Both the position numbers and the translations under genes were made by a program. This document shows, piece after piece, positions 1 to 64,000 of a stretch of DNA of 64,000 nucleotides; position 1 is the stretch's first letter, and every line of letters begins with the position of its first letter. The notes under the pieces are model-generated. The model saw nothing but the letters and a program-made list of their open reading frames with translations. It was not told where the DNA came from and made no database searches. The DNA comes from Martelella sp. NC20 (GTDB lineage Bacteria; Pseudomonadota; Alphaproteobacteria; Rhizobiales; Rhizobiaceae): assembly GCF_013459645.1 (NCBI RefSeq), contig NZ_CP054861.1, positions 4,452,001 to 4,516,000 on the forward strand. Direction: 5' to 3'.

Positions 1-519
1 CAGAAGACCTGGGTGCGGTCCGGCGAACTCGTCAACGGCTGGAGGATCAACCTGACGGGGATCGGAAGCTACGGTTCCGACTACATGCATCGCGCCGGCG
101 TCGCCTTTGGCGGGCTTGCCGCCAACAAGCCGGTCGACGCCGTCTATCCGAGCGCATTCGTGGATGCCGACGGCAATCCATTCGACAGCTCCAAGGACTA
201 TGTTCTGCATTTCGACAAGGGCGCGGCCCCGCCGGCCCGCGCGTTCTGGTCGGTGACGCTCTACAATCAGGACCAGTTCTTCGCCAAGAACCCGATCGAC
301 CGCTACTCGCTCGGCAGCAACAGCGCGCTCAAGGAGAACGCTGACGGATCGATCGACATCTACATCCAGCGGGAATCGCCCGGCAAGGACAGGCAAGCCA
401 ACTGGCTGCCCGCGCCGGAGAGCGGCCATTTCAGCCTGACGATGCGGATCTACTGGCCGGAACTCTCCGTCCTCAGCGGCACCTGGAGCCCGCCGCCGGT
501 CGAACGCGCCCACAACTGA
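1..519 (+). CDS. DUF1214 (DUF1254/DUF1214 family) protein, C-terminal part
   Basis: The reading frame is open from the first base of the window and stops at 517-519, so only the C-terminal 172 codons are present and the true start lies outside. The visible part has the features of the DUF1214 domain: a WSVTLYN segment near the middle, followed by the motif NWLPAPESG and an RIYWPELS-type ending. Proteins of this family are usually secreted or periplasmic and have no settled biochemical role. A 12-bp perfect stem follows 14 bases after the stop. The family call is good; the function is unknown. Confidence 0.85.
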   Translation, partial: QKTWVRSGELVNGWRINLTGIGSYGSDYMHRAGVAFGGLAANKPVDAVYPSAFVDADGNPFDSSKDYVLHFDKGAAPPARAFWSVTLYNQDQFFAKNPIDRYSLGSNSALKENADGSIDIYIQRESPGKDRQANWLPAPESGHFSLTMRIYWPELSVLSGTWSPPPVERAHN

Positions 520-533
520 TAGCAACAGAAACA

Positions 534-562
534 GGACGGCGCCTTGTTAAAAGGCGCCGTCC
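534..562 (+). terminator. Hairpin terminator after the DUF1214 gene
   Basis: GGACGGCGCCTT (534-545) pairs perfectly with AAGGCGCCGTCC (551-562) around the loop GTTAA. It starts 14 bases after the stop codon of the upstream gene. No long T run follows, so it may end transcription weakly or act as a 3' stabiliser. Confidence 0.55.
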
Positions 563-629
563 CGCGTCTGTTTGCGGCACAGCCGGCGCTGGTGCCGGCC
601 GGCGCCTGTTCAAGGTGTGACCGGGCCGG

Positions 630-896
630 TCAGGCCCGGGAAATCTCCGCCCGCAGCGCCGCGCACTCCTCCGCAAAGCGCCCCGTCGCAACCGGCCTGC
701 CAGACCGCCGGTACCAGTAACCGGCGTTGCCGTCATCGCCCTCGATCCGGTGGCAGAGCGCATGGGCGGCATCGAACAGGCTTTCGCCCTCGTGGTGCTG
801 GCACAGGTCATGGACCGCCTCCCATGCGGGCCCCTTGGTGAAGCCGGCATCGGCGAGTTTTTCCAAGGCCGCGCCAAGTGCTGCTTGATCGGTCAA
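630..896 (-). CDS. Small conserved hypothetical protein (88 aa)
   Basis: I do not recognise a named family. The frame encodes an 88-residue soluble, acidic protein with the sequence GYWYRRSGRP in its second half and no membrane segment or signal peptide. The start is set by the Shine-Dalgarno sequence: GGGAGG precedes a TTG codon at 894-896 at normal spacing, and no ATG lies in frame upstream before the stop at 915-917. Two alternative frames over the same stretch lack such a signal and have less natural composition. It stands alone, facing the DUF1214 gene. The gene is probably real; the function is unknown. Confidence 0.6.
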   Translation of the reverse strand: MTDQAALGAALEKLADAGFTKGPAWEAVHDLCQHHEGESLFDAAHALCHRIEGDDGNAGYWYRRSGRPVATGRFAEECAALRAEISRA

Positions 897-1010
897 TTCT
901 TCATCCTCCCGGCATTATCCTCCACCGAATTTGGCGCGCTTTCGCTCCGGACGCAACCGCCGGAGGGGTCGGAGCGGTCAGCAGGCAGAAAAGTCCCTCC
1001 CAAGCCACTC

Positions 1011-1122
1011 CGTCATGCCGGCCGTGAGCCGGCATCCAGGGCCGCTTGTGGTGATTTCAGACAAGAGCTTTGCGCGCAAGGACCCGGCACTTGCTGGACC
1101 CCGGATCAAGTCCGGGGTGACG
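1011..1122. repeat. MITE/REP-like intergenic element, copy 1
   Basis: The element begins CGTCATGCCGGCCGTGAGCC and ends GGATCAAGTCCGGGGTGACG, so the ends are imperfect inverted repeats of about 30 bp around an unrelated core of about 50 bp. A second copy with the same ends and a different core is at 34705-34820. Elements with these ends are widespread in intergenic DNA of alphaproteobacteria. No coding capacity is seen. Confidence 0.75.
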
Positions 1123-1197
1123 ACGGAAAGGGATGCGGCTCCGTGACCGCCTATACCAAGGCGCGAAGATGCTGACGCATCCCCGCCTTGAAGGAAT

Positions 1198-1277
1198 TGC
1201 GAATTTCCCAATTGTCCTGGTGACTTGGGAATTCGCAAACGGAATATCAACGGTCATTTTCAATGACCGTTGATATT
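1198..1277. repeat. Two adjacent inverted repeats in the serA 3' intergenic region
   Basis: The first dyad pairs 1198-1210 with 1226-1237 (TGCGAATTTCCCA against TGGGAATTCGCA, one unpaired base). The second is a perfect 16-bp inverted repeat, AATATCAACGGTCATT (1243-1258) against its complement at 1262-1277, with only TTC between. Neither is followed by a T run, so they do not look like simple terminators. The 897-1348 gap holds nothing else except the MITE-like element and the candidate serA terminator. Confidence 0.7.
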
Positions 1278-1280
1278 ACG

Positions 1281-1328
1281 CGGTTTGTCAACAAACCGAG
1301 CCCGGCGCCCGTTTCGGGAGGCCGGGCT
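1281..1328 (-). terminator. serA: Candidate serA terminator hairpins
   Basis: Read on the minus strand after the serA stop, AGCCCGGC (complement of 1321-1328) pairs with GCCGGGCT (complement of 1299-1306), with an inner CCCG/CGGG pair. A second small hairpin, CGGTTTG/CAAACCG, lies at 1281-1298. The T content after the stem is low, so the call is tentative. Confidence 0.35.
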
Positions 1329-1348
1329 GTCTTGTCGCGGAAACCGCC

Positions 1349-2944
1349 TTATTCGACGGCGAATTCCAGCGGCTTTGCCTGCTTGATCGCCGGATGGGCC
1401 AGCAGCTTGTCGAGAACCTCCTGCTTCGGCTCCTCGTCAACGTAAAGCAGCGCGATCGCATCGCCGCCCTGATTGTCGCGACCGAGCTGGAAGTTGGCGA
1501 TATTGACGCCGGCATCGCCGAGCGTCGAGCCCATGAAACCGATCATGCCGGGCACGTCGGTATTGGCGATGTAGATCATGTGGCGGCCGACATCGGCATC
1601 CATGTTGATGCCCTTGATCTGGATGAAGCGCGGCTTGCCATCGGAAAACACCGTGCCGGCGACAGAACGGGTCTGCTTCTCGGTGGTGATCGTCAGCTTG
1701 ATATACCCATCGTAAACGCCCGACTTGTCGCGCCGGGCTTCCTGCAGGATGATGCCCTTGTCCTTCACCATGATCGGCGCCGATACCATGTTGACGTCGG
1801 CCACGACCGGGCGCAGCAGGCCGGCCAGCAGCGCGCTGGTCAGCGCCGTGGTGTTCATGTCGGCGAAGACGCCGTCATAAAGCACTTCGACTTCCTTGAT
1901 CGGGCTCTCGGTCACCTGGCCGGCAAAACCGCCGAGCACTTCGGCAAGCTTGATCACAGGCTTCAGGCGCGGCGCTTCGTCGGCCGAGATCGAGGGCATG
2001 TTGATGGCGTTGGTGACAGCGCCCTTCAGCAGGTAGTCCGACATCTGGTCGGCAACCTGAAGCGCCACATTTTCCTGCGCTTCCGACGTCGAAGCGCCGA
2101 GATGCGGGGTGCAGACGACATTGTCGAGGCCGAACAGCGGGCTGTCGGTCGCGGGCTCGGTCTCGAACACGTCGAATCCTGCACCGGCGACATGACCGGA
2201 CTTGATCGCTTCTGCGAGCGCCGCCTCATCGACAAGACCGCCACGGGCGCAGTTGATGATGCGTACGCCCTTTTTGGTCTTGGCCAGCGCCTCGGCGTTC
2301 AGGATGCCGCGGGTCTTGTCGGTCATCGGAACGTGCAGGGTGATGAAGTCGGCCTTGGCCAGAAGCTCGTCGAGTTCGACCTTGGTGACGCCCATCTTCT
2401 CGGCCTTGTCCTGCGACAGGAAGGGGTCGTAGGCGATGACGTTCATCTTCAGGCCGAGCGCGCGGTTGCAGACGATCGAGCCGATATTGCCGGCGCCGAT
2501 GACGCCGAGCGTCTTGCCGGTGATCTCGACGCCCATGAATTTCGACTTCTCCCATTTGCCGGCCTGGGTCGAGGCGTCGGCGGCGGGGATCTGGCGGGCA
2601 ACCGCCAGCATCAGGGAAATTGCATGTTCGGCGGTGGTGATCGAGTTGCCGAAAGGCGTGTTCATGACGATGATGCCGCGGCGCGAGGCGGCCGGGATAT
2701 CGACATTGTCGACGCCGATGCCGGCGCGGCCGATGACCTTCAGATTGGTCGCCGCCTCGATCAGCTTTTCGGTCGCCTTGGTGGCCGAGCGGATCGCGAG
2801 GCCATCATACTGGCCGATGATCTCGAGCAGCTTTTCCTTGTCCTTGCCGAGCTTCGGCTGGAAATCGACGTCAATGCCGCGATCCTTGAAAATCTGCACG
2901 GCAGCTTCCGACAGCGCGTCGGATACGAGTACGCGAGGTGCCAT
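1349..2944 (-). CDS. serA: D-3-phosphoglycerate dehydrogenase
   Basis: SerA oxidises 3-phosphoglycerate to 3-phosphohydroxypyruvate with NAD+, the first step of serine synthesis in the cytoplasm. The 531-residue protein is the long form. The NAD-binding GAGNIG is at about residues 150-155. The catalytic residues are Arg in CARGGLVDE (about 234), Glu in ETEP (about 263) and His in TPHLGAS (about 281). An intervening (ASB-type) domain and a C-terminal ACT domain that can bind serine follow. The start at 2942-2944 (MAPRVLVSD) is chosen because AAGGAGG lies just upstream; a longer frame reaching 2998 has no such signal. It lies 83 bases downstream of serC on the same strand, so the two are probably co-transcribed. 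Confidence 0.97.
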   Translation of the reverse strand: MAPRVLVSDALSEAAVQIFKDRGIDVDFQPKLGKDKEKLLEIIGQYDGLAIRSATKATEKLIEAATNLKVIGRAGIGVDNVDIPAASRRGIIVMNTPFGNSITTAEHAISLMLAVARQIPAADASTQAGKWEKSKFMGVEITGKTLGVIGAGNIGSIVCNRALGLKMNVIAYDPFLSQDKAEKMGVTKVELDELLAKADFITLHVPMTDKTRGILNAEALAKTKKGVRIINCARGGLVDEAALAEAIKSGHVAGAGFDVFETEPATDSPLFGLDNVVCTPHLGASTSEAQENVALQVADQMSDYLLKGAVTNAINMPSISADEAPRLKPVIKLAEVLGGFAGQVTESPIKEVEVLYDGVFADMNTTALTSALLAGLLRPVVADVNMVSAPIMVKDKGIILQEARRDKSGVYDGYIKLTITTEKQTRSVAGTVFSDGKPRFIQIKGINMDADVGRHMIYIANTDVPGMIGFMGSTLGDAGVNIANFQLGRDNQGGDAIALLYVDEEPKQEVLDKLLAHPAIKQAKPLEFAVE

Positions 2945-3027
2945 GATGGCCTCCTTCAAAAAGAATTTAAGTCGGGAATGATCGGCCCGCGCCTTCACCC
3001 AAAGGGTGGCGCGAGCCCTCGCCTCGC

Positions 3028-4197
3028 CTAGGCCGCGAGCTTGGCTCTTTCCGCCTGGAAGGCCCAGTCGAGCCAGACCATCAGCGCTTCCATATCGGCG
3101 GTCTCGACCGTGGACCCCGCCCAGATGCGAAGGCCCGACGGCGCATCGCGATAGGCGCCGATGTCATAGGCGACGTCTTCCTTGTCGAGCGCGGACACGA
3201 TCGCCTTGGCAAAGGCAGCCTGCCCGGCGTCATCAAGCGCCAGAACGGCCGGATCGACGATCTTGAGGCAGACGGAGGTGTTGGAGCGCGTCTCGGCCAC
3301 CTCGGCGAGGTTCTCGATCCAGTCATTGTTCTCGACGAAATCGAAGATCACCCTGGCATTGGCATCGGCCCGCGTCATCAGGCCCTCAAGCCCGCCGACC
3401 TGCTTTGCCCATTTCAGCGCATCGAGATAGTCCTCGACGCAGAGCATGGACGGCGTGTTGATGGTTTCGCCGACGAAAATGCCCTCGATCAGCTTGCCGC
3501 CCTTGGTCATGCGGAAAATCTTCGGCAACGGCCATGCCGGCGTGTAGCTTTCCAGCCGCTCGACCGCGCGCGGGCTGAGGATCAGGACGCCATGGCCGCC
3601 CTCTCCGCCCAGCACCTTTTGCCATGAGTAGGTGACGACATCGAGCTTGTTGAAATCGAGGTCCTGCGCAAACACGGCAGAGGTCGCGTCGCAGATCGTC
3701 AAGCCCTTGCGGTCATAGGGAATGAAATCGGCATTCGGAACCCTGACACCGGAGGTGGTGCCGTTCCAGGTGAACACTACGTCATTGTCGAAATTCACCG
3801 TGGAAAGGTCGGGGAGCCGGCCGTAGGGCGCTTCGATCTTGCGCGCATCCTTCAGCTTGAGCTGCTTGATGACATCGGTCACCCAGCCCGAACCGAAGCT
3901 TTCCCAGGCGAGCATGTCGACGCCGCGTTCGCCAAGCAGCGACCACAGCGCCATCTCGACGGCGCCGGTATCGGACGCCGGCACGATGGCGATGCGGTAA
4001 TCGCCGGGAACGCCGAGGATCTCGCGGGTAAGGTCGATCGCTTCCTTGAGCTTCGCCTTGCCGATTTTAGCGCGGTGGGAACGGCCAAGCGGCGCATCAT
4101 TGAGCGCTTCGGGCGTCCAGCCAGGACGCTTCGCACAGGGGCCGGAAGAAAAGCGGGGATTGACCGGACGGAGGTCCGGCTTGGTCATGTCAGTCAT
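3028..4197 (-). CDS. serC: Phosphoserine aminotransferase
   Basis: SerC is the pyridoxal-phosphate enzyme that transfers an amino group from glutamate to 3-phosphohydroxypyruvate to give phosphoserine, the step after SerA. The 389-residue protein fits the alphaproteobacterial SerC subtype, with an N-terminal [17 protein letters not shown] segment and the PLP lysine in [19 protein letters not shown] precedes the ATG at 4195-4197. A second ATG three codons later could also be used. serC is the first gene of a serC-serA unit. Its upstream region has a recognisable promoter and a two-hairpin leader, described separately. Confidence 0.97.
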
Positions 4198-4250
4198 CGT
4201 CTACCCTTTCAGATAGTGGCCTCTCGTTGGGGAGAGGTGTCCCGCCGTCG
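4198..4250 (-). promoter_or_regulatory. serC: Candidate serC-motif RNA leader
   Basis: Between the predicted transcription start and the serC ATG the minus strand forms two tandem hairpins. The first is CCTCTC/GAGAGG (4220-4237). The second is CTATC/GGTAG (4201-4216), and its loop and 3' arm contain the serC Shine-Dalgarno AAAGGG. A conserved serC RNA motif of about this size has been described from comparative genomics in alphaproteobacteria, always upstream of serC-serA operons. Position, strand, size and layout agree with it. I matched it by layout, not by a covariance model. Pairing of the ribosome site suggests translational control. Confidence 0.6.
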
Positions 4251-4279
4251 GATATATTTGAGGTGGGGTCGCTTGGCAA
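4251..4279 (-). promoter_or_regulatory. serC: serC promoter candidate
   Basis: On the minus strand TTGCCA (4274-4279) and TATATC (4251-4256) are separated by exactly 17 bases. This is a good sigma-70-type promoter whose start would fall just before the two-hairpin leader. Confidence 0.55.
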
Positions 4280-4387
4280 GCGAAATAATTATGACTGCAC
4301 GGATGCAAGAAAATGGGGTTTTCGGCAGACCTTGCCGACTTCCAGACGACCTAGTGCCGGGATGACATCCACGGCATCTCAGTCGTC

Positions 4388-4524
4388 AATCTCCCCCCTT
4401 GAGGGGGAGATGTCGCGAAAGCGACAGAGAGGGGTATGGGCACAAGCCGCAAACGCCGTGCTCAGGGAAAGGGTTCACCCCTCTCTGCCCCTGTCGGGGC
4501 ATCTCTCCCTCAAGGGGAGAGATT
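4388..4524. repeat. RIME-like intergenic element, copy 1
   Basis: A 137-bp element bounded by AATCTCCCCCCTTGAGGGGG and CTCAAGGGGAGAGATT. It contains internal palindromes around TGTCGCGAAAGCGACA and GCCCCTGTCGGGGC. It is nearly identical to 19955-20092, and a larger relative is at 28056-28307. It resembles the Rhizobium intergenic mosaic elements. It fills most of the 4280-4564 gap between the serC promoter and the end of glmM; nothing else is seen there. Confidence 0.8.
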
Positions 4525-4564
4525 ATGGGCTTCGACGTTCAACCAAAACTGCCGCGCAGCCGCC

Positions 4565-5923
4565 TCAGGCCGCAGTGCGCACACTCGCGATGACATCGAT
4601 GAGACCGGAGACCACGCGTTCGACCTGGGCCGGATCGTCGCCTTCGGCCATCACGCGGATCAGCGGTTCGGTGCCCGAGGGGCGGATCACCAGGCGGCCC
4701 CGGCCCTTCAGTTCGGCCTCGGCATCGGCGACCGCCTTCTTGACATTGCCGTCTTCCAGGGGTGCCGCGCCGGCTGAAATGCGGACGTTGCGCAGAAGCT
4801 GCGGCACAGGCTCGAACTTGCGGCAGACTTCGCTGACGGGCTTGCCCGCGCGTTTGACGGCGGCCAGCACCTGCAACGCGGCCACCAGCCCGTCGCCGGT
4901 CGTGCCGAAATCGGACAAAACGATATGGCCGGACTGCTCGCCACCGACATTATAGCCGTTCTTGCGCATATGCTCGACGACGTAGCGGTCGCCGACCTTG
5001 GTGCGCACCAGATCCAGGTTCATCCCGTTCAGGTGTCGCTCGAGGCCGAGATTGGACATCACCGTCGCGACAACGCCGCCGCCCTTCAATTCCTTGTCCT
5101 CGACCAAATTGCCGGCGATCACGGCCATGAGCTGGTCGCCATCGATGACGCTGCCCTGCTCATCGACGATGATGACGCGGTCGGCATCGCCATCGAGCGC
5201 GATGCCGATATCGGCGCGCACCTCATGCACCTTTTCCTGCAGGGTCCTGGGATAGGTGGAACCGCATTCCTTGTTGATGTTGAGGCCGTCCGGCTCCGTG
5301 CCGATCGCGACCACATCGGCGCCGAGTTCCCACAGCGCCGTCGGCGCGGCCTTGTAGGCGGCGCCATTGGCGCAATCGACCACGACCCTCAGGCCGTGAA
5401 GCGTGACATCGCGCGGCAGGGTGCGCTTGACGAATTCGATATAGCGATAAATGTCGCCGTCGACGCGGCTCGCGCGGCCGATCTCGTTGGAGCGGGCAAG
5501 CTGGGCGTGAAAATTGTCGCGATCGAGCAGCGCTTCGATCCGCGCCTCGATCTCGTCGGACATCTTGTAGCCGTCGGGGCCGAAAAGCTTGATGCCGTTA
5601 TCGGCGAAGGGATTGTGCGAGGCCGAGATCATCACGCCGACATCGGCGCGCAGCGACCGCGTCAGCATGGCGACGGCAGGCGTCGGGATCGGGCCGAGCA
5701 GATAGACGTTGAGGCCGGCGGCCGTAAAGCCCGCCACCAGCGCATTTTCCAGCATATAGCCGGAAAGCCGGGTATCCTTGCCGATCACCACCCGGTGGGT
5801 GTGGTCGCCGCGCCGAAAGATCGTGCCGACCGCGATCCCCACGCGCATCGCCAGATCCGGCGTCATCGGAAAAACATTCGACTGACCGCGAATACCATCG
5901 GTACCGAAATATTTACGTGTCAT
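4565..5923 (-). CDS. glmM: Phosphoglucosamine mutase
   Basis: GlmM interconverts glucosamine-6-phosphate and glucosamine-1-phosphate, feeding UDP-GlcNAc for peptidoglycan and lipid A. The 452-residue protein starts with the family signature [11 protein letters not shown]. The active-site phosphoserine is in ISASHNP (Ser about 102), the Mg-binding loop is DGDADR and the C-terminal phosphate loop is [10 protein letters not shown]. The start at 5921-5923 is chosen because the protein then begins [10 protein letters not shown] and a GAGGA site lies upstream; a 13-codon longer frame is less likely. It follows ftsH on the same strand, the usual order in rhizobia, but the ftsH terminator lies between, so it may have its own promoter in 5924-6123. 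Confidence 0.97.
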
Positions 5924-6123
5924 GGCAATCCTCTTCAGCGCCGCGCGCGCCGCGTCGCCCAAAGTTAAAAAATCCAGTCGAGGGTTTCTTCGCAGATTAT
6001 CGCCCTCAGGGCACTTAAAATAACGTCAACACCGCTAACATGGCGTTACCGTGGCTGCGTTCACAAGGAGGCGCCAAGGTTTTCAAACAACCGGGCACCT
6101 GGCCGCCACCGCCGTTAGCCCAC

Positions 6124-6154
6124 AAAAAAACCGCCGGTCGAAGCCGGCGGTTTT
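6124..6154 (-). terminator. ftsH: ftsH rho-independent terminator
   Basis: CCGCCGG and CCGGCGG (6131-6137 and 6144-6150) form the stem. On the minus strand a run of seven T follows, directly after the ftsH stop at 6159. Confidence 0.9.
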
Positions 6155-6158
6155 CTGA

Positions 6159-8099
6159 TCAGTTGGTCTGCGGTTCGAACCCGTCGCCCTTGCCGTCGGC
6201 CGGCGCGGGCGCGTCTTTCTTCGGGCCCATGGAGGGCACCGCGGAACCGCGCGAGGGGGGCGTGTCGTCGCCGAGATCGCGCGCGGGCTTTTCGCCCCTC
6301 AGGATCGCCTTGATCTCGTCGCCGGACAGCGTCTCGTATTCAAGCAGGCCTTCGGCAAGCTGAATGAAACCCTCCCGGTTCTCGGTCAGTATCCGCGTCG
6401 CCTCGACATAGGCCTCGTCGATCAGACGGCGGACTTCGCTGTCGATCTTCTGGGCGGTCGCCTCGGAGACGTTCTTGCTCTGGGATACCGAATGACCGAG
6501 GAAGACTTCCTGCTGGTTTTCGCCATAGGAGACATGTCCGAGTTCATCGGAAAAGCCCCATTGCGTCACCATCGCCCGGGCAAGCTTGGTGGCCTGCTCG
6601 ATATCGGAGGAGGCGCCGGAGGTGATGTTCTCCTTGCCGAAGGTCAGTTCCTCGGCGACGCGGCCGCCCATCATGATGGCGAGGCGCGAGATCATCCACT
6701 TGTAGCTCATCGAGTAGCGGTCGCCCTCGGGAAGCTGCATGACCATGCCGAGCGCACGGCCGCGCGGGATGATCGTGGCCTTGTGGACCGGGTCGGCGAC
6801 GGGCACCTTCATGGCGACGATCGCATGGCCGGCCTCGTGATAGGCCGTCAGCTTCTTCTCCGCCTCGGTCATCGCGGTGGAGCGCCGCTCGGCGCCCATC
6901 ATAATCTTGTCCTTGGCGTCCTCGAATTCGGCCATGGTGACCAGACGCTTGTTGCGCCTTGCCGCCATCAGCGCCGCCTCGTTGACGAGGTTCATCAGGT
7001 CCGCGCCCGAAAAGCCGGGCGTGCCGCGGGCGACGATCTTGAGATCGACATTCGGGGCAAGCGGCGTGTTGCGTGCATGCACCTTCAGGATGCGCTCGCG
7101 GCCGACGATATCCGGATTCGGCACCACGACCTGACGGTCGAAACGGCCGGGACGCAGAAGCGCGGGATCGAGAACGTCGGGGCGGTTGGTGGCCGCGATC
7201 AGGATAACGCCCTCGTTTGCCTCGAAGCCGTCCATCTCGACCAGCAACTGGTTCAGCGTCTGCTCGCGCTCGTCATTGCCGCCGCCGAGACCGGCGCCGC
7301 GATGGCGGCCGACCGCATCGATTTCATCGATGAAGATGATGCATGGGGCGTTCTTCTTGGCCTGTTCGAACATGTCGCGCACACGGGATGCGCCGACGCC
7401 GACGAACATTTCCACGAAGTCGGAGCCCGAAATCGTGAAGAACGGCACATTGGCCTCGCCGGCAACGGAGCGCGCCAGCAGCGTTTTACCGGTGCCCGGA
7501 GGGCCGACCAGCAGCACGCCGCGCGGAATACGGCCGCCGAGGCGCTGGAACTTCTGCGGATCGCGCAGGAATTCGACGATTTCCTCGAGGTCCTGCTTGG
7601 CCTCGTCGACGCCGGCAACGTCATCAAAGGTGACGCGGCCATTGGCCTCGGTCAGAAGCTTGGCCTTGGACTTGCCGAAACCCATCGCCCCGCGCGAGCC
7701 GCCCTGCATCTGGCGCATGAAGAACAGCCACACGCCAAGGATCAGCAGCATCGGCAACAGCGTGCCGACATAGCTCAGGATACCGCCGGAGCCATCGCTC
7801 ACGGGCTTGGCATCCACTTTCACATTGGCGTTTTCCAGCTTGGTCAGCAGGGATTCGTCGATGACCGGAGCATAGGTATGGAATGCCGATCCAGCGCCGC
7901 CGGAATAGGTGCCGGTAATGGTGTTGCCGGTAATGGTCACATCCTTGACCTTGCCGGAATCGACATCGCTGACGAATTGCGAATAGGCCACCTGGGTCGC
8001 GCCATTATGCGACGGCGTCGACTGGAACATGCTGAACAGCGCGACCAGCAGCAACGCGATTATGGCCCACAGCGCAATATTGCGTAAGTTTGGGTTCAT
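6159..8099 (-). CDS. ftsH: ATP-dependent zinc metalloprotease FtsH
   Basis: FtsH is the membrane-anchored AAA protease that degrades misassembled membrane proteins and short-lived cytoplasmic regulators. The 646-residue protein has transmembrane segments at about residues 8-24 and 107-128, flanking a periplasmic domain. Walker A GPPGTGKT is at about 199-206, Walker B IIFIDEID at 254-261, the second region of homology is near [16 protein letters not shown], and the zinc site HEAGH is at 421-425. The start at 8097-8099 (MNPNLRN) places the first membrane helix at the N terminus, as in the family; a 27-codon extension upstream is not supported. It follows tilS with a gap of about 105 bases. Confidence 0.98.
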
Positions 8100-8204
8100 C
8101 AAAATCCCCGAAATCGTATAATCGGCACGGTGGTGCCGCTGAGTTACGCCTAACATAGGGTCGGCGTCACGTCTTGCCAAGACAAGCGCATCCCAAGTTT
8201 AATA

Positions 8205-9539
8205 TTAACCGCTGAAATATGCAGGCGCGGGAAATGGCGAAATGCCGAAAGCGGCCGCCAGCCGGTTGGCCAGCGCCAGATCGAAGCCGGGCAGATAGCG
8301 CTGATAAGGCGACAGGATACGGCTGATCCCGACACTTTCCGGCAACGCTCCCTGCCTCACGCAAGGCGCAGTTGCGCGCGCGAGCTTCGACAGGCGGGGA
8401 GGAAGCGCGGCAAAGGTCTGCACGGGCCCGGCATCAGTTCCGGCCGGGCCGATGACCAGCATCGCGTCGGAGCGGTTTTCGATCCGCCACCGCCCGTCCC
8501 AGACAGCCGCCGTTTGCGCGGAAATTTCGAGGTGGCGGAGACCGCGCTGCTCGCGCAGTATCAACAGACGCTCGCGCTGGCGCTCGAACAGGCACCGCCC
8601 CGCCGTCATTCGCGCGCCATGCCGGGCCTCGGCCAGATTGAGGATATCGGCAAGCGCCGCTTTTCCCGGCCCGTGGGTCTCGCCGCCGATGACAGCCGCC
8701 AGCACATTCAGCAGATAGCGGGCGGCGTCCGGGTTTCGAGCAAGCGGCTCCAGATCGATTTCCGCCACCGCCGCGCCATGGATGCGCACCGAGGAAGCCA
8801 GAATGGCGGCAGCGGCTTCGGACAGGCGCGCCCGCATATGACCCGCCATCACCGCCTCCGCGCCAAGCGCCGAGACCGCGCCGCCAAGGGACCGGCGCAC
8901 GCGGACCCGTTCGTAACGCGGGTTTGCATTGGAGGGATCGTCGAACCAGACGATGCCGCGCGCAACAAGAAGATCACGAATCGACTGGCGGGAAACGGAC
9001 AGAAACGGCCGCGCCACCCAGACGCGGCCCATCACCAGCGTTTCCGCCGCCATGCCGGAAACAGGCGGATCGGGGTTGCGGGCCTTGCGCATTTCAAGCG
9101 TCTCGGCCTGATCGTCCAGCGTGTGGGCAACGGCGATCACATCCGCGCCGATCCGGGCGGCGTGGTCGGCGAGCAAACGGTAGCGGGCGTCCCGCGCTGC
9201 CGCCATCAGCCCCGTCGCCGGCTTTTCGCCGCGCCAGGCAAGCGTTTGATGCGCAATCCCGCGATCGACGCAGAAGCGCGCGACCGTGGCCGCCTCATCG
9301 GCCGATTCTACGCGCAAGCCGTGGTCGACCGTGGCGGCCGAAATCATAATATCGCGGCGGGCGCATTGCTCGGCGGCCTCGGCGAGCGCCGCCAGCAGAC
9401 CAAGCGAATCGCTGCCGCCGGAGACCGCCGCCATTACATGACAGCCCGCTTTAAGCCGCTTCACGAAGGCGGATGCGGCATCGAGAACGGTCTCGTACCC
9501 GGAAATTGTCTGTGTTCTGGCTGACGGCGGCGTCAGCAT
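8205..9539 (-). CDS. tilS: tRNA(Ile)-lysidine synthase
   Basis: TilS attaches lysine to C34 of the tRNA-Ile CAU anticodon, changing its reading from AUG to AUA. The PP-loop ATPase motif SGGSDS is at residues 40-45, and an N-type ATPase domain with AHTLDDQAET follows. The 444-residue length is typical. Its ATG overlaps the stop of the preceding gene in the sequence ATGCTGA (9533-9539), which implies translational coupling to cpoB. The tilS-ftsH order is conserved in many bacteria. Confidence 0.95.
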   Translation of the reverse strand: MLTPPSARTQTISGYETVLDAASAFVKRLKAGCHVMAAVSGGSDSLGLLAALAEAAEQCARRDIMISAATVDHGLRVESADEAATVARFCVDRGIAHQTLAWRGEKPATGLMAAARDARYRLLADHAARIGADVIAVAHTLDDQAETLEMRKARNPDPPVSGMAAETLVMGRVWVARPFLSVSRQSIRDLLVARGIVWFDDPSNANPRYERVRVRRSLGGAVSALGAEAVMAGHMRARLSEAAAAILASSVRIHGAAVAEIDLEPLARNPDAARYLLNVLAAVIGGETHGPGKAALADILNLAEARHGARMTAGRCLFERQRERLLILREQRGLRHLEISAQTAAVWDGRWRIENRSDAMLVIGPAGTDAGPVQTFAALPPRLSKLARATAPCVRQGALPESVGISRILSPYQRYLPGFDLALANRLAAAFGISPFPAPAYFSG

Positions 9540-10354
9540 CCATTGGCCCTGGTTTCGGCCTGGGCCTTGGCAAGCACGGCCTGAGCAGCATTCGGATAGC
9601 GCGTCGGCACTTCGGCGAAGGTCGCGCAGGCGGCGTCCTTGTTGTCCATACCGGCGAGCGATTGGCCGAGCTTCAGGAGCATTTCGGGCGCCTTGGCGGA
9701 ATCGCCATACGCCTTGTAGGCACTCAGAAAGGTCTTGGCGGCTTCGTTGTATTTCTGCTGCGCCAGCATCGATTCGCCGAGCCAGAAGCTGGCATCGGGC
9801 ACAAGCGGACTGTCGGGATAGCTCAGCACGAACTCTCCGAAAGCTTCTTCCGCCTGCTGGTAATCGCCGGAAAGAACCAGATCGTAAGCGAGCTTGTAGA
9901 AGTCGGCGTCGGCGCCGCCCCCTTCGGCCGCCTCGGGCAGGTCGGCCGGCACATCGGCGGTCGCCGAGGGTTCCGGATTTGGCGGCGGCCCATTCATCGA
10001 GGCCGTCGCATCATTGCCGACGCTGTCGGCGTTTCCAGAACCACCGGAAGGCGGGGTCGCCATGCCGCTTTCGAGATCCTGCAGACGGAACTCCAGGTCC
10101 TCCTGCATCTTGCGGATCTTCTCCTCCATCTGCAGCATCTGGAAGCCGAGGTCCTCGACCTGACCGGTCAGGTTGCGAACCTGCTCCTCGAGCTGCATGA
10201 TCCTGACGGACGGATCGCTGGCCTGAACCTGAACCACCTGTGTGTTCCAGGCGGGCCCTTGGCCGAACGCCGGAAAGCCGGCCGCATTTGCGCCCGTCCC
10301 TGCCCCCAGCATCGCGGAGCCGGCCAGAAGGCAAATCATCGCTTTTTTCATCAT
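9533..10354 (-). CDS. cpoB: Cell division coordinator CpoB (YbgF), Tol-Pal accessory protein
   Basis: CpoB is a periplasmic protein that links Tol-Pal energy use to peptidoglycan synthesis during constriction. The protein has an N-terminal signal peptide ending near GANAAG. A coiled-coil segment of about 50 residues (RIMQLEEQVRNLTGQVEDL and on) is followed by a Gly/Pro-rich linker and a C-terminal TPR region, the usual trimerisation-plus-TPR layout. Two adjacent ATG codons (10352-10354 and 10349-10351) are possible starts; an in-frame TTG at 10366 is less likely. The gene follows pal, and its stop overlaps the tilS start. Confidence 0.93.
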   Translation of the reverse strand: MMKKAMICLLAGSAMLGAGTGANAAGFPAFGQGPAWNTQVVQVQASDPSVRIMQLEEQVRNLTGQVEDLGFQMLQMEEKIRKMQEDLEFRLQDLESGMATPPSGGSGNADSVGNDATASMNGPPPNPEPSATADVPADLPEAAEGGGADADFYKLAYDLVLSGDYQQAEEAFGEFVLSYPDSPLVPDASFWLGESMLAQQKYNEAAKTFLSAYKAYGDSAKAPEMLLKLGQSLAGMDNKDAACATFAEVPTRYPNAAQAVLAKAQAETRANGC

Positions 10355-10378
10355 CTCATGTCCCAACCGTTTAGCCTA

Positions 10379-10481
10379 GCGCATCAGCTCGAAAATCGGA
10401 ATCGATTTTCGGACAGCACGATGCGCAGATTCAGTAAGTTAGAGCGTCCTTTGTGCGTCCAAAAGGACGCACGGCGCTCTA
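10379..10481. repeat. Rhizobial palindromic intergenic element
   Basis: Two hairpins lie side by side. The first has GCGCATC/GATGCGC outer arms (10379-10426) with an inner CGAAAATCG/CGATTTTCG stem. The second pairs TAGAGCG and TGCGTCC with GGACGCA and CGCTCTA around AAAA (10440-10481). I recognise this layout from intergenic DNA of Rhizobiaceae. It separates pal from cpoB. Confidence 0.65.
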
Positions 10482-10554
10482 AGTGCCAAAACCTTCGCAC
10501 ACTGTGTTTCTGGCCATATTTAGATCAAAACGCGATTTGTTGCACTGCGGACAT

Positions 10555-10580
10555 AAAAAAACCGGCTCGAAAGCCGGTTT
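10555..10580 (-). terminator. pal: pal terminator
   Basis: AACCGGCT and AGCCGGTT form a stem with a three- to four-base loop. On the minus strand seven T follow, 22 bases after the pal stop. Because cpoB continues on the same strand, this may only partly separate pal from cpoB. Confidence 0.8.
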
Positions 10581-10601
10581 CAGTGTCTTTCCGCGGGTCG
10601 A

Positions 10602-11144
10602 TCAGCTTCCCGCGCCCGTCAGCACCGTGACGGTGCGGCGGTTTTGCGACCAGCAGGAAATGTTGTCGCACACGGCAACCGGGCGTTCCTTGCCGTAGGA
10701 AATCGTTGACAGGCGGTTGGCCGGGATGCCGCGCGAAACGAGGTAGTTCTTGGTGGCCGTGGCGCGGCGGGCGCCGAGCGCGAGGTTGTACTCGCGGGTG
10801 CCGCGCTCGTCGGCGTGGCCGTCGATACGGATCGCGTAATTCTGGTAGCGCTGCAGCCACTGGGCCTGTTTGTCGAGCGTCTGGGCCGCGATCGGCGTGA
10901 TCGATGCCGAATCGGTTTCGAAATAGACGGTGTCGCCGACATTGAGGTCGAAGTCCTGGACGCTGCCCGGGGAAGCAATGCCCGAGCTCGCGCCGGCCGA
11001 ACCCCCCATGCCGCTGCCCGGCAGATTGTTCTTGTTGTCCTTGGCGCAGCCGGCCAGCGCCAGCACCGTGCAAAGCGCGACAATGGCAGGGCTGACCCTG
11101 AATTTGCTCGAATTGCCTTCAACCCCAAATGTGGCTCGGCTCAT
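10602..11144 (-). CDS. pal: Peptidoglycan-associated lipoprotein
   Basis: Pal is an outer-membrane lipoprotein that binds peptidoglycan and TolB, holding the envelope together at the division site. The 180-residue protein has a lipobox LALAGC. A Gly/Ser-rich linker leads to the OmpA-like domain, with IRIDGHADERGTREYNLALG and the ARR motif for diaminopimelate binding. The start at 11142-11144 is set by AAGGAGAG upstream; a 40-codon longer frame has no such signal. It lies 206 bases downstream of tolB. Confidence 0.97.
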   Translation of the reverse strand: MSRATFGVEGNSSKFRVSPAIVALCTVLALAGCAKDNKNNLPGSGMGGSAGASSGIASPGSVQDFDLNVGDTVYFETDSASITPIAAQTLDKQAQWLQRYQNYAIRIDGHADERGTREYNLALGARRATATKNYLVSRGIPANRLSTISYGKERPVAVCDNISCWSQNRRTVTVLTGAGS

Positions 11145-11350
11145 TACCGCTCTCCTTAAGAAGCGTTCAAAACATCGACCGGATGTCCGGTCGATAACGC
11201 GGAAAAACAACTCAATTCTATGGGCGGTGCGCATACCGCCGACCTTGCTGCAGACTGCTAGCAAATCGCTGTTAACGCCCCCTCAACGAAAATGGTTAAG
11301 CAAACGTCAAAGGCCAGGCCGCGCGCTCCCCGCCAAAGCCATTTTCCGCC

Positions 11351-12658
11351 TTATTCCAGCAGCGGTGACCATGCCGGGTCCGATGCGAAATCCGGCGTCT
11401 GGACACGCTGTTCATTGTAACCCGTCAGGTCGATCGAATAAAGGTGCGGACCGCCCTCGCCGGCATTCTGGCGGAAGAACATCAATACGCGGCCGTTCGG
11501 CGCCCAGGTCGGCCCCTCATTGTGAAAGCCGGTGGTCAGGATTCGTTCGCCGCTCCCGTCGGGCTTCATCACCCCGATCGAGAACTTGCCGCCGGACTGC
11601 TTCGTAAACGCGATCAGATCCCCGCGCGGCGACCAGACCGGCGTCGAATAGGCGCCGTCACCGAAGGAAATCCGCTGCTGGTTGGAGCCGTCGGCATTCA
11701 TCACATAGAGCTGCTGACGCCCGCCCCGGTCGCTTTCGAACACGATCCGGCTGGCATCCGGGGAATAGGAGGGCGAGGTGTCGATCGCGCCGGTGCTCGT
11801 CAGCCGCGTGGTCGAGCGGGTGCGCAGGTCCATCGTATAGATATTGGCGTTGCCGTCCTGCTGGAGGCTCATGATGATGCGCTGGCCGTCCGGGGAGAAG
11901 CGCGGCGCGAATGTCATGCCGGGGAAGTTGCCGACGACCTCGCGCTGGCCGGTCTCGAGCTGGAGGAGATAGACGCGCGGCTGATCGTTCTCGTAGGACA
12001 TGTAGGTCACTTCCTGCCGGTTCGGCGAGAACCGGGGGGTCAGAACCATATATTGCCCGTCCGTCAGCATGCGGACGTTGAAGCCGTCCTGGTCCATGAT
12101 CGCCAGCCGGCGCTTGCGGTCGGTCTTCGGGCCGCTTTCGGAGACGAAAACGATGCGGCTGTCGAAATAGCCCTGCTCGCCGGTGAGCGCCTGATAGATC
12201 GAATCGGCGATGATATGGGCAACGCGACGCCAGTTGTCGGGCTGGGTAAAGAACTGCTGGCCGACGATCTGCTGGCCGGCATAGGTATCCCAAAGCCGGA
12301 ATTCCGAACGCAGCCTGCCATCCGGCTCGCGGGTGACGCGGCCGACCACCAGCGCCTCGGCGCTGATCAACTGCCAGTCCTCGAAACGCGGCGTCTGGTC
12401 GGGACTGCTGATCTGCTCGATGAAGGCGGAGCTGTCGATCGGCTTGAACAGTCCCGAGCGCTTCAGATCGGCAGCGATGACGCCGGAAATGTCCGCGCCG
12501 AGGCCATCATCGGAGATGAAGTTGGTGATCGCGATCGGCAGCGGCTGCACATTGCCGCTGGAGATGTCGATTTCGACCAGGGCGTTGGCGGGCGTCACGA
12601 ACAGAACCGCGATGCCGGTCCAGGCGACGGAAAGGAAGACGAGACAATTTTTAAGCAT
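11351..12658 (-). CDS. tolB: Tol-Pal system beta-propeller protein
   Basis: TolB is the periplasmic component that binds Pal and is pulled off it by TolA. The 435-residue protein has a signal peptide ending near [11 protein letters not shown], an N-terminal alpha/beta domain and a six-bladed propeller with PD40 repeats such as [24 protein letters not shown] and [12 protein letters not shown]. Length and layout match the family. It follows tolA by 74 bases. Confidence 0.97.
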
Positions 12659-12732
12659 GACAGGACTGGCCTTTCAGCGTTGATTGCTCCGGTTCGCCGG
12701 GGGATCGCCCTCAGGCGGCACCGAAAGAAGAG

Positions 12733-13845
12733 TTAAAGCATCTGGCTCGGGTCGAAATTCACGATGACCTCTCCCCAGGCGTCATATTTTTCCCGCGGGA
12801 GCCCGCTGAACGGCGACGCCTTCAGCACCGCGCGCCGCGCGCCGCCGGCGAGGATCCGCCGCGCGCTCTCGCTGCCGCCGGTGGCCGTGACTTCCGGCGT
12901 TCCCACGATCGCCCCGGATGGATCGAGTTTCATCTGGATGCGTATGCGTACATCGTCGGCGCCGTCAAGGCCCGCGAGGATCGACCAGTTGCGCTGGATC
13001 TGCCCGCGCAGCGCATCGAGCTCGCTCTGGCTGAGCGTCGAACCGCCGGTGGTGCGCTGCGCGCCGGCAGCAGCCGGGGTCTCGGAACGCCTTGCGCCGC
13101 CGCCGGTGGCCTCCGTGCGGTTGAGAAGGGCTGCGATCTGATCGACGTCGAAATCGTCGTCCTCCGCCGTGGTCGAGGCCGTTGTCTGGTTGTCGGTCTT
13201 CGGCGCCTCGGCGGTGCGGGTCTCGCGCAGCACAGGCTCCGGCGGGCGCCTGGTCGGCAGCGGCGCCTGCTCGGGAAAGGCAAGCTCCGGTTCAGGCGGC
13301 GTCTCGGCGGCGGGCTGGCTCGCCTCCGGCGCGGGCGTCGGCTCAGAGGCAGGCGTCGGCTCGGGCGTTGGCGCCGGTGCCGGTTCAGGAGCCGGTGCTG
13401 GTTCCGGCGTGGGTTCCGGCGCTGGCGTGGGCTCGGGAACAGGGGCGGGTTCGGGCGCGGGCGGCGGCGGTTCGGACGCAGGCTCTTCCACCGGCGCGGG
13501 TTCCGGAGTCGGTTCGGCGGCGGGCGTCGGCAGGGCTGCCTGCTCCTGCGCGATATCGTCCGGCGTCGCGTTGGTATCGGTATCGAGGTCGATCTTGTTG
13601 TCGCCGACATTCTGCGCCTCGGCAACCTCCTGCGGCCGCCGCGTCGGAACCGGGGCGGCAATATCGGCGATTTCCGCCGTCTCGTCGCCTTCCTGCACCT
13701 GGGTAATGTCCTCGACCGGGATCAGCGTCACCGGAAGCGCATCGACATCGGCCACTTCAAGCGATGAAGGCGCGCCAAGCACAAGCACTGCCCAGCCGAT
13801 GACCAGACAGTGCAACAGAAATGAAATGGCAAGGCTGCGCTTCAT
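12733..13845 (-). CDS. tolA: TolA, energy-transducing envelope protein
   Basis: TolA spans the periplasm and transmits proton-motive force from TolQR to TolB-Pal. The 370-residue protein has one N-terminal membrane anchor (residues about 5-24). A long middle region rich in Pro, Ala and Glu includes many PAPEP/TPEP repeats. The C-terminal domain of about 100 residues is TonB/TolA-like and contains LRGQIQRNWS. Here the linker is the extended Pro/Glu type rather than the Ala/Lys helix of enterobacteria. It begins 9 bases after the tolR stop. Confidence 0.92.
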   Translation of the reverse strand: MKRSLAISFLLHCLVIGWAVLVLGAPSSLEVADVDALPVTLIPVEDITQVQEGDETAEIADIAAPVPTRRPQEVAEAQNVGDNKIDLDTDTNATPDDIAQEQAALPTPAAEPTPEPAPVEEPASEPPPPAPEPAPVPEPTPAPEPTPEPAPAPEPAPAPTPEPTPASEPTPAPEASQPAAETPPEPELAFPEQAPLPTRRPPEPVLRETRTAEAPKTDNQTTASTTAEDDDFDVDQIAALLNRTEATGGGARRSETPAAAGAQRTTGGSTLSQSELDALRGQIQRNWSILAGLDGADDVRIRIQMKLDPSGAIVGTPEVTATGGSESARRILAGGARRAVLKASPFSGLPREKYDAWGEVIVNFDPSQML

Positions 13846-13854
13846 GGGTTGAGA

Positions 13855-14304
13855 TCAACCATCCTGTTCCTGCAGCGTTACAAGTCCGATATTCTTGAAC
13901 CCGGCGGAAGATATCCGGGCCATCACCTTCATGACCGTGCCGTAATCGGCATTGGCGTCGCCGCGCACATAGATGCGCTCGTTGTAGCCGGTGGTGGCGA
14001 TCGCCTCCAGCTTGGGCACGACCTCATCGAGGCCGATCTCGGTTTCCTGAAGGAAAATCTGGCCGTCGGGATTGACCGAGATGGTGATCGGCTGGGTATC
14101 CGAATTCATCGCCTGGGCCTGGGTTTCCGGCAGGTCGATCGGCACGCCGACCGTCATCATCGGCGCCGCGACCATGAAGATGATCAAAAGCACCAGCATG
14201 ACGTCGACCAGAGGCGTGACGTTGATTTCGCTGACGGGACGGCGTTTGTTGCGCCTGCGGCCACGGCCGCCGGCCTTGCCGCCTGATCCTATGGACATAG
14301 CCAT
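13855..14304 (-). CDS. tolR: TolR, Tol-Pal proton-channel subunit
   Basis: TolR forms the inner-membrane motor with TolQ. The 149-residue protein has a basic, Gly-rich N terminus, then the family signature [20 protein letters not shown], in which the aspartate within the membrane helix is the proton-path residue, and a periplasmic domain. The start at 14302-14304 (MAMSIGS) has GGGGAG upstream; a second Met two codons later is possible. A much longer frame extending into tolQ is an artefact of overlapping open frames. It is 19 bases downstream of tolQ. Confidence 0.96.
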
Positions 14305-14323
14305 ATCGTAGGTTCTCCCCTCG

Positions 14324-15043
14324 CTATTCGGCAGCCGGACGCGACTGCAGCTTCTCGTCGATCTGACGCGACAGGATGGATGAGAACTCGTCGGCAAAGC
14401 CTTCCATGCGGCCTTCAAGCTTTCCGGAATCGGCGGAGAACTTGTTGTAGGCAATGACGGCCGGAATGGCCGCGACCAGGCCGATGGCGGTGGCAAGCAA
14501 AGCTTCGGCGATACCGGGGGCAACCACGGCGAGGTTGGTCGATTTCGATCCGGCGATCGCCTGGAACGAGGTCATGATACCGATCACAGTGCCGAAAAGG
14601 CCGATGAAGGGCGCGGCGGAACCGACGCTGGCCAGAAAGCCGAGCCGGGCTTCAAGCTTTTCGGCCTCGCGCTGGATGGCGACATCCATCGCCTTTTCGA
14701 CGCGCATCTGCAGGCCCATCGGCGCGCGCGCGCCGCGCTCGAACGATTTCTTCCACTCGCGCATCGCCGAGACGAACACGGCGGCCATGCCGCTGGTCTT
14801 GCGATCCGAAAGATTGCTGTAAAGCTTCTCAAGCGAGGTGCCCGACCAGAACGCATCCTCGAACTGATTATAGGCGCGGCGTTCCTTGTTGTAGGCGATG
14901 ATCTTTTCGATCACGATCGCCCAGGTCCACACCGAAGCGGCGATCAGTCCCAGCATCACGAGCTTGACGACGAATCCGGCCTGCCAGAAAAGCGCCAGAA
15001 GGCCGACATCGGCGTGCGTAGCTTCCAACCCAAGCTGTTCCAT
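14324..15043 (-). CDS. tolQ: TolQ, Tol-Pal motor subunit
   Basis: TolQ is a three-helix inner-membrane protein of the TolQ/ExbB/MotA family and forms the stator around TolR. The 239-residue protein shows a first helix near GFVVKLVMLGLIAASVW and the conserved GSAAPFIGLFGTVIGIM segment in the second helix. A third helix contains GIAEALLATAIGLVAAIPAV. The start at 15041-15043 is chosen over an upstream TTG at 15076 because AAGGA precedes it. It is the first inner-membrane gene of the tolQRAB run. Confidence 0.96.
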   Translation of the reverse strand: MEQLGLEATHADVGLLALFWQAGFVVKLVMLGLIAASVWTWAIVIEKIIAYNKERRAYNQFEDAFWSGTSLEKLYSNLSDRKTSGMAAVFVSAMREWKKSFERGARAPMGLQMRVEKAMDVAIQREAEKLEARLGFLASVGSAAPFIGLFGTVIGIMTSFQAIAGSKSTNLAVVAPGIAEALLATAIGLVAAIPAVIAYNKFSADSGKLEGRMEGFADEFSSILSRQIDEKLQSRPAAE

Positions 15044-15364
15044 ATGACGAAGTCCTTGAATAGATTGGCCCGACAAGCCGGGCGATATGGTTAGAGCCGC
15101 CTGCGAGACGCCGGTTTGTTCAACTTGGAATTTAAGTGGATTCGCATCTTTGCTTCCTGTCCTTGAAAATCATGGTGAAAGCTAGGCAAACCGACTAAAA
15201 TTCCGCTTTTCGCAGAATAACCGAACATGGTTAACGCCGTGTTACGATTTTATCGCCAGCCCTTTGGGACAAGGCTTGAACCGCACCACACGCACCGCGG
15301 CGGCGCAAATTCCTTCACATAATACTCATGTTTTATCAAGCCCATCCTACAGGGGCTTCCGGCC

Positions 15365-15448
15365 TATTTCGCCCGACGCTCCAGTTTCTTTATCTTGACG
15401 CGTCGGGTTAACGAAAAACCGGATTCCACTTTTTCGCCCGACGCTCTA
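15365..15448. repeat. Rhizobial repeat element beside ybgC
   Basis: The 14-base sequence TTTCGCCCGACGCT occurs twice (15367-15380 and 15432-15445), flanking a section with GACGCGTCGGGTTAACG and AAAAACCGG. The unit resembles a dispersed Rhizobiaceae intergenic repeat. Within the 15044-15445 gap it is the only element seen, apart from an AT-richer stretch near 15120-15250 that could hold the tolQ promoter. Confidence 0.5.
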
Positions 15449-15901
15449 TCGCTGCTGCCCTGCAAGCAGCGTCGCGGCCAGATCGTCCGGCATGCGGCGC
15501 GCGCGTCCGGCCTTGTTGATCACCACCACGGTGACGGTGGCCGTGGTCAGCAACTGGCCGTTGGCGTGGATCGCCTGCTCGAGCACCATGCGCGCGCCCG
15601 TCGCTTTCGCGGTTCTGGTGGTGATTTCGAGGATATCATCCATCCGCGCCGGGCGCACGAATTTCAGGTCCATGTGATGCACCGCGAAGGCGAGGCCCTC
15701 CTCGTCGATCGTATGCAACACGCGCTGCTCGACGCCGAGGCAGCGCAGGAGATCGGTGCGGCCGCGTTCGAAAAAATGCAGATAGCGCGCGTGATAGACG
15801 ACGCCGGAAAAATCCGTGTCCTCGTAATAGACGCGCTGACGCAGGTGATGCGTCCCGTTTTCCAGCCAGCCGCTCAGGCCGGCGCCATCGATTTCGGCCA
15901 T
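15446..15901 (-). CDS. ybgC: Acyl-CoA thioesterase YbgC, Tol-Pal associated
   Basis: YbgC is a hotdog-fold thioesterase encoded at the head of tol-pal clusters and thought to act in phospholipid metabolism. The active-site signature YYEDTDFSGVVYHARYL, with the catalytic aspartate, is near residue 26. The start at 15899-15901 is preferred because GAGG lies six bases upstream and the length (151 residues) matches relatives. Two upstream in-frame ATG codons (15929-15931 and 15965-15967) have weaker ribosome sites. Its position on the same strand before tolQ completes the classical ybgC-tolQRAB-pal-cpoB order. Confidence 0.92.
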   Translation of the reverse strand: MAEIDGAGLSGWLENGTHHLRQRVYYEDTDFSGVVYHARYLHFFERGRTDLLRCLGVEQRVLHTIDEEGLAFAVHHMDLKFVRPARMDDILEITTRTAKATGARMVLEQAIHANGQLLTTATVTVVVINKAGRARRMPDDLAATLLAGQQR

Positions 15902-15999
15902 GTCCGCCTCGTTCGTCAGAAATCCGGACATAACTAGGTCAACACATTCCGCCGCGCAATACGACAATCCCGAAGCAGGTTTCCCACAGCCTGTGGCGA

Positions 16000-16033
16000 T
16001 TGCTTAAAAAAAACATTGCATTTATGTCATAAT
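16000..16033 (+). promoter_or_regulatory. sqdB: AT-rich promoter region of sqdB
   Basis: TTGCTT (16000-16005) and TATGTC (16023-16028) are 17 bases apart, and CATAAT (16028-16033) is an alternative -10. The same stretch contains TATGTCATAATA, which resembles one half of a rhizobial PhoB box. Only one half-site is visible, so phosphate control is speculative. Confidence 0.35.
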
Positions 16034-16103
16034 AAAAGCGTTTAGAGTGCGTCCAAACAACAGCGCATTGATTGAAATCGTTAGAACGGATCGGAGAAGC
16101 TCG

Positions 16104-17324
16104 ATGAAAATAGCGATTATGGGCGGAGACGGATTTATCGGATGGCCGACGTCGCTGCATTTGTCTGACGCCGGGCACGAAGTGCACATCATCGACAACC
16201 TTTCCCGCCGCTGGATCGATACCGAGCTTGGCGTCCAGTCGCTGACGCCGATGGACTCGATCCAGGAACGCACCCGCATCTGGCATGCCGAGACCGGCCG
16301 CCGCATCCATTTTCACCTCATCAACCTTGCCAAGGATTATGAAATCCTGAAGCAGTGGCTCGTCGAGGAGCGCCCGGACGCGATCATCCATTTCGCCGAG
16401 CAGCGCGCCGCCCCCTATTCGATGAAGACCGACCGCCACAAGAACTACACGGTCGACAACAACGTCAACGCGACCCACAACCTCCTGAACGCGCTGGTCG
16501 AGATCGATCTCGATTCCCATGTCATCCATCTCGGCACGATGGGCGTCTACGGCTATTCGACGGTGGGCGCGGCGATCCCGGAAGGCTATCTCCCTGTCGA
16601 TATCACCACCAATTCGGGCGACAAGGTCTCCCAGGAAATTCTTTACCCGTCGAACCCCGGTTCGATCTACCACATGACCAAGTGCCTCGATCAGTTGCTG
16701 TTCGCCTTCTATGCCAAGAATGACGGGCTGAGAATCACCGACCTGCACCAGGGCATCGTCTGGGGCACCCACACCGAGCAGACCAAGCGCCACCCGCAGC
16801 TCATCAACCGCTTCGATTATGACGGCGATTACGGCACGGTGCTGAACCGCTTCCTGATTCAGGCGGCGATCGGTCATCCGCTGACCGTCCACGGCGTCGG
16901 CGGCCAGACCCGGGCCTTCATCCACATCCAGGACTCGGTGCGCTGCATCGAGCTCGCGCTCAACAATCCGCCGGAGAAGAACGCGCGCGTCGAGATCTTC
17001 AACCAGATGACCGAGACCCACCGGGTCCGCGATCTGGCGAAGATGATTTCCGAGATGTCCGGCGTCGAGATCGCCTGGCTGCCGAACCCGCGCAAGGAAG
17101 CGCCGGAAAACGATCTGATCGTGAAGAACGACAAGTTCCTGGAACTCGGCCTCAACCCGATCACGCTGAAGGAAGGCCTGCTCGGCGAGATTGTCGATAT
17201 CGCCAAGAAATACGCCTACCGCGTTGATCGCAAACGCGTTCCGGCCGTTTCCGCCTGGACCAAGGATATCGCGACCAAGATCAACCGCGATCCGGAAGGC
17301 AAGTCGCTGAAATCGGTTTCGTGA
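16104..17324 (+). CDS. sqdB: UDP-sulfoquinovose synthase
   Basis: SqdB makes UDP-sulfoquinovose from UDP-glucose and sulfite, the first committed step of the sulfolipid SQDG. The 406-residue protein is an extended short-chain dehydrogenase with the unusual N-terminal nucleotide motif GGDGFIGW (7-14). LGTMG (Thr145) lies in the active site, the YxxxK pair is Tyr189-Lys193, and FAEQRAAPYSM is typical of the SQD1 family. The start at 16104 has GGAG upstream; a 19-codon longer frame lacks it. It heads a tight operon with a glycosyltransferase and a reductase, the sqdB-sqdD-sqdC layout known from rhizobia and Rhodobacter. Confidence 0.95.
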   Translation: MKIAIMGGDGFIGWPTSLHLSDAGHEVHIIDNLSRRWIDTELGVQSLTPMDSIQERTRIWHAETGRRIHFHLINLAKDYEILKQWLVEERPDAIIHFAEQRAAPYSMKTDRHKNYTVDNNVNATHNLLNALVEIDLDSHVIHLGTMGVYGYSTVGAAIPEGYLPVDITTNSGDKVSQEILYPSNPGSIYHMTKCLDQLLFAFYAKNDGLRITDLHQGIVWGTHTEQTKRHPQLINRFDYDGDYGTVLNRFLIQAAIGHPLTVHGVGGQTRAFIHIQDSVRCIELALNNPPEKNARVEIFNQMTETHRVRDLAKMISEMSGVEIAWLPNPRKEAPENDLIVKNDKFLELGLNPITLKEGLLGEIVDIAKKYAYRVDRKRVPAVSAWTKDIATKINRDPEGKSLKSVS

Positions 17325-17328
17325 GACC

Positions 17329-18189
17329 ATGAGCGATCCCGCAAACGAGGGCGTCCACCGCAACGTGGACGCCAAATATCCCTTCGCCTTCGTGACGCTG
17401 GTCACCAATAACGACTACGCCATGGGCGCCTTGGCGCTGGCGCGCTCGATCTTCCTGACCGGTACGCCGGCGGATGTCGTGGTGCTGCATACCGGCGGTG
17501 CGCCCGAAGAAGGGCTGAAGCATCTCGCCGATCTCGGCTGCCGACTGATCGGCGTCGACCATCTGCCGCTGTCCGATGCATTCAACGAGCGCCACGCGCG
17601 CAAGAACATTCATGGCGAGGCCCCCTTCACCAAGGGCCGCAAGCCCGGTTTCCACACCCCGCTCGACAATTTCTGCAAGCTGCGCCTGTGGCAACTGGTC
17701 GAGTACCACGCAGCCGTGTTCATCGACGCCGATGCGCTGGTGCTGAAGAATATCGACAAGCTGTTTTTCTATCCGGAATTCTCCGCGGCACCCAATGTCT
17801 ATGAAAGTCTTGCGGATTTTCACCGGATGAATTCGGGCGTGTTCGTGGCGCGCCCGGACGTGGAGACGTTTGCCGCCATGCTTGCCGCTCTCGACCAGCC
17901 CGAAGCCTTCTGGAAGCGCACCGACCAGACTTTCCTGCAGGCATTTTTCCCCGACTGGCACGGCCTGCCGGTGTTCATGAACATGCTGCAATATGTCTGG
18001 TTCAACATGCCGGAACTGTGGAACTGGTCCGACATCGGCGTCCTGCACTACCAGTATGAAAAGCCGTGGGAGGACGACCACCCGCGCGCAGAACAGCTGA
18101 AGCCGCTGATCGATCTCTGGTGGGCCTATTTCGACGGCGACGGCATCCCCGATATCGCCACGCTCGAAAACCCGACCAAACCGGCATGA
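17329..18189 (+). CDS. sqdD: SqdD-type glycosyltransferase (family 8 fold)
   Basis: This 286-residue protein resembles glycogenin-like family 8 glycosyltransferases. It has LVTNNDYAMGALALARSI at the N terminus, the metal-binding DxD in FIDADALVLKNID at about residue 130, and FLQAFFPDW near the C-terminal third. In sqd operons the equivalent gene, sqdD, takes part in forming SQDG, presumably by transferring sulfoquinovose. It starts 5 bases after the sqdB stop, and its stop overlaps the next start in the sequence ATGA. The assignment rests on fold plus context. Confidence 0.88.
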   Translation: MSDPANEGVHRNVDAKYPFAFVTLVTNNDYAMGALALARSIFLTGTPADVVVLHTGGAPEEGLKHLADLGCRLIGVDHLPLSDAFNERHARKNIHGEAPFTKGRKPGFHTPLDNFCKLRLWQLVEYHAAVFIDADALVLKNIDKLFFYPEFSAAPNVYESLADFHRMNSGVFVARPDVETFAAMLAALDQPEAFWKRTDQTFLQAFFPDWHGLPVFMNMLQYVWFNMPELWNWSDIGVLHYQYEKPWEDDHPRAEQLKPLIDLWWAYFDGDGIPDIATLENPTKPA

Positions 18190-19097
18190 AACGCATTCTC
18201 GTCAGCGGCGGAACGGGTCTTGTCGGGCGCTATATCACCGAGGAGTGCCTTGCGGCAGGCCACCGGGTCAGCATCGCCGGCCGCCGGCCGCCGGAACCGG
18301 GATTGTTCACGGCGCCGGTCGGGTTTCTGCCGCTGGAACTCGGCGGATCGATCTCCGACGGTTTTTTCGCAGGCGTCGATGTCTTCGTCCACGCCGCCTT
18401 CTCCCACGCGCCCGGACGCTATCGCGGCGGCGAGGGTGACGATCCGGCCGGTTTCCTGACACGCAATGTCGAGGGCAGCATCGCGCTGTTCGAAGCCGCC
18501 TGCCGCGCGGGCGTCAAGCACGTCTTCTTTCTGTCGAGCCGCGCGGTCTTCGACGGCTATCCGGCTGGAACCCCACTGCCCGAAACGATCCCGCCCCAGC
18601 CGCAAAGCCTCTACGGCAAGGCGAAATGGGACGCGGAACAGGCGCTTTCCGCCCTTGCCCGTCCCGGCTTCATCCCGGTCAGCCTGCGCGCCACCGGGGT
18701 GTACGGCGATCTGCTTCCCAACAAGTGGGAGGCGCTGTTTGAACGCTATGCCGCAGGCGAAGACATTGCCGCCCGGGCGGGCAGCGAGGTTCATGGCCGC
18801 GATCTCGCCGGCGCGATCCTGACAGTGCTCGACGCACCGATCCCGAAGATTTCGGGCAAGACGTTTCATGTGTCCGATATCGTCACCGACCACCACACCA
18901 TCCTCGCGCCGCTGAAGGCGGCGCTGCAATCCTCACACCCCCTGCCCCCACGCGCCGATCAGAGCGCGGTGAGCGCCATGATGACGACGCGTCTCAACGC
19001 GCTCGGCTGGCGCAGCGGCGGCATACCGCTGTTTTCCGCCACGCTTCAGACATTGGTCGAGCGTTTTATCGAAACCCGCGACCGAAGGCCGATTTGA
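18186..19097 (+). CDS. sqdC: SqdC-type NAD(P)-dependent epimerase/reductase
   Basis: The 303-residue protein is a short-chain dehydrogenase/epimerase with the Rossmann motif GGTGLVGRYI at residues 8-17 and an active-site YGKAKWDAE (YxxxK) segment. In sqd operons the third gene, sqdC, is a putative reductase needed for normal sulfolipid formation. Its exact reaction is not settled. The ATG at 18186 overlaps the sqdD stop by four bases. An upstream frame of 40 extra codons inside sqdD is rejected for that reason. Confidence 0.85.
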   Translation: MKRILVSGGTGLVGRYITEECLAAGHRVSIAGRRPPEPGLFTAPVGFLPLELGGSISDGFFAGVDVFVHAAFSHAPGRYRGGEGDDPAGFLTRNVEGSIALFEAACRAGVKHVFFLSSRAVFDGYPAGTPLPETIPPQPQSLYGKAKWDAEQALSALARPGFIPVSLRATGVYGDLLPNKWEALFERYAAGEDIAARAGSEVHGRDLAGAILTVLDAPIPKISGKTFHVSDIVTDHHTILAPLKAALQSSHPLPPRADQSAVSAMMTTRLNALGWRSGGIPLFSATLQTLVERFIETRDRRPI

Positions 19098-19155
19098 TCT
19101 CGCGCGCGAACAGGTTTATGTGCGGCCCGCCCGCTACTTTTTACAGGATTACGAA

Positions 19156-19845
19156 ATGGCCCGTTACGACCTCATCATCTTCGACTGCGACGGCGTTCTG
19201 GTCGATTCGGAAATTCTCGCCGCTCAGGTCGAGGCAAGGCTTCTGAGCGATGCCGGTTATCCGATCACCGCCGGCGAGATCGGCGAGCGCTTTTCCGGCA
19301 TGACCTGGCGCAACATTCTGCTGGCGGTTGAGGACGAGGCCAATATTCCGCTCTCCGCTGCCCTTCTCGATCTGGCGACAGCCAAGCTGGATGAGCGGAT
19401 CAAGCGCGAGTTGCAGGCGATCCCCGGCGTGCGCGAGGCCGTCGCCCAGCTTTCCGAACCGCACTGCATCTGCTCGAACTCGACGCCCGAACGCATACGC
19501 ATGATGCTCGCCAAGACCGGCCTGCTCGATATCTTCGAGCCCGATATCTTTTCCGCCGAAAGCCTTGGACCGGACAGGGTCAAGCCCAAGCCTGACATCT
19601 TCCTCCACGGCGCGGAGAAAATGGGCGCAAACCCGCGCAACACGCTGGTGATCGAGGATTCGGTTCACGGCGTCACCGCCGCCAAGGCCGCCGGCATGCG
19701 CGTCGTCGGTTTCACCGGCGCATCGCACACCACGCCGACCCACGCCGACAAGCTGACGGAAGCCGGCGCCGAAACGGTGATCCACCGCATGGAAGACCTC
19801 CCCGCCGTCGCAACCGCACTGCTTGAGTGGACCGACGCGATCTGA
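19156..19845 (+). CDS. HAD-family phosphatase (subfamily IA)
   Basis: The 229-residue protein carries the HAD motifs: DCDGVLVDSE (nucleophile Asp10, acid/base Asp12), CSNSTPERI (motif II Ser), a Lys in VKPKPDIF and the acidic pair in VIEDSVHGV. It resembles beta-phosphoglucomutase and phosphoglycolate-phosphatase-like enzymes, but the substrate is not evident. The start at 19156 follows AGGA; a 12-codon upstream extension is less likely. It lies 58 bases after sqdC and may be co-transcribed, although nothing ties it to sulfolipid synthesis. Confidence 0.9.
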   Translation: MARYDLIIFDCDGVLVDSEILAAQVEARLLSDAGYPITAGEIGERFSGMTWRNILLAVEDEANIPLSAALLDLATAKLDERIKRELQAIPGVREAVAQLSEPHCICSNSTPERIRMMLAKTGLLDIFEPDIFSAESLGPDRVKPKPDIFLHGAEKMGANPRNTLVIEDSVHGVTAAKAAGMRVVGFTGASHTTPTHADKLTEAGAETVIHRMEDLPAVATALLEWTDAI

Positions 19846-19954
19846 GGCGCATTCCGCTCTCTCGGCGAAACCTCGGGCCGGGTGCGCTACAGTTCGGCTT
19901 GAAAGACTTTCAGCCGTCCTCTGATTGTCGGTTTCTTTTAGGCCTCTCAGCCCC

Positions 19955-20092
19955 AATCTCCCCCCTTGAGGGGGAGATGTCGCGAACGCGACAGAGAGGG
20001 GTAATGGGCATAAGCCGCAAATGCCGTGCTCTCGGAAAGGATTCACCCCTCTCTGCCCCTGTCGGGGCATCTCTCCCTCAAGGGGAGAGATT
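19955..20092. repeat. RIME-like intergenic element, copy 2
   Basis: This is nearly the same 138-bp sequence as 4388-4524, in the same orientation, with only scattered differences (for example GCGAACGC for GCGAAAGC). It sits between the converging HAD and transporter-lipoprotein genes and occupies most of the 19846-20169 gap. Confidence 0.85.
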
Positions 20093-20169
20093 GATGGCTG
20101 CCACCACCGCGCAAAGCCGGACGGCAGTGCGCTTGGCCATGACCGTCTGATAGCCGAGAGGCCTCCCGT

Positions 20170-20784
20170 CTAAAGCGTGGATGCGATCCAGGCAACGATT
20201 TCGGACTGGACCTTGGAGAAGGCGTCGTCGAGGGCGGCGACGAGAACGGCGCTGGAGGCGCTGGCGTTGACGGCGGCGCTTGCCGAGAACAGCCTCTGCG
20301 CTCTCACGATGCCGGTCCTGTCATCGAGCAGCTTGACCGAGAGCTCGACATTGGCGGAACCGGGACCCGCAGCGTCGATCGCGAATTCGCGGACCTCGAC
20401 CACGACCTGATAATCGATCGCAAGCCCCTGCCCCGGCATGCCGACGCCGGCGAACAGCCCTGTGTTCTCCAGCCCCGCCACCAGCTGCGCCTGGATCACC
20501 ACGGGAAGCTGATCGCTCCACTGGGCGCCGGCAAGATAACGCAGCTCCGCGCCCCCGAGACGGACGACGATGCCGCGATTGTTGAGCACCTGGATTGCCG
20601 ACGGCGTCGGCACCAGAAGCTGGGAGCGCAGGGCTTTCGGGGTATTGAAGGCAACGACCGGCTGGGCGGACAGATCGAACGTGTCCGGGGCCGGGCGCAA
20701 CGCACAGCCGCTCACTCCCGCCGCCAGCAGGCCGAGCGCGAGAAACGGCCCCACTCCGGTTTTATCTATCGCGGCAAAAAACAT
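20170..20784 (-). CDS. ABC-type transport auxiliary lipoprotein (PqiC-like)
   Basis: The 204-residue protein has a signal peptide with the lipobox AGVSGC, then the DUF330/PqiC-like domain (LRSQLLVPTPSAIQVLN and YLAGAQWSDQLP). Such lipoproteins accompany MCE-type lipid transporters, probably at the outer membrane. It is the last gene of a four-gene set after the permease, the ATPase and the MCE protein, 148 bases downstream of the latter. Export to the periplasmic side is clear from the lipobox. Family assignment is good; lipid substrate unknown. Confidence 0.88.
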   Translation of the reverse strand: MFFAAIDKTGVGPFLALGLLAAGVSGCALRPAPDTFDLSAQPVVAFNTPKALRSQLLVPTPSAIQVLNNRGIVVRLGGAELRYLAGAQWSDQLPVVIQAQLVAGLENTGLFAGVGMPGQGLAIDYQVVVEVREFAIDAAGPGSANVELSVKLLDDRTGIVRAQRLFSASAAVNASASSAVLVAALDDAFSKVQSEIVAWIASTL

Positions 20785-20932
20785 CTATTCAACTTCTCCG
20801 GCCTGACCGTATCGGTATCCATCAGAACTAAGGCATACGATAGCGATTGCAAAGGCCTGACACTTTTGTTTCTTCTCGGAGGCGTCGGATTGCAACCAGA
20901 ACCGGCAACCGTTCTGGCTTTACACCGGCGGT

Positions 20933-22303
20933 TCAATAACGCTTGCGCCCGTCATAGGTCTTCACGCTGTCCGAACCGAAGATGAACTGCTGCGGATCGT
21001 TGCTGATCGATTCGATCGTGCGGTTGAGGCTTTCCACCGTGCGGCGGGTATCGGTGACCAGCGCGCGCACATCCCTGAGGCCGGACCCCGAAAAGTCTTC
21101 GATATTCGCCGTGATCGGGCCGATCCGGGCATTCAGCGTCTCGGCCGCCTGCTTCACCGAGGCCAGCGTTTCGCGCGCCTGATCGGAAAGCGAATCGACA
21201 TTGTCGGAGCCGAGCAGATTGTCGACCTTCACCAGGATTTCGTTCACGTGCGTCGATGCCTGGTTGAGCTTGATCGACATGTTGGAGACGTTTTCGATCG
21301 CGGTGTCGATGCTCTGGGTCTTGGCATTGATCGAATCGGCCACGTTCTTGACGGAAGCGACGGCGACCTTCGCATCCGCCATCACAACCGAGAGATCATC
21401 GACCGAGGAGCCAACCTTTGCGGCGTCGATCGCGGTGACGATCGTGTCGACTTTCTTGAACACATCCTGTGCCGTTTTGCCGAAGGTGGCATAGCTTTCG
21501 ATAGCGTCGCCAAACTGTGTAATGACTTCTTCCAGATTTTTCGAGGCGACGGCAACGTTGGACGTGATCGTCCCGGCATTGGTAATGATCTTATCGATCT
21601 CCTCCGGATTGACGGCCTTGATCAGGACGTCGAGCGAGGCCACCGTCTTGTCGAGGCGTCCGGCGAGCCCGTCGACAGTATCGGACATCCTGCCTATGGA
21701 TTCGAGGAATTCCCCGATCTGGTCGGAATTGTCGGCAAGAGCGCCGGTGAAGGTGTCGATATTCTTGACTGTCTGGGTCAGCGGCGTGCTGACGTCATCC
21801 ACCAGCTTCTGCACCTGGCCGACCGTGTCGTCGAGACGCTTCATGATCCGGTCGGCGGTGGTCAGCAGGTTGGAGAGGCCCGATTTATCGGCCGTCAGTT
21901 CCGCCGGCACTTCCGTACTCAGGGATTCCTGCAGGATATTGTTGCCCTGTTCGCCATTGGCCGACAGTTCGATGTAGCCGGTACCGGTCAGTCCCTGAAG
22001 TTCCAGTTTCGCGGTCGTCGTCTTGTACACCGGCGTATCGGCCTTCACCTGGGTCCGCGCCATGGTGTAGCGGGCATCGCTCGGGTCAATCTCCAGCGAC
22101 TTGATCGAGCCGACCTGGATGCCGTTGAAGCGCACCGCCGAACCGACGCTGAGGCCGTTCGCGGAACCGGGTATCCGCACGATAAGCTCGGCGACCGGCC
22201 CCTGGCGGCCATATTCCTGCATCCAGAAGATGAAGCCTGCCCCAGCCGCCAGCACCAGCAGGACGAAAAAACCGACAACGGTATAATTTGCTTTGGTTTC
22301 CAT
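20933..22303 (-). CDS. MCE-domain lipid-transport protein (MlaD-like)
   Basis: A single N-terminal membrane helix (residues about 9-27) precedes an MCE domain with SANGLSVGSAVRFNGIQVGSI. A long helical region with many heptad-like repeats follows (DTVGQVQKLVDD, MSDTVDGLAGRLDKTV and on) to residue 456. This is larger than the E. coli MlaD (183 residues) and suits a tunnel-forming helical barrel reaching across the periplasm. It lies 15 bases after the ATPase gene. Its role would be to carry phospholipids between the two membranes. Confidence 0.93.
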   Translation of the reverse strand: METKANYTVVGFFVLLVLAAGAGFIFWMQEYGRQGPVAELIVRIPGSANGLSVGSAVRFNGIQVGSIKSLEIDPSDARYTMARTQVKADTPVYKTTTAKLELQGLTGTGYIELSANGEQGNNILQESLSTEVPAELTADKSGLSNLLTTADRIMKRLDDTVGQVQKLVDDVSTPLTQTVKNIDTFTGALADNSDQIGEFLESIGRMSDTVDGLAGRLDKTVASLDVLIKAVNPEEIDKIITNAGTITSNVAVASKNLEEVITQFGDAIESYATFGKTAQDVFKKVDTIVTAIDAAKVGSSVDDLSVVMADAKVAVASVKNVADSINAKTQSIDTAIENVSNMSIKLNQASTHVNEILVKVDNLLGSDNVDSLSDQARETLASVKQAAETLNARIGPITANIEDFSGSGLRDVRALVTDTRRTVESLNRTIESISNDPQQFIFGSDSVKTYDGRKRY

Positions 22304-22318
22304 AATTGCCCGTCCGCG

Positions 22319-23122
22319 CTATTGGCTATTCTGGCCGGCGCCGAAAATGGCGCGGGATCGTTTGCCCCTGAAATAACTCTGTACCCAGGGGTCCTCGAAG
22401 GCGAGGAGCTTGTCCAGCGTGCCCTCGACCAGGACTCTCTTCTTGCCCAGAACCGCGATCCTGTCGCAAACGGCGTGCAGGCTGTCGAGGTCATGGGTCA
22501 CCATATAGACCGTCAGGCCCAAAGTGTCACGCAGTCTGGCGATCAGTTCATCGAACTCCGCCGCTCCGATCGGATCGAGCCCCGATGTCGGTTCGTCCAG
22601 AAAGACGAGGTCCGGGTCGAGCGCGAGCGCGCGGGCGAGCGCGGCGCGCTTGATCATCCCGCCCGAAAGCTCGGACGGATAGCGCTCGGCCGCCTCCGGC
22701 CTCAACCCCACCATCTCGATCTTCAGCCGGGCCAGATCGTCCATCAGCTTTTTCGGCAGGTCGAGATATTCGCGCATCGGCACCTGCACGTTTTCAAGCA
22801 CGGTCAGACCCGAAAACAGCGCGCCGTGCTGAAACAGCACCCCGATGCGCATGTCGACCGCCAGCCGTTCCTCGTAACTCAGATGATCGAAATCCTTGCC
22901 GAAAATGCTGATCGTTCCCGCCTGACGCTTGTTCAACCGCAAAACGGTGCGCATCAGCACGGATTTACCCGTGCCCGACCCTCCGACGAAGCCGAGAATT
23001 TCGCCGCGATAGACATTGAGGTCGAGATTTTCGAGCACGGTCGGCCCGCCGAAGCCCACGGTGAGGCCGCGCACACTGAGCACCCTGTCCCTGTCGCCCT
23101 GCGGTTGCTCTTCGATATTCAC
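22319..23122 (-). CDS. MCE transporter ATP-binding protein (MlaF-like)
   Basis: The 267-residue ABC ATPase has Walker A GGSGTGKS, the signature LSGGMIKRAALARAL, Walker B LVFLDEPTSGLDP and the H-loop VTHDLDS. It powers the MlaE-type permease encoded just upstream. The start is a GTG at 23120-23122 with GAGGAG upstream, nine bases after the permease stop codon. The first 15 or so residues are a short extension before the ABC domain. Confidence 0.94.
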   Translation of the reverse strand: MNIEEQPQGDRDRVLSVRGLTVGFGGPTVLENLDLNVYRGEILGFVGGSGTGKSVLMRTVLRLNKRQAGTISIFGKDFDHLSYEERLAVDMRIGVLFQHGALFSGLTVLENVQVPMREYLDLPKKLMDDLARLKIEMVGLRPEAAERYPSELSGGMIKRAALARALALDPDLVFLDEPTSGLDPIGAAEFDELIARLRDTLGLTVYMVTHDLDSLHAVCDRIAVLGKKRVLVEGTLDKLLAFEDPWVQSYFRGKRSRAIFGAGQNSQ

Positions 23123-23131
23123 CTCAGCTCC

Positions 23132-24289
23132 TCAATAATCGATGGCGGCGTAGAAGATCGCGAATATGCCGTCGGCGAGAATCACGACGAAGATCGACTT
23201 CACCACCGACGCCGTGACCTTCTGACCAAGCGATTCGGCGCTGCCGCCGACCTTCATGCCCTCAAGCGCGGCAACGATCGAAATGATCAGTGCCATCACC
23301 GGCGCCTTGGCGAGGCCCGAGATCAGGTCGGCAAGATCGATCGCCTCCTGAAGCCGCTGCAGGAAGGTTTCAGGCGTAATGCCGGCATAGAGATCCACCA
23401 CCACCGCAGCGCCGACAAGGGCTGCAAAGTTCGCCAGCACCGTCAACAGCGGCAGTGCGATCAGCAGCGCCAGCATGCGCGGAAACACCAGCACGGAGAT
23501 CGGATCGAACCCCATCACGCGCAGCGCATCGATTTCCTCGCGCATGCGCATCGCGCCGATTTCGGCGGTGATCGCGCTTCCCGAACGGCCGGCAATCATG
23601 ATCGCGGTCAACAGCACACCGATCTCGCGCAGCTGCAGGATCCCGACCAGATCGACCACGAACAGTTCGGCGCCGAAATAGCTGAGCTGGAACGCCCCCT
23701 GCTGGGCAATGATCGCGCCGACCAAAAACGACATCAGCGCGATGATCGGCACCGCGCGCACGCCCATATTGTCGATCTGGGCAGCGATCGCGGCCATGTT
23801 GACGCCGCCGCGCCTTGAAAACAGTTCGCCAAGCCCGACGAAAAGCGCGCCGAAGAAACCGACGCCGGCATAGATGTCGCGACCGGCCGCGACCGCCGAA
23901 ATGCCGATCGGCTCCAGCACGTATTCCACGGCCGAGCGGCGCTTGACCGGTTGTTCCTCCGGCTCCGGCAGGCTTTCGGGGATAGCCTCGATCAGTTCCT
24001 CAAGACGGTCCGTCATGCCGTGCATTTCGATCTCGAGGCCGGCCTTGCGGCATTCGGCCTCGACCTCGCGGATTATCCAGGCGCCGGCGGTATCGATCAG
24101 TCCGAGGCCGGAGAGGTCGAACACCACCGTGCCGCCCCCGGCCCCTTTCAGCTTGCCGCTGATCCCGTCGAGTTCGCCGTAAGGCGCGGACGCATTGTGA
24201 ACGGTCCAGTCGCCTTCAAAGACAAGCGCGACTGGCTGCTCGTTGGCCTTGAAGGTCAGAGAGGCTTTGGAATTATCCGCGTTCAGCAA
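23132..24289 (-). CDS. MCE transporter permease with N-terminal STAS domain (MlaE-like)
   Basis: The 385-residue protein joins an N-terminal STAS domain (about 1-105, with VFDLSGLGLIDTAGAW) to an MlaE permease of five or so membrane helices (MSFLVGAIIAQQ and later GRSGSAITAEIGAMRMREE). In E. coli the STAS part is a separate MlaB protein; fused MlaB-MlaE proteins are common in alphaproteobacteria. The start is a TTG at 24287-24289 and is not firmly fixed, since no strong ribosome site is seen. It is the first gene of the four-gene transporter operon. Confidence 0.92.
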   Translation of the reverse strand: MLNADNSKASLTFKANEQPVALVFEGDWTVHNASAPYGELDGISGKLKGAGGGTVVFDLSGLGLIDTAGAWIIREVEAECRKAGLEIEMHGMTDRLEELIEAIPESLPEPEEQPVKRRSAVEYVLEPIGISAVAAGRDIYAGVGFFGALFVGLGELFSRRGGVNMAAIAAQIDNMGVRAVPIIALMSFLVGAIIAQQGAFQLSYFGAELFVVDLVGILQLREIGVLLTAIMIAGRSGSAITAEIGAMRMREEIDALRVMGFDPISVLVFPRMLALLIALPLLTVLANFAALVGAAVVVDLYAGITPETFLQRLQEAIDLADLISGLAKAPVMALIISIVAALEGMKVGGSAESLGQKVTASVVKSIFVVILADGIFAIFYAAIDY

Positions 24290-24488
24290 AAGCCAGTATC
24301 CAGTTTCGTGCGCTCTTGAAACGGGCTGGCACCGCGATCTGACCGATCGAACGGCCAGCGGCCCGGCCTGTCAGAACCGGCGCGCGCAGGCCAAGGCGCA
24401 ACCCTGCAAATAACATTTGCTAGGCTTTTCACGGCCCGTGCGAGATTGCAAGTCTTTTCAATGTGTATGGGATAGCTTCACGCCGCGT

Positions 24489-25319
24489 TCAGGCGGCCCG
24501 GCTCTTGTCTCCGGCGGCCAGGAGCAGCGGCAGCGGATCGGCCTCGATCTGTTCGGCCGCGACAGGCAGCTCGACCGATTCGATCTTCTGCCAGGAGATC
24601 AGTTCGAACGTGCCGTCGAAATGCTCGGCGACTGCCGTGCAGCTCTCCACCCAGTCGCCGGTATTGATGTAGCGCAGGCCGTCCATGTCCTCGATCACGG
24701 CATGGTGGATATGGCCGCAGATCACGCCGTCGACCTCGTTGCGACGGGCCTCCTCGACCACGACGCGCTGGAACTCGCCGATGAAGTTCACCGCATGCTT
24801 GACCTGCAGCTTGGCCCAGGCCGAAAACGACCAGTAGGGCAGCCCCAGCTTGCGGCGGAAGAACGCAAGGCCGTGATTGATGGCAATCGCGGCATCATAG
24901 GCCCAGTCGCCGAGATAGGCGACGACGCGGGCATGGCGCACGACGACATCGAATTCATCTCCGTGGATGACAAGATATTTCTTGCCGTCGCCGGCCTCGA
25001 AGATCATCCGTTCCGCCACCTCGACCCCGCCGAAATGGGTGCCGGGGAAGTTGCGCAGGAATTCGTCGTGATTGCCGGGAATATAGATGATGCGCGTACC
25101 CTTGCGCGCCTTGCGCAGCAATTTCTGGATAACGTCGTTGAACACCTGCGGCCAGTACCAGTTCCGCTTCAGCCGCCAGCCGTCGATGATATCGCCGACC
25201 AGCACGATGGTTTCGGCTTCATGATGGCGCATGAAATCGAGCAGGAAATCCGCTTTCGCGGCCTTGGAGCCGAGATGAACATCGGAAATGAACAGCGTTC
25301 TGAATTGCCTGGGTTCCAT
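24489..25319 (-). CDS. LpxH-like UDP-2,3-diacylglucosamine diphosphatase / metallophosphoesterase
   Basis: The 276-residue protein has the calcineurin-type metal motifs: DVH in LFISDVHLG, GDxxD in LVGDIIDGW, GNHDE, HGDEFD and GHIHH near the C terminus. The WRLKRNWYWPQVFNDV segment is typical of a rhizobial group annotated as UDP-2,3-diacylglucosamine diphosphatase. That enzyme cuts UDP-2,3-diacylglucosamine to lipid X in lipid A synthesis. The substrate here is inferred only from the family, because many alphaproteobacteria use LpxI for the step. It stands alone. Confidence 0.85.
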   Translation of the reverse strand: MEPRQFRTLFISDVHLGSKAAKADFLLDFMRHHEAETIVLVGDIIDGWRLKRNWYWPQVFNDVIQKLLRKARKGTRIIYIPGNHDEFLRNFPGTHFGGVEVAERMIFEAGDGKKYLVIHGDEFDVVVRHARVVAYLGDWAYDAAIAINHGLAFFRRKLGLPYWSFSAWAKLQVKHAVNFIGEFQRVVVEEARRNEVDGVICGHIHHAVIEDMDGLRYINTGDWVESCTAVAEHFDGTFELISWQKIESVELPVAAEQIEADPLPLLLAAGDKSRAA

Positions 25320-25417
25320 GCCCTCAACCCGCCCTGCCTTGTTGTCGTCACAGACGTTAAAAGCAGAGTCGTATTGCAGCTTGATGACATGCCGGCTCCG
25401 GGCGGGCTCCGGGCGGC

Positions 25418-26245
25418 TCAGGCCGGCTGGTAGCGCACGAAGGCAAAGGCATCGCCGTTCGGCGACCAGTTCGGCGAATTCATCGTGCCCTGTCCGCCGA
25501 AGAGCTCGAACAGCGTTTCGAGATTGCCGCCGTCCATATCCATCATCCGCACCCGGACTTGGCTGTCGCGCGGATGATCGAAGACGTCCGGATCGTAGGA
25601 GATCAGGATAACGCGGTCATTGGTCGGGCACGGATGGGCGAACCAGTTTCCGTAATCATCGCCGGTGACCTGCTGAAGCGCCGTGCCGTCGGGGCGGATG
25701 CGCCAGATCTGCATCAGGCCGGTGCGCGAGGAATTGAAATAGATCCATTCGCCATCGAAGGAATAGTCCGGCCCGTCATTGCGGCCCTCGCCATGGGTGA
25801 GCCGCAGTTCCGCACCGCCCCCGGCCGCAATCGTATAGATATCGAAGACATCGTCGCGGATGCCGCAATAGGCAAAACGCGCGCCGTCCGGCGACCAGCC
25901 ATGCCAGTAGGACGGCAGGTTTTCCGTCACCAGTCTGGGCGTGCCGCCCGTGGCCGCAACCGTGTAGATCGCCGACTTGCCGAATGCGCACTTGTCGGAA
26001 ATCGCGATGGTCGCGCCATCGGGCGAAATGCCGTGATCATTGTTGCACTGGACGGCAAAGCCGGTATCGATGCGCTGAAGCGCGGGCGGGCCCGCAAGCG
26101 GCAGCCGGTACATGATGCCATCGCTGTTGACCATCAGATGGGAGCCGTCGGGCGCCCAGTTCGGCGCCTCGATCAGCGCATCCGACTGGAACACGACCCG
26201 CGACAGCCTGCTTCCGATATCATGGATTTCAACCGAGCTGCGCAC
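25418..26245 (-). CDS. TolB-like PD40 beta-propeller protein, cytoplasmic
   Basis: The 275-residue protein is built of WD40-like PD40 repeats, for example NWAPDGSHLMVNSDG, GISPDGATIAIS, GWSPDGARFAYC, YSFDGEWIYFNSSR and NWSPNGDAFAFV. It lacks a signal peptide, so unlike TolB it probably stays in the cytoplasm. The start is a GTG at 26243-26245, set by GGAGG eight bases upstream; a nearby ATG is in another frame. Its function is unknown. It lies 41 bases before the end of nadE on the same strand. Confidence 0.82.
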   Translation of the reverse strand: MRSSVEIHDIGSRLSRVVFQSDALIEAPNWAPDGSHLMVNSDGIMYRLPLAGPPALQRIDTGFAVQCNNDHGISPDGATIAISDKCAFGKSAIYTVAATGGTPRLVTENLPSYWHGWSPDGARFAYCGIRDDVFDIYTIAAGGGAELRLTHGEGRNDGPDYSFDGEWIYFNSSRTGLMQIWRIRPDGTALQQVTGDDYGNWFAHPCPTNDRVILISYDPDVFDHPRDSQVRVRMMDMDGGNLETLFELFGGQGTMNSPNWSPNGDAFAFVRYQPA

Positions 26246-26286
26246 CGGACATTCCTCCTGCAGATTTACAGCGCCGGGCGTGGGGC

Positions 26287-27945
26287 TCAGCGATCGCGAA
26301 AACGGTTGGTGATCGGATAGCGCCGGTCGCGGCCGAAATTCTTCTTGGTGATCTTCACGCCCGGCGCGGACTGGCGGCGTTTGTATTCCGCGATATAGAG
26401 CAGGTGCTCGATGCGGTGCACGGTTTCGACGTCATGGCCGCGCGAAACGATCGCCTCGACCGACATTTCCTTTTCCACCAGGCATTCCAGAATATCGTCC
26501 AGCACCGGATAGGGCGGCAGCGAATCCTGGTCGGTCTGGTTGGGGCGCAGTTCGGCGGACGGTTTCTTGTCGATGATGTTTTGCGGGATCACGTCGCGGT
26601 CCGGGCCGAGCATGCCGTCAGGCCGCGCGCCGTTGCGCCAGGCCGAGACGCCGTAGACCTGCATCTTGTAGAGATCCTTGATCGGGTTGAAGCCGCCGTT
26701 CATGTCGCCGTAGAGGGTCGCATAGCCGACCGACATTTCCGACTTGTTGCCGGTGGTCACCACCATCGCGCCGAACTTGTTGGAGATCGCCATCAGGATC
26801 GTACCGCGGGTGCGGCTTTGCAGGTTTTCCTCGGTGATCCCCTCTTCGGTGCCCTCGAACATGTCGGCAAGCGCCGACAGGAAGCCTGTGACCGGCTCCT
26901 CGATCGGCACGATATCGTAGCGGCAGCCGAGCGCCCGGGCGCAATCGGCGGCATCCTTCAGCGAATCCTCGGAGGTGTAGCGATAGGGCAGCATCACGCA
27001 ATGCACCCGCTCCGCCCCCAGCGCATCGACCGCGATTGCCGCGCAGAGCGCCGAATCGATGCCGCCGGAAAGGCCGAGCACCACGCTCTTGAAGCCGTTC
27101 TTGTTGACGTAATCGGCAAAGCCCAGCACGCAGGCGTGATAATCCGATGCCTCGCCAATGGGCAGCGGCGTTATTTCGCCGGTTTCGACGCGCCAGCCAT
27201 CCTCGCCGCGCTGCCATTCGGAAATACGAACCTCCTCGGCAAATTGCGGCATCTGGAACGCAAGCGAGCGATCGGCATTGAAGCCGAAACTGCCGCCGTC
27301 ATAGACCAGTTCGTCCTGTCCGCCGAGCGTGTTGAGATAGACCAGCGGCAGGCCGGTTTCGATCACCTGCTTCAGCGCCACCTGATGGCGGACATCGACC
27401 TTGCCGCGATAATAGGGCGAGCCGTTCGGCGACAGCAGCAGTTCGGCGCCCGATTCGGCGAGCGTCTCGCAGACGCCGAGATCGCCCCAGATATCCTCGC
27501 AGATCGGAATGCCGATCCGCACGCCCCGGAAATTCACCGGGCCGGGCATTTCGCCCGGCACAAACACCCGCTTCTCGTCGAATTCGCCGTAATTCGGCAG
27601 GTCGACCTTGTCGCGGATCGCGATGATCGCGCCGCCGTCGAGCACGGCGACCGCATTGTGCCGCCCCGCCTCGCCCTGGCGCGGAAAGCCGACGATCACG
27701 CCGGGGCCGCCGTCGGCGGTATCCTTCGCAAGCTCCTCCACCGCCTTCAGGCAGGCGTCGAGAAAGGCCGGCTTCATCACGAGGTCCTCGGGCTGGTAGC
27801 CGGAGATGAACAGCTCGGTCGAAAGCAGCAGGTCAGCGCCCTTTTCGGCCGCCGTCCTGCGCGCGGCACGCAGCTTTTCCAGGTTGCCGGCGATATCGCC
27901 GACCGTCGGGTTGAGCTGGGCAAGTGCGATTCTGATGCGGTTCAT
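26287..27945 (-). CDS. nadE: Glutamine-dependent NAD+ synthetase
   Basis: NadE amidates nicotinic acid adenine dinucleotide to NAD+, the last step of the pathway. The 552-residue protein has an N-terminal nitrilase-type glutaminase domain with the triad Glu44 (STELFISGY), Lys114 (RDKVDLPNYG) and Cys150 (GIPICEDIW). A C-terminal synthetase domain follows, with the PP-loop SGGIDS at 294-299. It therefore draws ammonia from glutamine. The start at 27943-27945 has GGTGG upstream. A very long open frame on the opposite strand is a codon-composition shadow. Confidence 0.97.
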   Translation of the reverse strand: MNRIRIALAQLNPTVGDIAGNLEKLRAARRTAAEKGADLLLSTELFISGYQPEDLVMKPAFLDACLKAVEELAKDTADGGPGVIVGFPRQGEAGRHNAVAVLDGGAIIAIRDKVDLPNYGEFDEKRVFVPGEMPGPVNFRGVRIGIPICEDIWGDLGVCETLAESGAELLLSPNGSPYYRGKVDVRHQVALKQVIETGLPLVYLNTLGGQDELVYDGGSFGFNADRSLAFQMPQFAEEVRISEWQRGEDGWRVETGEITPLPIGEASDYHACVLGFADYVNKNGFKSVVLGLSGGIDSALCAAIAVDALGAERVHCVMLPYRYTSEDSLKDAADCARALGCRYDIVPIEEPVTGFLSALADMFEGTEEGITEENLQSRTRGTILMAISNKFGAMVVTTGNKSEMSVGYATLYGDMNGGFNPIKDLYKMQVYGVSAWRNGARPDGMLGPDRDVIPQNIIDKKPSAELRPNQTDQDSLPPYPVLDDILECLVEKEMSVEAIVSRGHDVETVHRIEHLLYIAEYKRRQSAPGVKITKKNFGRDRRYPITNRFRDR

Positions 27946-28055
27946 GGCAATTCCACCTTTCGGGTCCGACGAGGGATGGACACCATGTTTTGCCGCAAAA
28001 ATCAAACCGGAAAAGGGAGGAAGGCGCGATTAAGGCCCAAGAGACAGCTTCCTAC

Positions 28056-28307
28056 AATCTCCCCCTTGAGAGCAGGGCCAGCGCAAATGGCCTTGCGGCT
28101 TGCTCCCAATACTCTCTCCCGCCTGCGGGAGAGATGCCCCGAAAGGGGCAGTGAGGGTGAAGCAGCATGTCAGTCTCGTGAGGGCGTCCGTGTGGATAGA
28201 CTCGCCCCTCACTGTCGCTTTCGCGACATCTCTCCCCTCCGGGGCGAGAAGGTCTGCGGGCTGTGCGGCGAAGCCATATGCGATAGCCCCGCTCTCAAGG
28301 GAGAGAT
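28056..28307. repeat. Extended RIME-like mosaic element, copy 3
   Basis: A 252-bp relative of the 137-bp elements. It starts with AATCTCCCCCTTGAG and ends with CTCAAGGGAGAGAT. It contains GCCTGCGGGAGAGATGCCCC, GAAAGGGGCAGTGAGGGTGA and, inverted, CCCCTCACTGTCGCTTTCGC, so several palindromic modules are nested. It fills most of the 27946-28341 gap between aroG and nadE. Confidence 0.7.
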
Positions 28308-28341
28308 GGAATTGAATACTGCCGGCGTTTGCCGGCCACCC

Positions 28342-29721
28342 TCACCCGTTGATCGCGAGCTTCTTTTCCTCGTAGGCCGTCTTCATCCGCTCGGCCAGCA
28401 GGAAGGCGAGTTCCAGTGCCTGGTCGGCGTTGAGGCGCGGGTCGCAATGAGTGTGGTAGCGGTCGTGCAGGTCCTCGCCGGTCAGCGCCCAGGCGCCGCC
28501 GGTGCACTCGGTCACGTCCTTGCCGGTCATCTCGATATGGATGCCGCCCGGATAGCTGCCCTCGGCGCGGTGGATCTGGAAGAAGCTTTCCACTTCGGAG
28601 AGAATCCGCTCGAACGGCCGGGTCTTGTAGGAATTGAGCGTGATCGTGTTGCCGTGCATCGGATCGCAGGACCAGACGACCTTCCTGCCCTCGCGCTCGA
28701 CGGCGCGGATCAGGCGCGGCAGGTGGTCGGCGACCTTGTCGTGGCCGAAACGGCAGATCAGCGTCAGCCGGCCGGCCTCGTTTTCCGGATTGAGCACGTC
28801 GATCAGCCGCAACAGGTCGTCCTCGGCGAGCGACGGACCGCATTTGAGGCCGAGCGGGTTCCTGATGCCGCGGGCATATTCGATATGGGCATGATCGGCC
28901 TGGCGGGTGCGGTCGCCGATCCAGATCATGTGGCCGGAGGTCGCGTACCAGTCGCCGGAGGTCGAATCGACGCGGGTCAGCGCCTCCTCATAGCCAAGCA
29001 ACAGCGCCTCGTGGCTGGTGAAGAAATCGGTCTCCGACAGCGCGTGGTTGTTTTCGGCGCGGATGCCGATCGCGCGCATGAACGACATCGTCTCCGACAG
29101 CCGGTCGGCGAGCGCCTGGTAGCGTTCGCCCTGCGGCGAACCCTTGACGAAGCCGAGCATCCACTGATGCACGTTTTCGAGATTGGCATAGCCGCCCATG
29201 GCGAAGGCGCGCAACAGGTTCAGCGTCGCGGCCGACTGGCGATAGGCCATCAGCTGGCGCTGCGGATCGGGAATGCGCGCTTCTTCGTTGAAATCGATAC
29301 CGTTGATGATGTCGCCGCGATAGCTCGGCAGCGTCACGCCATCGATGGTTTCGTTGGAGCTGGAACGCGGCTTGGCGAACTGGCCGGCGATGCGGCCGAC
29401 CTTGACCACCGGCTGCTGGGCGCCGAAGGTCAGCACCACGGCCATCTGCAGGAAGGCGCGGAAGAAATCGCGGATCGTGTCGGCGCCGTGCTCGGCGAAG
29501 CTTTCGGCGCAGTCGCCGCCCTGGAGCAGGAAACCGCGGCCTTCGGCGACCTCACCCAGCGCCCGCGTCAGGCGGCGCGCCTCGCCGGCAAACACCAGCG
29601 GCGGATAGGTCGCAAGGGCTGCCTCGGCCTCGGCGAGTTTCGCCTGATCCGGATAGTCCGGCACCTGAAGGATCGGCTTGTGACGCCAACTTCCGGGTGT
29701 CCAGTTTTTCGCGCTGCTCAT
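28342..29721 (-). CDS. 3-deoxy-7-phosphoheptulonate synthase, class II
   Basis: DAHP synthase joins phosphoenolpyruvate and erythrose-4-phosphate to start the shikimate pathway. The 459-residue protein is clearly class II (plant/actinobacterial type): W-PGSWRHKP at the N terminus, [12 protein letters not shown], metal-binding Cys in this segment, [23 protein letters not shown] and ECTGGAW. The gene symbol varies (aroF, aroG or aroA2), so none is given. The ribosome site is weak (AGGT). It stands alone on the minus strand with a RIME-like element downstream. Confidence 0.96.
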
Positions 29722-29826
29722 CGTCTCATACCTGCTTTTTGGCGGTCCTTTTTGTTGAGCCGGACCAGTCTCTCTCCCATTGTGGCGCGCTTATAGACGC
29801 TTCCGGCTTTTTTGTATACCCGTTCG

Positions 29827-30690
29827 TCAGCTCGACGCCTGCCCGGCAAGCCGTGCCGCTTCGGCCTTGAGGAAGGCCGCCAGACGTTCGATCACAAGGC
29901 GAACCTCGGGCCGATGCCGGTCGTCGTCATTGGCTATGATGAACAGCGGATGCGTCAGATCTTCGATAACGCCTCCCTCACGTTGCAGGCGCGGATCGGC
30001 ATCGCCGGCATAAACCGGCAGGATGCCCCTGCCCGCTCCGCAGGCGACCAGTGTCCGGACCAATTGCCGGTCTTCTGTCCAGGTCATGATCGACGCTTCG
30101 TGATTCTCGAAAACCCAGCGGTCGACCGGCGAAATGGCAGAACCCGTCGACATCGAAATCCACGGAAGGTCGATCCGGTCGGGACCGACAGGCCGGTATA
30201 CGGCATAAGCGACGTTTACAGCACGCCGAACCGCCAGATTGCCGTTATCGGGACGGGCTGACAGAACGGCGACATCGGCCCCGCGAAATTTCATATCCAA
30301 TGATGGGCCGGCCGAAGAGCAACACATGCTGAAGGCATCATCCGCACCGCGTATGCTCTCAATGTGATCCGCAATGAAGGGCGACAACCATCCATCGATG
30401 GCGATCGAAACGAAGGGCAGCGCGAAGGCATCGCGGTGCCACGCGGAGATATCCTCGGCAATCCCCTGCATCCGGGAAACGCGCTCATAGAGAACCTCGC
30501 CGTCATAGGCAAGCTGATAGCCGCGCTGCGAGCGCACAAACAGCGAGCGCCCGAGCGTGCGCTCCAGCGCCAGCATGCGCCGGCCGATCGTCGGGGCGGA
30601 TATGCCGGTGCGTTGCGCCGCGCCGCTCAGCCCGCCGGCCTCCGCCACCACGTGGAAAAGCTGCAGATCGTCCCAGCTCGCCTCGGCCAT
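29827..30690 (-). CDS. LysR-family transcriptional regulator
   Basis: The 287-residue protein has the N-terminal winged helix typical of LysR regulators: WDDLQLFHVVAEAGGLSGAAQRTGISAPTIGRRMLALE, followed by a weakly conserved effector domain. The GRRMLALERTLGRSLF segment resembles the group often found in alphaproteobacteria with unknown targets. GGAG precedes the ATG at 30688-30690. It is divergent from a 47-codon gene at 30841, which is a possible target because LysR proteins often control the divergent neighbour. The effector is unknown. Confidence 0.9.
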   Translation of the reverse strand: MAEASWDDLQLFHVVAEAGGLSGAAQRTGISAPTIGRRMLALERTLGRSLFVRSQRGYQLAYDGEVLYERVSRMQGIAEDISAWHRDAFALPFVSIAIDGWLSPFIADHIESIRGADDAFSMCCSSAGPSLDMKFRGADVAVLSARPDNGNLAVRRAVNVAYAVYRPVGPDRIDLPWISMSTGSAISPVDRWVFENHEASIMTWTEDRQLVRTLVACGAGRGILPVYAGDADPRLQREGGVIEDLTHPLFIIANDDDRHRPEVRLVIERLAAFLKAEAARLAGQASS

Positions 30691-30840
30691 CGGCTGTCTC
30701 CATTGTCAAACGCCCAATTCTATAACGCCTTCCCCCGCCGGCACGAACCGTTCACGGATGAAACAGGCCTTTCATTTGCGGCTCTACAGCCGCCCTCGCC
30801 CTGCCCCTAGCTTCCCGGTCATGCAGAAATGGAGAACGCC

Positions 30841-30984
30841 ATGCTCGACTGGATCAGTGTCGTCAGCTGCCGGAAAAGATCGCCCCGCCACCCGCTCGCC
30901 GACCCGTTGGAGGGCGAGGAATGGCGGGGCCATCAGTGGATGGCCCGGCTGATCAGTCGCCTCCTGAGGGGAAAGCGGGCCTAG
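30841..30984 (+). CDS. Small basic protein candidate (47 aa), divergent from LysR gene
   Basis: An ATG at 30841 is preceded by GGAG at eight bases and opens a 47-codon frame ending TAG at 30982-30984. The product begins MLDWISVVSCRKRS, has Trp-rich middle residues (EEWRGHQWMARL) and a basic end LLRGKRA. I recognise no family. It shares four bases with the end of the glutathione reductase gene, which converges on it. The ribosome site and the position opposite a LysR gene are the only support beyond the open frame. Confidence 0.45.
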   Translation: MLDWISVVSCRKRSPRHPLADPLEGEEWRGHQWMARLISRLLRGKRA

Positions 30985-32369
30985 ATCCGCTCGCCGTTCT
31001 TCACCCGGTAGCTCGGCTGGTACATCGTCACCAGTTCCTCCGATGCCGTCGGGTGGACGGCCATGGTGCGGTCGAAAACGTCCTTGGTGCAGCCGCCCTT
31101 GAGCGCGATGCCGAGAAGCTGGGCCATTTCGCCGGCCTCATGGCCGAGAATATGGGCGCCGACCACCTTGCGGTCGGCCGCATTGACGATCAGCTTCATC
31201 ACCGTGCGCTCGTCGCGGCCGGAAAGCGTTGCCTTCATCGGCCGGAACTTGGCGAGATAGACCTCGATGTCCTCAAACCGTTCCGCGGCGACATGCTCCG
31301 GCAGGCCGACCGTGCCGATCTCGGGTTGCGAGAACACCGCCGTCGCGATCAGGTCATGATCCGGCTTGGTCGGGTTATCCTTGTACTCGGTCTCGATGAA
31401 GCACATCGCCTCGTGGATCGCGACCGGGGTGAGCTGGACGCGATCGGTGACATCGCCCAGCGCCCAGATATAGTCGACATTGGTGCGCGAATAATCATCG
31501 ACAATGATCGCGCCCTTGGCATCCAGCTCGACGCCCACGGATTCGAGGCCGAGCCCCTTGGTGTTCGCCTGCCGGCCGAGCGCCATCATCACCTTGTCGA
31601 CGTTGAAGACATGGCCGTTATGGGTCTCGGCCTTCAACCGGCCATCAGCGGCCTGCGCGACGTCGACGATCGTGTCGCGGCAGACCACGCGGATGCCCTT
31701 CTTCTCCATCGCCTCGCGCAGATTGGTGCGCATGTCCATATCGAAGCCGCGCAGGATTTCCTCGCCGCGATAGATCAGCGTGGTCTCGACCCCGAGGCCG
31801 GCGAAGATATTGGCGAATTCGACCGCGATATAGCCGCCGCCGGTAATCGCGATCGATTTCGGCAGTTCCTCGAGATGAAAGGCCTCGTTGGAGGAGATGC
31901 AGAACTCCGACCCCGGCATTTCCGGATGCGGATTGGGGTGGCCGCCGACCGCGACCAGGATCTTCTCCGCGGTCACTTCCTGTCCGGACGACAGCAGCCG
32001 GATACGATGTTCGCCGGCAATCTCGGCCCGGGTCTCGAGGATTTCGGCGCCGTTGTTTTCCAGCCCCTTGCGATAGAGTCCTTCCAGACGGTCGATTTCC
32101 CTGTCCTTGGCCTTGATCAGCGCTGGCCATGAGAAGCTGCGCTCGCCCACGGTCCAGCCATAGCCTTCCGCATCCTCGAAATGCTCGGGATATTGCGAGG
32201 CGTAGACCAACAGCTTCTTCGGCACGCAGCCGCGAATGACGCAGGTTCCGCCGAACCGGTATTCTTCCGCAATGGCCACCCTTTTGCCGAGGCTTGCGGC
32301 CACGCGCGCCGCGCGCACCCCGCCGGAACCGCCGCCGATCACAAACAGGTCATAGTCATATTGGGTCAT
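30981..32369 (-). CDS. gor: Glutathione-disulfide reductase
   Basis: Gor reduces oxidised glutathione with NADPH in the cytoplasm. The 462-residue flavoprotein has the FAD motif GGGSGG (12-17), the redox pair in GTCVIRGC (Cys43, Cys48) followed by VPKK, and an NADP-binding GGGYIAVEFA. The C-terminal dimerisation domain has HPTASEE, containing the active-site His. AAGGAG precedes the ATG. In many rhizobia gor lies in the same neighbourhood as rpiA and gph, as here. Confidence 0.96.
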   Translation of the reverse strand: MTQYDYDLFVIGGGSGGVRAARVAASLGKRVAIAEEYRFGGTCVIRGCVPKKLLVYASQYPEHFEDAEGYGWTVGERSFSWPALIKAKDREIDRLEGLYRKGLENNGAEILETRAEIAGEHRIRLLSSGQEVTAEKILVAVGGHPNPHPEMPGSEFCISSNEAFHLEELPKSIAITGGGYIAVEFANIFAGLGVETTLIYRGEEILRGFDMDMRTNLREAMEKKGIRVVCRDTIVDVAQAADGRLKAETHNGHVFNVDKVMMALGRQANTKGLGLESVGVELDAKGAIIVDDYSRTNVDYIWALGDVTDRVQLTPVAIHEAMCFIETEYKDNPTKPDHDLIATAVFSQPEIGTVGLPEHVAAERFEDIEVYLAKFRPMKATLSGRDERTVMKLIVNAADRKVVGAHILGHEAGEMAQLLGIALKGGCTKDVFDRTMAVHPTASEELVTMYQPSYRVKNGERI

Positions 32370-32436
32370 CGGGGTGGCTCCTTGCGGTGGGATGGTCTTC
32401 GGTAATCGGTTTTGGCTGAATATGGCGACTTTCCGC

Positions 32437-32466
32437 CAAAAATAAAGCCCGCCGGGCCGGCGGGCT
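32437..32466 (-). terminator. Terminator after the DUF2059 gene
   Basis: AGCCCGCCG and CGGCGGGCT (32446-32466) form a nine-base perfect stem with loop GGC. On the minus strand TTTATTTTT follows. It ends the rpiA-DUF2059 unit. Confidence 0.9.
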
Positions 32467-32497
32467 GATATGCAGCGGACGTATCGGCTGGCGCCGG

Positions 32498-33055
32498 TTA
32501 CTGCGCGGGTGCTGCCGGAACCTCGGGAACCTCGACGGGGGTGCCGCCCTCGGCCTCGATACGCGTGTTCAACTCTTCCTGCGCCTGCTGATTGAGATCG
32601 CGGGCAATGCCGCGTGCCCAGATGTCGCCAGCCTGGCCGAGTTCGCGCGCCGCGATCGGTCCGTACTGGATGAACTTCTTGCCGACATCCGAACTGTAGA
32701 ACTCGGCAAGCTGGTTCAATTCTTCCGCGGTGAAGATGTTGGCGTAGATCTGCGCGCCTTCCTTTTCGAGATCGGCGCGGCGCGGCGCGAGCGCGATCGC
32801 GGTATCGGTAACGACCTCGTCGATCATCGTGTGGTAGTTCGGATAGACCTGCGTGAGCTGGGACTGAACGAGATCCGCCTGGTTGGGTAGGATTTCGTCG
32901 AACTGGCCGTTGATGCCGAGGGCCTGGAGCGCGGCTTTGGCGGCAGCCTCATGCTCAGGCGAAATATCCTGCGCAGAAGCAACCGAAAAGGCGCCAAGTC
33001 CCATAATCGTCGCGGCGATGGCCACGGAAAGGCCGAACCTGGATTTCGTTTTCAT
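32498..33055 (-). CDS. Periplasmic DUF2059 protein
   Basis: The 185-residue protein has a clear signal peptide (MKTKSRFGLSVAIAATIMG, cleaved near VASAQ). A helical DUF2059 domain follows with the typical YSSDVGKKFIQYGP stretch, and the end is rich in Pro and Glu (VPEVPAAPAQ). The molecular role of the family is unknown. The start at 33053-33055 has GGAG six bases upstream; a 63-codon longer frame lies inside the rpiA region and is rejected. It is 13 bases downstream of rpiA, so the two are co-transcribed. Confidence 0.9.
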   Translation of the reverse strand: MKTKSRFGLSVAIAATIMGLGAFSVASAQDISPEHEAAAKAALQALGINGQFDEILPNQADLVQSQLTQVYPNYHTMIDEVVTDTAIALAPRRADLEKEGAQIYANIFTAEELNQLAEFYSSDVGKKFIQYGPIAARELGQAGDIWARGIARDLNQQAQEELNTRIEAEGGTPVEVPEVPAAPAQ

Positions 33056-33068
33056 AAAGGACTCCTGT

Positions 33069-33767
33069 CTACTCAGTTGCTTTGAGTGTACGTACACCGC
33101 CGTCGGATGCAATGATAGCGAGTGTCGCGATATCGATGAACAGCCCATGCTCCACAACGCCGGCAATGGCGTTGAGCGCGACTGACAATGCCTGTGCATC
33201 GTGAATGCGGCCAAATGATGCATCGATAATATAGTGTCCGCCATCCGTCATATAGGGCCCGTCGCCCGAATGGCGGAGTTCGAGTGAACCCGACAGATTG
33301 AGCCGCGATGCGGTCCGCTCGATCGCAAGGCGGGTCGCGCCGAGCCCGAACGGCATGACTTCGATGGGCAGCGGAAACGCGCCCAGGCAATCAACCACCT
33401 TGGTTTCGTCGGCGATCACGATCATGGCTTTCGAGGCGGAAGCCACGATCTTTTCGCGCAGCAGCGCGCCGCCGCCGCCCTTGATCAGATTGAGCGCCGG
33501 ATCGATCTCGTCGGCGCCGTCAATCGTCAGATCGAGCTCCGGCGTTTCGTCGAGAGAGTTGAGCGTGATGCCCAGTTCAAGGCATTGACGGGCCGTCGCC
33601 TCGGAGGTCGGAACCCCGATGACATTGAGCCCGCCGGCAACCTTTTCGCCGAGGAGCGCGACGAATTCCCGCGCCGTGCTGCCGGTCCCGATCCCGAGCC
33701 GCATTCCGTCTTCGACATATCCAAGCGCGGCTTCCGCAGCTTTTATCTTCAATTGACGCGCATCCAT
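33069..33767 (-). CDS. rpiA: Ribose-5-phosphate isomerase A
   Basis: RpiA interconverts ribose-5-phosphate and ribulose-5-phosphate in the pentose phosphate pathway. The 232-residue protein has the expected phosphate and active-site motifs [33 protein letters not shown] and [18 protein letters not shown] ending. The ribosome site is weak. It is followed at 13 bases by the DUF2059 gene and is divergent from gph across a gap of 177 bases. Confidence 0.96.
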
Positions 33768-33944
33768 GCGTCACATGCTCCTTTTGGCTAACGGTAAGGT
33801 GTTTACACGCCACGCGTGGCAAACAAAAGACCTTTTGCGCCGAGGCCGCGCCAAATGCTTGGCATGCCCGCCGCCGACGGGCTATGACCGGGGCCAGACA
33901 GCAGGCAGGCCGTGTGGTCCGCCGAAAAATGAAGGACCTGCGCA

Positions 33945-34622
33945 ATGCCCGCACCGCTCGCCATATTCGACCTCGACGGCACGCTGATCGATACAGCACC
34001 GGACCTGATCGCAAGCCTCAACCACGCCATCGCCCCGGCGGGACTGGCGTCCTACGGTATCGACGATACCAAAATACTGGTCGGCCGCGGCGTGAAGGTG
34101 ATGATCGAAAGGGCCTTCGAGCATCGCGGCAAATCGCTCGACGACAACACCTTCGATGCCTGTTTCGAACGCTTCAGCGACCATTATCGCGCCGGCATTC
34201 CCGGCGAAAGCCGCCCCTATCCCGGAATTGTCGCGGCGCTGGAACGGCTCAGGGCCGCGGAGTTTCAACTGGCGGTGTGCACCAACAAACGCGAATCATT
34301 CACCATGCCGCTGCTCGATGCGCTCGACCTCACCGGCTATTTCACCGCGATCACCGGCGGCGACACCTTCGCCTTCCGCAAGCCCGATCCCCGCCATGTC
34401 ATGGAAACCATCGCACTGAGCGGCGGCGACATCGCCAACGCGGTGATGGTCGGCGACAGTTCCAACGATATCGATGCGGGACGGGGCGCGGGTACAGCAA
34501 CCATCGCCGTAACATTCGGCTACGCCGACCGCCCTGTCGCCGACATGGAAGCCGACCGCGTTATCAGCCATTTCGATGAACTGACGCCGGAGCTGGCGCG
34601 CGCGGTGATTGCGCGGAAGTAA
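33945..34622 (+). CDS. gph: Phosphoglycolate phosphatase
   Basis: Gph removes phosphate from 2-phosphoglycolate, a toxic by-product of DNA repair and oxygenase reactions. The 225-residue HAD hydrolase has FDLDGTLIDTAPDL (Asp nucleophile at position 9), the motif II CTNKRES, a Lys in FRKPDPRH and the motif IV MVGDSSNDIDAGRGAG. AAGGA precedes the ATG. The call rests on family similarity and the rpiA/gor neighbourhood. Other small phosphate substrates are possible. Confidence 0.88.
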   Translation: MPAPLAIFDLDGTLIDTAPDLIASLNHAIAPAGLASYGIDDTKILVGRGVKVMIERAFEHRGKSLDDNTFDACFERFSDHYRAGIPGESRPYPGIVAALERLRAAEFQLAVCTNKRESFTMPLLDALDLTGYFTAITGGDTFAFRKPDPRHVMETIALSGGDIANAVMVGDSSNDIDAGRGAGTATIAVTFGYADRPVADMEADRVISHFDELTPELARAVIARK

Positions 34623-34642
34623 CGGCGGTCGCGCCAACGCAA

Positions 34643-34671
34643 AAGGCGCGCCCGCAGAGCGGACGCGCCTT
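34643..34671 (+). terminator. gph: gph terminator hairpin
   Basis: AAGGCGCG (34643-34650) pairs with CGCGCCTT (34664-34671) 20 bases after the gph stop. Few T residues follow. A similar hairpin in the opposite orientation is at 34878-34900. Confidence 0.6.
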
Positions 34672-34704
34672 CAGTTTGTTGACGAAGGCCTTGACAGATA
34701 CTTC

Positions 34705-34820
34705 CGTCATGCCGGGCTTGACCCGGCATCCAGGGCCAAATTTCGAGGGCTATCAACAATAGCCCCTTTGAACATATGGCGTTCCGTAGCCCTGGACCCC
34801 GGATCAAGTCCGGGGTGACG
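34705..34820. repeat. MITE/REP-like intergenic element, copy 2
   Basis: This copy starts CGTCATGCCGGGCTTGACCC and ends GGATCAAGTCCGGGGTGACG, the same ends as 1011-1122. The core of about 55 bases is unrelated to that of copy 1. It lies in the 304-base gap between gph and the L,D-transpeptidase gene, flanked by two related hairpins. Confidence 0.8.
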
Positions 34821-34877
34821 GAAAAAGGGGCAGGCAAGCTCAAAGTGTCTGCAACGTGGTTTGTCAACGTTTGAACG

Positions 34878-34905
34878 CGCGTCCGCAGCACGGACGCGCC
34901 TTTGT
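34878..34905 (+). terminator. Second GC-rich hairpin flanking the MITE-like element
   Basis: GCGCGTCCG pairs perfectly with CGGACGCGC around CAGCA, and CTTTG follows on the plus strand. It is an inverted near-copy of the gph terminator at 34643-34671. It may be a duplicated terminator or part of the mobile element. Confidence 0.5.
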
Positions 34906-34926
34906 TCATGACGGCGGGCGCAGCGA

Positions 34927-36867
34927 TCAGCTGCCGAGGCGCGCCTCGCTTTCGGCATCCATGGCGCGCTTCAGATACATGTCGCGCTCATAGACGTCGT
35001 CGTAATACTGAATATTTCCATCGGCATCCGGCCAGGCGGTGAAATAGGTAACGTAGACTGGGAATTTTTCCGGAACATCCACCGGCATGTTCTGGCCGGT
35101 CGCGATATTGGCCTCGATATCGGCTTCCGGCACGCCGAGAACAGCGGCCGCCATCTTGTTGGGATCGGAGAGACGGACGCAGCCATGGCTGAGCGCCCGC
35201 ATGTCGCGCTCGAAATAGCTCTTCTGCGGCGTGTCATGCATGTAGATCGCATGATCGTTCGGGAACAGGATCTTCAACTGGCCAAGCGCGTTGCGTTCGC
35301 CCGGCGGCTGGCGCACATCGACCATCGGGGCTGCAGCCCAGTTGACGGAAGAAGACGAGACCCGGCGACCATTATAGCTGACCTCGTAGCCGATCTGGTC
35401 GAAATAGCTCGGATTGGCGCGCAGCTTCGGCAGATATTCGTTGACCACGATCGAGCGCGGAATACCCCAATAGGGATTGAATTCGACGGTTTCGATCTCG
35501 TCGCGGAAGAAATAGGTCTGGTTGGTGGGATTGCCCACCACGACGCCCATATCGAAGCTCTCGCCGTTATCGTCATGATAATACACGCGGAAGGCGGGCT
35601 GATTGATCAAGACATAGCGCGAACCGAAATCGTCCGGCAGCCAGCGCAGGCGTTCCATGGCGTCGACCACCTTCTGGGCACGGTCGTCATTGGTCTCGAC
35701 GTCGAAGGCCTTCACGGTGTTGGAGCCGACAATGCCATCGACATAAAGCCCTTCCGCCTTTTGGAAGTCCTTCACCAGAGCGACCAGTTCGGGCGTATAT
35801 TCATCACCGCCATCATAGGCCGCGAAGGTGTCGGCATGGTCGATCTTGAATTCGGGCGAGGCCTTGCGCTCGATCGCCTTGACCAGGCTCGGCACATTCT
35901 CGTCGGTCTGGCCGGGGCGAATGAACACGCGGCCGGTGAAAACGATCGGTTCAACCTCGGTTTTGGTTCTGCGCAGTTCGGCAAGTTCCGCCTTCAGGTC
36001 CTCGAAAAACGTGTTCTGAGGATTATAGCTCTCCATCAGACCGGCGACGTCATTCGTCACGGCAAGACTGTTTATCGCCTCGCCAAGGTCGACGGGGTTG
36101 CGCTTCAGGTCGTGGAATTCCGAGAGCCGGTTCGGATCGACACGACCGCGCCTGGCATCCTGCATGTAGGAGAGCACTTCGGCGGAAAGCGCGAGTTCGA
36201 ACTGCATCAGGGCGGCCTTTTCGTCATCCTCGCTCTCGGCCGAGATGAGATCCGGCGTCTGAACCAGATAGTTGTCGGGCTCCAGGCCGAAATCGTCGGC
36301 ATTGCCGAGCGCCCTCATGGCAGCGCGCGCCTTCTGGGAAACCACGCCATCCTGAACCCAGAGCAGTTCGCCGCCGTTCGAATAATAATCTTCGATCGCC
36401 GAAGCGACATCATCAATGGCCTTGACGCGGGCATCGGCGAGATACTGCCGCGGATCGTCATCAGCGATTGCGACCGTCGTTTCCATCTCGACAGCATCGG
36501 TCATCGACCCCTGGTCGAGCGCGGCGACTTCCGTGGCCGTTTCGTCCGCATCCGCTTGATCGGGGCTGATCGAGCCGGTGACCACCGGATCGCGGATTTC
36601 GCGGATATCGATCAGGCGCATCGAATCGGCACGGTAGGTATAATATTTCGGAGGCGCGACCTTCGGGGCGGAATAGCTGCGCTGAACCTGCTTCTGCGGC
36701 TGCGCCTGGGGCTGCGGCTGCACGACCGGCGCGCGCTGCGATTCCTTCTCACGGCCCCGCAAGATGTCCATCAATGTCAGGGCGTTGGCCGCGCTTGGCA
36801 CAAAGGCGGCAGACACCGCCACGGCCAGAGCCACAGATGAAACGCGAACTGAGAGTTTGCTGCGCAA
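34927..36867 (-). CDS. L,D-transpeptidase with peptidoglycan-binding domain (YcbB-like)
   Basis: This enzyme class forms 3-3 cross-links in peptidoglycan or attaches outer-membrane proteins to it. The 646-residue protein has a signal peptide (ending near AANALT) and a Gln/Pro-rich linker. A helical scaffold domain and a PG_binding_1 domain (ELVALVKDFQKAEGLYVDGIVG) follow, then a YkuD catalytic domain with SHGCVRLSDP, where Cys is about residue 563. It acts in the periplasm. The start is a TTG at 36865-36867 placed directly before the signal peptide; no ATG fits. It stands alone. Confidence 0.93.
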   Translation of the reverse strand: MRSKLSVRVSSVALAVAVSAAFVPSAANALTLMDILRGREKESQRAPVVQPQPQAQPQKQVQRSYSAPKVAPPKYYTYRADSMRLIDIREIRDPVVTGSISPDQADADETATEVAALDQGSMTDAVEMETTVAIADDDPRQYLADARVKAIDDVASAIEDYYSNGGELLWVQDGVVSQKARAAMRALGNADDFGLEPDNYLVQTPDLISAESEDDEKAALMQFELALSAEVLSYMQDARRGRVDPNRLSEFHDLKRNPVDLGEAINSLAVTNDVAGLMESYNPQNTFFEDLKAELAELRRTKTEVEPIVFTGRVFIRPGQTDENVPSLVKAIERKASPEFKIDHADTFAAYDGGDEYTPELVALVKDFQKAEGLYVDGIVGSNTVKAFDVETNDDRAQKVVDAMERLRWLPDDFGSRYVLINQPAFRVYYHDDNGESFDMGVVVGNPTNQTYFFRDEIETVEFNPYWGIPRSIVVNEYLPKLRANPSYFDQIGYEVSYNGRRVSSSSVNWAAAPMVDVRQPPGERNALGQLKILFPNDHAIYMHDTPQKSYFERDMRALSHGCVRLSDPNKMAAAVLGVPEADIEANIATGQNMPVDVPEKFPVYVTYFTAWPDADGNIQYYDDVYERDMYLKRAMDAESEARLGS

Positions 36868-37364
36868 TGTTCTACCCCGTTTTGCAAGTCAACGTTTTCA
36901 TTAGCATCTTACCTGCAAGCCCGTTGGTGAGCCAATAACATTTGCGCTATCGCTGCGCAAACCCACTGGTTGTGTCATGGGAAAACAACACCCTGGCTCG
37001 CTTGCCGGCCGATTGCCGTTCCGGATCAGCCTATCAATGTCCCATTAACAGGGGCTTAAACCCGAGAGATTTCTTGCGATGCAACATGCGCCGCAAAGCA
37101 TGACGCTCTCGATTTCAACGCAGAAACCGTGGCCCCGGTTCCATCGCGGAAATCATGGCCCCGTCATAGGCCCGACAATGCGTCAGGGTTGGGGCGCGGC
37201 AAGGCGCCGGCCTGCATTTTCTTCAGTTTCCGTCGGCAATCCGCGATACTAATCGAATAAGTTTACGCCAATTATTGACAGAGCGCCACGGCGCGCGCGA
37301 TTGCATATCCCGATTTTCGTCAGGACGACCGCGCCCACCGGGGCAATGGCAGGAGTAGAAGCAC
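36868..37364. other. 497-base intergenic region, no gene seen
   Basis: It separates the divergent L,D-transpeptidase and fumC genes and should hold both promoters. TTGACA occurs at 37275-37280, but no good -10 lies 17 bases on, only TGCATA at a longer distance. CGAGAG (about 37060) and CTCTCG (about 37105) could close a loose stem. I see no open frame with a ribosome site, and no repeat shared with other gaps. Confidence 0.5.
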
Positions 37365-38756
<1,392 letters not shown>

Positions 38757-38775
38757 GCGGTCGGCCGACAATCAT

Positions 38776-38809
38776 GCCGTCGCAAGGACGCTTCGTTCCC
38801 TGCGACGGC
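38776..38809. terminator. Bidirectional hairpin between fumC and the MATE gene
   Basis: GCCGTCGCA (38776-38784) and TGCGACGGC (38801-38809) form a nine-base perfect stem. Further pairing of CGGCCG on both sides extends it to about 38760-38820. The two flanking genes converge here, so it may serve both. There is no T run. Confidence 0.5.
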
Positions 38810-38830
38810 GATGACGGCCGATCTACGCTC

Positions 38831-40219
38831 TCAGACTGGCGACGGCGCGGCGCGCAGCATCTTCCAGTAGCGCCATGACAACATCGCCATGGCCGCGCCC
38901 AGCCCCACCAGGAAGCCGACCCAGATACCGACGCCCTGGAGCCCGAACGGAAACGCCATCAGCCAGGCGAGCGGCAGGCCGATGCCCCAATAGGCGACCA
39001 GCACCAGAACCATCGGCACCCGCGTATCCTTCAGCCCGCGCAGCAACCCGTTCATCGTCGCCTGGCCGCCATCGAGAAGCTGGAACAGCGCGGCCACCAT
39101 CAGCAGCGGCGTGGCATAGGCCAGCACCAGCGGCGCCTCCGGCAGGCTGGTATCCATGAACAGTGAGGCGAGCGGGACCGGCGCGAGCGCGAAGACAAGG
39201 CCGCTTGAAACGGCGAAACAGACCGCGATCGCCATCACCGTCACCGAAGCCCGGATGACGTTGGCGCGATCGCCCGCCCCATGAAAGATGCCGACCCGGA
39301 CCGTTCCTGCCTGCGACAGGCCGAGCGGCACCATGAAGGCGATCGACGCCAGTTGCAGCACGATGCCGTGGGCGGCAAGCGGGATCGCGCCAAGCTGGCC
39401 CATCAGGATCGACGACGCGGTAAACATCGAGACCTCCGCCAGCACGGCGATCCCGATCGGAAGGCCGAGCATGATCACTTCCCAGAGCGCCTGCCAATCC
39501 GCTTTCCAGAACCGCACGAACAGCTGGTAGCCCGCAAGCTCCCGGTCCCGCTCGATATAAAACACCAGATAGAAGAAGCCGAACGCCTGCACGGCCAGCG
39601 CCGCGATCGCCGCGCCGCGAATCCCGAGTTGAGGCAGGCCGAGATGGCCGAGAACCAGCACATAGGCAAGCGCCGCGTTGAGCACCAGCATCATCACCGT
39701 GACCCACAGCACCACGCTTGCGCGGCCGGTGGCGCTCACCAGCGAGCGCAGGACATAAAACACCAGCGCCGGAAAGATCGCGAAACCGACAATGTGCAGG
39801 TAGCGCGCGGCAAGTTCGACCACCTCGGGCTCCTGCCCGAGCGAAAGCAGGATCGGTCCCGACCAGAAAAACAGCGGCTGGACCAGCACGCCGAACATGA
39901 TCGACGCCCACATCCCCATGCGCATGGCGCGGCGGACCGCAACCTCGTCGCCGCGGCCATAGGCCTGCGCGACCATCGGCATGACGGCGATGGCAAGGCC
40001 CGCGCCGGTGATGAAGATCGTGAAGAAATACTGGGTGGCGAGCACGGTCGCCGCCAGATCGAGCGCGCTCAACTGGCCGAGGATGACGATATCGGTGGCA
40101 TTGATGCCCTGCTGGGCCAGTTGCGCGCCGATGAGGGGGATGCCGAGGGCGAGGGTTTCCCGGAGGTGGGAGAACCATGAATGGCCGGCTGCTTGCGCAG
40201 AAGGCATTGCGACAGACAT
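38831..40219 (-). CDS. MATE-family multidrug/cation efflux transporter (NorM-like)
   Basis: The 462-residue inner-membrane protein has about 12 hydrophobic segments in two halves, with TLALGIPLIGAQLAQQGINATDIVILG at the N terminus and GLPIGIAVLAEVSMF at the start of the second half. Both are typical of MATE exporters, which use proton or sodium gradients to pump out cationic drugs. The start at 40217-40219 has GGTGA nearby; a 69-codon longer frame is not supported, and a Met four codons further on could also serve. The substrate is unknown. Confidence 0.92.
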   Translation of the reverse strand: MSVAMPSAQAAGHSWFSHLRETLALGIPLIGAQLAQQGINATDIVILGQLSALDLAATVLATQYFFTIFITGAGLAIAVMPMVAQAYGRGDEVAVRRAMRMGMWASIMFGVLVQPLFFWSGPILLSLGQEPEVVELAARYLHIVGFAIFPALVFYVLRSLVSATGRASVVLWVTVMMLVLNAALAYVLVLGHLGLPQLGIRGAAIAALAVQAFGFFYLVFYIERDRELAGYQLFVRFWKADWQALWEVIMLGLPIGIAVLAEVSMFTASSILMGQLGAIPLAAHGIVLQLASIAFMVPLGLSQAGTVRVGIFHGAGDRANVIRASVTVMAIAVCFAVSSGLVFALAPVPLASLFMDTSLPEAPLVLAYATPLLMVAALFQLLDGGQATMNGLLRGLKDTRVPMVLVLVAYWGIGLPLAWLMAFPFGLQGVGIWVGFLVGLGAAMAMLSWRYWKMLRAAPSPV

Positions 40220-40373
40220 GAAATTCACCAGAAGCTGACACGCCGGGGCCAGACAATAGCGGGGCCCGGGCGGCAAAAATTCCTTAGCTTCTTTTTTCGG
40301 CAATTGCCACCCTTGTAGGCAGGCCGACAGGCCGGATCCGGTAATCCGTGCGAGCCGCGCCCGCAGGCTGATC

Positions 40374-41051
40374 TCACGAAATCGGATTGCCGCCGTAGCG
40401 ATAGGCGCCGCCGCGCTGCAGCGCATGGCGATAGGCCGGGCGGGCGTGAATATTGACCAGATAGTCGAGCACGGCCTGCGGCCGCTGGTCGAACGGGATC
40501 CGCTCCATGCCGACCTCGATCGGAAAGCTCATCATGATATCGGCGGCGGTGAAATTCGCTCCCGCAAACCAGCCGTCGCGCTGCAATTCGCTCTCCCAGA
40601 AGGCGCCATGGGTCTTCAATTGCGGGTCCGTGAGTTTCGATGTCACACCCTTGGAGATCATCTTCATCAGCGGCCTTATCAGGCGCGGCCCCTGCTCCGG
40701 GATTTTCTGGAACACCAGCTTCATGATCAGAAGCGGCATTGCCGAACCTTCCGAATAGTGCAGCCAGTAGCGATAGCGCAGCGCCTCGTCCGTGCCCGGC
40801 TCCGGCCTCAGGCCGCTGCCCTCGCCGTAACGGTCGATCAGGTAGTCGACGATCGCGGCGCTTTCGGCGACGATCCGCCCCTCGTCTTCGATAATCGGCG
40901 ATTTGCCGAGCGGATGAACCTGCTTCAACTCCTCCGGCGCGCTCATGTTCTCGCCGCGCTTGTAGCGCTTGATTTCATAGTCGACCCCGAGTTCCTCGAG
41001 CAGCCAGAGAATGCGATGCGCACGGGAATCTTCCAGATAATGAACAAGCAT
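40374..41051 (-). CDS. Glutathione S-transferase
   Basis: The 225-residue protein has an N-terminal thioredoxin-fold domain (MLVHYLEDSRAHRILWLLEELG to about 80), with the conserved SPIIEDEGRIVAESAAIVDYL stretch that binds glutathione, and an all-helical C-terminal domain with NFTAADIMMSFP. It resembles the group of beta/theta-like bacterial GSTs. The start at 41049-41051 has AGGTGG four bases upstream; an open frame continuing far upstream into the next gene is not coding. The substrate is unknown. Confidence 0.93.
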   Translation of the reverse strand: MLVHYLEDSRAHRILWLLEELGVDYEIKRYKRGENMSAPEELKQVHPLGKSPIIEDEGRIVAESAAIVDYLIDRYGEGSGLRPEPGTDEALRYRYWLHYSEGSAMPLLIMKLVFQKIPEQGPRLIRPLMKMISKGVTSKLTDPQLKTHGAFWESELQRDGWFAGANFTAADIMMSFPIEVGMERIPFDQRPQAVLDYLVNIHARPAYRHALQRGGAYRYGGNPIS

Positions 41052-41128
41052 GAAGCCACCTAATAAAATATATCGAACTAATCGGTTCGATGAGATATGG
41101 CCTGATTGCGGGTCGTTGACAAGTCCGC

Positions 41129-42157
41129 TCAGAAAGCCGTTATCGCGATCGCGCCGAAATAAAGAACAAGAATGCCCGCGCTTTCGAACCCGATGCTGCC
41201 GGGGCCGGCCTTCTGGCGCACGATCAGGCCGAGAAGCAGGATCGCGGTCGCCGACAGGCCGACGGCAAGCCAGATCAGATCGTCCTTGCCGATCGCATGA
41301 TAGAGCGACCCGTCGCGATAGGCGATATCGGACAGCGTCAAAAACAGCGTATCGAAAGTGTTGCCGCCGATAATGCCGCCGACGGCGAGCTGAAGGGCGC
41401 CGCGCTTGACCGCCGCAAGCGTCGTTACCAGTTCTGGCAGCGAGGTCACCACCGCCGTCATCAGCGCGCCGACGAGCGAGGCGGATAGGCTGTAGCGATC
41501 CGTGATCACGGCCGCGATCTGAGAAATCACATAACCGGCGATCCCCATCAGCAACATCAGCGCGATGAACACCGCGAAAATGCCGACATTTCCACGCGTA
41601 TCGCTTTCTTCTTCCTCGGGCTGGTCGGAGCGTGTTTCGTGGGTGCCCACCGGCTTCCACATCGGCTCGTCGCGCACCCTTTTGGAGGCCACGACGCCCG
41701 CGATATAGACGCCGAAAATGGCGAACGAGACGGGACTGACCGCAAACAGCGTGATTTCCGCCCAAGCGTAGGCCAATAGCGGCATGCTGAGCAGCAGCAC
41801 CAGCAGCGCGCCCTGGAAAAGGTTTGAAAGATCGGCCGCCGCATGCTCGAGATTCACCCGCCGATAGATCATGTCGGCAAGCGCCAGAAACGCCGTTTGC
41901 GCGGCGATACCGCCCACGGCGTTGGAAAAACTGAGCGACGCCCGGCCATCGAGCGCCGAGGTGACCGATACCACCGTGCCGGAAAGCGACGTCGCGGCGC
42001 CAAGCAACAACCCGCCGATCAGCGCCTCGCCCAGCCCGGTGCGGTCGGCAATACGGTCGGCGACGCCGGTAATCTTCACGCCGCAACCAAGAATGACCGC
42101 GCCGGCGAGCAAAAACAGCACCGTCAGCCAGATCAGTGTGAGATTTTCGAAATGCAT
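41129..42157 (-). CDS. Sodium/calcium exchanger-like membrane protein (CaCA family)
   Basis: The 342-residue protein has about ten membrane segments in two halves. The second half carries a good alpha-repeat, VVTSLPELVTTLAAVKRG, and then GGIIGGNTFDTLFL. The first half has a degenerate one, AATSLSGTVVSVTSA, where the usual SLPE is missing. A charged cytoplasmic loop (DQPEEEESDTRG) joins the halves. The changed first repeat could alter ion choice. The start at 42155-42157 has GGAG upstream, with an alternative ATG ten codons earlier (42185-42187). Transported ion not known. Confidence 0.85.
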   Translation of the reverse strand: MHFENLTLIWLTVLFLLAGAVILGCGVKITGVADRIADRTGLGEALIGGLLLGAATSLSGTVVSVTSALDGRASLSFSNAVGGIAAQTAFLALADMIYRRVNLEHAAADLSNLFQGALLVLLLSMPLLAYAWAEITLFAVSPVSFAIFGVYIAGVVASKRVRDEPMWKPVGTHETRSDQPEEEESDTRGNVGIFAVFIALMLLMGIAGYVISQIAAVITDRYSLSASLVGALMTAVVTSLPELVTTLAAVKRGALQLAVGGIIGGNTFDTLFLTLSDIAYRDGSLYHAIGKDDLIWLAVGLSATAILLLGLIVRQKAGPGSIGFESAGILVLYFGAIAITAF

Positions 42158-42249
42158 CAATGTCTCCGCTTTGAAGAACCAACGCATCACCCTCCCCGTT
42201 TGTTCTTGGCCTTCTGCCGGAATGCAAAAATCAGCCCCCTTTACAAGTC

Positions 42250-42279
42250 ATTATGTTCACTATATGTTCTATATGTCAA
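42250..42279 (-). promoter_or_regulatory. Promoter candidate for the exchanger gene
   Basis: On the minus strand TTGACA (42274-42279) and CATAAT (42250-42255) are 18 bases apart. The same segment has repeated ATGTTC (42253-42258 and 42264-42269) and ATGTCAAG (42273-42280 and 42286-42293) sequences, which may be regulator sites for either of the divergent genes. Confidence 0.45.
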
Positions 42280-42301
42280 GTCTGCATGTCAAGGAGGGGT
42301 C

Positions 42302-43132
42302 ATGACAACACAGGCAGAGAAATTCGAGCGTTTCAGGGCGCTGCATTCACGCGACGGCGCTTTCGTGATGCCCAATCCATGGGATGCCGGAACGGCGCGC
42401 CTGCTCGCCAATCTTGGTTTCGAGGCGCTCGCGACCACCAGCGCGGGGTTGGCGTTTTCACTGGGGCGCAGCGATTCGGCGGCAGATCTGTCGCGCCAGG
42501 AGATACTTGCCAACGCAAGGGCGATCGTGGAGGCCACCGATCTGCCGGTTTCCGCCGACCTTGAGAACGGTTTCGGCGATGCGCCCGGCGACTGTGCGCT
42601 GACGATCCGGCTTGCGATCGAGACCGGTCTCGCCGGCGGCTCGATCGAGGATGCCACGGGCCGGCGCGATGATCCGATCTATGATTTCGAAACCGCTGTC
42701 GAGCGCGTGCGCGCGGCGGCCGAGGCGAAGGCTGGAAGGCCGTTCCTGCTGACCGCGCGGTCGGAAAACTTCCTGTGGCAGCGTCCCGATCTTGCCGACA
42801 CGATCCGCCGCCTCCAGGCCTTTTCAGAGGCCGGCGCGGACGTTCTTTACGCGCCCGGCCTGCCCGACCTCAACGCGATCAGAACGGTGTGCCGGGCCGT
42901 CGACAAGCCGGTCAATGTGGTGATGGGGCTGCAGGGAGAAAATTATTCCGTCGAGACGCTGGCGCGCGCCGGCGTGAAACGCATCAGCGTCGGCGGCTCA
43001 TTCGCCCGGGCGGCGCTGGCAGGGCTGAAACGGGCCGCGGATGAAGTATTGAGGGAGGGAACGTTCAGCTACGACAGACTGTCCGGCAGCGAGGCCGAAA
43101 GGCTGACGACCGAGCCCCGCAGCAAAGAGTGA
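42302..43132 (+). CDS. Isocitrate lyase/PEP mutase-superfamily protein
   Basis: The 276-residue protein is a TIM-barrel member of the PEP mutase/isocitrate lyase group: FVMPNPWDAGTARLLANLGFEALATTSAG at the N terminus, VSADLENGFGD, GGSIEDATG and NVVMGLQG. The KKCGH-type loop that holds the catalytic cysteine in isocitrate and methylisocitrate lyases is absent after IEDATG, so it is unlikely to be a standard lyase. Relatives are annotated as carboxyvinyl-carboxyphosphonate phosphorylmutase or oxaloacetate decarboxylase. AAGGAGG precedes the ATG. The reaction is unknown. Confidence 0.88.
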   Translation: MTTQAEKFERFRALHSRDGAFVMPNPWDAGTARLLANLGFEALATTSAGLAFSLGRSDSAADLSRQEILANARAIVEATDLPVSADLENGFGDAPGDCALTIRLAIETGLAGGSIEDATGRRDDPIYDFETAVERVRAAAEAKAGRPFLLTARSENFLWQRPDLADTIRRLQAFSEAGADVLYAPGLPDLNAIRTVCRAVDKPVNVVMGLQGENYSVETLARAGVKRISVGGSFARAALAGLKRAADEVLREGTFSYDRLSGSEAERLTTEPRSKE

Positions 43133-43165
43133 CGCCGGCAGGCGTCACCCGAAACAGGGGCGCAT

Positions 43166-43333
43166 TCAGGCATGCGAGGTTCTGGCCGCCTTGCGGAGGA
43201 CTTCGTCGTGGGCGGTTTTACGCTCGGCATCTGCCGTTGCGAAAAGCCTGCCGCCGACGATCCGGTAGAGAATAGCAAGCCCTGCAGCCGCGAATGCGAT
43301 CTGGAATGCGATAAGAGGCAGATATTCAAACAT
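43166..43333 (-). CDS. Small membrane protein (55 aa)
   Basis: An ATG at 43331-43333 with GGAG eight bases upstream opens a 55-residue frame. It begins MFEYLPLIAFQIAFAAAG, has one clear hydrophobic helix (about residues 5-24) and continues with the charged end DAERKTAHDEVLRKAARTSHA. The layout, a single helix followed by a basic/acidic tail, is that of many small inner-membrane proteins. It is too short for usual gene finders and overlaps a longer frame on the plus strand that has no such features. Function unknown. Confidence 0.62.
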   Translation of the reverse strand: MFEYLPLIAFQIAFAAAGLAILYRIVGGRLFATADAERKTAHDEVLRKAARTSHA

Positions 43334-43511
43334 GGTATTGTCTCCGGTTTGGAGTAGTAACGCGGCATGTAAACGAAAAGTTCACACTTAAGTGCATGAA
43401 AGCGTAAAAAACACGGTTGATGGCGGTGCGAACGGTGCATTTTCGGGGTTCCGTTGCCCCGGCAACTTCCCTATAAGGCCCACCTAGCCTACATGATTTC
43501 ACATCCCCTCC

Positions 43512-43538
43512 CCGGCCCGGACACCCGCGCCGGTTTTT
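43512..43538 (+). terminator. carB: Terminator-like hairpin in the carB leader
   Basis: CCGGC (43512-43516) and GCCGG (43529-43533) form a short stem followed by TTTTT (43534-43538), 38 bases before carB. It could attenuate carB or be a chance structure. The rest of 43334-43511 shows a CACTTAAGTG palindrome near 43390 and no gene. Confidence 0.4.
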
Positions 43539-43576
43539 GACGCAGGGATGATAAGAAGAAACGACGGATAAAGCCC

Positions 43577-47059
<3,483 letters not shown>

Positions 47060-47084
47060 GGCCCGACACTTTCGAACGAAGACC

Positions 47085-47115
47085 GGGGCAGGCTCAACGC
47101 CGGCCCTTTTTTTTT
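47085..47115 (+). terminator. carB: carB rho-independent terminator
   Basis: GGGGC-A-GGC (47085-47093) pairs with GCC-G-GCCCT (47099-47107) around TCAAC. Nine T follow (47107-47115). It lies 26 bases after the carB stop. Confidence 0.85.
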
Positions 47116-47118
47116 GGC

Positions 47119-47174
47119 TTGACGGAAACGGTTTTCTCTTTTATTTATCCGTTAGGTTAATTAACCGAATGGAT
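47119..47174 (+). promoter_or_regulatory. Promoter and palindromic operator of the ArsR-SRPBCC operon
   Basis: TTGACG (47119-47124) and TATTTA (47142-47147) are 17 bases apart. Directly after lies the perfect palindrome GGTTAATTAACC (47155-47166). It extends as ATCC (47147-47150) and GGAT (47171-47174) to a 28-base dyad with the same centre. The placement over the start region fits binding by the encoded ArsR repressor. The binding itself is inferred. Confidence 0.65.
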
Positions 47175-47181
47175 AACAACC

Positions 47182-47514
47182 ATGTCCGATCCGTTGTCTC
47201 AAACCCTGTCCGCGCTCGCCGACCCGACCCGCCGTGCAATCCTTGCCCGGCTGTCGGCGGGTGAGGCGACGGTGAATGAACTGGCCGAGCCGTTTGCGAT
47301 GTCGCTGCCGGCGGTGTCCAAGCACCTGAAGGTGCTGGAGCGCGCCGGGCTGATTTCCCGCAGCCGCGAGGCCCAGACGCGGCCCTGCCGGATCGAGCCG
47401 GAAGCGCTACAGGCGGTCGATGGCTGGCTCGCGGATTATCGCCTGCTCTGGGAAAACCGGCTCGACCGGCTGGAAGATTATCTGGCCACCCTGCAGCAGA
47501 AGGACAAGCCATGA
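47182..47514 (+). CDS. ArsR-family transcriptional repressor
   Basis: The 110-residue protein has the winged helix of the ArsR group: LADPTRRAILARLSAGEATVNELAEPFAMSLPAVSKHLKVLERAGLI. It lacks the Cys-rich metal site ELCVCDL of arsenic sensors, so it probably senses something other than metal. It belongs to the ArsR type that is co-transcribed with SRPBCC (AHSA1) proteins. Its stop overlaps the next start in ATGA (47511-47514). It probably represses its own operon from the dyad upstream. Confidence 0.93.
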   Translation: MSDPLSQTLSALADPTRRAILARLSAGEATVNELAEPFAMSLPAVSKHLKVLERAGLISRSREAQTRPCRIEPEALQAVDGWLADYRLLWENRLDRLEDYLATLQQKDKP

Positions 47515-47969
47515 CCGAATCTTCGAACCCCCTCCAAATCCGCAACGAGCGGACATTTCTCCAGGATCGCGACGCCCTCTTTTCCGCCGTGGCCGACCCG
47601 GCAAGGCTCGCGCGCTGGTGGGGACCACACGGTTTTGAAAACCGGATCACCGCCTTCGACTTCCGTCCCGGCGGAAACTGGCGGATCGTCATGACCGCAT
47701 CAAACGGCAACGCATTCGACAACCACTGGACGTTTCTGGCGATCGAGGACGATCGCTTGATCCGCACCCGCCATCATCTGCCGATGCATGATTTCGTGCT
47801 GGAAATGCGGTTTGACGACCATGCCGGCGGAAGCCGCCTCGTCTGGGTGATGGAGTTCGAGCCGACCGAGGAGAACCAGGCAATCGCGCATTTCCTCAAG
47901 GCGGCCAACGACCAGAACCTCGAACGTCTCGACAACTTTCTTCAGGAGGAAACCACCGATGTCCGCTGA
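47511..47969 (+). CDS. SRPBCC (AHSA1-like) protein 1
   Basis: The 152-residue protein has the START/SRPBCC hydrophobic-pocket fold seen in Aha1-like proteins. The typical segments are VADPARLARWWGPHGFEN and FDFRPGGNWRIVM in the first half and VWVMEFEPTEEN near the end. Family members often bind hydrophobic ligands, but few have a known function. It is in frame with ATGA overlap behind the ArsR gene and overlaps the start of a second family member by 11 bases. A role in sensing or detoxifying a lipophilic compound is only a guess. Confidence 0.88.
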   Translation: MTESSNPLQIRNERTFLQDRDALFSAVADPARLARWWGPHGFENRITAFDFRPGGNWRIVMTASNGNAFDNHWTFLAIEDDRLIRTRHHLPMHDFVLEMRFDDHAGGSRLVWVMEFEPTEENQAIAHFLKAANDQNLERLDNFLQEETTDVR

Positions 47970-48420
47970 GCTCGATCCCGCGAAAATCTTCCGCTTCGAA
48001 CGCCTGTTGAAGGCGCCGCGCGCGCTTGTCTTCGAGGCGCTTTCCGATCCCGCCCATCTCGACCGGTGGTGGGGGCCGGATGGTTTTGTGAACGAGACCC
48101 ACGCGATGGATTTTTCCGTCGGCGGGCTGTGGCGCTACACAATGCACGGCCCCGACGGCAAGGACTGGCCGAACTGGATCCGCTATCACGAGATCACGCC
48201 CGGCCGGATCAGCTACGAGCATGGCGGCGAGATCGGCGAGCCGGCGCATTTCCGCGGCATCATCGACCTCGACGAAACCGAGGACGGCACGCTGATGACG
48301 ATGACGCTGGTGTTCGAGACCAGTGAGGCCCGCGACGCCACCCTGAAACATGGCGCCGAGGACGGCGGAAGGCAGACGCTGGCGAAATTCGACGCCTACC
48401 TTCAGCGGATCAAGCCGTGA
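47959..48420 (+). CDS. SRPBCC (AHSA1-like) protein 2
   Basis: The 153-residue protein is a relative of the preceding one: FERLLKAPRALVFEALSDPAHLDRWWGPDGFVNETHAMDF, then GGLWRYTMHGPDGK and MTLVFETSEARDATLKHG. The two share the WWGP-GF core and may have arisen by duplication. It starts inside the end of the first gene, so translation is coupled. Its stop (48418-48420) lies directly against the stop of a small minus-strand gene. Confidence 0.9.
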   Translation: MSAELDPAKIFRFERLLKAPRALVFEALSDPAHLDRWWGPDGFVNETHAMDFSVGGLWRYTMHGPDGKDWPNWIRYHEITPGRISYEHGGEIGEPAHFRGIIDLDETEDGTLMTMTLVFETSEARDATLKHGAEDGGRQTLAKFDAYLQRIKP

Positions 48421-48594
48421 TCACGCACTGATGATATTGTGCCAGGGAACATAGGGAAAGCCGGTGTTGTCGTCGGCTCCATCCGCGCCCACGACCAGAA
48501 TGTCGTGTTCGCGGTAGGCGCCCGCGCCCGGCATGCCCGGTTCGAAGCGTTCGTCAAAACGCTCAAACGTCCGGGCGTGCAGGACCATCATCAT
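48421..48594 (-). CDS. Small hypothetical protein (57 aa)
   Basis: Three ATG codons in a row (48586-48594) follow GGGAGG at about 11 bases, and the frame runs 57 codons to a stop at 48421-48423. The second half (YREHDILVVGADGADDNTGFPYVPWHNI) has the look of a folded protein, but I know no family. A GTG nine codons upstream (48619-48621) could also start it, giving 66 residues. Its stop abuts that of the SRPBCC gene on the other strand. Confidence 0.5.
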   Translation of the reverse strand: MMMVLHARTFERFDERFEPGMPGAGAYREHDILVVGADGADDNTGFPYVPWHNIISA

Positions 48595-48827
48595 GGTGAT
48601 TGCGATCCTCCCGTCGCGCACGACGCCATCGGCGCGGAGGTTCGCCGCAGCAAAATCTAGCCTGGGTCCCCAGTCTTGGCAATGCCGCTCGCGGCAGTCC
48701 CGTCATTGTCATAATCGGCTGCTAAAATCGCACACTTGAAATCGGATCAAGGTTGACCGAGGCATTATACGTTGATATCAACTCAAAATCCGAGCAATAC
48801 CGGTTTTTAGGACAGGGAGAAAACCGC

Positions 48828-49604
48828 ATGGCGAACGAATTTGTCTGGTACGATCTGATGACGAGCGATGCCGAATCCGCGAAGGCATTTTACAAGAATG
48901 TCGTCGGCTGGAAGGCCCAGGATGCAGGTCATCCCGACATGCCTTACACGCTTCTGGGCATCGAGGGCTATGAGAGCCATGTCTGCGGCCTGATGGAACT
49001 GACCGAGGACATGTGCGCGCAGGAAATTCCGCCGCACTGGATGGGCTATGTCCATGTCGAGGATGTCGACGCCAAGGCCGCAGAATTCAAAGACGCGGGC
49101 GGAGGCGTGCTCATGGCGCCGCATGACATTCCGGGAGTCGGCCGTTTCGCGGTCGTGAGCGATCCGCAGGGCGCGGCGATCAGTATTTTCAAGCCGATCC
49201 CGCCGGAAGGCGGAATGCCGGAAATGCCGCCGGGAGGCGCGACCGGGACCGTGGCATGGCGCGAACTCTACACCCGCGATCCCGAAGCTGCCGTCACCTT
49301 CTACGGCAAGATGTTCGGCTGGAAGCAGACGCAGGCGATGGATATGGGGCCAATGGGCAAATACCACCTCTTCGCCGGCGATGGCGACGATCTTGGCGGC
49401 ATGATGCGGATGCCGGAGGGCATGCCGGTTCCAGCCTGGAGCTATTACTTCCAGGTCGACGGCCTCAACGCCGCCATCGAACGGGTGAAGGCCGGCGGCG
49501 GGCAATTGCTCAACGGCCCGATGGACGTGCCGGACGGCGCGGTCGTCGCCCAGTTTCTCGATCCGCAGGGCGCGTACTTCTGTCTCGTCTCGATGCAGCG
49601 CTGA
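48828..49604 (+). CDS. VOC (glyoxalase/bleomycin-resistance fold) protein with two domains
   Basis: The 258-residue protein contains two VOC units. The first (residues 1 to about 125) starts FVWYDLMTSDAESAKAFYKNVVGW and the second (about 135-258) starts VAWRELYTRDPEAAVTFYGKMFGW. Both have the beta-alpha-beta-beta-beta pattern and the ending ISIFKP or YFCLVSM. Such proteins are often metal-dependent glyoxalase-like enzymes or binding proteins; substrate unknown. The start at 48828 has GGGAGA eight bases upstream; a longer frame begins at 48753 without support. A palindrome GTTGATATCAAC (48771-48782) lies upstream. Confidence 0.88.
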   Translation: MANEFVWYDLMTSDAESAKAFYKNVVGWKAQDAGHPDMPYTLLGIEGYESHVCGLMELTEDMCAQEIPPHWMGYVHVEDVDAKAAEFKDAGGGVLMAPHDIPGVGRFAVVSDPQGAAISIFKPIPPEGGMPEMPPGGATGTVAWRELYTRDPEAAVTFYGKMFGWKQTQAMDMGPMGKYHLFAGDGDDLGGMMRMPEGMPVPAWSYYFQVDGLNAAIERVKAGGGQLLNGPMDVPDGAVVAQFLDPQGAYFCLVSMQR

Positions 49605-49628
49605 AGCAGCGACGCCATCACAACACGC

Positions 49629-49661
49629 TTGCGCCGGAGGCACCTCCGGCGCAAATTTTTG
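49629..49661 (+). terminator. Terminator after the VOC gene
   Basis: TTGCGCCGGAGG (49629-49640) and CCTCCGGCGCAA (49643-49654) form a 12-base perfect stem with ATTTTTG following. It is a strong rho-independent terminator 24 bases after the stop. Confidence 0.93.
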
Positions 49662-49793
49662 TTCGGACCGATCCGGTGCGGACCGGTTCTCCATCCCCAC
49701 GCGCGCAAAAACGAAGTATCAGAGTGCATCCGCGATTCGGGGAAACGCGGACATATCTCGCGTAAACCTGGTGTCGAATCCGGAGCATAGATC

Positions 49794-51317
49794 ATGACCG
49801 AAACCGTCAAGGCGACCCGCCGCGAATGGGTGGGCCTCGTGGTCCTGTCCGTCGCCTGCCTGGTCTATTCAATGGACCTTTCGGTGCTGTTCCTCGCCAT
49901 CCCCTCGATCGTGCGGGAACTGGAACCGACCGCGCCGCAGATTTTGTGGATGAACGATATCTACGGCTTCATGGTCGCGGGCTTCCTGGTGACGATGGGC
50001 GGTCTGGGCGACCGGATCGGGCGGCGCAAGCTGCTGCTGATCGGGGCCGCCGCCTTCGCCGTGACCTCGATTCTCGCCGCCATGGCCCCGACGGCGGGCA
50101 TGCTGATCTTCGCCCGCGCGCTGCTCGGCATTGCCGGCGCCACGGTGGCGCCCTCGACGCTGTCGCTGATCATGAACATGTTTCGCGACGAGAACGAACG
50201 CAACCGCGCGATCGGCGTCTGGGGCACGGCCTTTGCGCTCGGCGGCCTCGTCGGCCCGCTGATCGGCGGGGTGCTGCTCCATTTCTTTCACTGGGGCTCG
50301 GTGTTCCTGATCAACGTGCCGATCATGCTCGCGCTTCTGGCAAGCGGCCCGTTTCTGCTGCCGGAATACCGTTCGGGCGAGAGCCCTCGGCTCGATATCG
50401 CAAGCGTATTGCTGTCGCTTGCGACCGTGTTGCCGGTGATCTACGGGCTGAAGCAGATCGCGGCCCATGGCTTTCACGCAACCGACCTGTTGCCGGTGGC
50501 CGCCGGGATTGCCTTCGGCGTTCTGTTTGTCCGGCGGCAAAACCGGATAGCCGAGCCGTTGATCGACCTCAAGCTCTTCCGTCTGCCGGCCTTCACGGTA
50601 TCGATGCTGGTCAACATGGCGGTGGTGTTCTTTATCTTCTCGATCTTCCTGCTGCAGGCCCAGTTCTTCCAGCTCGTGCTGGGAATGAGCCCGCTGGAGG
50701 CAGCACTCTGGAGCGCCCTGCCCGGCCTGTTCTTCACCGCCATGTCGCTGCAGGCCTGGCGCGTGACCAACCGCTTCGGCCCGATCCCGACCGTCGTCAC
50801 AGGACTGGCGATCAACGCGGTCGGGGCCGCGGCCATCGGCCTTTCGGCCTATTACCAGAGCCTTGCCGGGATGCTGATCGCCAATGTCATCCTCGGCGCA
50901 GGCTTCATTCCGGCCATCCTGACGACCACCGGGCTGATCATCGGCTCGGCGCCGCCCGAGCGCGGCGGGGTCGCCTCGGCGATGTCGGAAACCTGCGCCG
51001 AATTCGGCGGCGCTCTCGGCGTCGGCCTCCTGGGAAGCCTTGCGACAATCGTCTACCGCTTCGCCATGCAGCCGGTGGACCTTTCGGCCTTGCCTGCGAC
51101 CGCCGCCTACGAAACCGGCCAGACGCTCGCCGGCGCCGTAGACGCCGCCCGCGAGCTTGGCGTCAGCGATGCCCCGTGGCTCGCCGCCGCGCGCGATGCC
51201 TATTGCGCAAGCTTCGCCGTCTGCGCGCTGGTCGCGGTGATCGCCCTGCTCGCCCTGTCTTTTGCCGCAAACAGGGTTTACCGCAAGGAGCCGCCGCGCC
51301 CGGTGGAAGCGCACTGA
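49794..51317 (+). CDS. MFS transporter of the DHA2 (EmrB/QacA-type) family
   Basis: The 507-residue inner-membrane protein has 14 hydrophobic segments, the count of DHA2 drug:proton antiporters. The first helix region has SMDLSVLFLAIPSIVREL, then the motif A-like GDRIGRRK between helices 2 and 3, and motif C-like LGGLVGPLIGGVLL. The second half has AEFGGALGVGLLG. It likely exports a drug or metabolite. GGAG precedes the ATG at nine bases. The nearby ArsR and VOC genes might respond to the same stress, but nothing shows it. Confidence 0.92.
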   Translation: MTETVKATRREWVGLVVLSVACLVYSMDLSVLFLAIPSIVRELEPTAPQILWMNDIYGFMVAGFLVTMGGLGDRIGRRKLLLIGAAAFAVTSILAAMAPTAGMLIFARALLGIAGATVAPSTLSLIMNMFRDENERNRAIGVWGTAFALGGLVGPLIGGVLLHFFHWGSVFLINVPIMLALLASGPFLLPEYRSGESPRLDIASVLLSLATVLPVIYGLKQIAAHGFHATDLLPVAAGIAFGVLFVRRQNRIAEPLIDLKLFRLPAFTVSMLVNMAVVFFIFSIFLLQAQFFQLVLGMSPLEAALWSALPGLFFTAMSLQAWRVTNRFGPIPTVVTGLAINAVGAAAIGLSAYYQSLAGMLIANVILGAGFIPAILTTTGLIIGSAPPERGGVASAMSETCAEFGGALGVGLLGSLATIVYRFAMQPVDLSALPATAAYETGQTLAGAVDAARELGVSDAPWLAAARDAYCASFAVCALVAVIALLALSFAANRVYRKEPPRPVEAH

Positions 51318-51420
51318 CGCGCTCCGGCCCGAAAAAGGCGGCCACGGCCGCCATCGCTGACCGATTGACGATTTGTCTGGAAATCGCGCCGCCGCATCTG
51401 TTATAAGTTTCGCCAGCTAT

Positions 51421-51462
51421 GAAACTGGTTCCGGGGTCACGCTTCGGAACCTGTTTCTTTTT
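51421..51462 (+). promoter_or_regulatory. greA: Terminator-like hairpin in the greA leader
   Basis: GAAAC-T-GGTTCCG (51421-51433) pairs with CGGAACC-T-GTTTC (51445-51457) with a single T:T mismatch, and five T follow (51458-51462). TTATAA at 51401-51406 could be a -10 element just upstream, with only a weak -35. That would make this an early terminator that yields a short leader RNA and limits greA. It might instead be the terminator of the transporter gene that ends 104 bases before. Confidence 0.6.
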
Positions 51463-51585
51463 GTGTTGCAGAACGGCGGAAGCTTCCCAAGTGAATGGCT
51501 GTTCGCCCCACGAAATCAAAGAACACGCACGGATGTGACGGAGCCCGTCTCCGCCGCGTCGAAAGTCAGACCAAAGGACAAGAAT

Positions 51586-52062
51586 ATGGTCGAGAAAGTA
51601 CCGATGACGAAGATCGGGGCTGCCAAGCTCAACGAGGAACTGCGCTGGCGCCAGCAGGAGGAACGTCCCCGGATCATTCAGGCAATCGCGGAAGCGCGCG
51701 CCCATGGCGACCTTTCCGAAAATGCCGAATACCACGCCGCCAAGGAAGCCCAGAGCTACAATGAGGGCCGGATCGGCGAACTTGAGGATGTCACCACCCG
51801 CGCGGAGATATTCGACCCCTCCAAGATGTCGGGCGGCAAGGTCCGTTTTGGCGCGACCGTCAAGCTCGTGGACGAGGACACCGAGGAGAAGAAGGTCTAC
51901 CAGATCGTCGGCGACCTCGAAGCTGACGTGAAGGAAGGCCGTATCTCGATCTCTTCCCCGATCTCGCGCGCCCTGATCGGCAAGGAAGTCGGCGATTCGA
52001 TCGAGGTGAATGCGCCGGGTGGAGCCCGCGCCTATGAAATTCTGGAAGTCTTCTGGAAATAG
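51586..52062 (+). CDS. greA: Transcription elongation factor GreA
   Basis: GreA rescues backtracked RNA polymerase by stimulating transcript cleavage. The 158-residue protein has the N-terminal coiled-coil with [40 protein letters not shown], whose acidic tip (DLSENAEY) enters the polymerase channel. A C-terminal FKBP-like domain follows, with [19 protein letters not shown] precedes the ATG at 51586; a frame starting at 51373 runs through the leader hairpin and is not used. The leader is discussed separately. Confidence 0.97.
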
Positions 52063-52090
52063 AACGACTTCTCGCATCCAGTGGTCTGAC

Positions 52091-53152
52091 ATGACGATCA
52101 AGGTCAAAGTTCTAAGCCGTTCCCAGCCGATAAACCCCAGACTCACCCGGCAATTGCCCACAGGCTGGTCCGAAGCCAACGGCCTCGATTTCGTGTTCGA
52201 TCCCGATGCGAGGGTTTACGACTGGCTGGTCGTCTATGACGACCTTCCCCGGTCTACCGGCATAACCGAGGAACGGCTTGCCTGCCCGCCCGAAAACACG
52301 TTGCTGGTCACCTCGGAGCCAAGCGGCGTCAAGGTCTACGGCCGGTCTTTTGTCCGCCAGTTCGGTCATGTCCTGACCAGCCAGGAGCCGATTGCGCTGC
52401 GCCATCCCGGCCGTATCTGGCACCAGGCCGGGCTGACATGGTTTTATGGCATGGACGAAGATCACAATGACTTTCTGTCCGTCGACGAGATCGCACACCG
52501 CTTCCCCGAAAAGACCGAGACCGTGGCGACCGTCTGCTCCAGCAAGCGGCAGAGCCATACGCTTCACCGCCTGCGCTACGACTTCACGGAATATGCCGCC
52601 AGACACCTGCCCGAGCTTCAGGTCTTCGGGCATGGCCGCCGCTATATGGACGACAAGGCCGAGGCTATCGACAGGTTTCGCTACCATCTGGCGATCGAAA
52701 ACCACGTCGCGCCGCACCACATCACCGAAAAACTCTCGGACCCGTTTCTCGGCCTGTCGCTGCCATTCTATTTCGGCGCGCCCAATGTCTTCGACTACTT
52801 TCCCGCCGAAAGCGTCATTCCCGTCGACATCCGCAAGCCCGCCGAAGCCGTGACGATGATAAGAGCGGCAATCGACTCGAATGAATACGAAAAGCGCTTG
52901 CCGGCCATCATCGAGGCCAGGCGGCGCGTGATCGAGGACTATAACTTTTTTTCGCTGGTTTCACAGATCGTCCACCGGGACGAAGCCGCTCGCTATATTC
53001 CCGATGTCACCAGGATCCGCAGCCAGCACGCCGCCCGCAAGGCGGCGCCGGTTTCGGGTATCGCAGATTTCGCCTTCCGCACGGCCCTTCAGTTCAAGAA
53101 TCGCATCGCGAACCTGCGCTCGCCTGACTGGAGCAGCCCCGAGGCGTTTTAG
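52091..53152 (+). CDS. Glycosyltransferase family 10 (fucosyltransferase-like) protein
   Basis: The 353-residue protein has the C-terminal GT10 signature, here YHLAIENHVAPHHITEKLSD, followed by FLGLSLPFYFGAPNVFDYFP. This corresponds to the GDP-sugar-binding region of alpha-1,3-fucosyltransferases, and the N-terminal half is more variable. Members decorate lipopolysaccharide O-chains or other glycans. The donor cannot be told here. No membrane helix is seen, so the enzyme is probably cytoplasmic or peripheral. It starts 28 bases after greA with a weak ribosome site. Its stop overlaps that of the convergent exporter gene. Confidence 0.85.
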   Translation: MTIKVKVLSRSQPINPRLTRQLPTGWSEANGLDFVFDPDARVYDWLVVYDDLPRSTGITEERLACPPENTLLVTSEPSGVKVYGRSFVRQFGHVLTSQEPIALRHPGRIWHQAGLTWFYGMDEDHNDFLSVDEIAHRFPEKTETVATVCSSKRQSHTLHRLRYDFTEYAARHLPELQVFGHGRRYMDDKAEAIDRFRYHLAIENHVAPHHITEKLSDPFLGLSLPFYFGAPNVFDYFPAESVIPVDIRKPAEAVTMIRAAIDSNEYEKRLPAIIEARRRVIEDYNFFSLVSQIVHRDEAARYIPDVTRIRSQHAARKAAPVSGIADFAFRTALQFKNRIANLRSPDWSSPEAF

Positions 53153-53910
53153 AGCCGCCACCAGGCCGAGATGCCGAGGACAATGCCGAAAAGCGCCGAA
53201 CAGACCATCGCCGACAGCGCCACGTTGCGATAGCTCGCCTCAGAACCGCGCCGGAAGAAATACGCGCCAAGCGCCGATCCGGCCGCGCACAGGGGCGCGG
53301 AAAACAGCCCGAGCAGGACGACATGGAGGTGGAGCGAGCCGTCAAACGCCGCCGTCGCCAGAGCGAAAACCGCGAGAATCGCAAAGAGGATTATCATCGA
53401 CGCCCGCTTGGCCCGCGCCGGCACCTCGCGCGCGAGAAAATAGGCGACGACCGGCGGACCGGGGGCTGCGGCAAGCCCGCTGAACAGGCCTGCGAAAAAA
53501 CCGACCGCCGTGGTCGCGACCGGGCCCGGACGGGCTCCGAGCGAAAACCTGAAAAACAGCGCCGCAGCGGCCGCGGCGGTAATCGAGCCGATCACGATCT
53601 GCGCCAGCCAGAGCGGCACGACGGAGATGAACAGCAACCCCACCGGCGTGCCGAACAGCGCTGCAAGCGTCAACATGCCGACGGCCCGGCGATCGGCATG
53701 GCCGATACATTCCGGCAGATCGATCAGGGTCAGCGAGATCTGCACGACCAGCACCGCCAGAACGGCGTCGGCCGGCGGCACCAGCAGCACCAGAAACGGC
53801 ATCGCAACCAGCGCCATGCCGAATCCGGCCAGTCCGCGCAGGAAAGCGCCCGCCGCGAGACAGGCCGCAAAGCCAGCAAACACCGGAAGGGAAATGGCAA
53901 GGTCGGGCAT
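53149..53910 (-). CDS. TauE/SafE-family sulfite exporter candidate
   Basis: The 253-residue membrane protein has seven or eight hydrophobic segments and the family-typical FLRGLAGFGMALVAMPFL at the N terminus, with FFAGLFSGLAAAPGPPVV opening the second half. Such proteins export sulfite, sulfoacetate or related organic acids. Here the gene is the last of the GMC-xsc-pta series on one strand, 53 bases after pta, and Xsc releases sulfite, so sulfite export is the natural reading. The transported substrate is inferred from context. Its stop overlaps the stop of the GT10 gene. Confidence 0.88.
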   Translation of the reverse strand: MPDLAISLPVFAGFAACLAAGAFLRGLAGFGMALVAMPFLVLLVPPADAVLAVLVVQISLTLIDLPECIGHADRRAVGMLTLAALFGTPVGLLFISVVPLWLAQIVIGSITAAAAAALFFRFSLGARPGPVATTAVGFFAGLFSGLAAAPGPPVVAYFLAREVPARAKRASMIILFAILAVFALATAAFDGSLHLHVVLLGLFSAPLCAAGSALGAYFFRRGSEASYRNVALSAMVCSALFGIVLGISAWWRL

Positions 53911-53963
53911 TGGCCCTCACCGCATGCCGACGGAACAGGCGAACCTGCGGACGCGAAAACAGC

Positions 53964-54968
53964 TCATTCCTGCGCGCCCGCCTGGCAGGCGGTCACCGCG
54001 ATCATATCGAGCACGTCCTGAGCCGAGCAACCGCGCGACAGGTCGTTTGCCGGCTTGTCGAGGCCCTGAAGCACGGGACCGATGGCCGACGCGCCGCCAA
54101 TGCGCTGGGCGATCTTGTAGCCGATATTGCCGGCCTGAAGATCGGGAAAGATGAAGATATTGGCCTCTCCGCCGAGCGGTTCGGCAGCGCCCTTGGACTT
54201 TGCGATCTCGGGCACGAACGCCGCATCGAACTGCAGCGCGCCGTCGACCAGCAGATCCGGCCGGTTGAGCCGCACCAGCTTCACGGCCTGCTCGACCTTG
54301 TCGACCATGGGATGGGAAGCGCTGCCGCGCGTGGCAAAGGAAAGCATCGCGATCCGCGGCGTGTCGCCGGTCAGCATGGTATAGGAGCCTGCCGCCGCGA
54401 TCGCGATCTTGCTGAGTTCCGCCGCATCCGGATCGATGACCAACCCGCAATCGGAAAACAGGAAAGCGCCCTTCCTGGAATGGTGCTCGCCTTCCAGCAT
54501 CATCAGGAAGAAGCTGGAAACCAAACGGGTGCCGGGTGCGGCCCCGATCACCTGGATCGCGGTTCTGACGACATCGGCGGTCGAGCACGCGGCTCCCGAC
54601 ACCGTGCCGTCGGCATGCCCGGCCTTCACCATCAGCGCCGCGAAGACATAAGGGTTGCGCGCAGCCTTGGCGGCATCCTCCTCGGTGATGCCCTTGTGTT
54701 TGCGCAGCGTGAAATAGAGCTTCGAAAGCTCGGGCAGAAGCGGCGAGCTTTCCGGGGCGACGACCTCGATGGCTTCGGGACGGGCGATGCCGATCCCGGC
54801 GCAAAGCGCGTCGATGTCGCCTTCCGCGCCGACCAGAATAATACGGGCAACCCCCATATCCGCCGCCTTGCAGGCGGCCTCCAATACGCGCCTGTCGTGC
54901 GATTCCGGCAGAATGATCGTCTTGTTCAGGCGCTTCGCATTGGCGAAAATCTTCTCAAGCTGGTTCAT
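53964..54968 (-). CDS. pta: Phosphate acetyltransferase
   Basis: Pta converts acetyl phosphate and CoA to acetyl-CoA. The 334-residue protein is the short form without the N-terminal regulatory domains. It shows the family motifs TIILPESHDRRVLEAA, VSGAACSTADVVRTAIQVIG, VIDPDAAELSKIAI and NIFIFPDLQAGNIGYKI. Directly downstream of xsc, it disposes of the acetyl phosphate that Xsc makes. AAGGTGAG precedes the ATG. The gap of 151 bases to xsc holds a hairpin that may lower its expression. Confidence 0.95.
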   Translation of the reverse strand: MNQLEKIFANAKRLNKTIILPESHDRRVLEAACKAADMGVARIILVGAEGDIDALCAGIGIARPEAIEVVAPESSPLLPELSKLYFTLRKHKGITEEDAAKAARNPYVFAALMVKAGHADGTVSGAACSTADVVRTAIQVIGAAPGTRLVSSFFLMMLEGEHHSRKGAFLFSDCGLVIDPDAAELSKIAIAAAGSYTMLTGDTPRIAMLSFATRGSASHPMVDKVEQAVKLVRLNRPDLLVDGALQFDAAFVPEIAKSKGAAEPLGGEANIFIFPDLQAGNIGYKIAQRIGGASAIGPVLQGLDKPANDLSRGCSAQDVLDMIAVTACQAGAQE

Positions 54969-55075
54969 GTTCTCACCTTACGATTACGATTGCGCTGATC
55001 GGGACGACGAGGCCCATAAAAGGCATTTAGGGGACGATTGGCAAGATCGATCGCGGCCTCATTTTCAACAGATAA

Positions 55076-55094
55076 AGGCGAGGAGGCCTCGCCT
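55076..55094 (-). terminator. Hairpin between xsc and pta
   Basis: AGGCGAGG (55076-55083) pairs with CCTCGCCT (55087-55094) with three unpaired bases. On the minus strand TTATCTGTTG follows, so it is a weak or partial terminator after xsc. Confidence 0.4.
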
Positions 55095-55119
55095 CCCCGC
55101 CATTGGCTCCGCCGTCAGG

Positions 55120-56895
55120 TCAGACGGCCTGTTTGCGCATGTCCGCCCGGTTGATGCCGGCGACCGAAACCGGCTTCTTCATCGCGTCGCGACGGAAGGG
55201 CTCGCCGAGTTCCTGGTTCAGCACCACCTCGATGAAGGTCGATTGCTTTTCCTTCATCTGGCGTTCGACAGCCTTTTCGAGTTCGGCGGAAAGCTGGTCC
55301 ATCGATGTCACCTGCACGCCTTCGACGCCGCAGGCTTTCGCGATATCGGCGTAGCGGACATCGAGCGAGAGTTCGGTACCCACGAAATTATCGTCGAACC
55401 ACAGCGTGGTGTTGCGTTTTTCGGCGCCCCACTGGTAGTTGCGGAAGATCACCATCGTGATCGCCGGCCACGTGTCGCGCTTCAGCGACACCATCTCGTT
55501 CATCGAGATGCCGAAGGCGCCGTCGCCCGCAAAACCGACAACCGGCGTGTCCGGCTGGCCGATCTTGGCGCCGACGATCGCCGGGAAACCGTAACCGCAG
55601 GGACCGAACAGCCCGGGGGCGAGATATTTGCGCCCCTCCTCGAAGGTCGGGTAGGCATTGCCGATCGCGCAGTTATTGCCGATGTCGGAGGTGATGATCG
55701 CATCCTTGGGCAGCGTCTTCTGGATCGCGCGCCATGCCATGCGCGGGCTCATCCGCTCCGGTTCGCGGTCGCGGGCGCGCTCGTTCCAGCTGGTGCCCGC
55801 ATCGTCCTCCTCATGATCGAGCGAGGTCAGTTCCTGCGCCCAGGCGGACTTGGTCTTCGCGATCAGCGCCTTGCGGTCGTCGCGATCGATATCACCCGCA
55901 TTGCCGGCAAGCCTGTCGAGAATCCCGGTGGCGACCTTGTTCGAATCGCCGACGATGCCGACACTCACAGCCTTGGTGAGGCCGATCCGGTCCGGATTGA
56001 TATCGACCTGAATGATCGCCGCATCCTTCGGCCAGTAGTCGATGCCGTAGCCCGGCAGCGTCGAGAACGGGTTGAGGCGGGTGCCGAGCGCCAGCACGAC
56101 ATCGGCCCTGGCGATCAGCTCCATCGCCGCCTTTGAGCCATTATAGCCAAGCGGCCCGGCAAACAGCGGATGATTGCCGGGAAAGGCGTCATTGTGCTGG
56201 TAGCCGACGCAGACCGGCGCATCCAGCCGTTCGGCAAGCGCCCTCGATGCCTCGATCGCGCCGCCGAGAACGACGCCCGCGCCATTGAGGATCACCGGGA
56301 ATTTGGCTTCGCTCAGAAGCTTCGCGGCGCGGTCGATCGCCTGTTCACCGCCGGCCGGGCGTTCGAATTCGACGATCGCCGGCAGTTCGATATCGATGAC
56401 CTGGGTCCAGAAATCGCGCGGAATGTTGATCTGCGCCGGGCCGCAGGCGCGCTTGGCCTTCAGGATCACGCGGTTCAGCACCTCGGCGATGCGGGACGCG
56501 TCGCGCACCTCTTCCTGATACGCGACCATGTCCTTGAACAACGCCATCTGCTCGACTTCCTGAAAGCCGCCCTGCCCGATGGTCTTGTTGGCGGCCTGCG
56601 GGGTCACCACCAGAAGCGGGGTATGGTTCCAGTAGGCGGTCTTGACCGGCGTGACCAGCGAGGTGATGCCCGGCCCGTTCTGGGCAACGACCATCGACAT
56701 CTTGCCGGTCGCGCGGCTGTAGCCGTCGGCCATCATTCCGGCATTGCATTCATGGGCACAGTCCCAGAATTCGATACCGGCCTGCGGGAAAAGGTCGGAA
56801 ATCGGCATCATCGCCGAACCGATGATGCCGAAGGCGTGCTCGATGCCGTGCATCTGAAGGACTTTGACGAAAGCCTCTTCGGTGGTCATTTTCAT
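55120..56895 (-). CDS. xsc: Sulfoacetaldehyde acetyltransferase
   Basis: Xsc is a thiamine-diphosphate enzyme that turns sulfoacetaldehyde and phosphate into acetyl phosphate and sulfite, the desulfonation step shared by taurine and isethionate breakdown. The 591-residue protein has the three-domain layout of the acetolactate-synthase group: catalytic Glu in CAHECNAGMMADGYSR, and the cofactor motif GFAGDGAFGISMNEMVSL near the C-terminal third. RNYQWGAEKRNTTLWFDDNFVGTEL is characteristic of Xsc. GGAG precedes the ATG. It lies 32 bases after the GMC dehydrogenase gene and before pta, which fits this reaction. Confidence 0.95.
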   Translation of the reverse strand: MKMTTEEAFVKVLQMHGIEHAFGIIGSAMMPISDLFPQAGIEFWDCAHECNAGMMADGYSRATGKMSMVVAQNGPGITSLVTPVKTAYWNHTPLLVVTPQAANKTIGQGGFQEVEQMALFKDMVAYQEEVRDASRIAEVLNRVILKAKRACGPAQINIPRDFWTQVIDIELPAIVEFERPAGGEQAIDRAAKLLSEAKFPVILNGAGVVLGGAIEASRALAERLDAPVCVGYQHNDAFPGNHPLFAGPLGYNGSKAAMELIARADVVLALGTRLNPFSTLPGYGIDYWPKDAAIIQVDINPDRIGLTKAVSVGIVGDSNKVATGILDRLAGNAGDIDRDDRKALIAKTKSAWAQELTSLDHEEDDAGTSWNERARDREPERMSPRMAWRAIQKTLPKDAIITSDIGNNCAIGNAYPTFEEGRKYLAPGLFGPCGYGFPAIVGAKIGQPDTPVVGFAGDGAFGISMNEMVSLKRDTWPAITMVIFRNYQWGAEKRNTTLWFDDNFVGTELSLDVRYADIAKACGVEGVQVTSMDQLSAELEKAVERQMKEKQSTFIEVVLNQELGEPFRRDAMKKPVSVAGINRADMRKQAV

Positions 56896-56927
56896 GGGTG
56901 GTCTCCTCTACGATATTCTATTCGGTG

Positions 56928-58544
56928 TCACGCGATCCGGCGGCTATCCTCAAGCACGAGATCGCTGCATTTCTCGCCGATCATGATGGCCGGTGCATTG
57001 GTGTTGCCCGAGACGATTTCCGGCATGATGGAACAATCGGCGACGCGAAGCCCGGCAATGCCGCGCACCCGCAGACGCTCGTCGACAACCGCGCGTTCGT
57101 CCTGCCCCATGCGGCACGTGCCGGTCGGATGATAGATCGAGGCGGTATGGTTGCGCGCCCAGTCCAGCGTACCCTCGTAGTCATCCATGGCAAGCTCGGC
57201 GGTGGGCCTGAACTCCTCGGCGATCTTCGATTTGAGCGGGGCGTGGCGCGCGATCTTGCGGGCGATCTTCACGCCCTCGACGATGGTGCGCCGGTCGGTC
57301 TCGGTCGACAGATAATGCGGGAAGATCTTCGGATAGGTGCGCGGGTCCGGCCCGTTGAGCACGATCTCGCCCCGGCTTTCGGGACGCAACTGGCAGACCG
57401 ACATGGTGAAGGCGGAAAACGGATGCACGCCCTCGCCCGGATTGTCGGCGGACCATGGCTGGACATGAAACTGGATATCCGGGGTTTCCACATGGTCGCC
57501 GGTGCGCATGAAGCCGGTGGCGAGGCTTGCCGCCATCGCCATGGGGCCGGCGCGGAACATCGCGTATTTCAGCGCGATCCGCGCCTGATTGAACAGCGAA
57601 CGGACCTCGTCATTCAGCGTCGGCTCGTTGCATTTGAACACTAGACGAGCCTGAAGATGATCCTGCAGGTTGCGCCCGACATCCGGCGCGTGATGGACGA
57701 CCTCGATGCCGTTATCCTTCAGCCGCGCGCCGTCGCCGATGCCGGAGAGCATCAGCAGTTGCGGCGAGTTGATCGTGCCGGTGGACAGGATCACCTCGCG
57801 CCGGCAGGTCACCAATGCGTCCCGGTTGCCGTTCGCCAGATAGCTCACGCCGGTGGCGCGGCCATTTTCGATAACAACCTTCTTCACCAGCGCGCCGGTG
57901 ACGATCTTCAGGTTGGGGCGTTTCTTGACCGGATTGAGGAAGGCGACGGCGGCGCTGCAGCGCCTGCCCTTGCGGGCGGTGAGCTGAAAATAGCCGACGC
58001 CCTCCTGGGTCTCGCCGTTGTAATCCGGATTGAACGGGTAGCCCGCCTCGTTGGCGGCCGCCACCCAGGCATCGCAGATCGGGCGTTGCAGCCGCATGTT
58101 CGAGACCGACAGTTCGCCCTCGGTGCCATGAAACTGGTCGGCTCCGCGCTCCTGGTTCTCCGAGCGCTTGAACAGCGGCAGCACATCTTCCCAGCTCCAG
58201 CCGCGATTGCCCATCTGCGCCCAGCGGTCATAATCCTGTTGCTGTCCGCGCACATAAAGCAGGCCGTTGAGCGAGGATGAGCCGCCGAGCACCTTGCCGC
58301 GCGGCCAGTCGAGCGAACGGCCGTTAAGTCCGGGATCGGGCTCGGTCTTGTAGCACCAGTCGACCGTCGGATTGTGCATCATCTTGAAATAGCCGACGGG
58401 GATGTGGATCCAGGGATTGCGATCGGCAGGGCCCGCCTCCAGCAACACGACGCTGACATCGGGGTCGGCGCTCAGCCTGTTGGCGATGACGCAGCCGGCG
58501 GAACCCGCGCCGACGATCACATAATCTGCTTCCAGCCGCTCCAT
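56928..58544 (-). CDS. GMC-family alcohol dehydrogenase, candidate isethionate dehydrogenase
   Basis: The 538-residue flavoprotein has the FAD motif DYVIVGAGSAGCVIANRLS at its N terminus, GKVLGGSSSLNGLLYVRG, and the active-site His and Asn in IYHPTGTCRMG and SGNTNAPAIMIGEK. By sequence it is close to choline dehydrogenase. Because it lies directly before xsc and beside a TRAP transporter and an IclR gene, I infer that it oxidises isethionate to sulfoacetaldehyde, the role of IseJ in Cupriavidus necator. Choline or another alcohol remains possible on sequence alone. It heads the four-gene minus-strand operon. Confidence 0.85.
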   Translation of the reverse strand: MERLEADYVIVGAGSAGCVIANRLSADPDVSVVLLEAGPADRNPWIHIPVGYFKMMHNPTVDWCYKTEPDPGLNGRSLDWPRGKVLGGSSSLNGLLYVRGQQQDYDRWAQMGNRGWSWEDVLPLFKRSENQERGADQFHGTEGELSVSNMRLQRPICDAWVAAANEAGYPFNPDYNGETQEGVGYFQLTARKGRRCSAAVAFLNPVKKRPNLKIVTGALVKKVVIENGRATGVSYLANGNRDALVTCRREVILSTGTINSPQLLMLSGIGDGARLKDNGIEVVHHAPDVGRNLQDHLQARLVFKCNEPTLNDEVRSLFNQARIALKYAMFRAGPMAMAASLATGFMRTGDHVETPDIQFHVQPWSADNPGEGVHPFSAFTMSVCQLRPESRGEIVLNGPDPRTYPKIFPHYLSTETDRRTIVEGVKIARKIARHAPLKSKIAEEFRPTAELAMDDYEGTLDWARNHTASIYHPTGTCRMGQDERAVVDERLRVRGIAGLRVADCSIMPEIVSGNTNAPAIMIGEKCSDLVLEDSRRIA

Positions 58545-58591
58545 CAGCCCCCCTCAAGCCCTGAATTTGCCGCCGAAGCGACGAAAGTATC

Positions 58592-58632
58592 TTGCAAGGG
58601 CATTCGATATATGATTGATTTCGATACCGCAA
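58592..58632. promoter_or_regulatory. Overlapping divergent promoters of the sulfonate cluster
   Basis: On the plus strand TTGCAA (58592-58597) and TTGATT (58615-58620) are 17 bases apart. On the minus strand TTGCGG (58627-58632) and TATCGA (58604-58609) are also 17 apart. TTCGATA occurs twice (58603-58609 and 58620-58626). These could drive both arms and hold the IclR operator. The -10 elements are poor, so the call is tentative. Confidence 0.35.
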
Positions 58633-58661
58633 GTCTCATTTTTTCATAGGGAGGGAAGAAA

Positions 58662-59897
58662 ATGACGACACTGGACGAGAAACTGCGTGGCATATCGCGC
58701 CGCGATCTTTTCAAATTATCGGGACGTTTCGGACTGAGCTCGACGCTGCTTGCGGCAAGCTCGATGGCGGGTGTCATCACCCTGCCGAGCCTGGCAAAAG
58801 CCGTTGAATCCACATATGAAAAGCGCTTCGGCAATGAGCCGAAATACACGCTGAAATACGGCGCGTCCGGCTTCAACGCCCAGAACACGCTGATCGAGCG
58901 CGTCGGCTGCCTCGAATTCGCCCGCGATCTCGAGGAGCGCACCAACGGCCTGGTCCGGGTCGAGTTCATCGGCGACAACCAGATCTGCGGCCAGCTCAAC
59001 TGCGTCGAGAAGACCCAGCTCGGCATCGTCGACATGTACACCGCCTCGACCCAAAACTCGGCCGGCGGCGCGCCTTATCTGAACGTGCTGGACTATGCCT
59101 ATATGTTCCCGGGCCGGGCGTCACAGTATCACTTCTTCTATAGCCCCGAGTCGCAGCGCATCCTGCGCGATCCGCTGGAAAAGCGCCATGGACTGAAGTT
59201 CCTGTTCACGCATTGCGAACTGCGCGGCATCCAGCTCGGCCTGAAATATTCCGACAAGCCGACGATCACCAGGCTCGACGAACTGTTCGGCACCAAGAAC
59301 CGCGTGACCGGCACCCAGCTCGGCCGTATCGCCATGCAGCTTCTGAACCTCAATCCGGTTCCGATCGCATGGGAAGAAACGCTGGACGGCCTGAAGCAGG
59401 GCCTGATCGACGGCGCCGAAACCTGGGCATCGGCCGTGGCCTACGCCAACATGGCGCCGGTGGTCTCGCAATCCGTGGACCTGAAATTCTTCTGCGGCAC
59501 CGAGCATACCTCGATGAACGCCAAGGTGTTCGACAGCTTCGAGCCGGAAGTGCAGGACGCCGTGATGGAATCGTCCTACCTGACGCAGGTGCTGATCCAG
59601 GGCGCCAACGAGGCGGCTCTGCTGAACACGGTCGGTTTCTCCGATCCGCAGCTTCCCAATACGATATTCGCCGACAACAATGTCCGTCCGGCCTTCCTCG
59701 CCGACGACCAGATCAAGATGGCGGAAGAAATGTGCTCGCCGGAATACAATCCGGAGCCCTGGGCACAGTGGCGCGAGCGCCTCAACAACTGGGCCGGCGG
59801 GATCGACACCTATACCGAGATCAGCGCCATCGCGCGCGAAGTCCCGGCAGACATGCGGCCGGAAAACGTCGAGCCGCGCCGCTGGTGGAAGAGCTGA
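58662..59897 (+). CDS. TRAP transporter, substrate-binding protein (DctP-type)
   Basis: The 411-residue protein begins with a twin-arginine signal, SRRDLFKLSGRFGLSS (residues 12-27), ending near SLAKA at 47, so it is exported folded by Tat. The body has the DctP fold: ERVGCLEFARDLEERTNGLVRVEFIGDNQICGQ early, and VTGTQLGRIAMQLLNLNPVPIAWEETLDGLKQGLIDGAETWASAV in the ligand region. It would bind the sulfonate in the periplasm. GGGAGGG precedes the ATG. It is divergent from the GMC gene and first in the transport operon. Ligand is inferred from context. Confidence 0.92.
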   Translation: MTTLDEKLRGISRRDLFKLSGRFGLSSTLLAASSMAGVITLPSLAKAVESTYEKRFGNEPKYTLKYGASGFNAQNTLIERVGCLEFARDLEERTNGLVRVEFIGDNQICGQLNCVEKTQLGIVDMYTASTQNSAGGAPYLNVLDYAYMFPGRASQYHFFYSPESQRILRDPLEKRHGLKFLFTHCELRGIQLGLKYSDKPTITRLDELFGTKNRVTGTQLGRIAMQLLNLNPVPIAWEETLDGLKQGLIDGAETWASAVAYANMAPVVSQSVDLKFFCGTEHTSMNAKVFDSFEPEVQDAVMESSYLTQVLIQGANEAALLNTVGFSDPQLPNTIFADNNVRPAFLADDQIKMAEEMCSPEYNPEPWAQWRERLNNWAGGIDTYTEISAIAREVPADMRPENVEPRRWWKS

Positions 59898-59991
59898 TCC
59901 GCTTCCGGTGATATAGAATCTGCAGCCGGCGTTTCGAGGAGAGATGCCGGCTGTCGACAATAATACCGATCAGTTCGGTTTGGGGAGGAGA

Positions 59992-60666
59992 ATGACGTTG
60001 GATTCGTTGTTTGGCGGCGCCTGGTCGATCGTCGCGTCGATCGGAAGCTGGGATTCATGGACGATAAGTGACGCAATGCGATCCGATGGCGCATGGCTCG
60101 TCGGTCTGGTTGTGACGATTGTGGGCGGCCTGCTGGTGGCGTTCATCTATGCCCGCCTGCCGTTCCTCGAAAGACATCTCGAAAAGAGTGTGATGATCTG
60201 GTCCTATCTCCTGATCGCCACGATCCTCGCCGTCGAAGTCGTCAGACGTTTCGTGTTCTCCGTTCAGGAGCCATGGTCGACCACGCTGCCGCCATTCCTG
60301 TTCCTTTTCATGACCTGGGCCGGCTGCTCCTATAATATGAAATTCCGTAACCATCTGAGCTTCGCCGAGTTTCGCGGCATGCTTCCGCGCGCCGGACAAT
60401 TCGCCTGCCTCATGCTCGATGCCGCGCTCTGGGTGGTGTTTTCCTGGGTGGTGATCGTCACCTCGACGCGGGTGGTGTTCAATGCGGCCGCCAACTTCCA
60501 GATCCTGCTTGGCACCGATAACGTGCTGCAATGGTGGCTTCTGACCTCCGTGCCGGTCAGCTTCCTGCTGATGGCCGGTCGGGCCTTCGAGAATCTGGCG
60601 ATCGACTATCAGAATTACCGGACCGGCGCGCCGCTGATCGCCGCCTCCGCCCAATTCGGCGACTGA
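59992..60666 (+). CDS. TRAP transporter, small membrane subunit (DctQ-type)
   Basis: The 224-residue protein has four main hydrophobic segments, for example WLVGLVVTIVGGLLVAFIY and MIWSYLLIATILAVEVVRRFVF, the usual DctQ topology. An ending with an extra helix near TSVPVSFLLMAGRAF follows. The start at 59992 is chosen because GGGGAGGAG lies just before it; an ATG at 59944 sits too close to its ribosome site. It follows dctP by 94 bases and is 10 bases before dctM. Confidence 0.88.
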   Translation: MTLDSLFGGAWSIVASIGSWDSWTISDAMRSDGAWLVGLVVTIVGGLLVAFIYARLPFLERHLEKSVMIWSYLLIATILAVEVVRRFVFSVQEPWSTTLPPFLFLFMTWAGCSYNMKFRNHLSFAEFRGMLPRAGQFACLMLDAALWVVFSWVVIVTSTRVVFNAAANFQILLGTDNVLQWWLLTSVPVSFLLMAGRAFENLAIDYQNYRTGAPLIAASAQFGD

Positions 60667-60676
60667 GGAGCATTTC

Positions 60677-62038
60677 ATGTCCGATTCTCTCTGGGTCACC
60701 CTCATCTCTCTCGGCGCCACAGCGGTTTTCCTGCTCGGCGTCCCCGTTCTGCTGGTCATCGGCATGTGGGTCATCGGCATGAGCCTGCTGCTCGGCCTGC
60801 CGCTCGACAATCTCGGCTCCGCGCTTTCCGACGTCTTCACCGATGGCTTCGCGCTGCTCGCCATGCCGCTGTTCATCCTGACCGGCGACCTGATCAACCA
60901 GTCCGGCATTGCGCGCCGCATGTCGGATTTCGCCTATTCGTGCCTCGGCTGGCTGCGCGGCGGCCTGGCCATGGCCGCGATCGGCGCCTGCGGCCTGTTT
61001 GCCGCGATCTCCGGCTCCAATTCGGCGACCACCGCCACGATCGGCTCGATGCTGCATCCGGAAATGAAGAAGGGCGGCTATGACGAGCGCTTCTCGGCGG
61101 CAACGGCTGCCGCCGGCGGCACGCTCGGCATCATCATTCCGCCGTCGATCATCTTCATCGTCTACGGCTTCCTGATGAACCTGCCGATCTCCGAACTGTT
61201 CGTCGCCGGCATCATTCCCGGCCTGCTGATGGGCTTTTCGATGATGCTGTTCTGCTGGGTCATCTGCTCGATCAACGGATGGGGCCATCTGATCCGGCTT
61301 CAGCCTTCGCGGGTACTCAAGACCGCGATCGGCTCGTGGCTCGGCTTCTTTGCCATCGGCATCGTGCTGTGGGGCATCTACACCGGCAAGTTCTCTCCGA
61401 CAGAGGCCGCCGCTGTCACGGTCGGCTTCTGCGTCATCGTCGGCTTCATCAGCCTGCCGCTTCACCGCCTGATGGGCTCGCCCAGCGAGGACCGTCCGCC
61501 AAGCGAACGCAGCTACGGCGAGATGCTGGTGGTGCGCGGCTTCAGCCCGCTCGACGTTCCGTCGATCACGCTGCGCTCGGCGCAGATCACCGGCATTCTG
61601 GCGCCGCTGATCGCGATCTCCGTGGTCATGCAGCAAATTCTTTCGGTGATGGGGGCCGAAGACGCGATCGGCGGTTTCGTGCGCTCCATGGGCGGCTATT
61701 ATCCGGTGCTGTTCACGGCGATGGGGATCGTCTTCATCACCGGCATGGTGCTCGAAAGCCTGCCGACCACGATCATCATGGCGCCGATCCTCGCCCCGAT
61801 CGCGGCCTCGATCGGCGTTGACCCGATCCAGTTCGCGGTGATCTTCCTGGTCGGCGCCTCGATCGGCTTCATCACGCCGCCCTACGGGCTGAACCTTTAC
61901 GTCGCCGCGGGCGTTACCGGCGTGTCCTATTTCAGGATACTCCGTTATATCTACCCCTATATCATTGCGCTTGTCGCGGTGTGGATACTGGTGGCGCTTG
62001 TGCCTTCGCTCTCGACGATGCTACTGCCGAACCGGTAA
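60677..62038 (+). CDS. TRAP transporter, large membrane subunit (DctM-type)
   Basis: The 453-residue protein has about 12 membrane segments and the conserved DctM stretches MPLFILTGDLINQSGIARRMSDFAYSCLG, ATTATIGSMLHPEMKKGGYD, AAGGTLGIIIPPSIIFIVYG and LVGASIGFITPPYGLNLYVAAG. It uses the sodium gradient to move the substrate across the inner membrane. GAGGAG precedes the ATG. With the binding protein and the small subunit it makes a complete TRAP system placed next to the sulfonate catabolic genes. Confidence 0.95.
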   Translation: MSDSLWVTLISLGATAVFLLGVPVLLVIGMWVIGMSLLLGLPLDNLGSALSDVFTDGFALLAMPLFILTGDLINQSGIARRMSDFAYSCLGWLRGGLAMAAIGACGLFAAISGSNSATTATIGSMLHPEMKKGGYDERFSAATAAAGGTLGIIIPPSIIFIVYGFLMNLPISELFVAGIIPGLLMGFSMMLFCWVICSINGWGHLIRLQPSRVLKTAIGSWLGFFAIGIVLWGIYTGKFSPTEAAAVTVGFCVIVGFISLPLHRLMGSPSEDRPPSERSYGEMLVVRGFSPLDVPSITLRSAQITGILAPLIAISVVMQQILSVMGAEDAIGGFVRSMGGYYPVLFTAMGIVFITGMVLESLPTTIIMAPILAPIAASIGVDPIQFAVIFLVGASIGFITPPYGLNLYVAAGVTGVSYFRILRYIYPYIIALVAVWILVALVPSLSTMLLPNR

Positions 62039-62109
62039 AAGTCCGATAGTGGCGGCGCGATCGCCATTGCCATATTCGAAACCGACCAAAGTGAACGGCA
62101 GCATTACCA

Positions 62110-62883
62110 GTGGATGATCAGACCGGCCAGATACCGACAAACCTTCGCCTGCTGATGGTGCTCGAGGCGCTCGCCGAAGCGGGAGCGCCGGTCACGCCAA
62201 CGGAAGTCAATCAGACGCTCGGCCTGCCGAAGCCGACGATCCACCGGCTGTTTTCGACGCTCGAGGCCGAGGGCTTCATCCAGCGCGAGATCGACGGCCG
62301 CGGCTATTCGCCCGGCAGCCGCCTCAGGATCATGTCGGCGGGCATCATGTCGTCGCTGAGGATCCGCACCGCCCGTCAGGCGATCCTGACGGCGCTCGCC
62401 GAACAGATCAACGAGACCTGCAACATCTCGCTGCCCGACCGCGACGCGATGATCTATCTCGAGCGCGTCGAGACCAAATGGCCGCTGAGGATCCAGCTTC
62501 CCGTGGGCACGCGGGTGCCGTTCTACTGCACATCCGCCGGCAAGATCTACCTGAGTTCGCTCGATGACAAGCATCTCAACGGCTATCTGAACGCGGCCGA
62601 ACTCAGCCCGCGCGCGGCCAACACCATGACATCGCCCGAGGCGGTGATGGCCGAGATCAAGCGCATCCGCAAAAACGGCTATTCCACCGACAACGAGGAA
62701 TTCATGGACGGCATGATCGCCGTCGCGGTTCCGATCCGCGACAGCTTCGGCCGCCTTGTCTCCTCGCTCTCCTTCCACGCCCCGTTGCAGCGGCTCTCGC
62801 TCGACGAGGCGATCGGCCATGTCGGCCTGCTGAACGAGGCCTCCGCCAGGCTCTCGGCGCTCATCAGCGCTCCAGCGGACTGA
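62110..62883 (+). CDS. IclR-family transcriptional regulator
   Basis: The 257-residue protein has an N-terminal winged helix (LLMVLEALAEAGAPVTPTEVNQTLGLPKPTIHRLFSTLEAEGFI) and a C-terminal IclR effector domain (LPVGTRVPFYCTSAGKIYLSSL and GYSTDNEEFMDGMIAVAVPI). It starts with GTG at 62110 and has a weak ribosome site. It follows dctM by 71 bases in the same direction. The isethionate clusters described elsewhere also carry an IclR-type regulator (IseR), so it likely controls the divergent operons in response to the sulfonate. Direct evidence is lacking. Confidence 0.92.
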   Translation: MDDQTGQIPTNLRLLMVLEALAEAGAPVTPTEVNQTLGLPKPTIHRLFSTLEAEGFIQREIDGRGYSPGSRLRIMSAGIMSSLRIRTARQAILTALAEQINETCNISLPDRDAMIYLERVETKWPLRIQLPVGTRVPFYCTSAGKIYLSSLDDKHLNGYLNAAELSPRAANTMTSPEAVMAEIKRIRKNGYSTDNEEFMDGMIAVAVPIRDSFGRLVSSLSFHAPLQRLSLDEAIGHVGLLNEASARLSALISAPAD

Positions 62884-62898
62884 AATCGCGCCGGGCGC

Positions 62899-63693
62899 TC
62901 AGCTTTCGTCGTCGCCGTTCACATATTTCTCGAACTTCGCAAGCGCCGTGCCCTCGAGCCTGCCTTCGCGGATGAAATGGACCTTCCTCGGGTCGACCTT
63001 GCGGCCATTGATCGAGACTTCGTAGTGCAGGTGTGCGCCGGTGACGAGACCGGTCTTGCCGACATAGCCGATCAACTGGCCCTGCTCCACATGGCTGCCG
63101 ACCTTGACGCCCGCGGCGAATTTGCTCTGATGGCTGTAGGCGGTCTGGTAGCCATGGCCGTGATCGATCACCATCTGCTTGCCGTCGCCGCCATGGGTCC
63201 CGGCAAATGTCACCGTCCCGTCAGCGGCGGCATAGATCGGCGTGCCGACCGGAGCCGCCCAGTCCGCGCCCGAATGCATGCGCGAATAGCCGAGCACCGG
63301 ATGATGCCGCCGGCCGAAGCCGGAGGTCGCCCGGCCATCGGGCACCGGGTTGCGCAGCAGATACTGGCCGAGCCGATTGCCATCGCCATCGAAATAACCG
63401 GCCTTTCCGCTTTCCGGATCGCGGTAGCGGTAAACGCTGATCCTGTTGCTGCCGAGTTGCAGCACCATGTCGAGCGCTTTCGACGCCGGCGACAAAGTCT
63501 GCGCCGGCTTGTCCGCGGCATAGGACAGCCGCAGCCTGTCGTCGGGACCTGCCGCCCCGCCAGCCTCCGACTTGCCTTCCAGCGGGCTTACGAAATGATC
63601 GATCGCGGCGGTCTCGTTTTGCGGCGAGAGCGCGGGCGTACAGGCCGACAGCGCAACAAGGCCTGCCAGCATCATCAGGGGAAACGTTTTCAA
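62899..63693 (-). CDS. M23-family (LytM-like) endopeptidase lipoprotein
   Basis: The 264-residue protein has a signal peptide with the lipobox VALSAC and then a C-terminal peptidase M23 domain. The zinc ligands can be seen in RMHSGADWAAPVGTP (the HxxxD-type pair) and HLHYEVSING, with VIDHGHGYQTAYSHQS between. It would cut or bind peptidoglycan in the periplasm. The start is a TTG at 63691-63693 with GGAAGG upstream. It converges on the IclR gene, 15 bases from its stop. Confidence 0.92.
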   Translation of the reverse strand: MKTFPLMMLAGLVALSACTPALSPQNETAAIDHFVSPLEGKSEAGGAAGPDDRLRLSYAADKPAQTLSPASKALDMVLQLGSNRISVYRYRDPESGKAGYFDGDGNRLGQYLLRNPVPDGRATSGFGRRHHPVLGYSRMHSGADWAAPVGTPIYAAADGTVTFAGTHGGDGKQMVIDHGHGYQTAYSHQSKFAAGVKVGSHVEQGQLIGYVGKTGLVTGAHLHYEVSINGRKVDPRKVHFIREGRLEGTALAKFEKYVNGDDES

Positions 63694-63816
63694 GCCTTGC
63701 CTTCCAAATCAGTTGTCGGCCGGCAAGAGCCCTTGGAAGATGGCGGAAATGACACCCGGTTTCGGCAGGAAAATGATGCCGCGAGAATGTCATGAAATCG
63801 CCATTGATCAGCAATA

Positions 63817-63834
63817 CAAATGTAACTACATTTG
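63817..63834. promoter_or_regulatory. Palindromic operator candidate before brnT
   Basis: CAAATGTA (63817-63824) and TACATTTG (63827-63834) are perfect inverted halves separated by AC, ending four bases before the brnT ATG. BrnTA modules are autoregulated by BrnA or the complex binding palindromes here. The match to that site is inferred from position. Confidence 0.6.
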
Positions 63835-63838
63835 ACCC

Positions 63839-64000
63839 ATGAAGTTTGAATGGGACCGGGTCAAAAGCCTCAGAAACCTGGAAAAGCACGGCATCAGCTT
63901 TGAAGACGCCTGCAGGATATTCGAAGGGCCGGTCCTGACGAAACGCGATGACCGCTTCGAGTACGGAGAAGCACGCCACATAAGCATAGGCTGTATCGAG
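63839..64000 (+). CDS. brnT: BrnT-family toxin (ribonuclease), N-terminal part
   Basis: The frame starts at ATG 63839-63841 and runs off the window end after 54 codons. MKFEWDRVKSLRNLEKHGISFEDACRIF and the later RDDRFEYGEARHISIGCIE segments are the typical BrnT (DUF497) pattern, with the conserved His in KHGISFEDA and the Arg/Glu in the GEARHISIG strand. BrnT is the RNA-cutting toxin of type II BrnTA systems; the antitoxin brnA should follow just outside. No strong ribosome site is visible, only the palindrome upstream. Confidence 0.88.
   Translation, partial: MKFEWDRVKSLRNLEKHGISFEDACRIFEGPVLTKRDDRFEYGEARHISIGCIE

Follow-up and report, generated by a model that had tools for sequence, protein, structure and literature searches.

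A compact candidate isethionate dissimilation cluster with a putative IseR operator in a Martelella-type genome

Positions 53149-62883 of the window (the whole 64-kb stretch of DNA that was analysed) carry eight open frames, divided between two divergently oriented arms, which very probably constitute a unit for the dissimilation of isethionate (2-hydroxyethanesulfonate), as judged from their sequences and their relatives. The comparisons described below show the families, order, conservation and co-occurrence of these genes as well as the conservation of a site in the shared promoter. The pathway itself is already known and is found here in a compact arrangement, which also occurs in other genera; according to a search of the open literature, the candidate operator may be the only part that is new.

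Gene content and proposed pathway

Each of the eight genes exceeds the curated cut-off of a Pfam or NCBIfam model, and the gene set, location and strands given in the initial annotation agree with both open frames and family models. The minus arm comprises the gene of a TauE/SafE-family membrane protein, a candidate sulfite or sulfonate exporter (53149-53910; PF01925, 84.9 bits with a cut-off of 32.6), pta encoding phosphate acetyltransferase (53964-54968; TIGR00651, 335.8 with a cut-off of 311.2; PF01515, 377.7 bits), xsc encoding sulfoacetaldehyde acetyltransferase (55120-56895; TIGR03457, 934.7 with a cut-off of 676.4; PRK07525, 1029.4 with a cut-off of 620) and the gene of a GMC-family FAD dehydrogenase, an IseJ-like candidate isethionate dehydrogenase (56928-58544; PF00732 and PF05199, GMC_oxred_N scoring 187.8 with a cut-off of 23 and GMC_oxred_C 128.2 with a cut-off of 24.6). 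On the plus strand follow an IseK-like TRAP substrate-binding protein (SBP; 58662-59897; DctP PF03480, 87.1 with a cut-off of 23.4; TRAP_S1 likewise above cut-off), the IseL-like small permease DctQ (59944-60666; PF04290, 42.8 bits with a cut-off of 28.3), the IseM-like large permease DctM (60677-62038; TIGR00786, 290.7 with a cut-off of 268.45) and an IseR-like regulator of the IclR family (62110-62883; IclR_C PF01614, 135.2 with a cut-off of 24; PF09339). Compared with five Martelella-type loci, dN/dS ranges from 0.03 to 0.36 across the eight genes. By Pfam, the neighbours at 47959-53152 (AHSA1, glyoxalase, MFS, GreA and glycosyltransferase 10) are unrelated, and an M23 peptidase gene adjoins the cluster on the other side.

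In the proposed pathway, isethionate would be taken up by the TRAP transporter composed of SBP, DctQ and DctM, and oxidised to sulfoacetaldehyde by the IseJ-like GMC flavoenzyme. The dedicated Xsc would convert sulfoacetaldehyde and phosphate into sulfite and acetyl phosphate, and Pta would yield acetyl-CoA from the latter. Sulfite or a related anion would be removed by the TauE-type membrane protein, and alternatively or additionally sulfite may be oxidised by a SoeABC-like enzyme encoded elsewhere, while a single operator in the common promoter region would let the IseR-like regulator control both arms. The substrate, the reactions, the direction of transport and the regulator's binding to this operator are what we infer. 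Import, GMC oxidation, the Xsc and Pta steps and IclR control had been proposed in the same form before, and the gene order of Ruegeria pomeroyi as well as the co-occurrence with xsc are consistent with this proposal.

For R. pomeroyi, we take iseR to be of the IclR type and iseJ of the GMC type. Passages of one publication list iseR, iseM, iseL, iseK and iseJ of strain DSS-3 as SPO2355 to SPO2359 (PMC4334477), and in parts of two others iseJ is described as flavin-dependent (PMC6453916) and SPO2357 and SPO2358 mutants are given as impaired on isethionate, which ties iseKLM to this compound (PMC10130141). The order iseJ-K-L-M-R is that of GMC, SBP, DctQ, DctM and IclR in the cluster, a likeness that relies on how the genes are arranged and on Ruegeria species other than R. 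pomeroyi; the best 80 of the 271 named loci described below are without R. pomeroyi, and other Ruegeria species among them carry the core. In R. pomeroyi, xsc and pta bear the distant locus tags SPO3561 and SPO3560 as far as given in sections of PMC9870897. In the cluster, by contrast, xsc, pta and the TauE gene follow the GMC gene.

The IseU-type arrangement has an MFS transporter. A similar locus is L044 (genome G148), in which a GMC gene (53%), an IclR gene, an MFS gene and an operator-like site are found and the core-like genes adjoin SnoaL, DAO, pta and MocR-type genes; it differs from the cluster in transporter type and in its more distant GMC. In excerpts of PMC6453916, IseU is named, and the isethionate sulfo-lyase (IseG/IslA) pathway of anaerobes is described as often accompanied by a TRAP transporter. 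The IseG/IslA pathway has isethionate, and often TRAP uptake, in common with the cluster, but isethionate itself undergoes radical C-S cleavage in it, without IseJ, whereas the cluster contains an IseJ-like GMC gene.

Regarding the fate of sulfite, it had initially been concluded that sulfite would be exported unoxidised, a statement drawn from the window alone which has to be revised for the genome (6.1 Mb in three contigs). Here, the sulfite oxidase domain PF03404 has no match, and a SoeA-like query returned one candidate. A molybdoenzyme encoded at C1:5107586-5110378, approximately 0.6 Mb from the cluster, is accompanied by FeS and DmsC-type partners; no NCBIfam model scores over its cut-off for this protein, which is 61% identical to the molybdoenzyme encoded after GMC-xsc-pta in L127 (Ruegeria sp. 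HKCCA6707), where FeS and DmsC-type genes follow as well. Such an operon is presumably a candidate for a SoeABC-like sulfite dehydrogenase, and with it at this distance from the cluster, oxidation of sulfite, its export or both would be possible. Beside xsc of some relatives, a YeiH-type gene is present (PF03601 with 221 and 218 bits in L105 and L117), which fits the need to remove a sulfur anion.

Distribution of the core and linkage of xsc

An SBP alignment was used to search named genomes and yielded 271 relatives; the 80 best, many of them from Ruegeria, were kept. Among these best 80 of 271 loci, the GMC gene and both permease genes accompany the SBP in all 80 and the IclR gene in 78, L137 and L147 ending before its place. 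Adjacent to the GMC gene and on the same strand, xsc is found in 17 of the same 80 loci; in the other 63 it is non-adjacent, seven of these contigs ending at most 1.4 kb beyond the GMC gene. All eight genes in the same order occur in five of these best 80 loci (L103-L107), in which the TauE gene adjoins pta; in two of them (L105, L107), xsc and pta are separated by a further gene region. In L169, L170 and L181, the same TRAP genes stand beside a GMC that is more distant (54 to 59%).

Beyond physical linkage, the core and xsc also co-occur in genomes. Of 151 genomes sampled from the same family, 13 (own genome included) have a near GMC (at least 58% identity), and 12 of these carry xsc, versus 30 of the 138 others (p=6e-7, phylogeny ignored). 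Likewise, in a sample of 385 genomes of the class, 9 of 10 SBP-positive genomes (again including the own genome) carry xsc versus 37 of 375 SBP-negative ones (p=2e-8, and p=1.6e-7 without the own genome, both with phylogeny ignored). In family f25, the corresponding numbers are 54 of 61 SBP-positive versus 56 of 99 SBP-negative genomes (p=1.2e-5, phylogeny ignored), the latter 99 having been picked from 333 by low handle number. Against the isethionate reading stand core-positive genomes with no detected xsc, namely 1 of 13 in the family sample, 1 of 10 in the class sample and 7 of 61 in f25, and the fact that xsc is common in f25 regardless of the SBP.

The genome itself harbours three xsc genes above the TIGR03457 cut-off, which are mutually 76 to 78% identical and one of which adjoins the core. 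Copy 2 (L009) has the genes of a choloylglycine-hydrolase-family protein and of a CitMHS/TrkA-C transporter nearby, and copy 3 (L010) is accompanied by a regulator of the MocR type, a TRAP transporter different from that of the cluster, and SnoaL-like and DAO-type proteins. A tree was built from 41 Xsc rows, 17 of them core-linked and 24 unlinked, the latter selected by the author from the loci available. It places the window Xsc in a group of 11 rows (support 99/97) together with linked Xsc of Martelella and roseobacters, and copies 2 and 3 fall outside this group. The label 'linked' changes seven times on this tree, all changes being forced by well-supported branches and possibly representing gains or losses; none of 500 label shuffles gave as few as seven changes, i.e. 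linked genes also cluster. Xsc of the Roseibium locus L117 groups with the own taurine-type copy, and its GMC with those of L134 and L166, which shows an independent join of xsc to the core; linked Xsc of L111, L112, L109/L121 and L153 are placed at yet other positions in the tree. The finding of different xsc lineages beside the same core supports the pathway order on comparative grounds and, together with the presence of separate taurine-type and choline genes, agrees with the isethionate pathway as originally annotated.

Alternative substrates

The family of the dehydrogenase raises the question of choline, since the GMC protein narrowly exceeds the broad choline dehydrogenase subfamily model PRK02106 (616.2 versus 605). 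That it is a choline dehydrogenase (BetA) with xsc and pta in its neighbourhood by chance is nevertheless very unlikely, as it fails the BetA equivalog TIGR01810 (515.1 versus 732.1) while a separate gene elsewhere in the genome passes this cut-off with 874 bits, and the BetA assignment was rejected on these grounds. A tree with 42 rows of GMC proteins places the protein of the cluster among the GMCs of the same core and outside seven own paralogues, several of which are on long, uncertain branches. The co-occurrence of GMC, TRAP and IclR genes with xsc in genomes stands against choline as well, and the SBP retains two arginines which in the isethionate-binding protein OaIseP bind the anionic sulfonate; a two-arginine pocket fits an anion and hence speaks against choline. 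Taurine comes into consideration in view of xsc, pta and exporter genes, which are common to taurine pathways, and of the one linked Xsc (L117) that has the own taurine-type copy as its nearest neighbour. A taurine dissimilation locus with its deaminating enzyme lost or relocated is, however, extremely improbable, since the genome possesses the separate locus L010, which is read as a taurine locus with its own xsc and whose DAO/SnoaL pair we take to be the taurine dehydrogenase TauXY. This locus and the cluster have Xsc and TRAP uptake in common, but where the cluster has IclR and GMC, L010 has a MocR-type regulator and the DAO/SnoaL pair. In tblastn searches, the MocR-type, SnoaL and DAO proteins of L010 have no match within the 64-kb window, and the taurine-type SBP and DctM match only their TRAP counterparts there; the flanks of L103-L107 contain no match to the MocR-type, SnoaL and DAO proteins either. 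As regards a taurine-pyruvate aminotransferase (Tpa), the models matched by the proteins of the cluster, by the adjoining M23 peptidase gene and by the five genes on the opposite side are those of other families. Taurine was rejected given the separate L010 locus and the absence of a DAO/SnoaL-type deaminating enzyme from the window, and the initial view that no taurine dehydrogenase is nearby and that isethionate is more plausible than taurine holds up accordingly.

Closer to the preferred substrate, the cluster might handle another hydroxysulfonate or a wider set (DHPS, 3-hydroxypropanesulfonate, sulfoacetate), isethionate being one substrate or none; this is considered unlikely. The SBP, which is 96% identical to its counterpart in Martelella mediterranea IOP_24 and starts with a Tat-like SRRDLFK as judged by eye, is a distant relative of OaIseP (E 5e-12) and matches a DHPS-binding TRAP protein about equally well (E 7e-11). 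The isethionate contacts of OaIseP include R156, R177, W200, N217 and Y153 according to portions of PMC11668362. R188, R214 and W237 of the SBP align with R156, R177 and W200 and are invariant in 32 SBPs, while N217 and Y153 are unmatched, with T254 and C185 instead; the comparison covered these five contacts, S95, N98, residue 77 and H244 lying outside it. Isethionate as substrate is favoured by the partner enzymes, as sulfoacetaldehyde, the substrate of Xsc, arises from isethionate by IseJ-type oxidation in the accounts contained in parts of PMC6453916 and PMC11423573, and by the mutants that link R. pomeroyi iseKLM to isethionate.

The candidate operator

Between the divergent GMC and SBP genes, 23 bases before the SBP start codon, lies the candidate IseR operator CGATACCGCAAGTCTCA (58622-58638, plus strand). 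In the window and in all 80 loci (best 80 of 271), the intergenic site fits TGAGACT-N3-AGTCTCA in 10 to 14 of 14 positions; in mononucleotide shuffles of the same regions, at least 10 matches occur in 3.5% and at least 11 in 0.6%. A stricter regular expression matches 78 of these best 80 of 271 loci, L111 and L121 being the exceptions. The near-palindrome TGAkACnnnAnGTmTCA is conserved across several alphaproteobacterial families, part of this conservation being due to ancestry because the loci are related. In the whole 6.1-Mb genome, the pattern YGAKACNNNANGTMTCA occurs once, at 58622-58638 of the window, and the reversed control never. Searching the divergent promoter for a sigma-70 consensus gave no match.

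The occurrence of the site at unlinked xsc genes was assessed in f25 genomes with a weight matrix derived from 26 distinct sites, which was run up to 2.5 kb upstream of xsc (one region per group being only about 0.8 kb long due to a contig end). Here, 63 SBP-positive xsc rows minus seven within-cluster rows and G304, already taken as L187, left 55 regions, and 57 SBP-negative rows minus the 12 lowest-scoring left 45. Of the 55 SBP-positive regions, 17 contain a site that scores at least 15 upstream of unlinked xsc, against 3 of the 45 SBP-negative ones (p=0.002); this score was reached by 3 in 1000 dinucleotide shuffles and, when the matrix was reversed, by 0 of 100 regions. This contrast weakens with stricter limits (13/55 versus 3/45 at 18, p=0.019; 8/55 versus 2/45 at 20, p=0.09), and 38 of the 55 SBP-positive regions are without an operator-like site at 15 or above. 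Thirteen of the 17 sites are located 50 to 272 bases upstream of the xsc match and four about 1.7 kb upstream. The site in L187 stands in front of a gene of the MocR type, xsc, pta and a gene for a molybdoenzyme.

Within the own family, a clear site near unlinked xsc is present in one of seven core-positive genomes scanned (G085, G049, G010, G109, G077, G115 and G039), namely only in G109, where it is located about 200 bases before xsc (L191). A scan of the xsc region in two f68 genomes, G335 and G507, revealed no site near unlinked xsc. Sharing of the operator by the own xsc copies 2 and 3 was also considered and rejected, as neither shows a pattern match and their scores reach no more than 14.7, at a site some 6.9 kb from xsc, and 5.6.

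The site can be read as the operator of a putative IseR whose regulon would be patchily conserved. The more specific proposal, that TGAkACnnnAnGTmTCA is the operator of the IclR-type IseR, that IseR controls unlinked xsc in trans in some genomes and that others, like the present one, have placed xsc under this site through linkage, an arrangement arrived at more than once, is given slightly better than even chances. The best matches of the open literature contained no operator of IseR or of an IclR regulator in an isethionate context, and, for sulfonates, no mention of Martelella.

Marine bacteria take isethionate from phytoplankton, as stated in the portions of PMC9870897 considered here. In Martelella-type and other genomes, the known isethionate pathway would be present as one self-contained unit, and the candidate operator may serve as a marker of isethionate regulons.

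Contig ends and apparent frame changes at the relatives' loci

In six contigs of named relatives (L124, L137, L164, L165, L167 and L180), the sequence ends less than 0.5 kb past the GMC gene, at the place where xsc would be expected, which may hint at assembly breaks caused by repeated xsc copies. No xsc was found in genome G485, which carries the core cluster. In the locus recorded under the name Marinicella sp. W31 (L107:5352-8700 and 12000-13400), xsc, dctM and the GMC gene seem to be interrupted by frame changes, perhaps as a result of sequencing error.

GMC-IclR loci with other transporters

Two further loci (L035:8191-15121 and L042:7937-14926), judged by eye from translations, combine GMC and IclR genes with a TerC-like gene, while a different, long TRAP permease replaces the DctQ-DctM pair; L042 additionally carries a TauE-like and an MFS-like gene. 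Their GMC proteins belong to the 58-63% identical relatives of the family, and this arrangement is seen in some of those. Taurine-type genes lie beside isethionate-type genes in L044:7479-16948, a single locus comprising a more distant GMC gene (53%), preceded by an operator-like site, together with IclR, MFS, DAO, SnoaL, pta and a MocR-type regulator. On a short contig of genome G496 (L096:34-1608), a TPP enzyme encoded near TRAP genes is just 25% identical to Xsc.

The second xsc copy of Martelella sp. NC20

Close to this copy (L009:8808-13863) lie a gene of the choloylglycine-hydrolase family (CBAH) and one for a CitMHS/TrkA-C transporter, and no source of sulfoacetaldehyde was recognised around it; naming N-acyl-taurine as that source would be a guess.

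Candidate genes for sulfite oxidation

Roughly 360 bp upstream of the SoeA-like gene of Martelella sp. NC20 lies a weak operator-like site (L186:7338-7354, weight-matrix score 15.0), which could be a chance match because many loci were scanned. In Ruegeria sp. HKCCA6707 (L127:724-6370), the genes directly after GMC, xsc and pta encode a molybdoenzyme together with FeS and DmsC-type anchor proteins; these likely constitute a sulfite dehydrogenase in one unit with GMC-xsc-pta.
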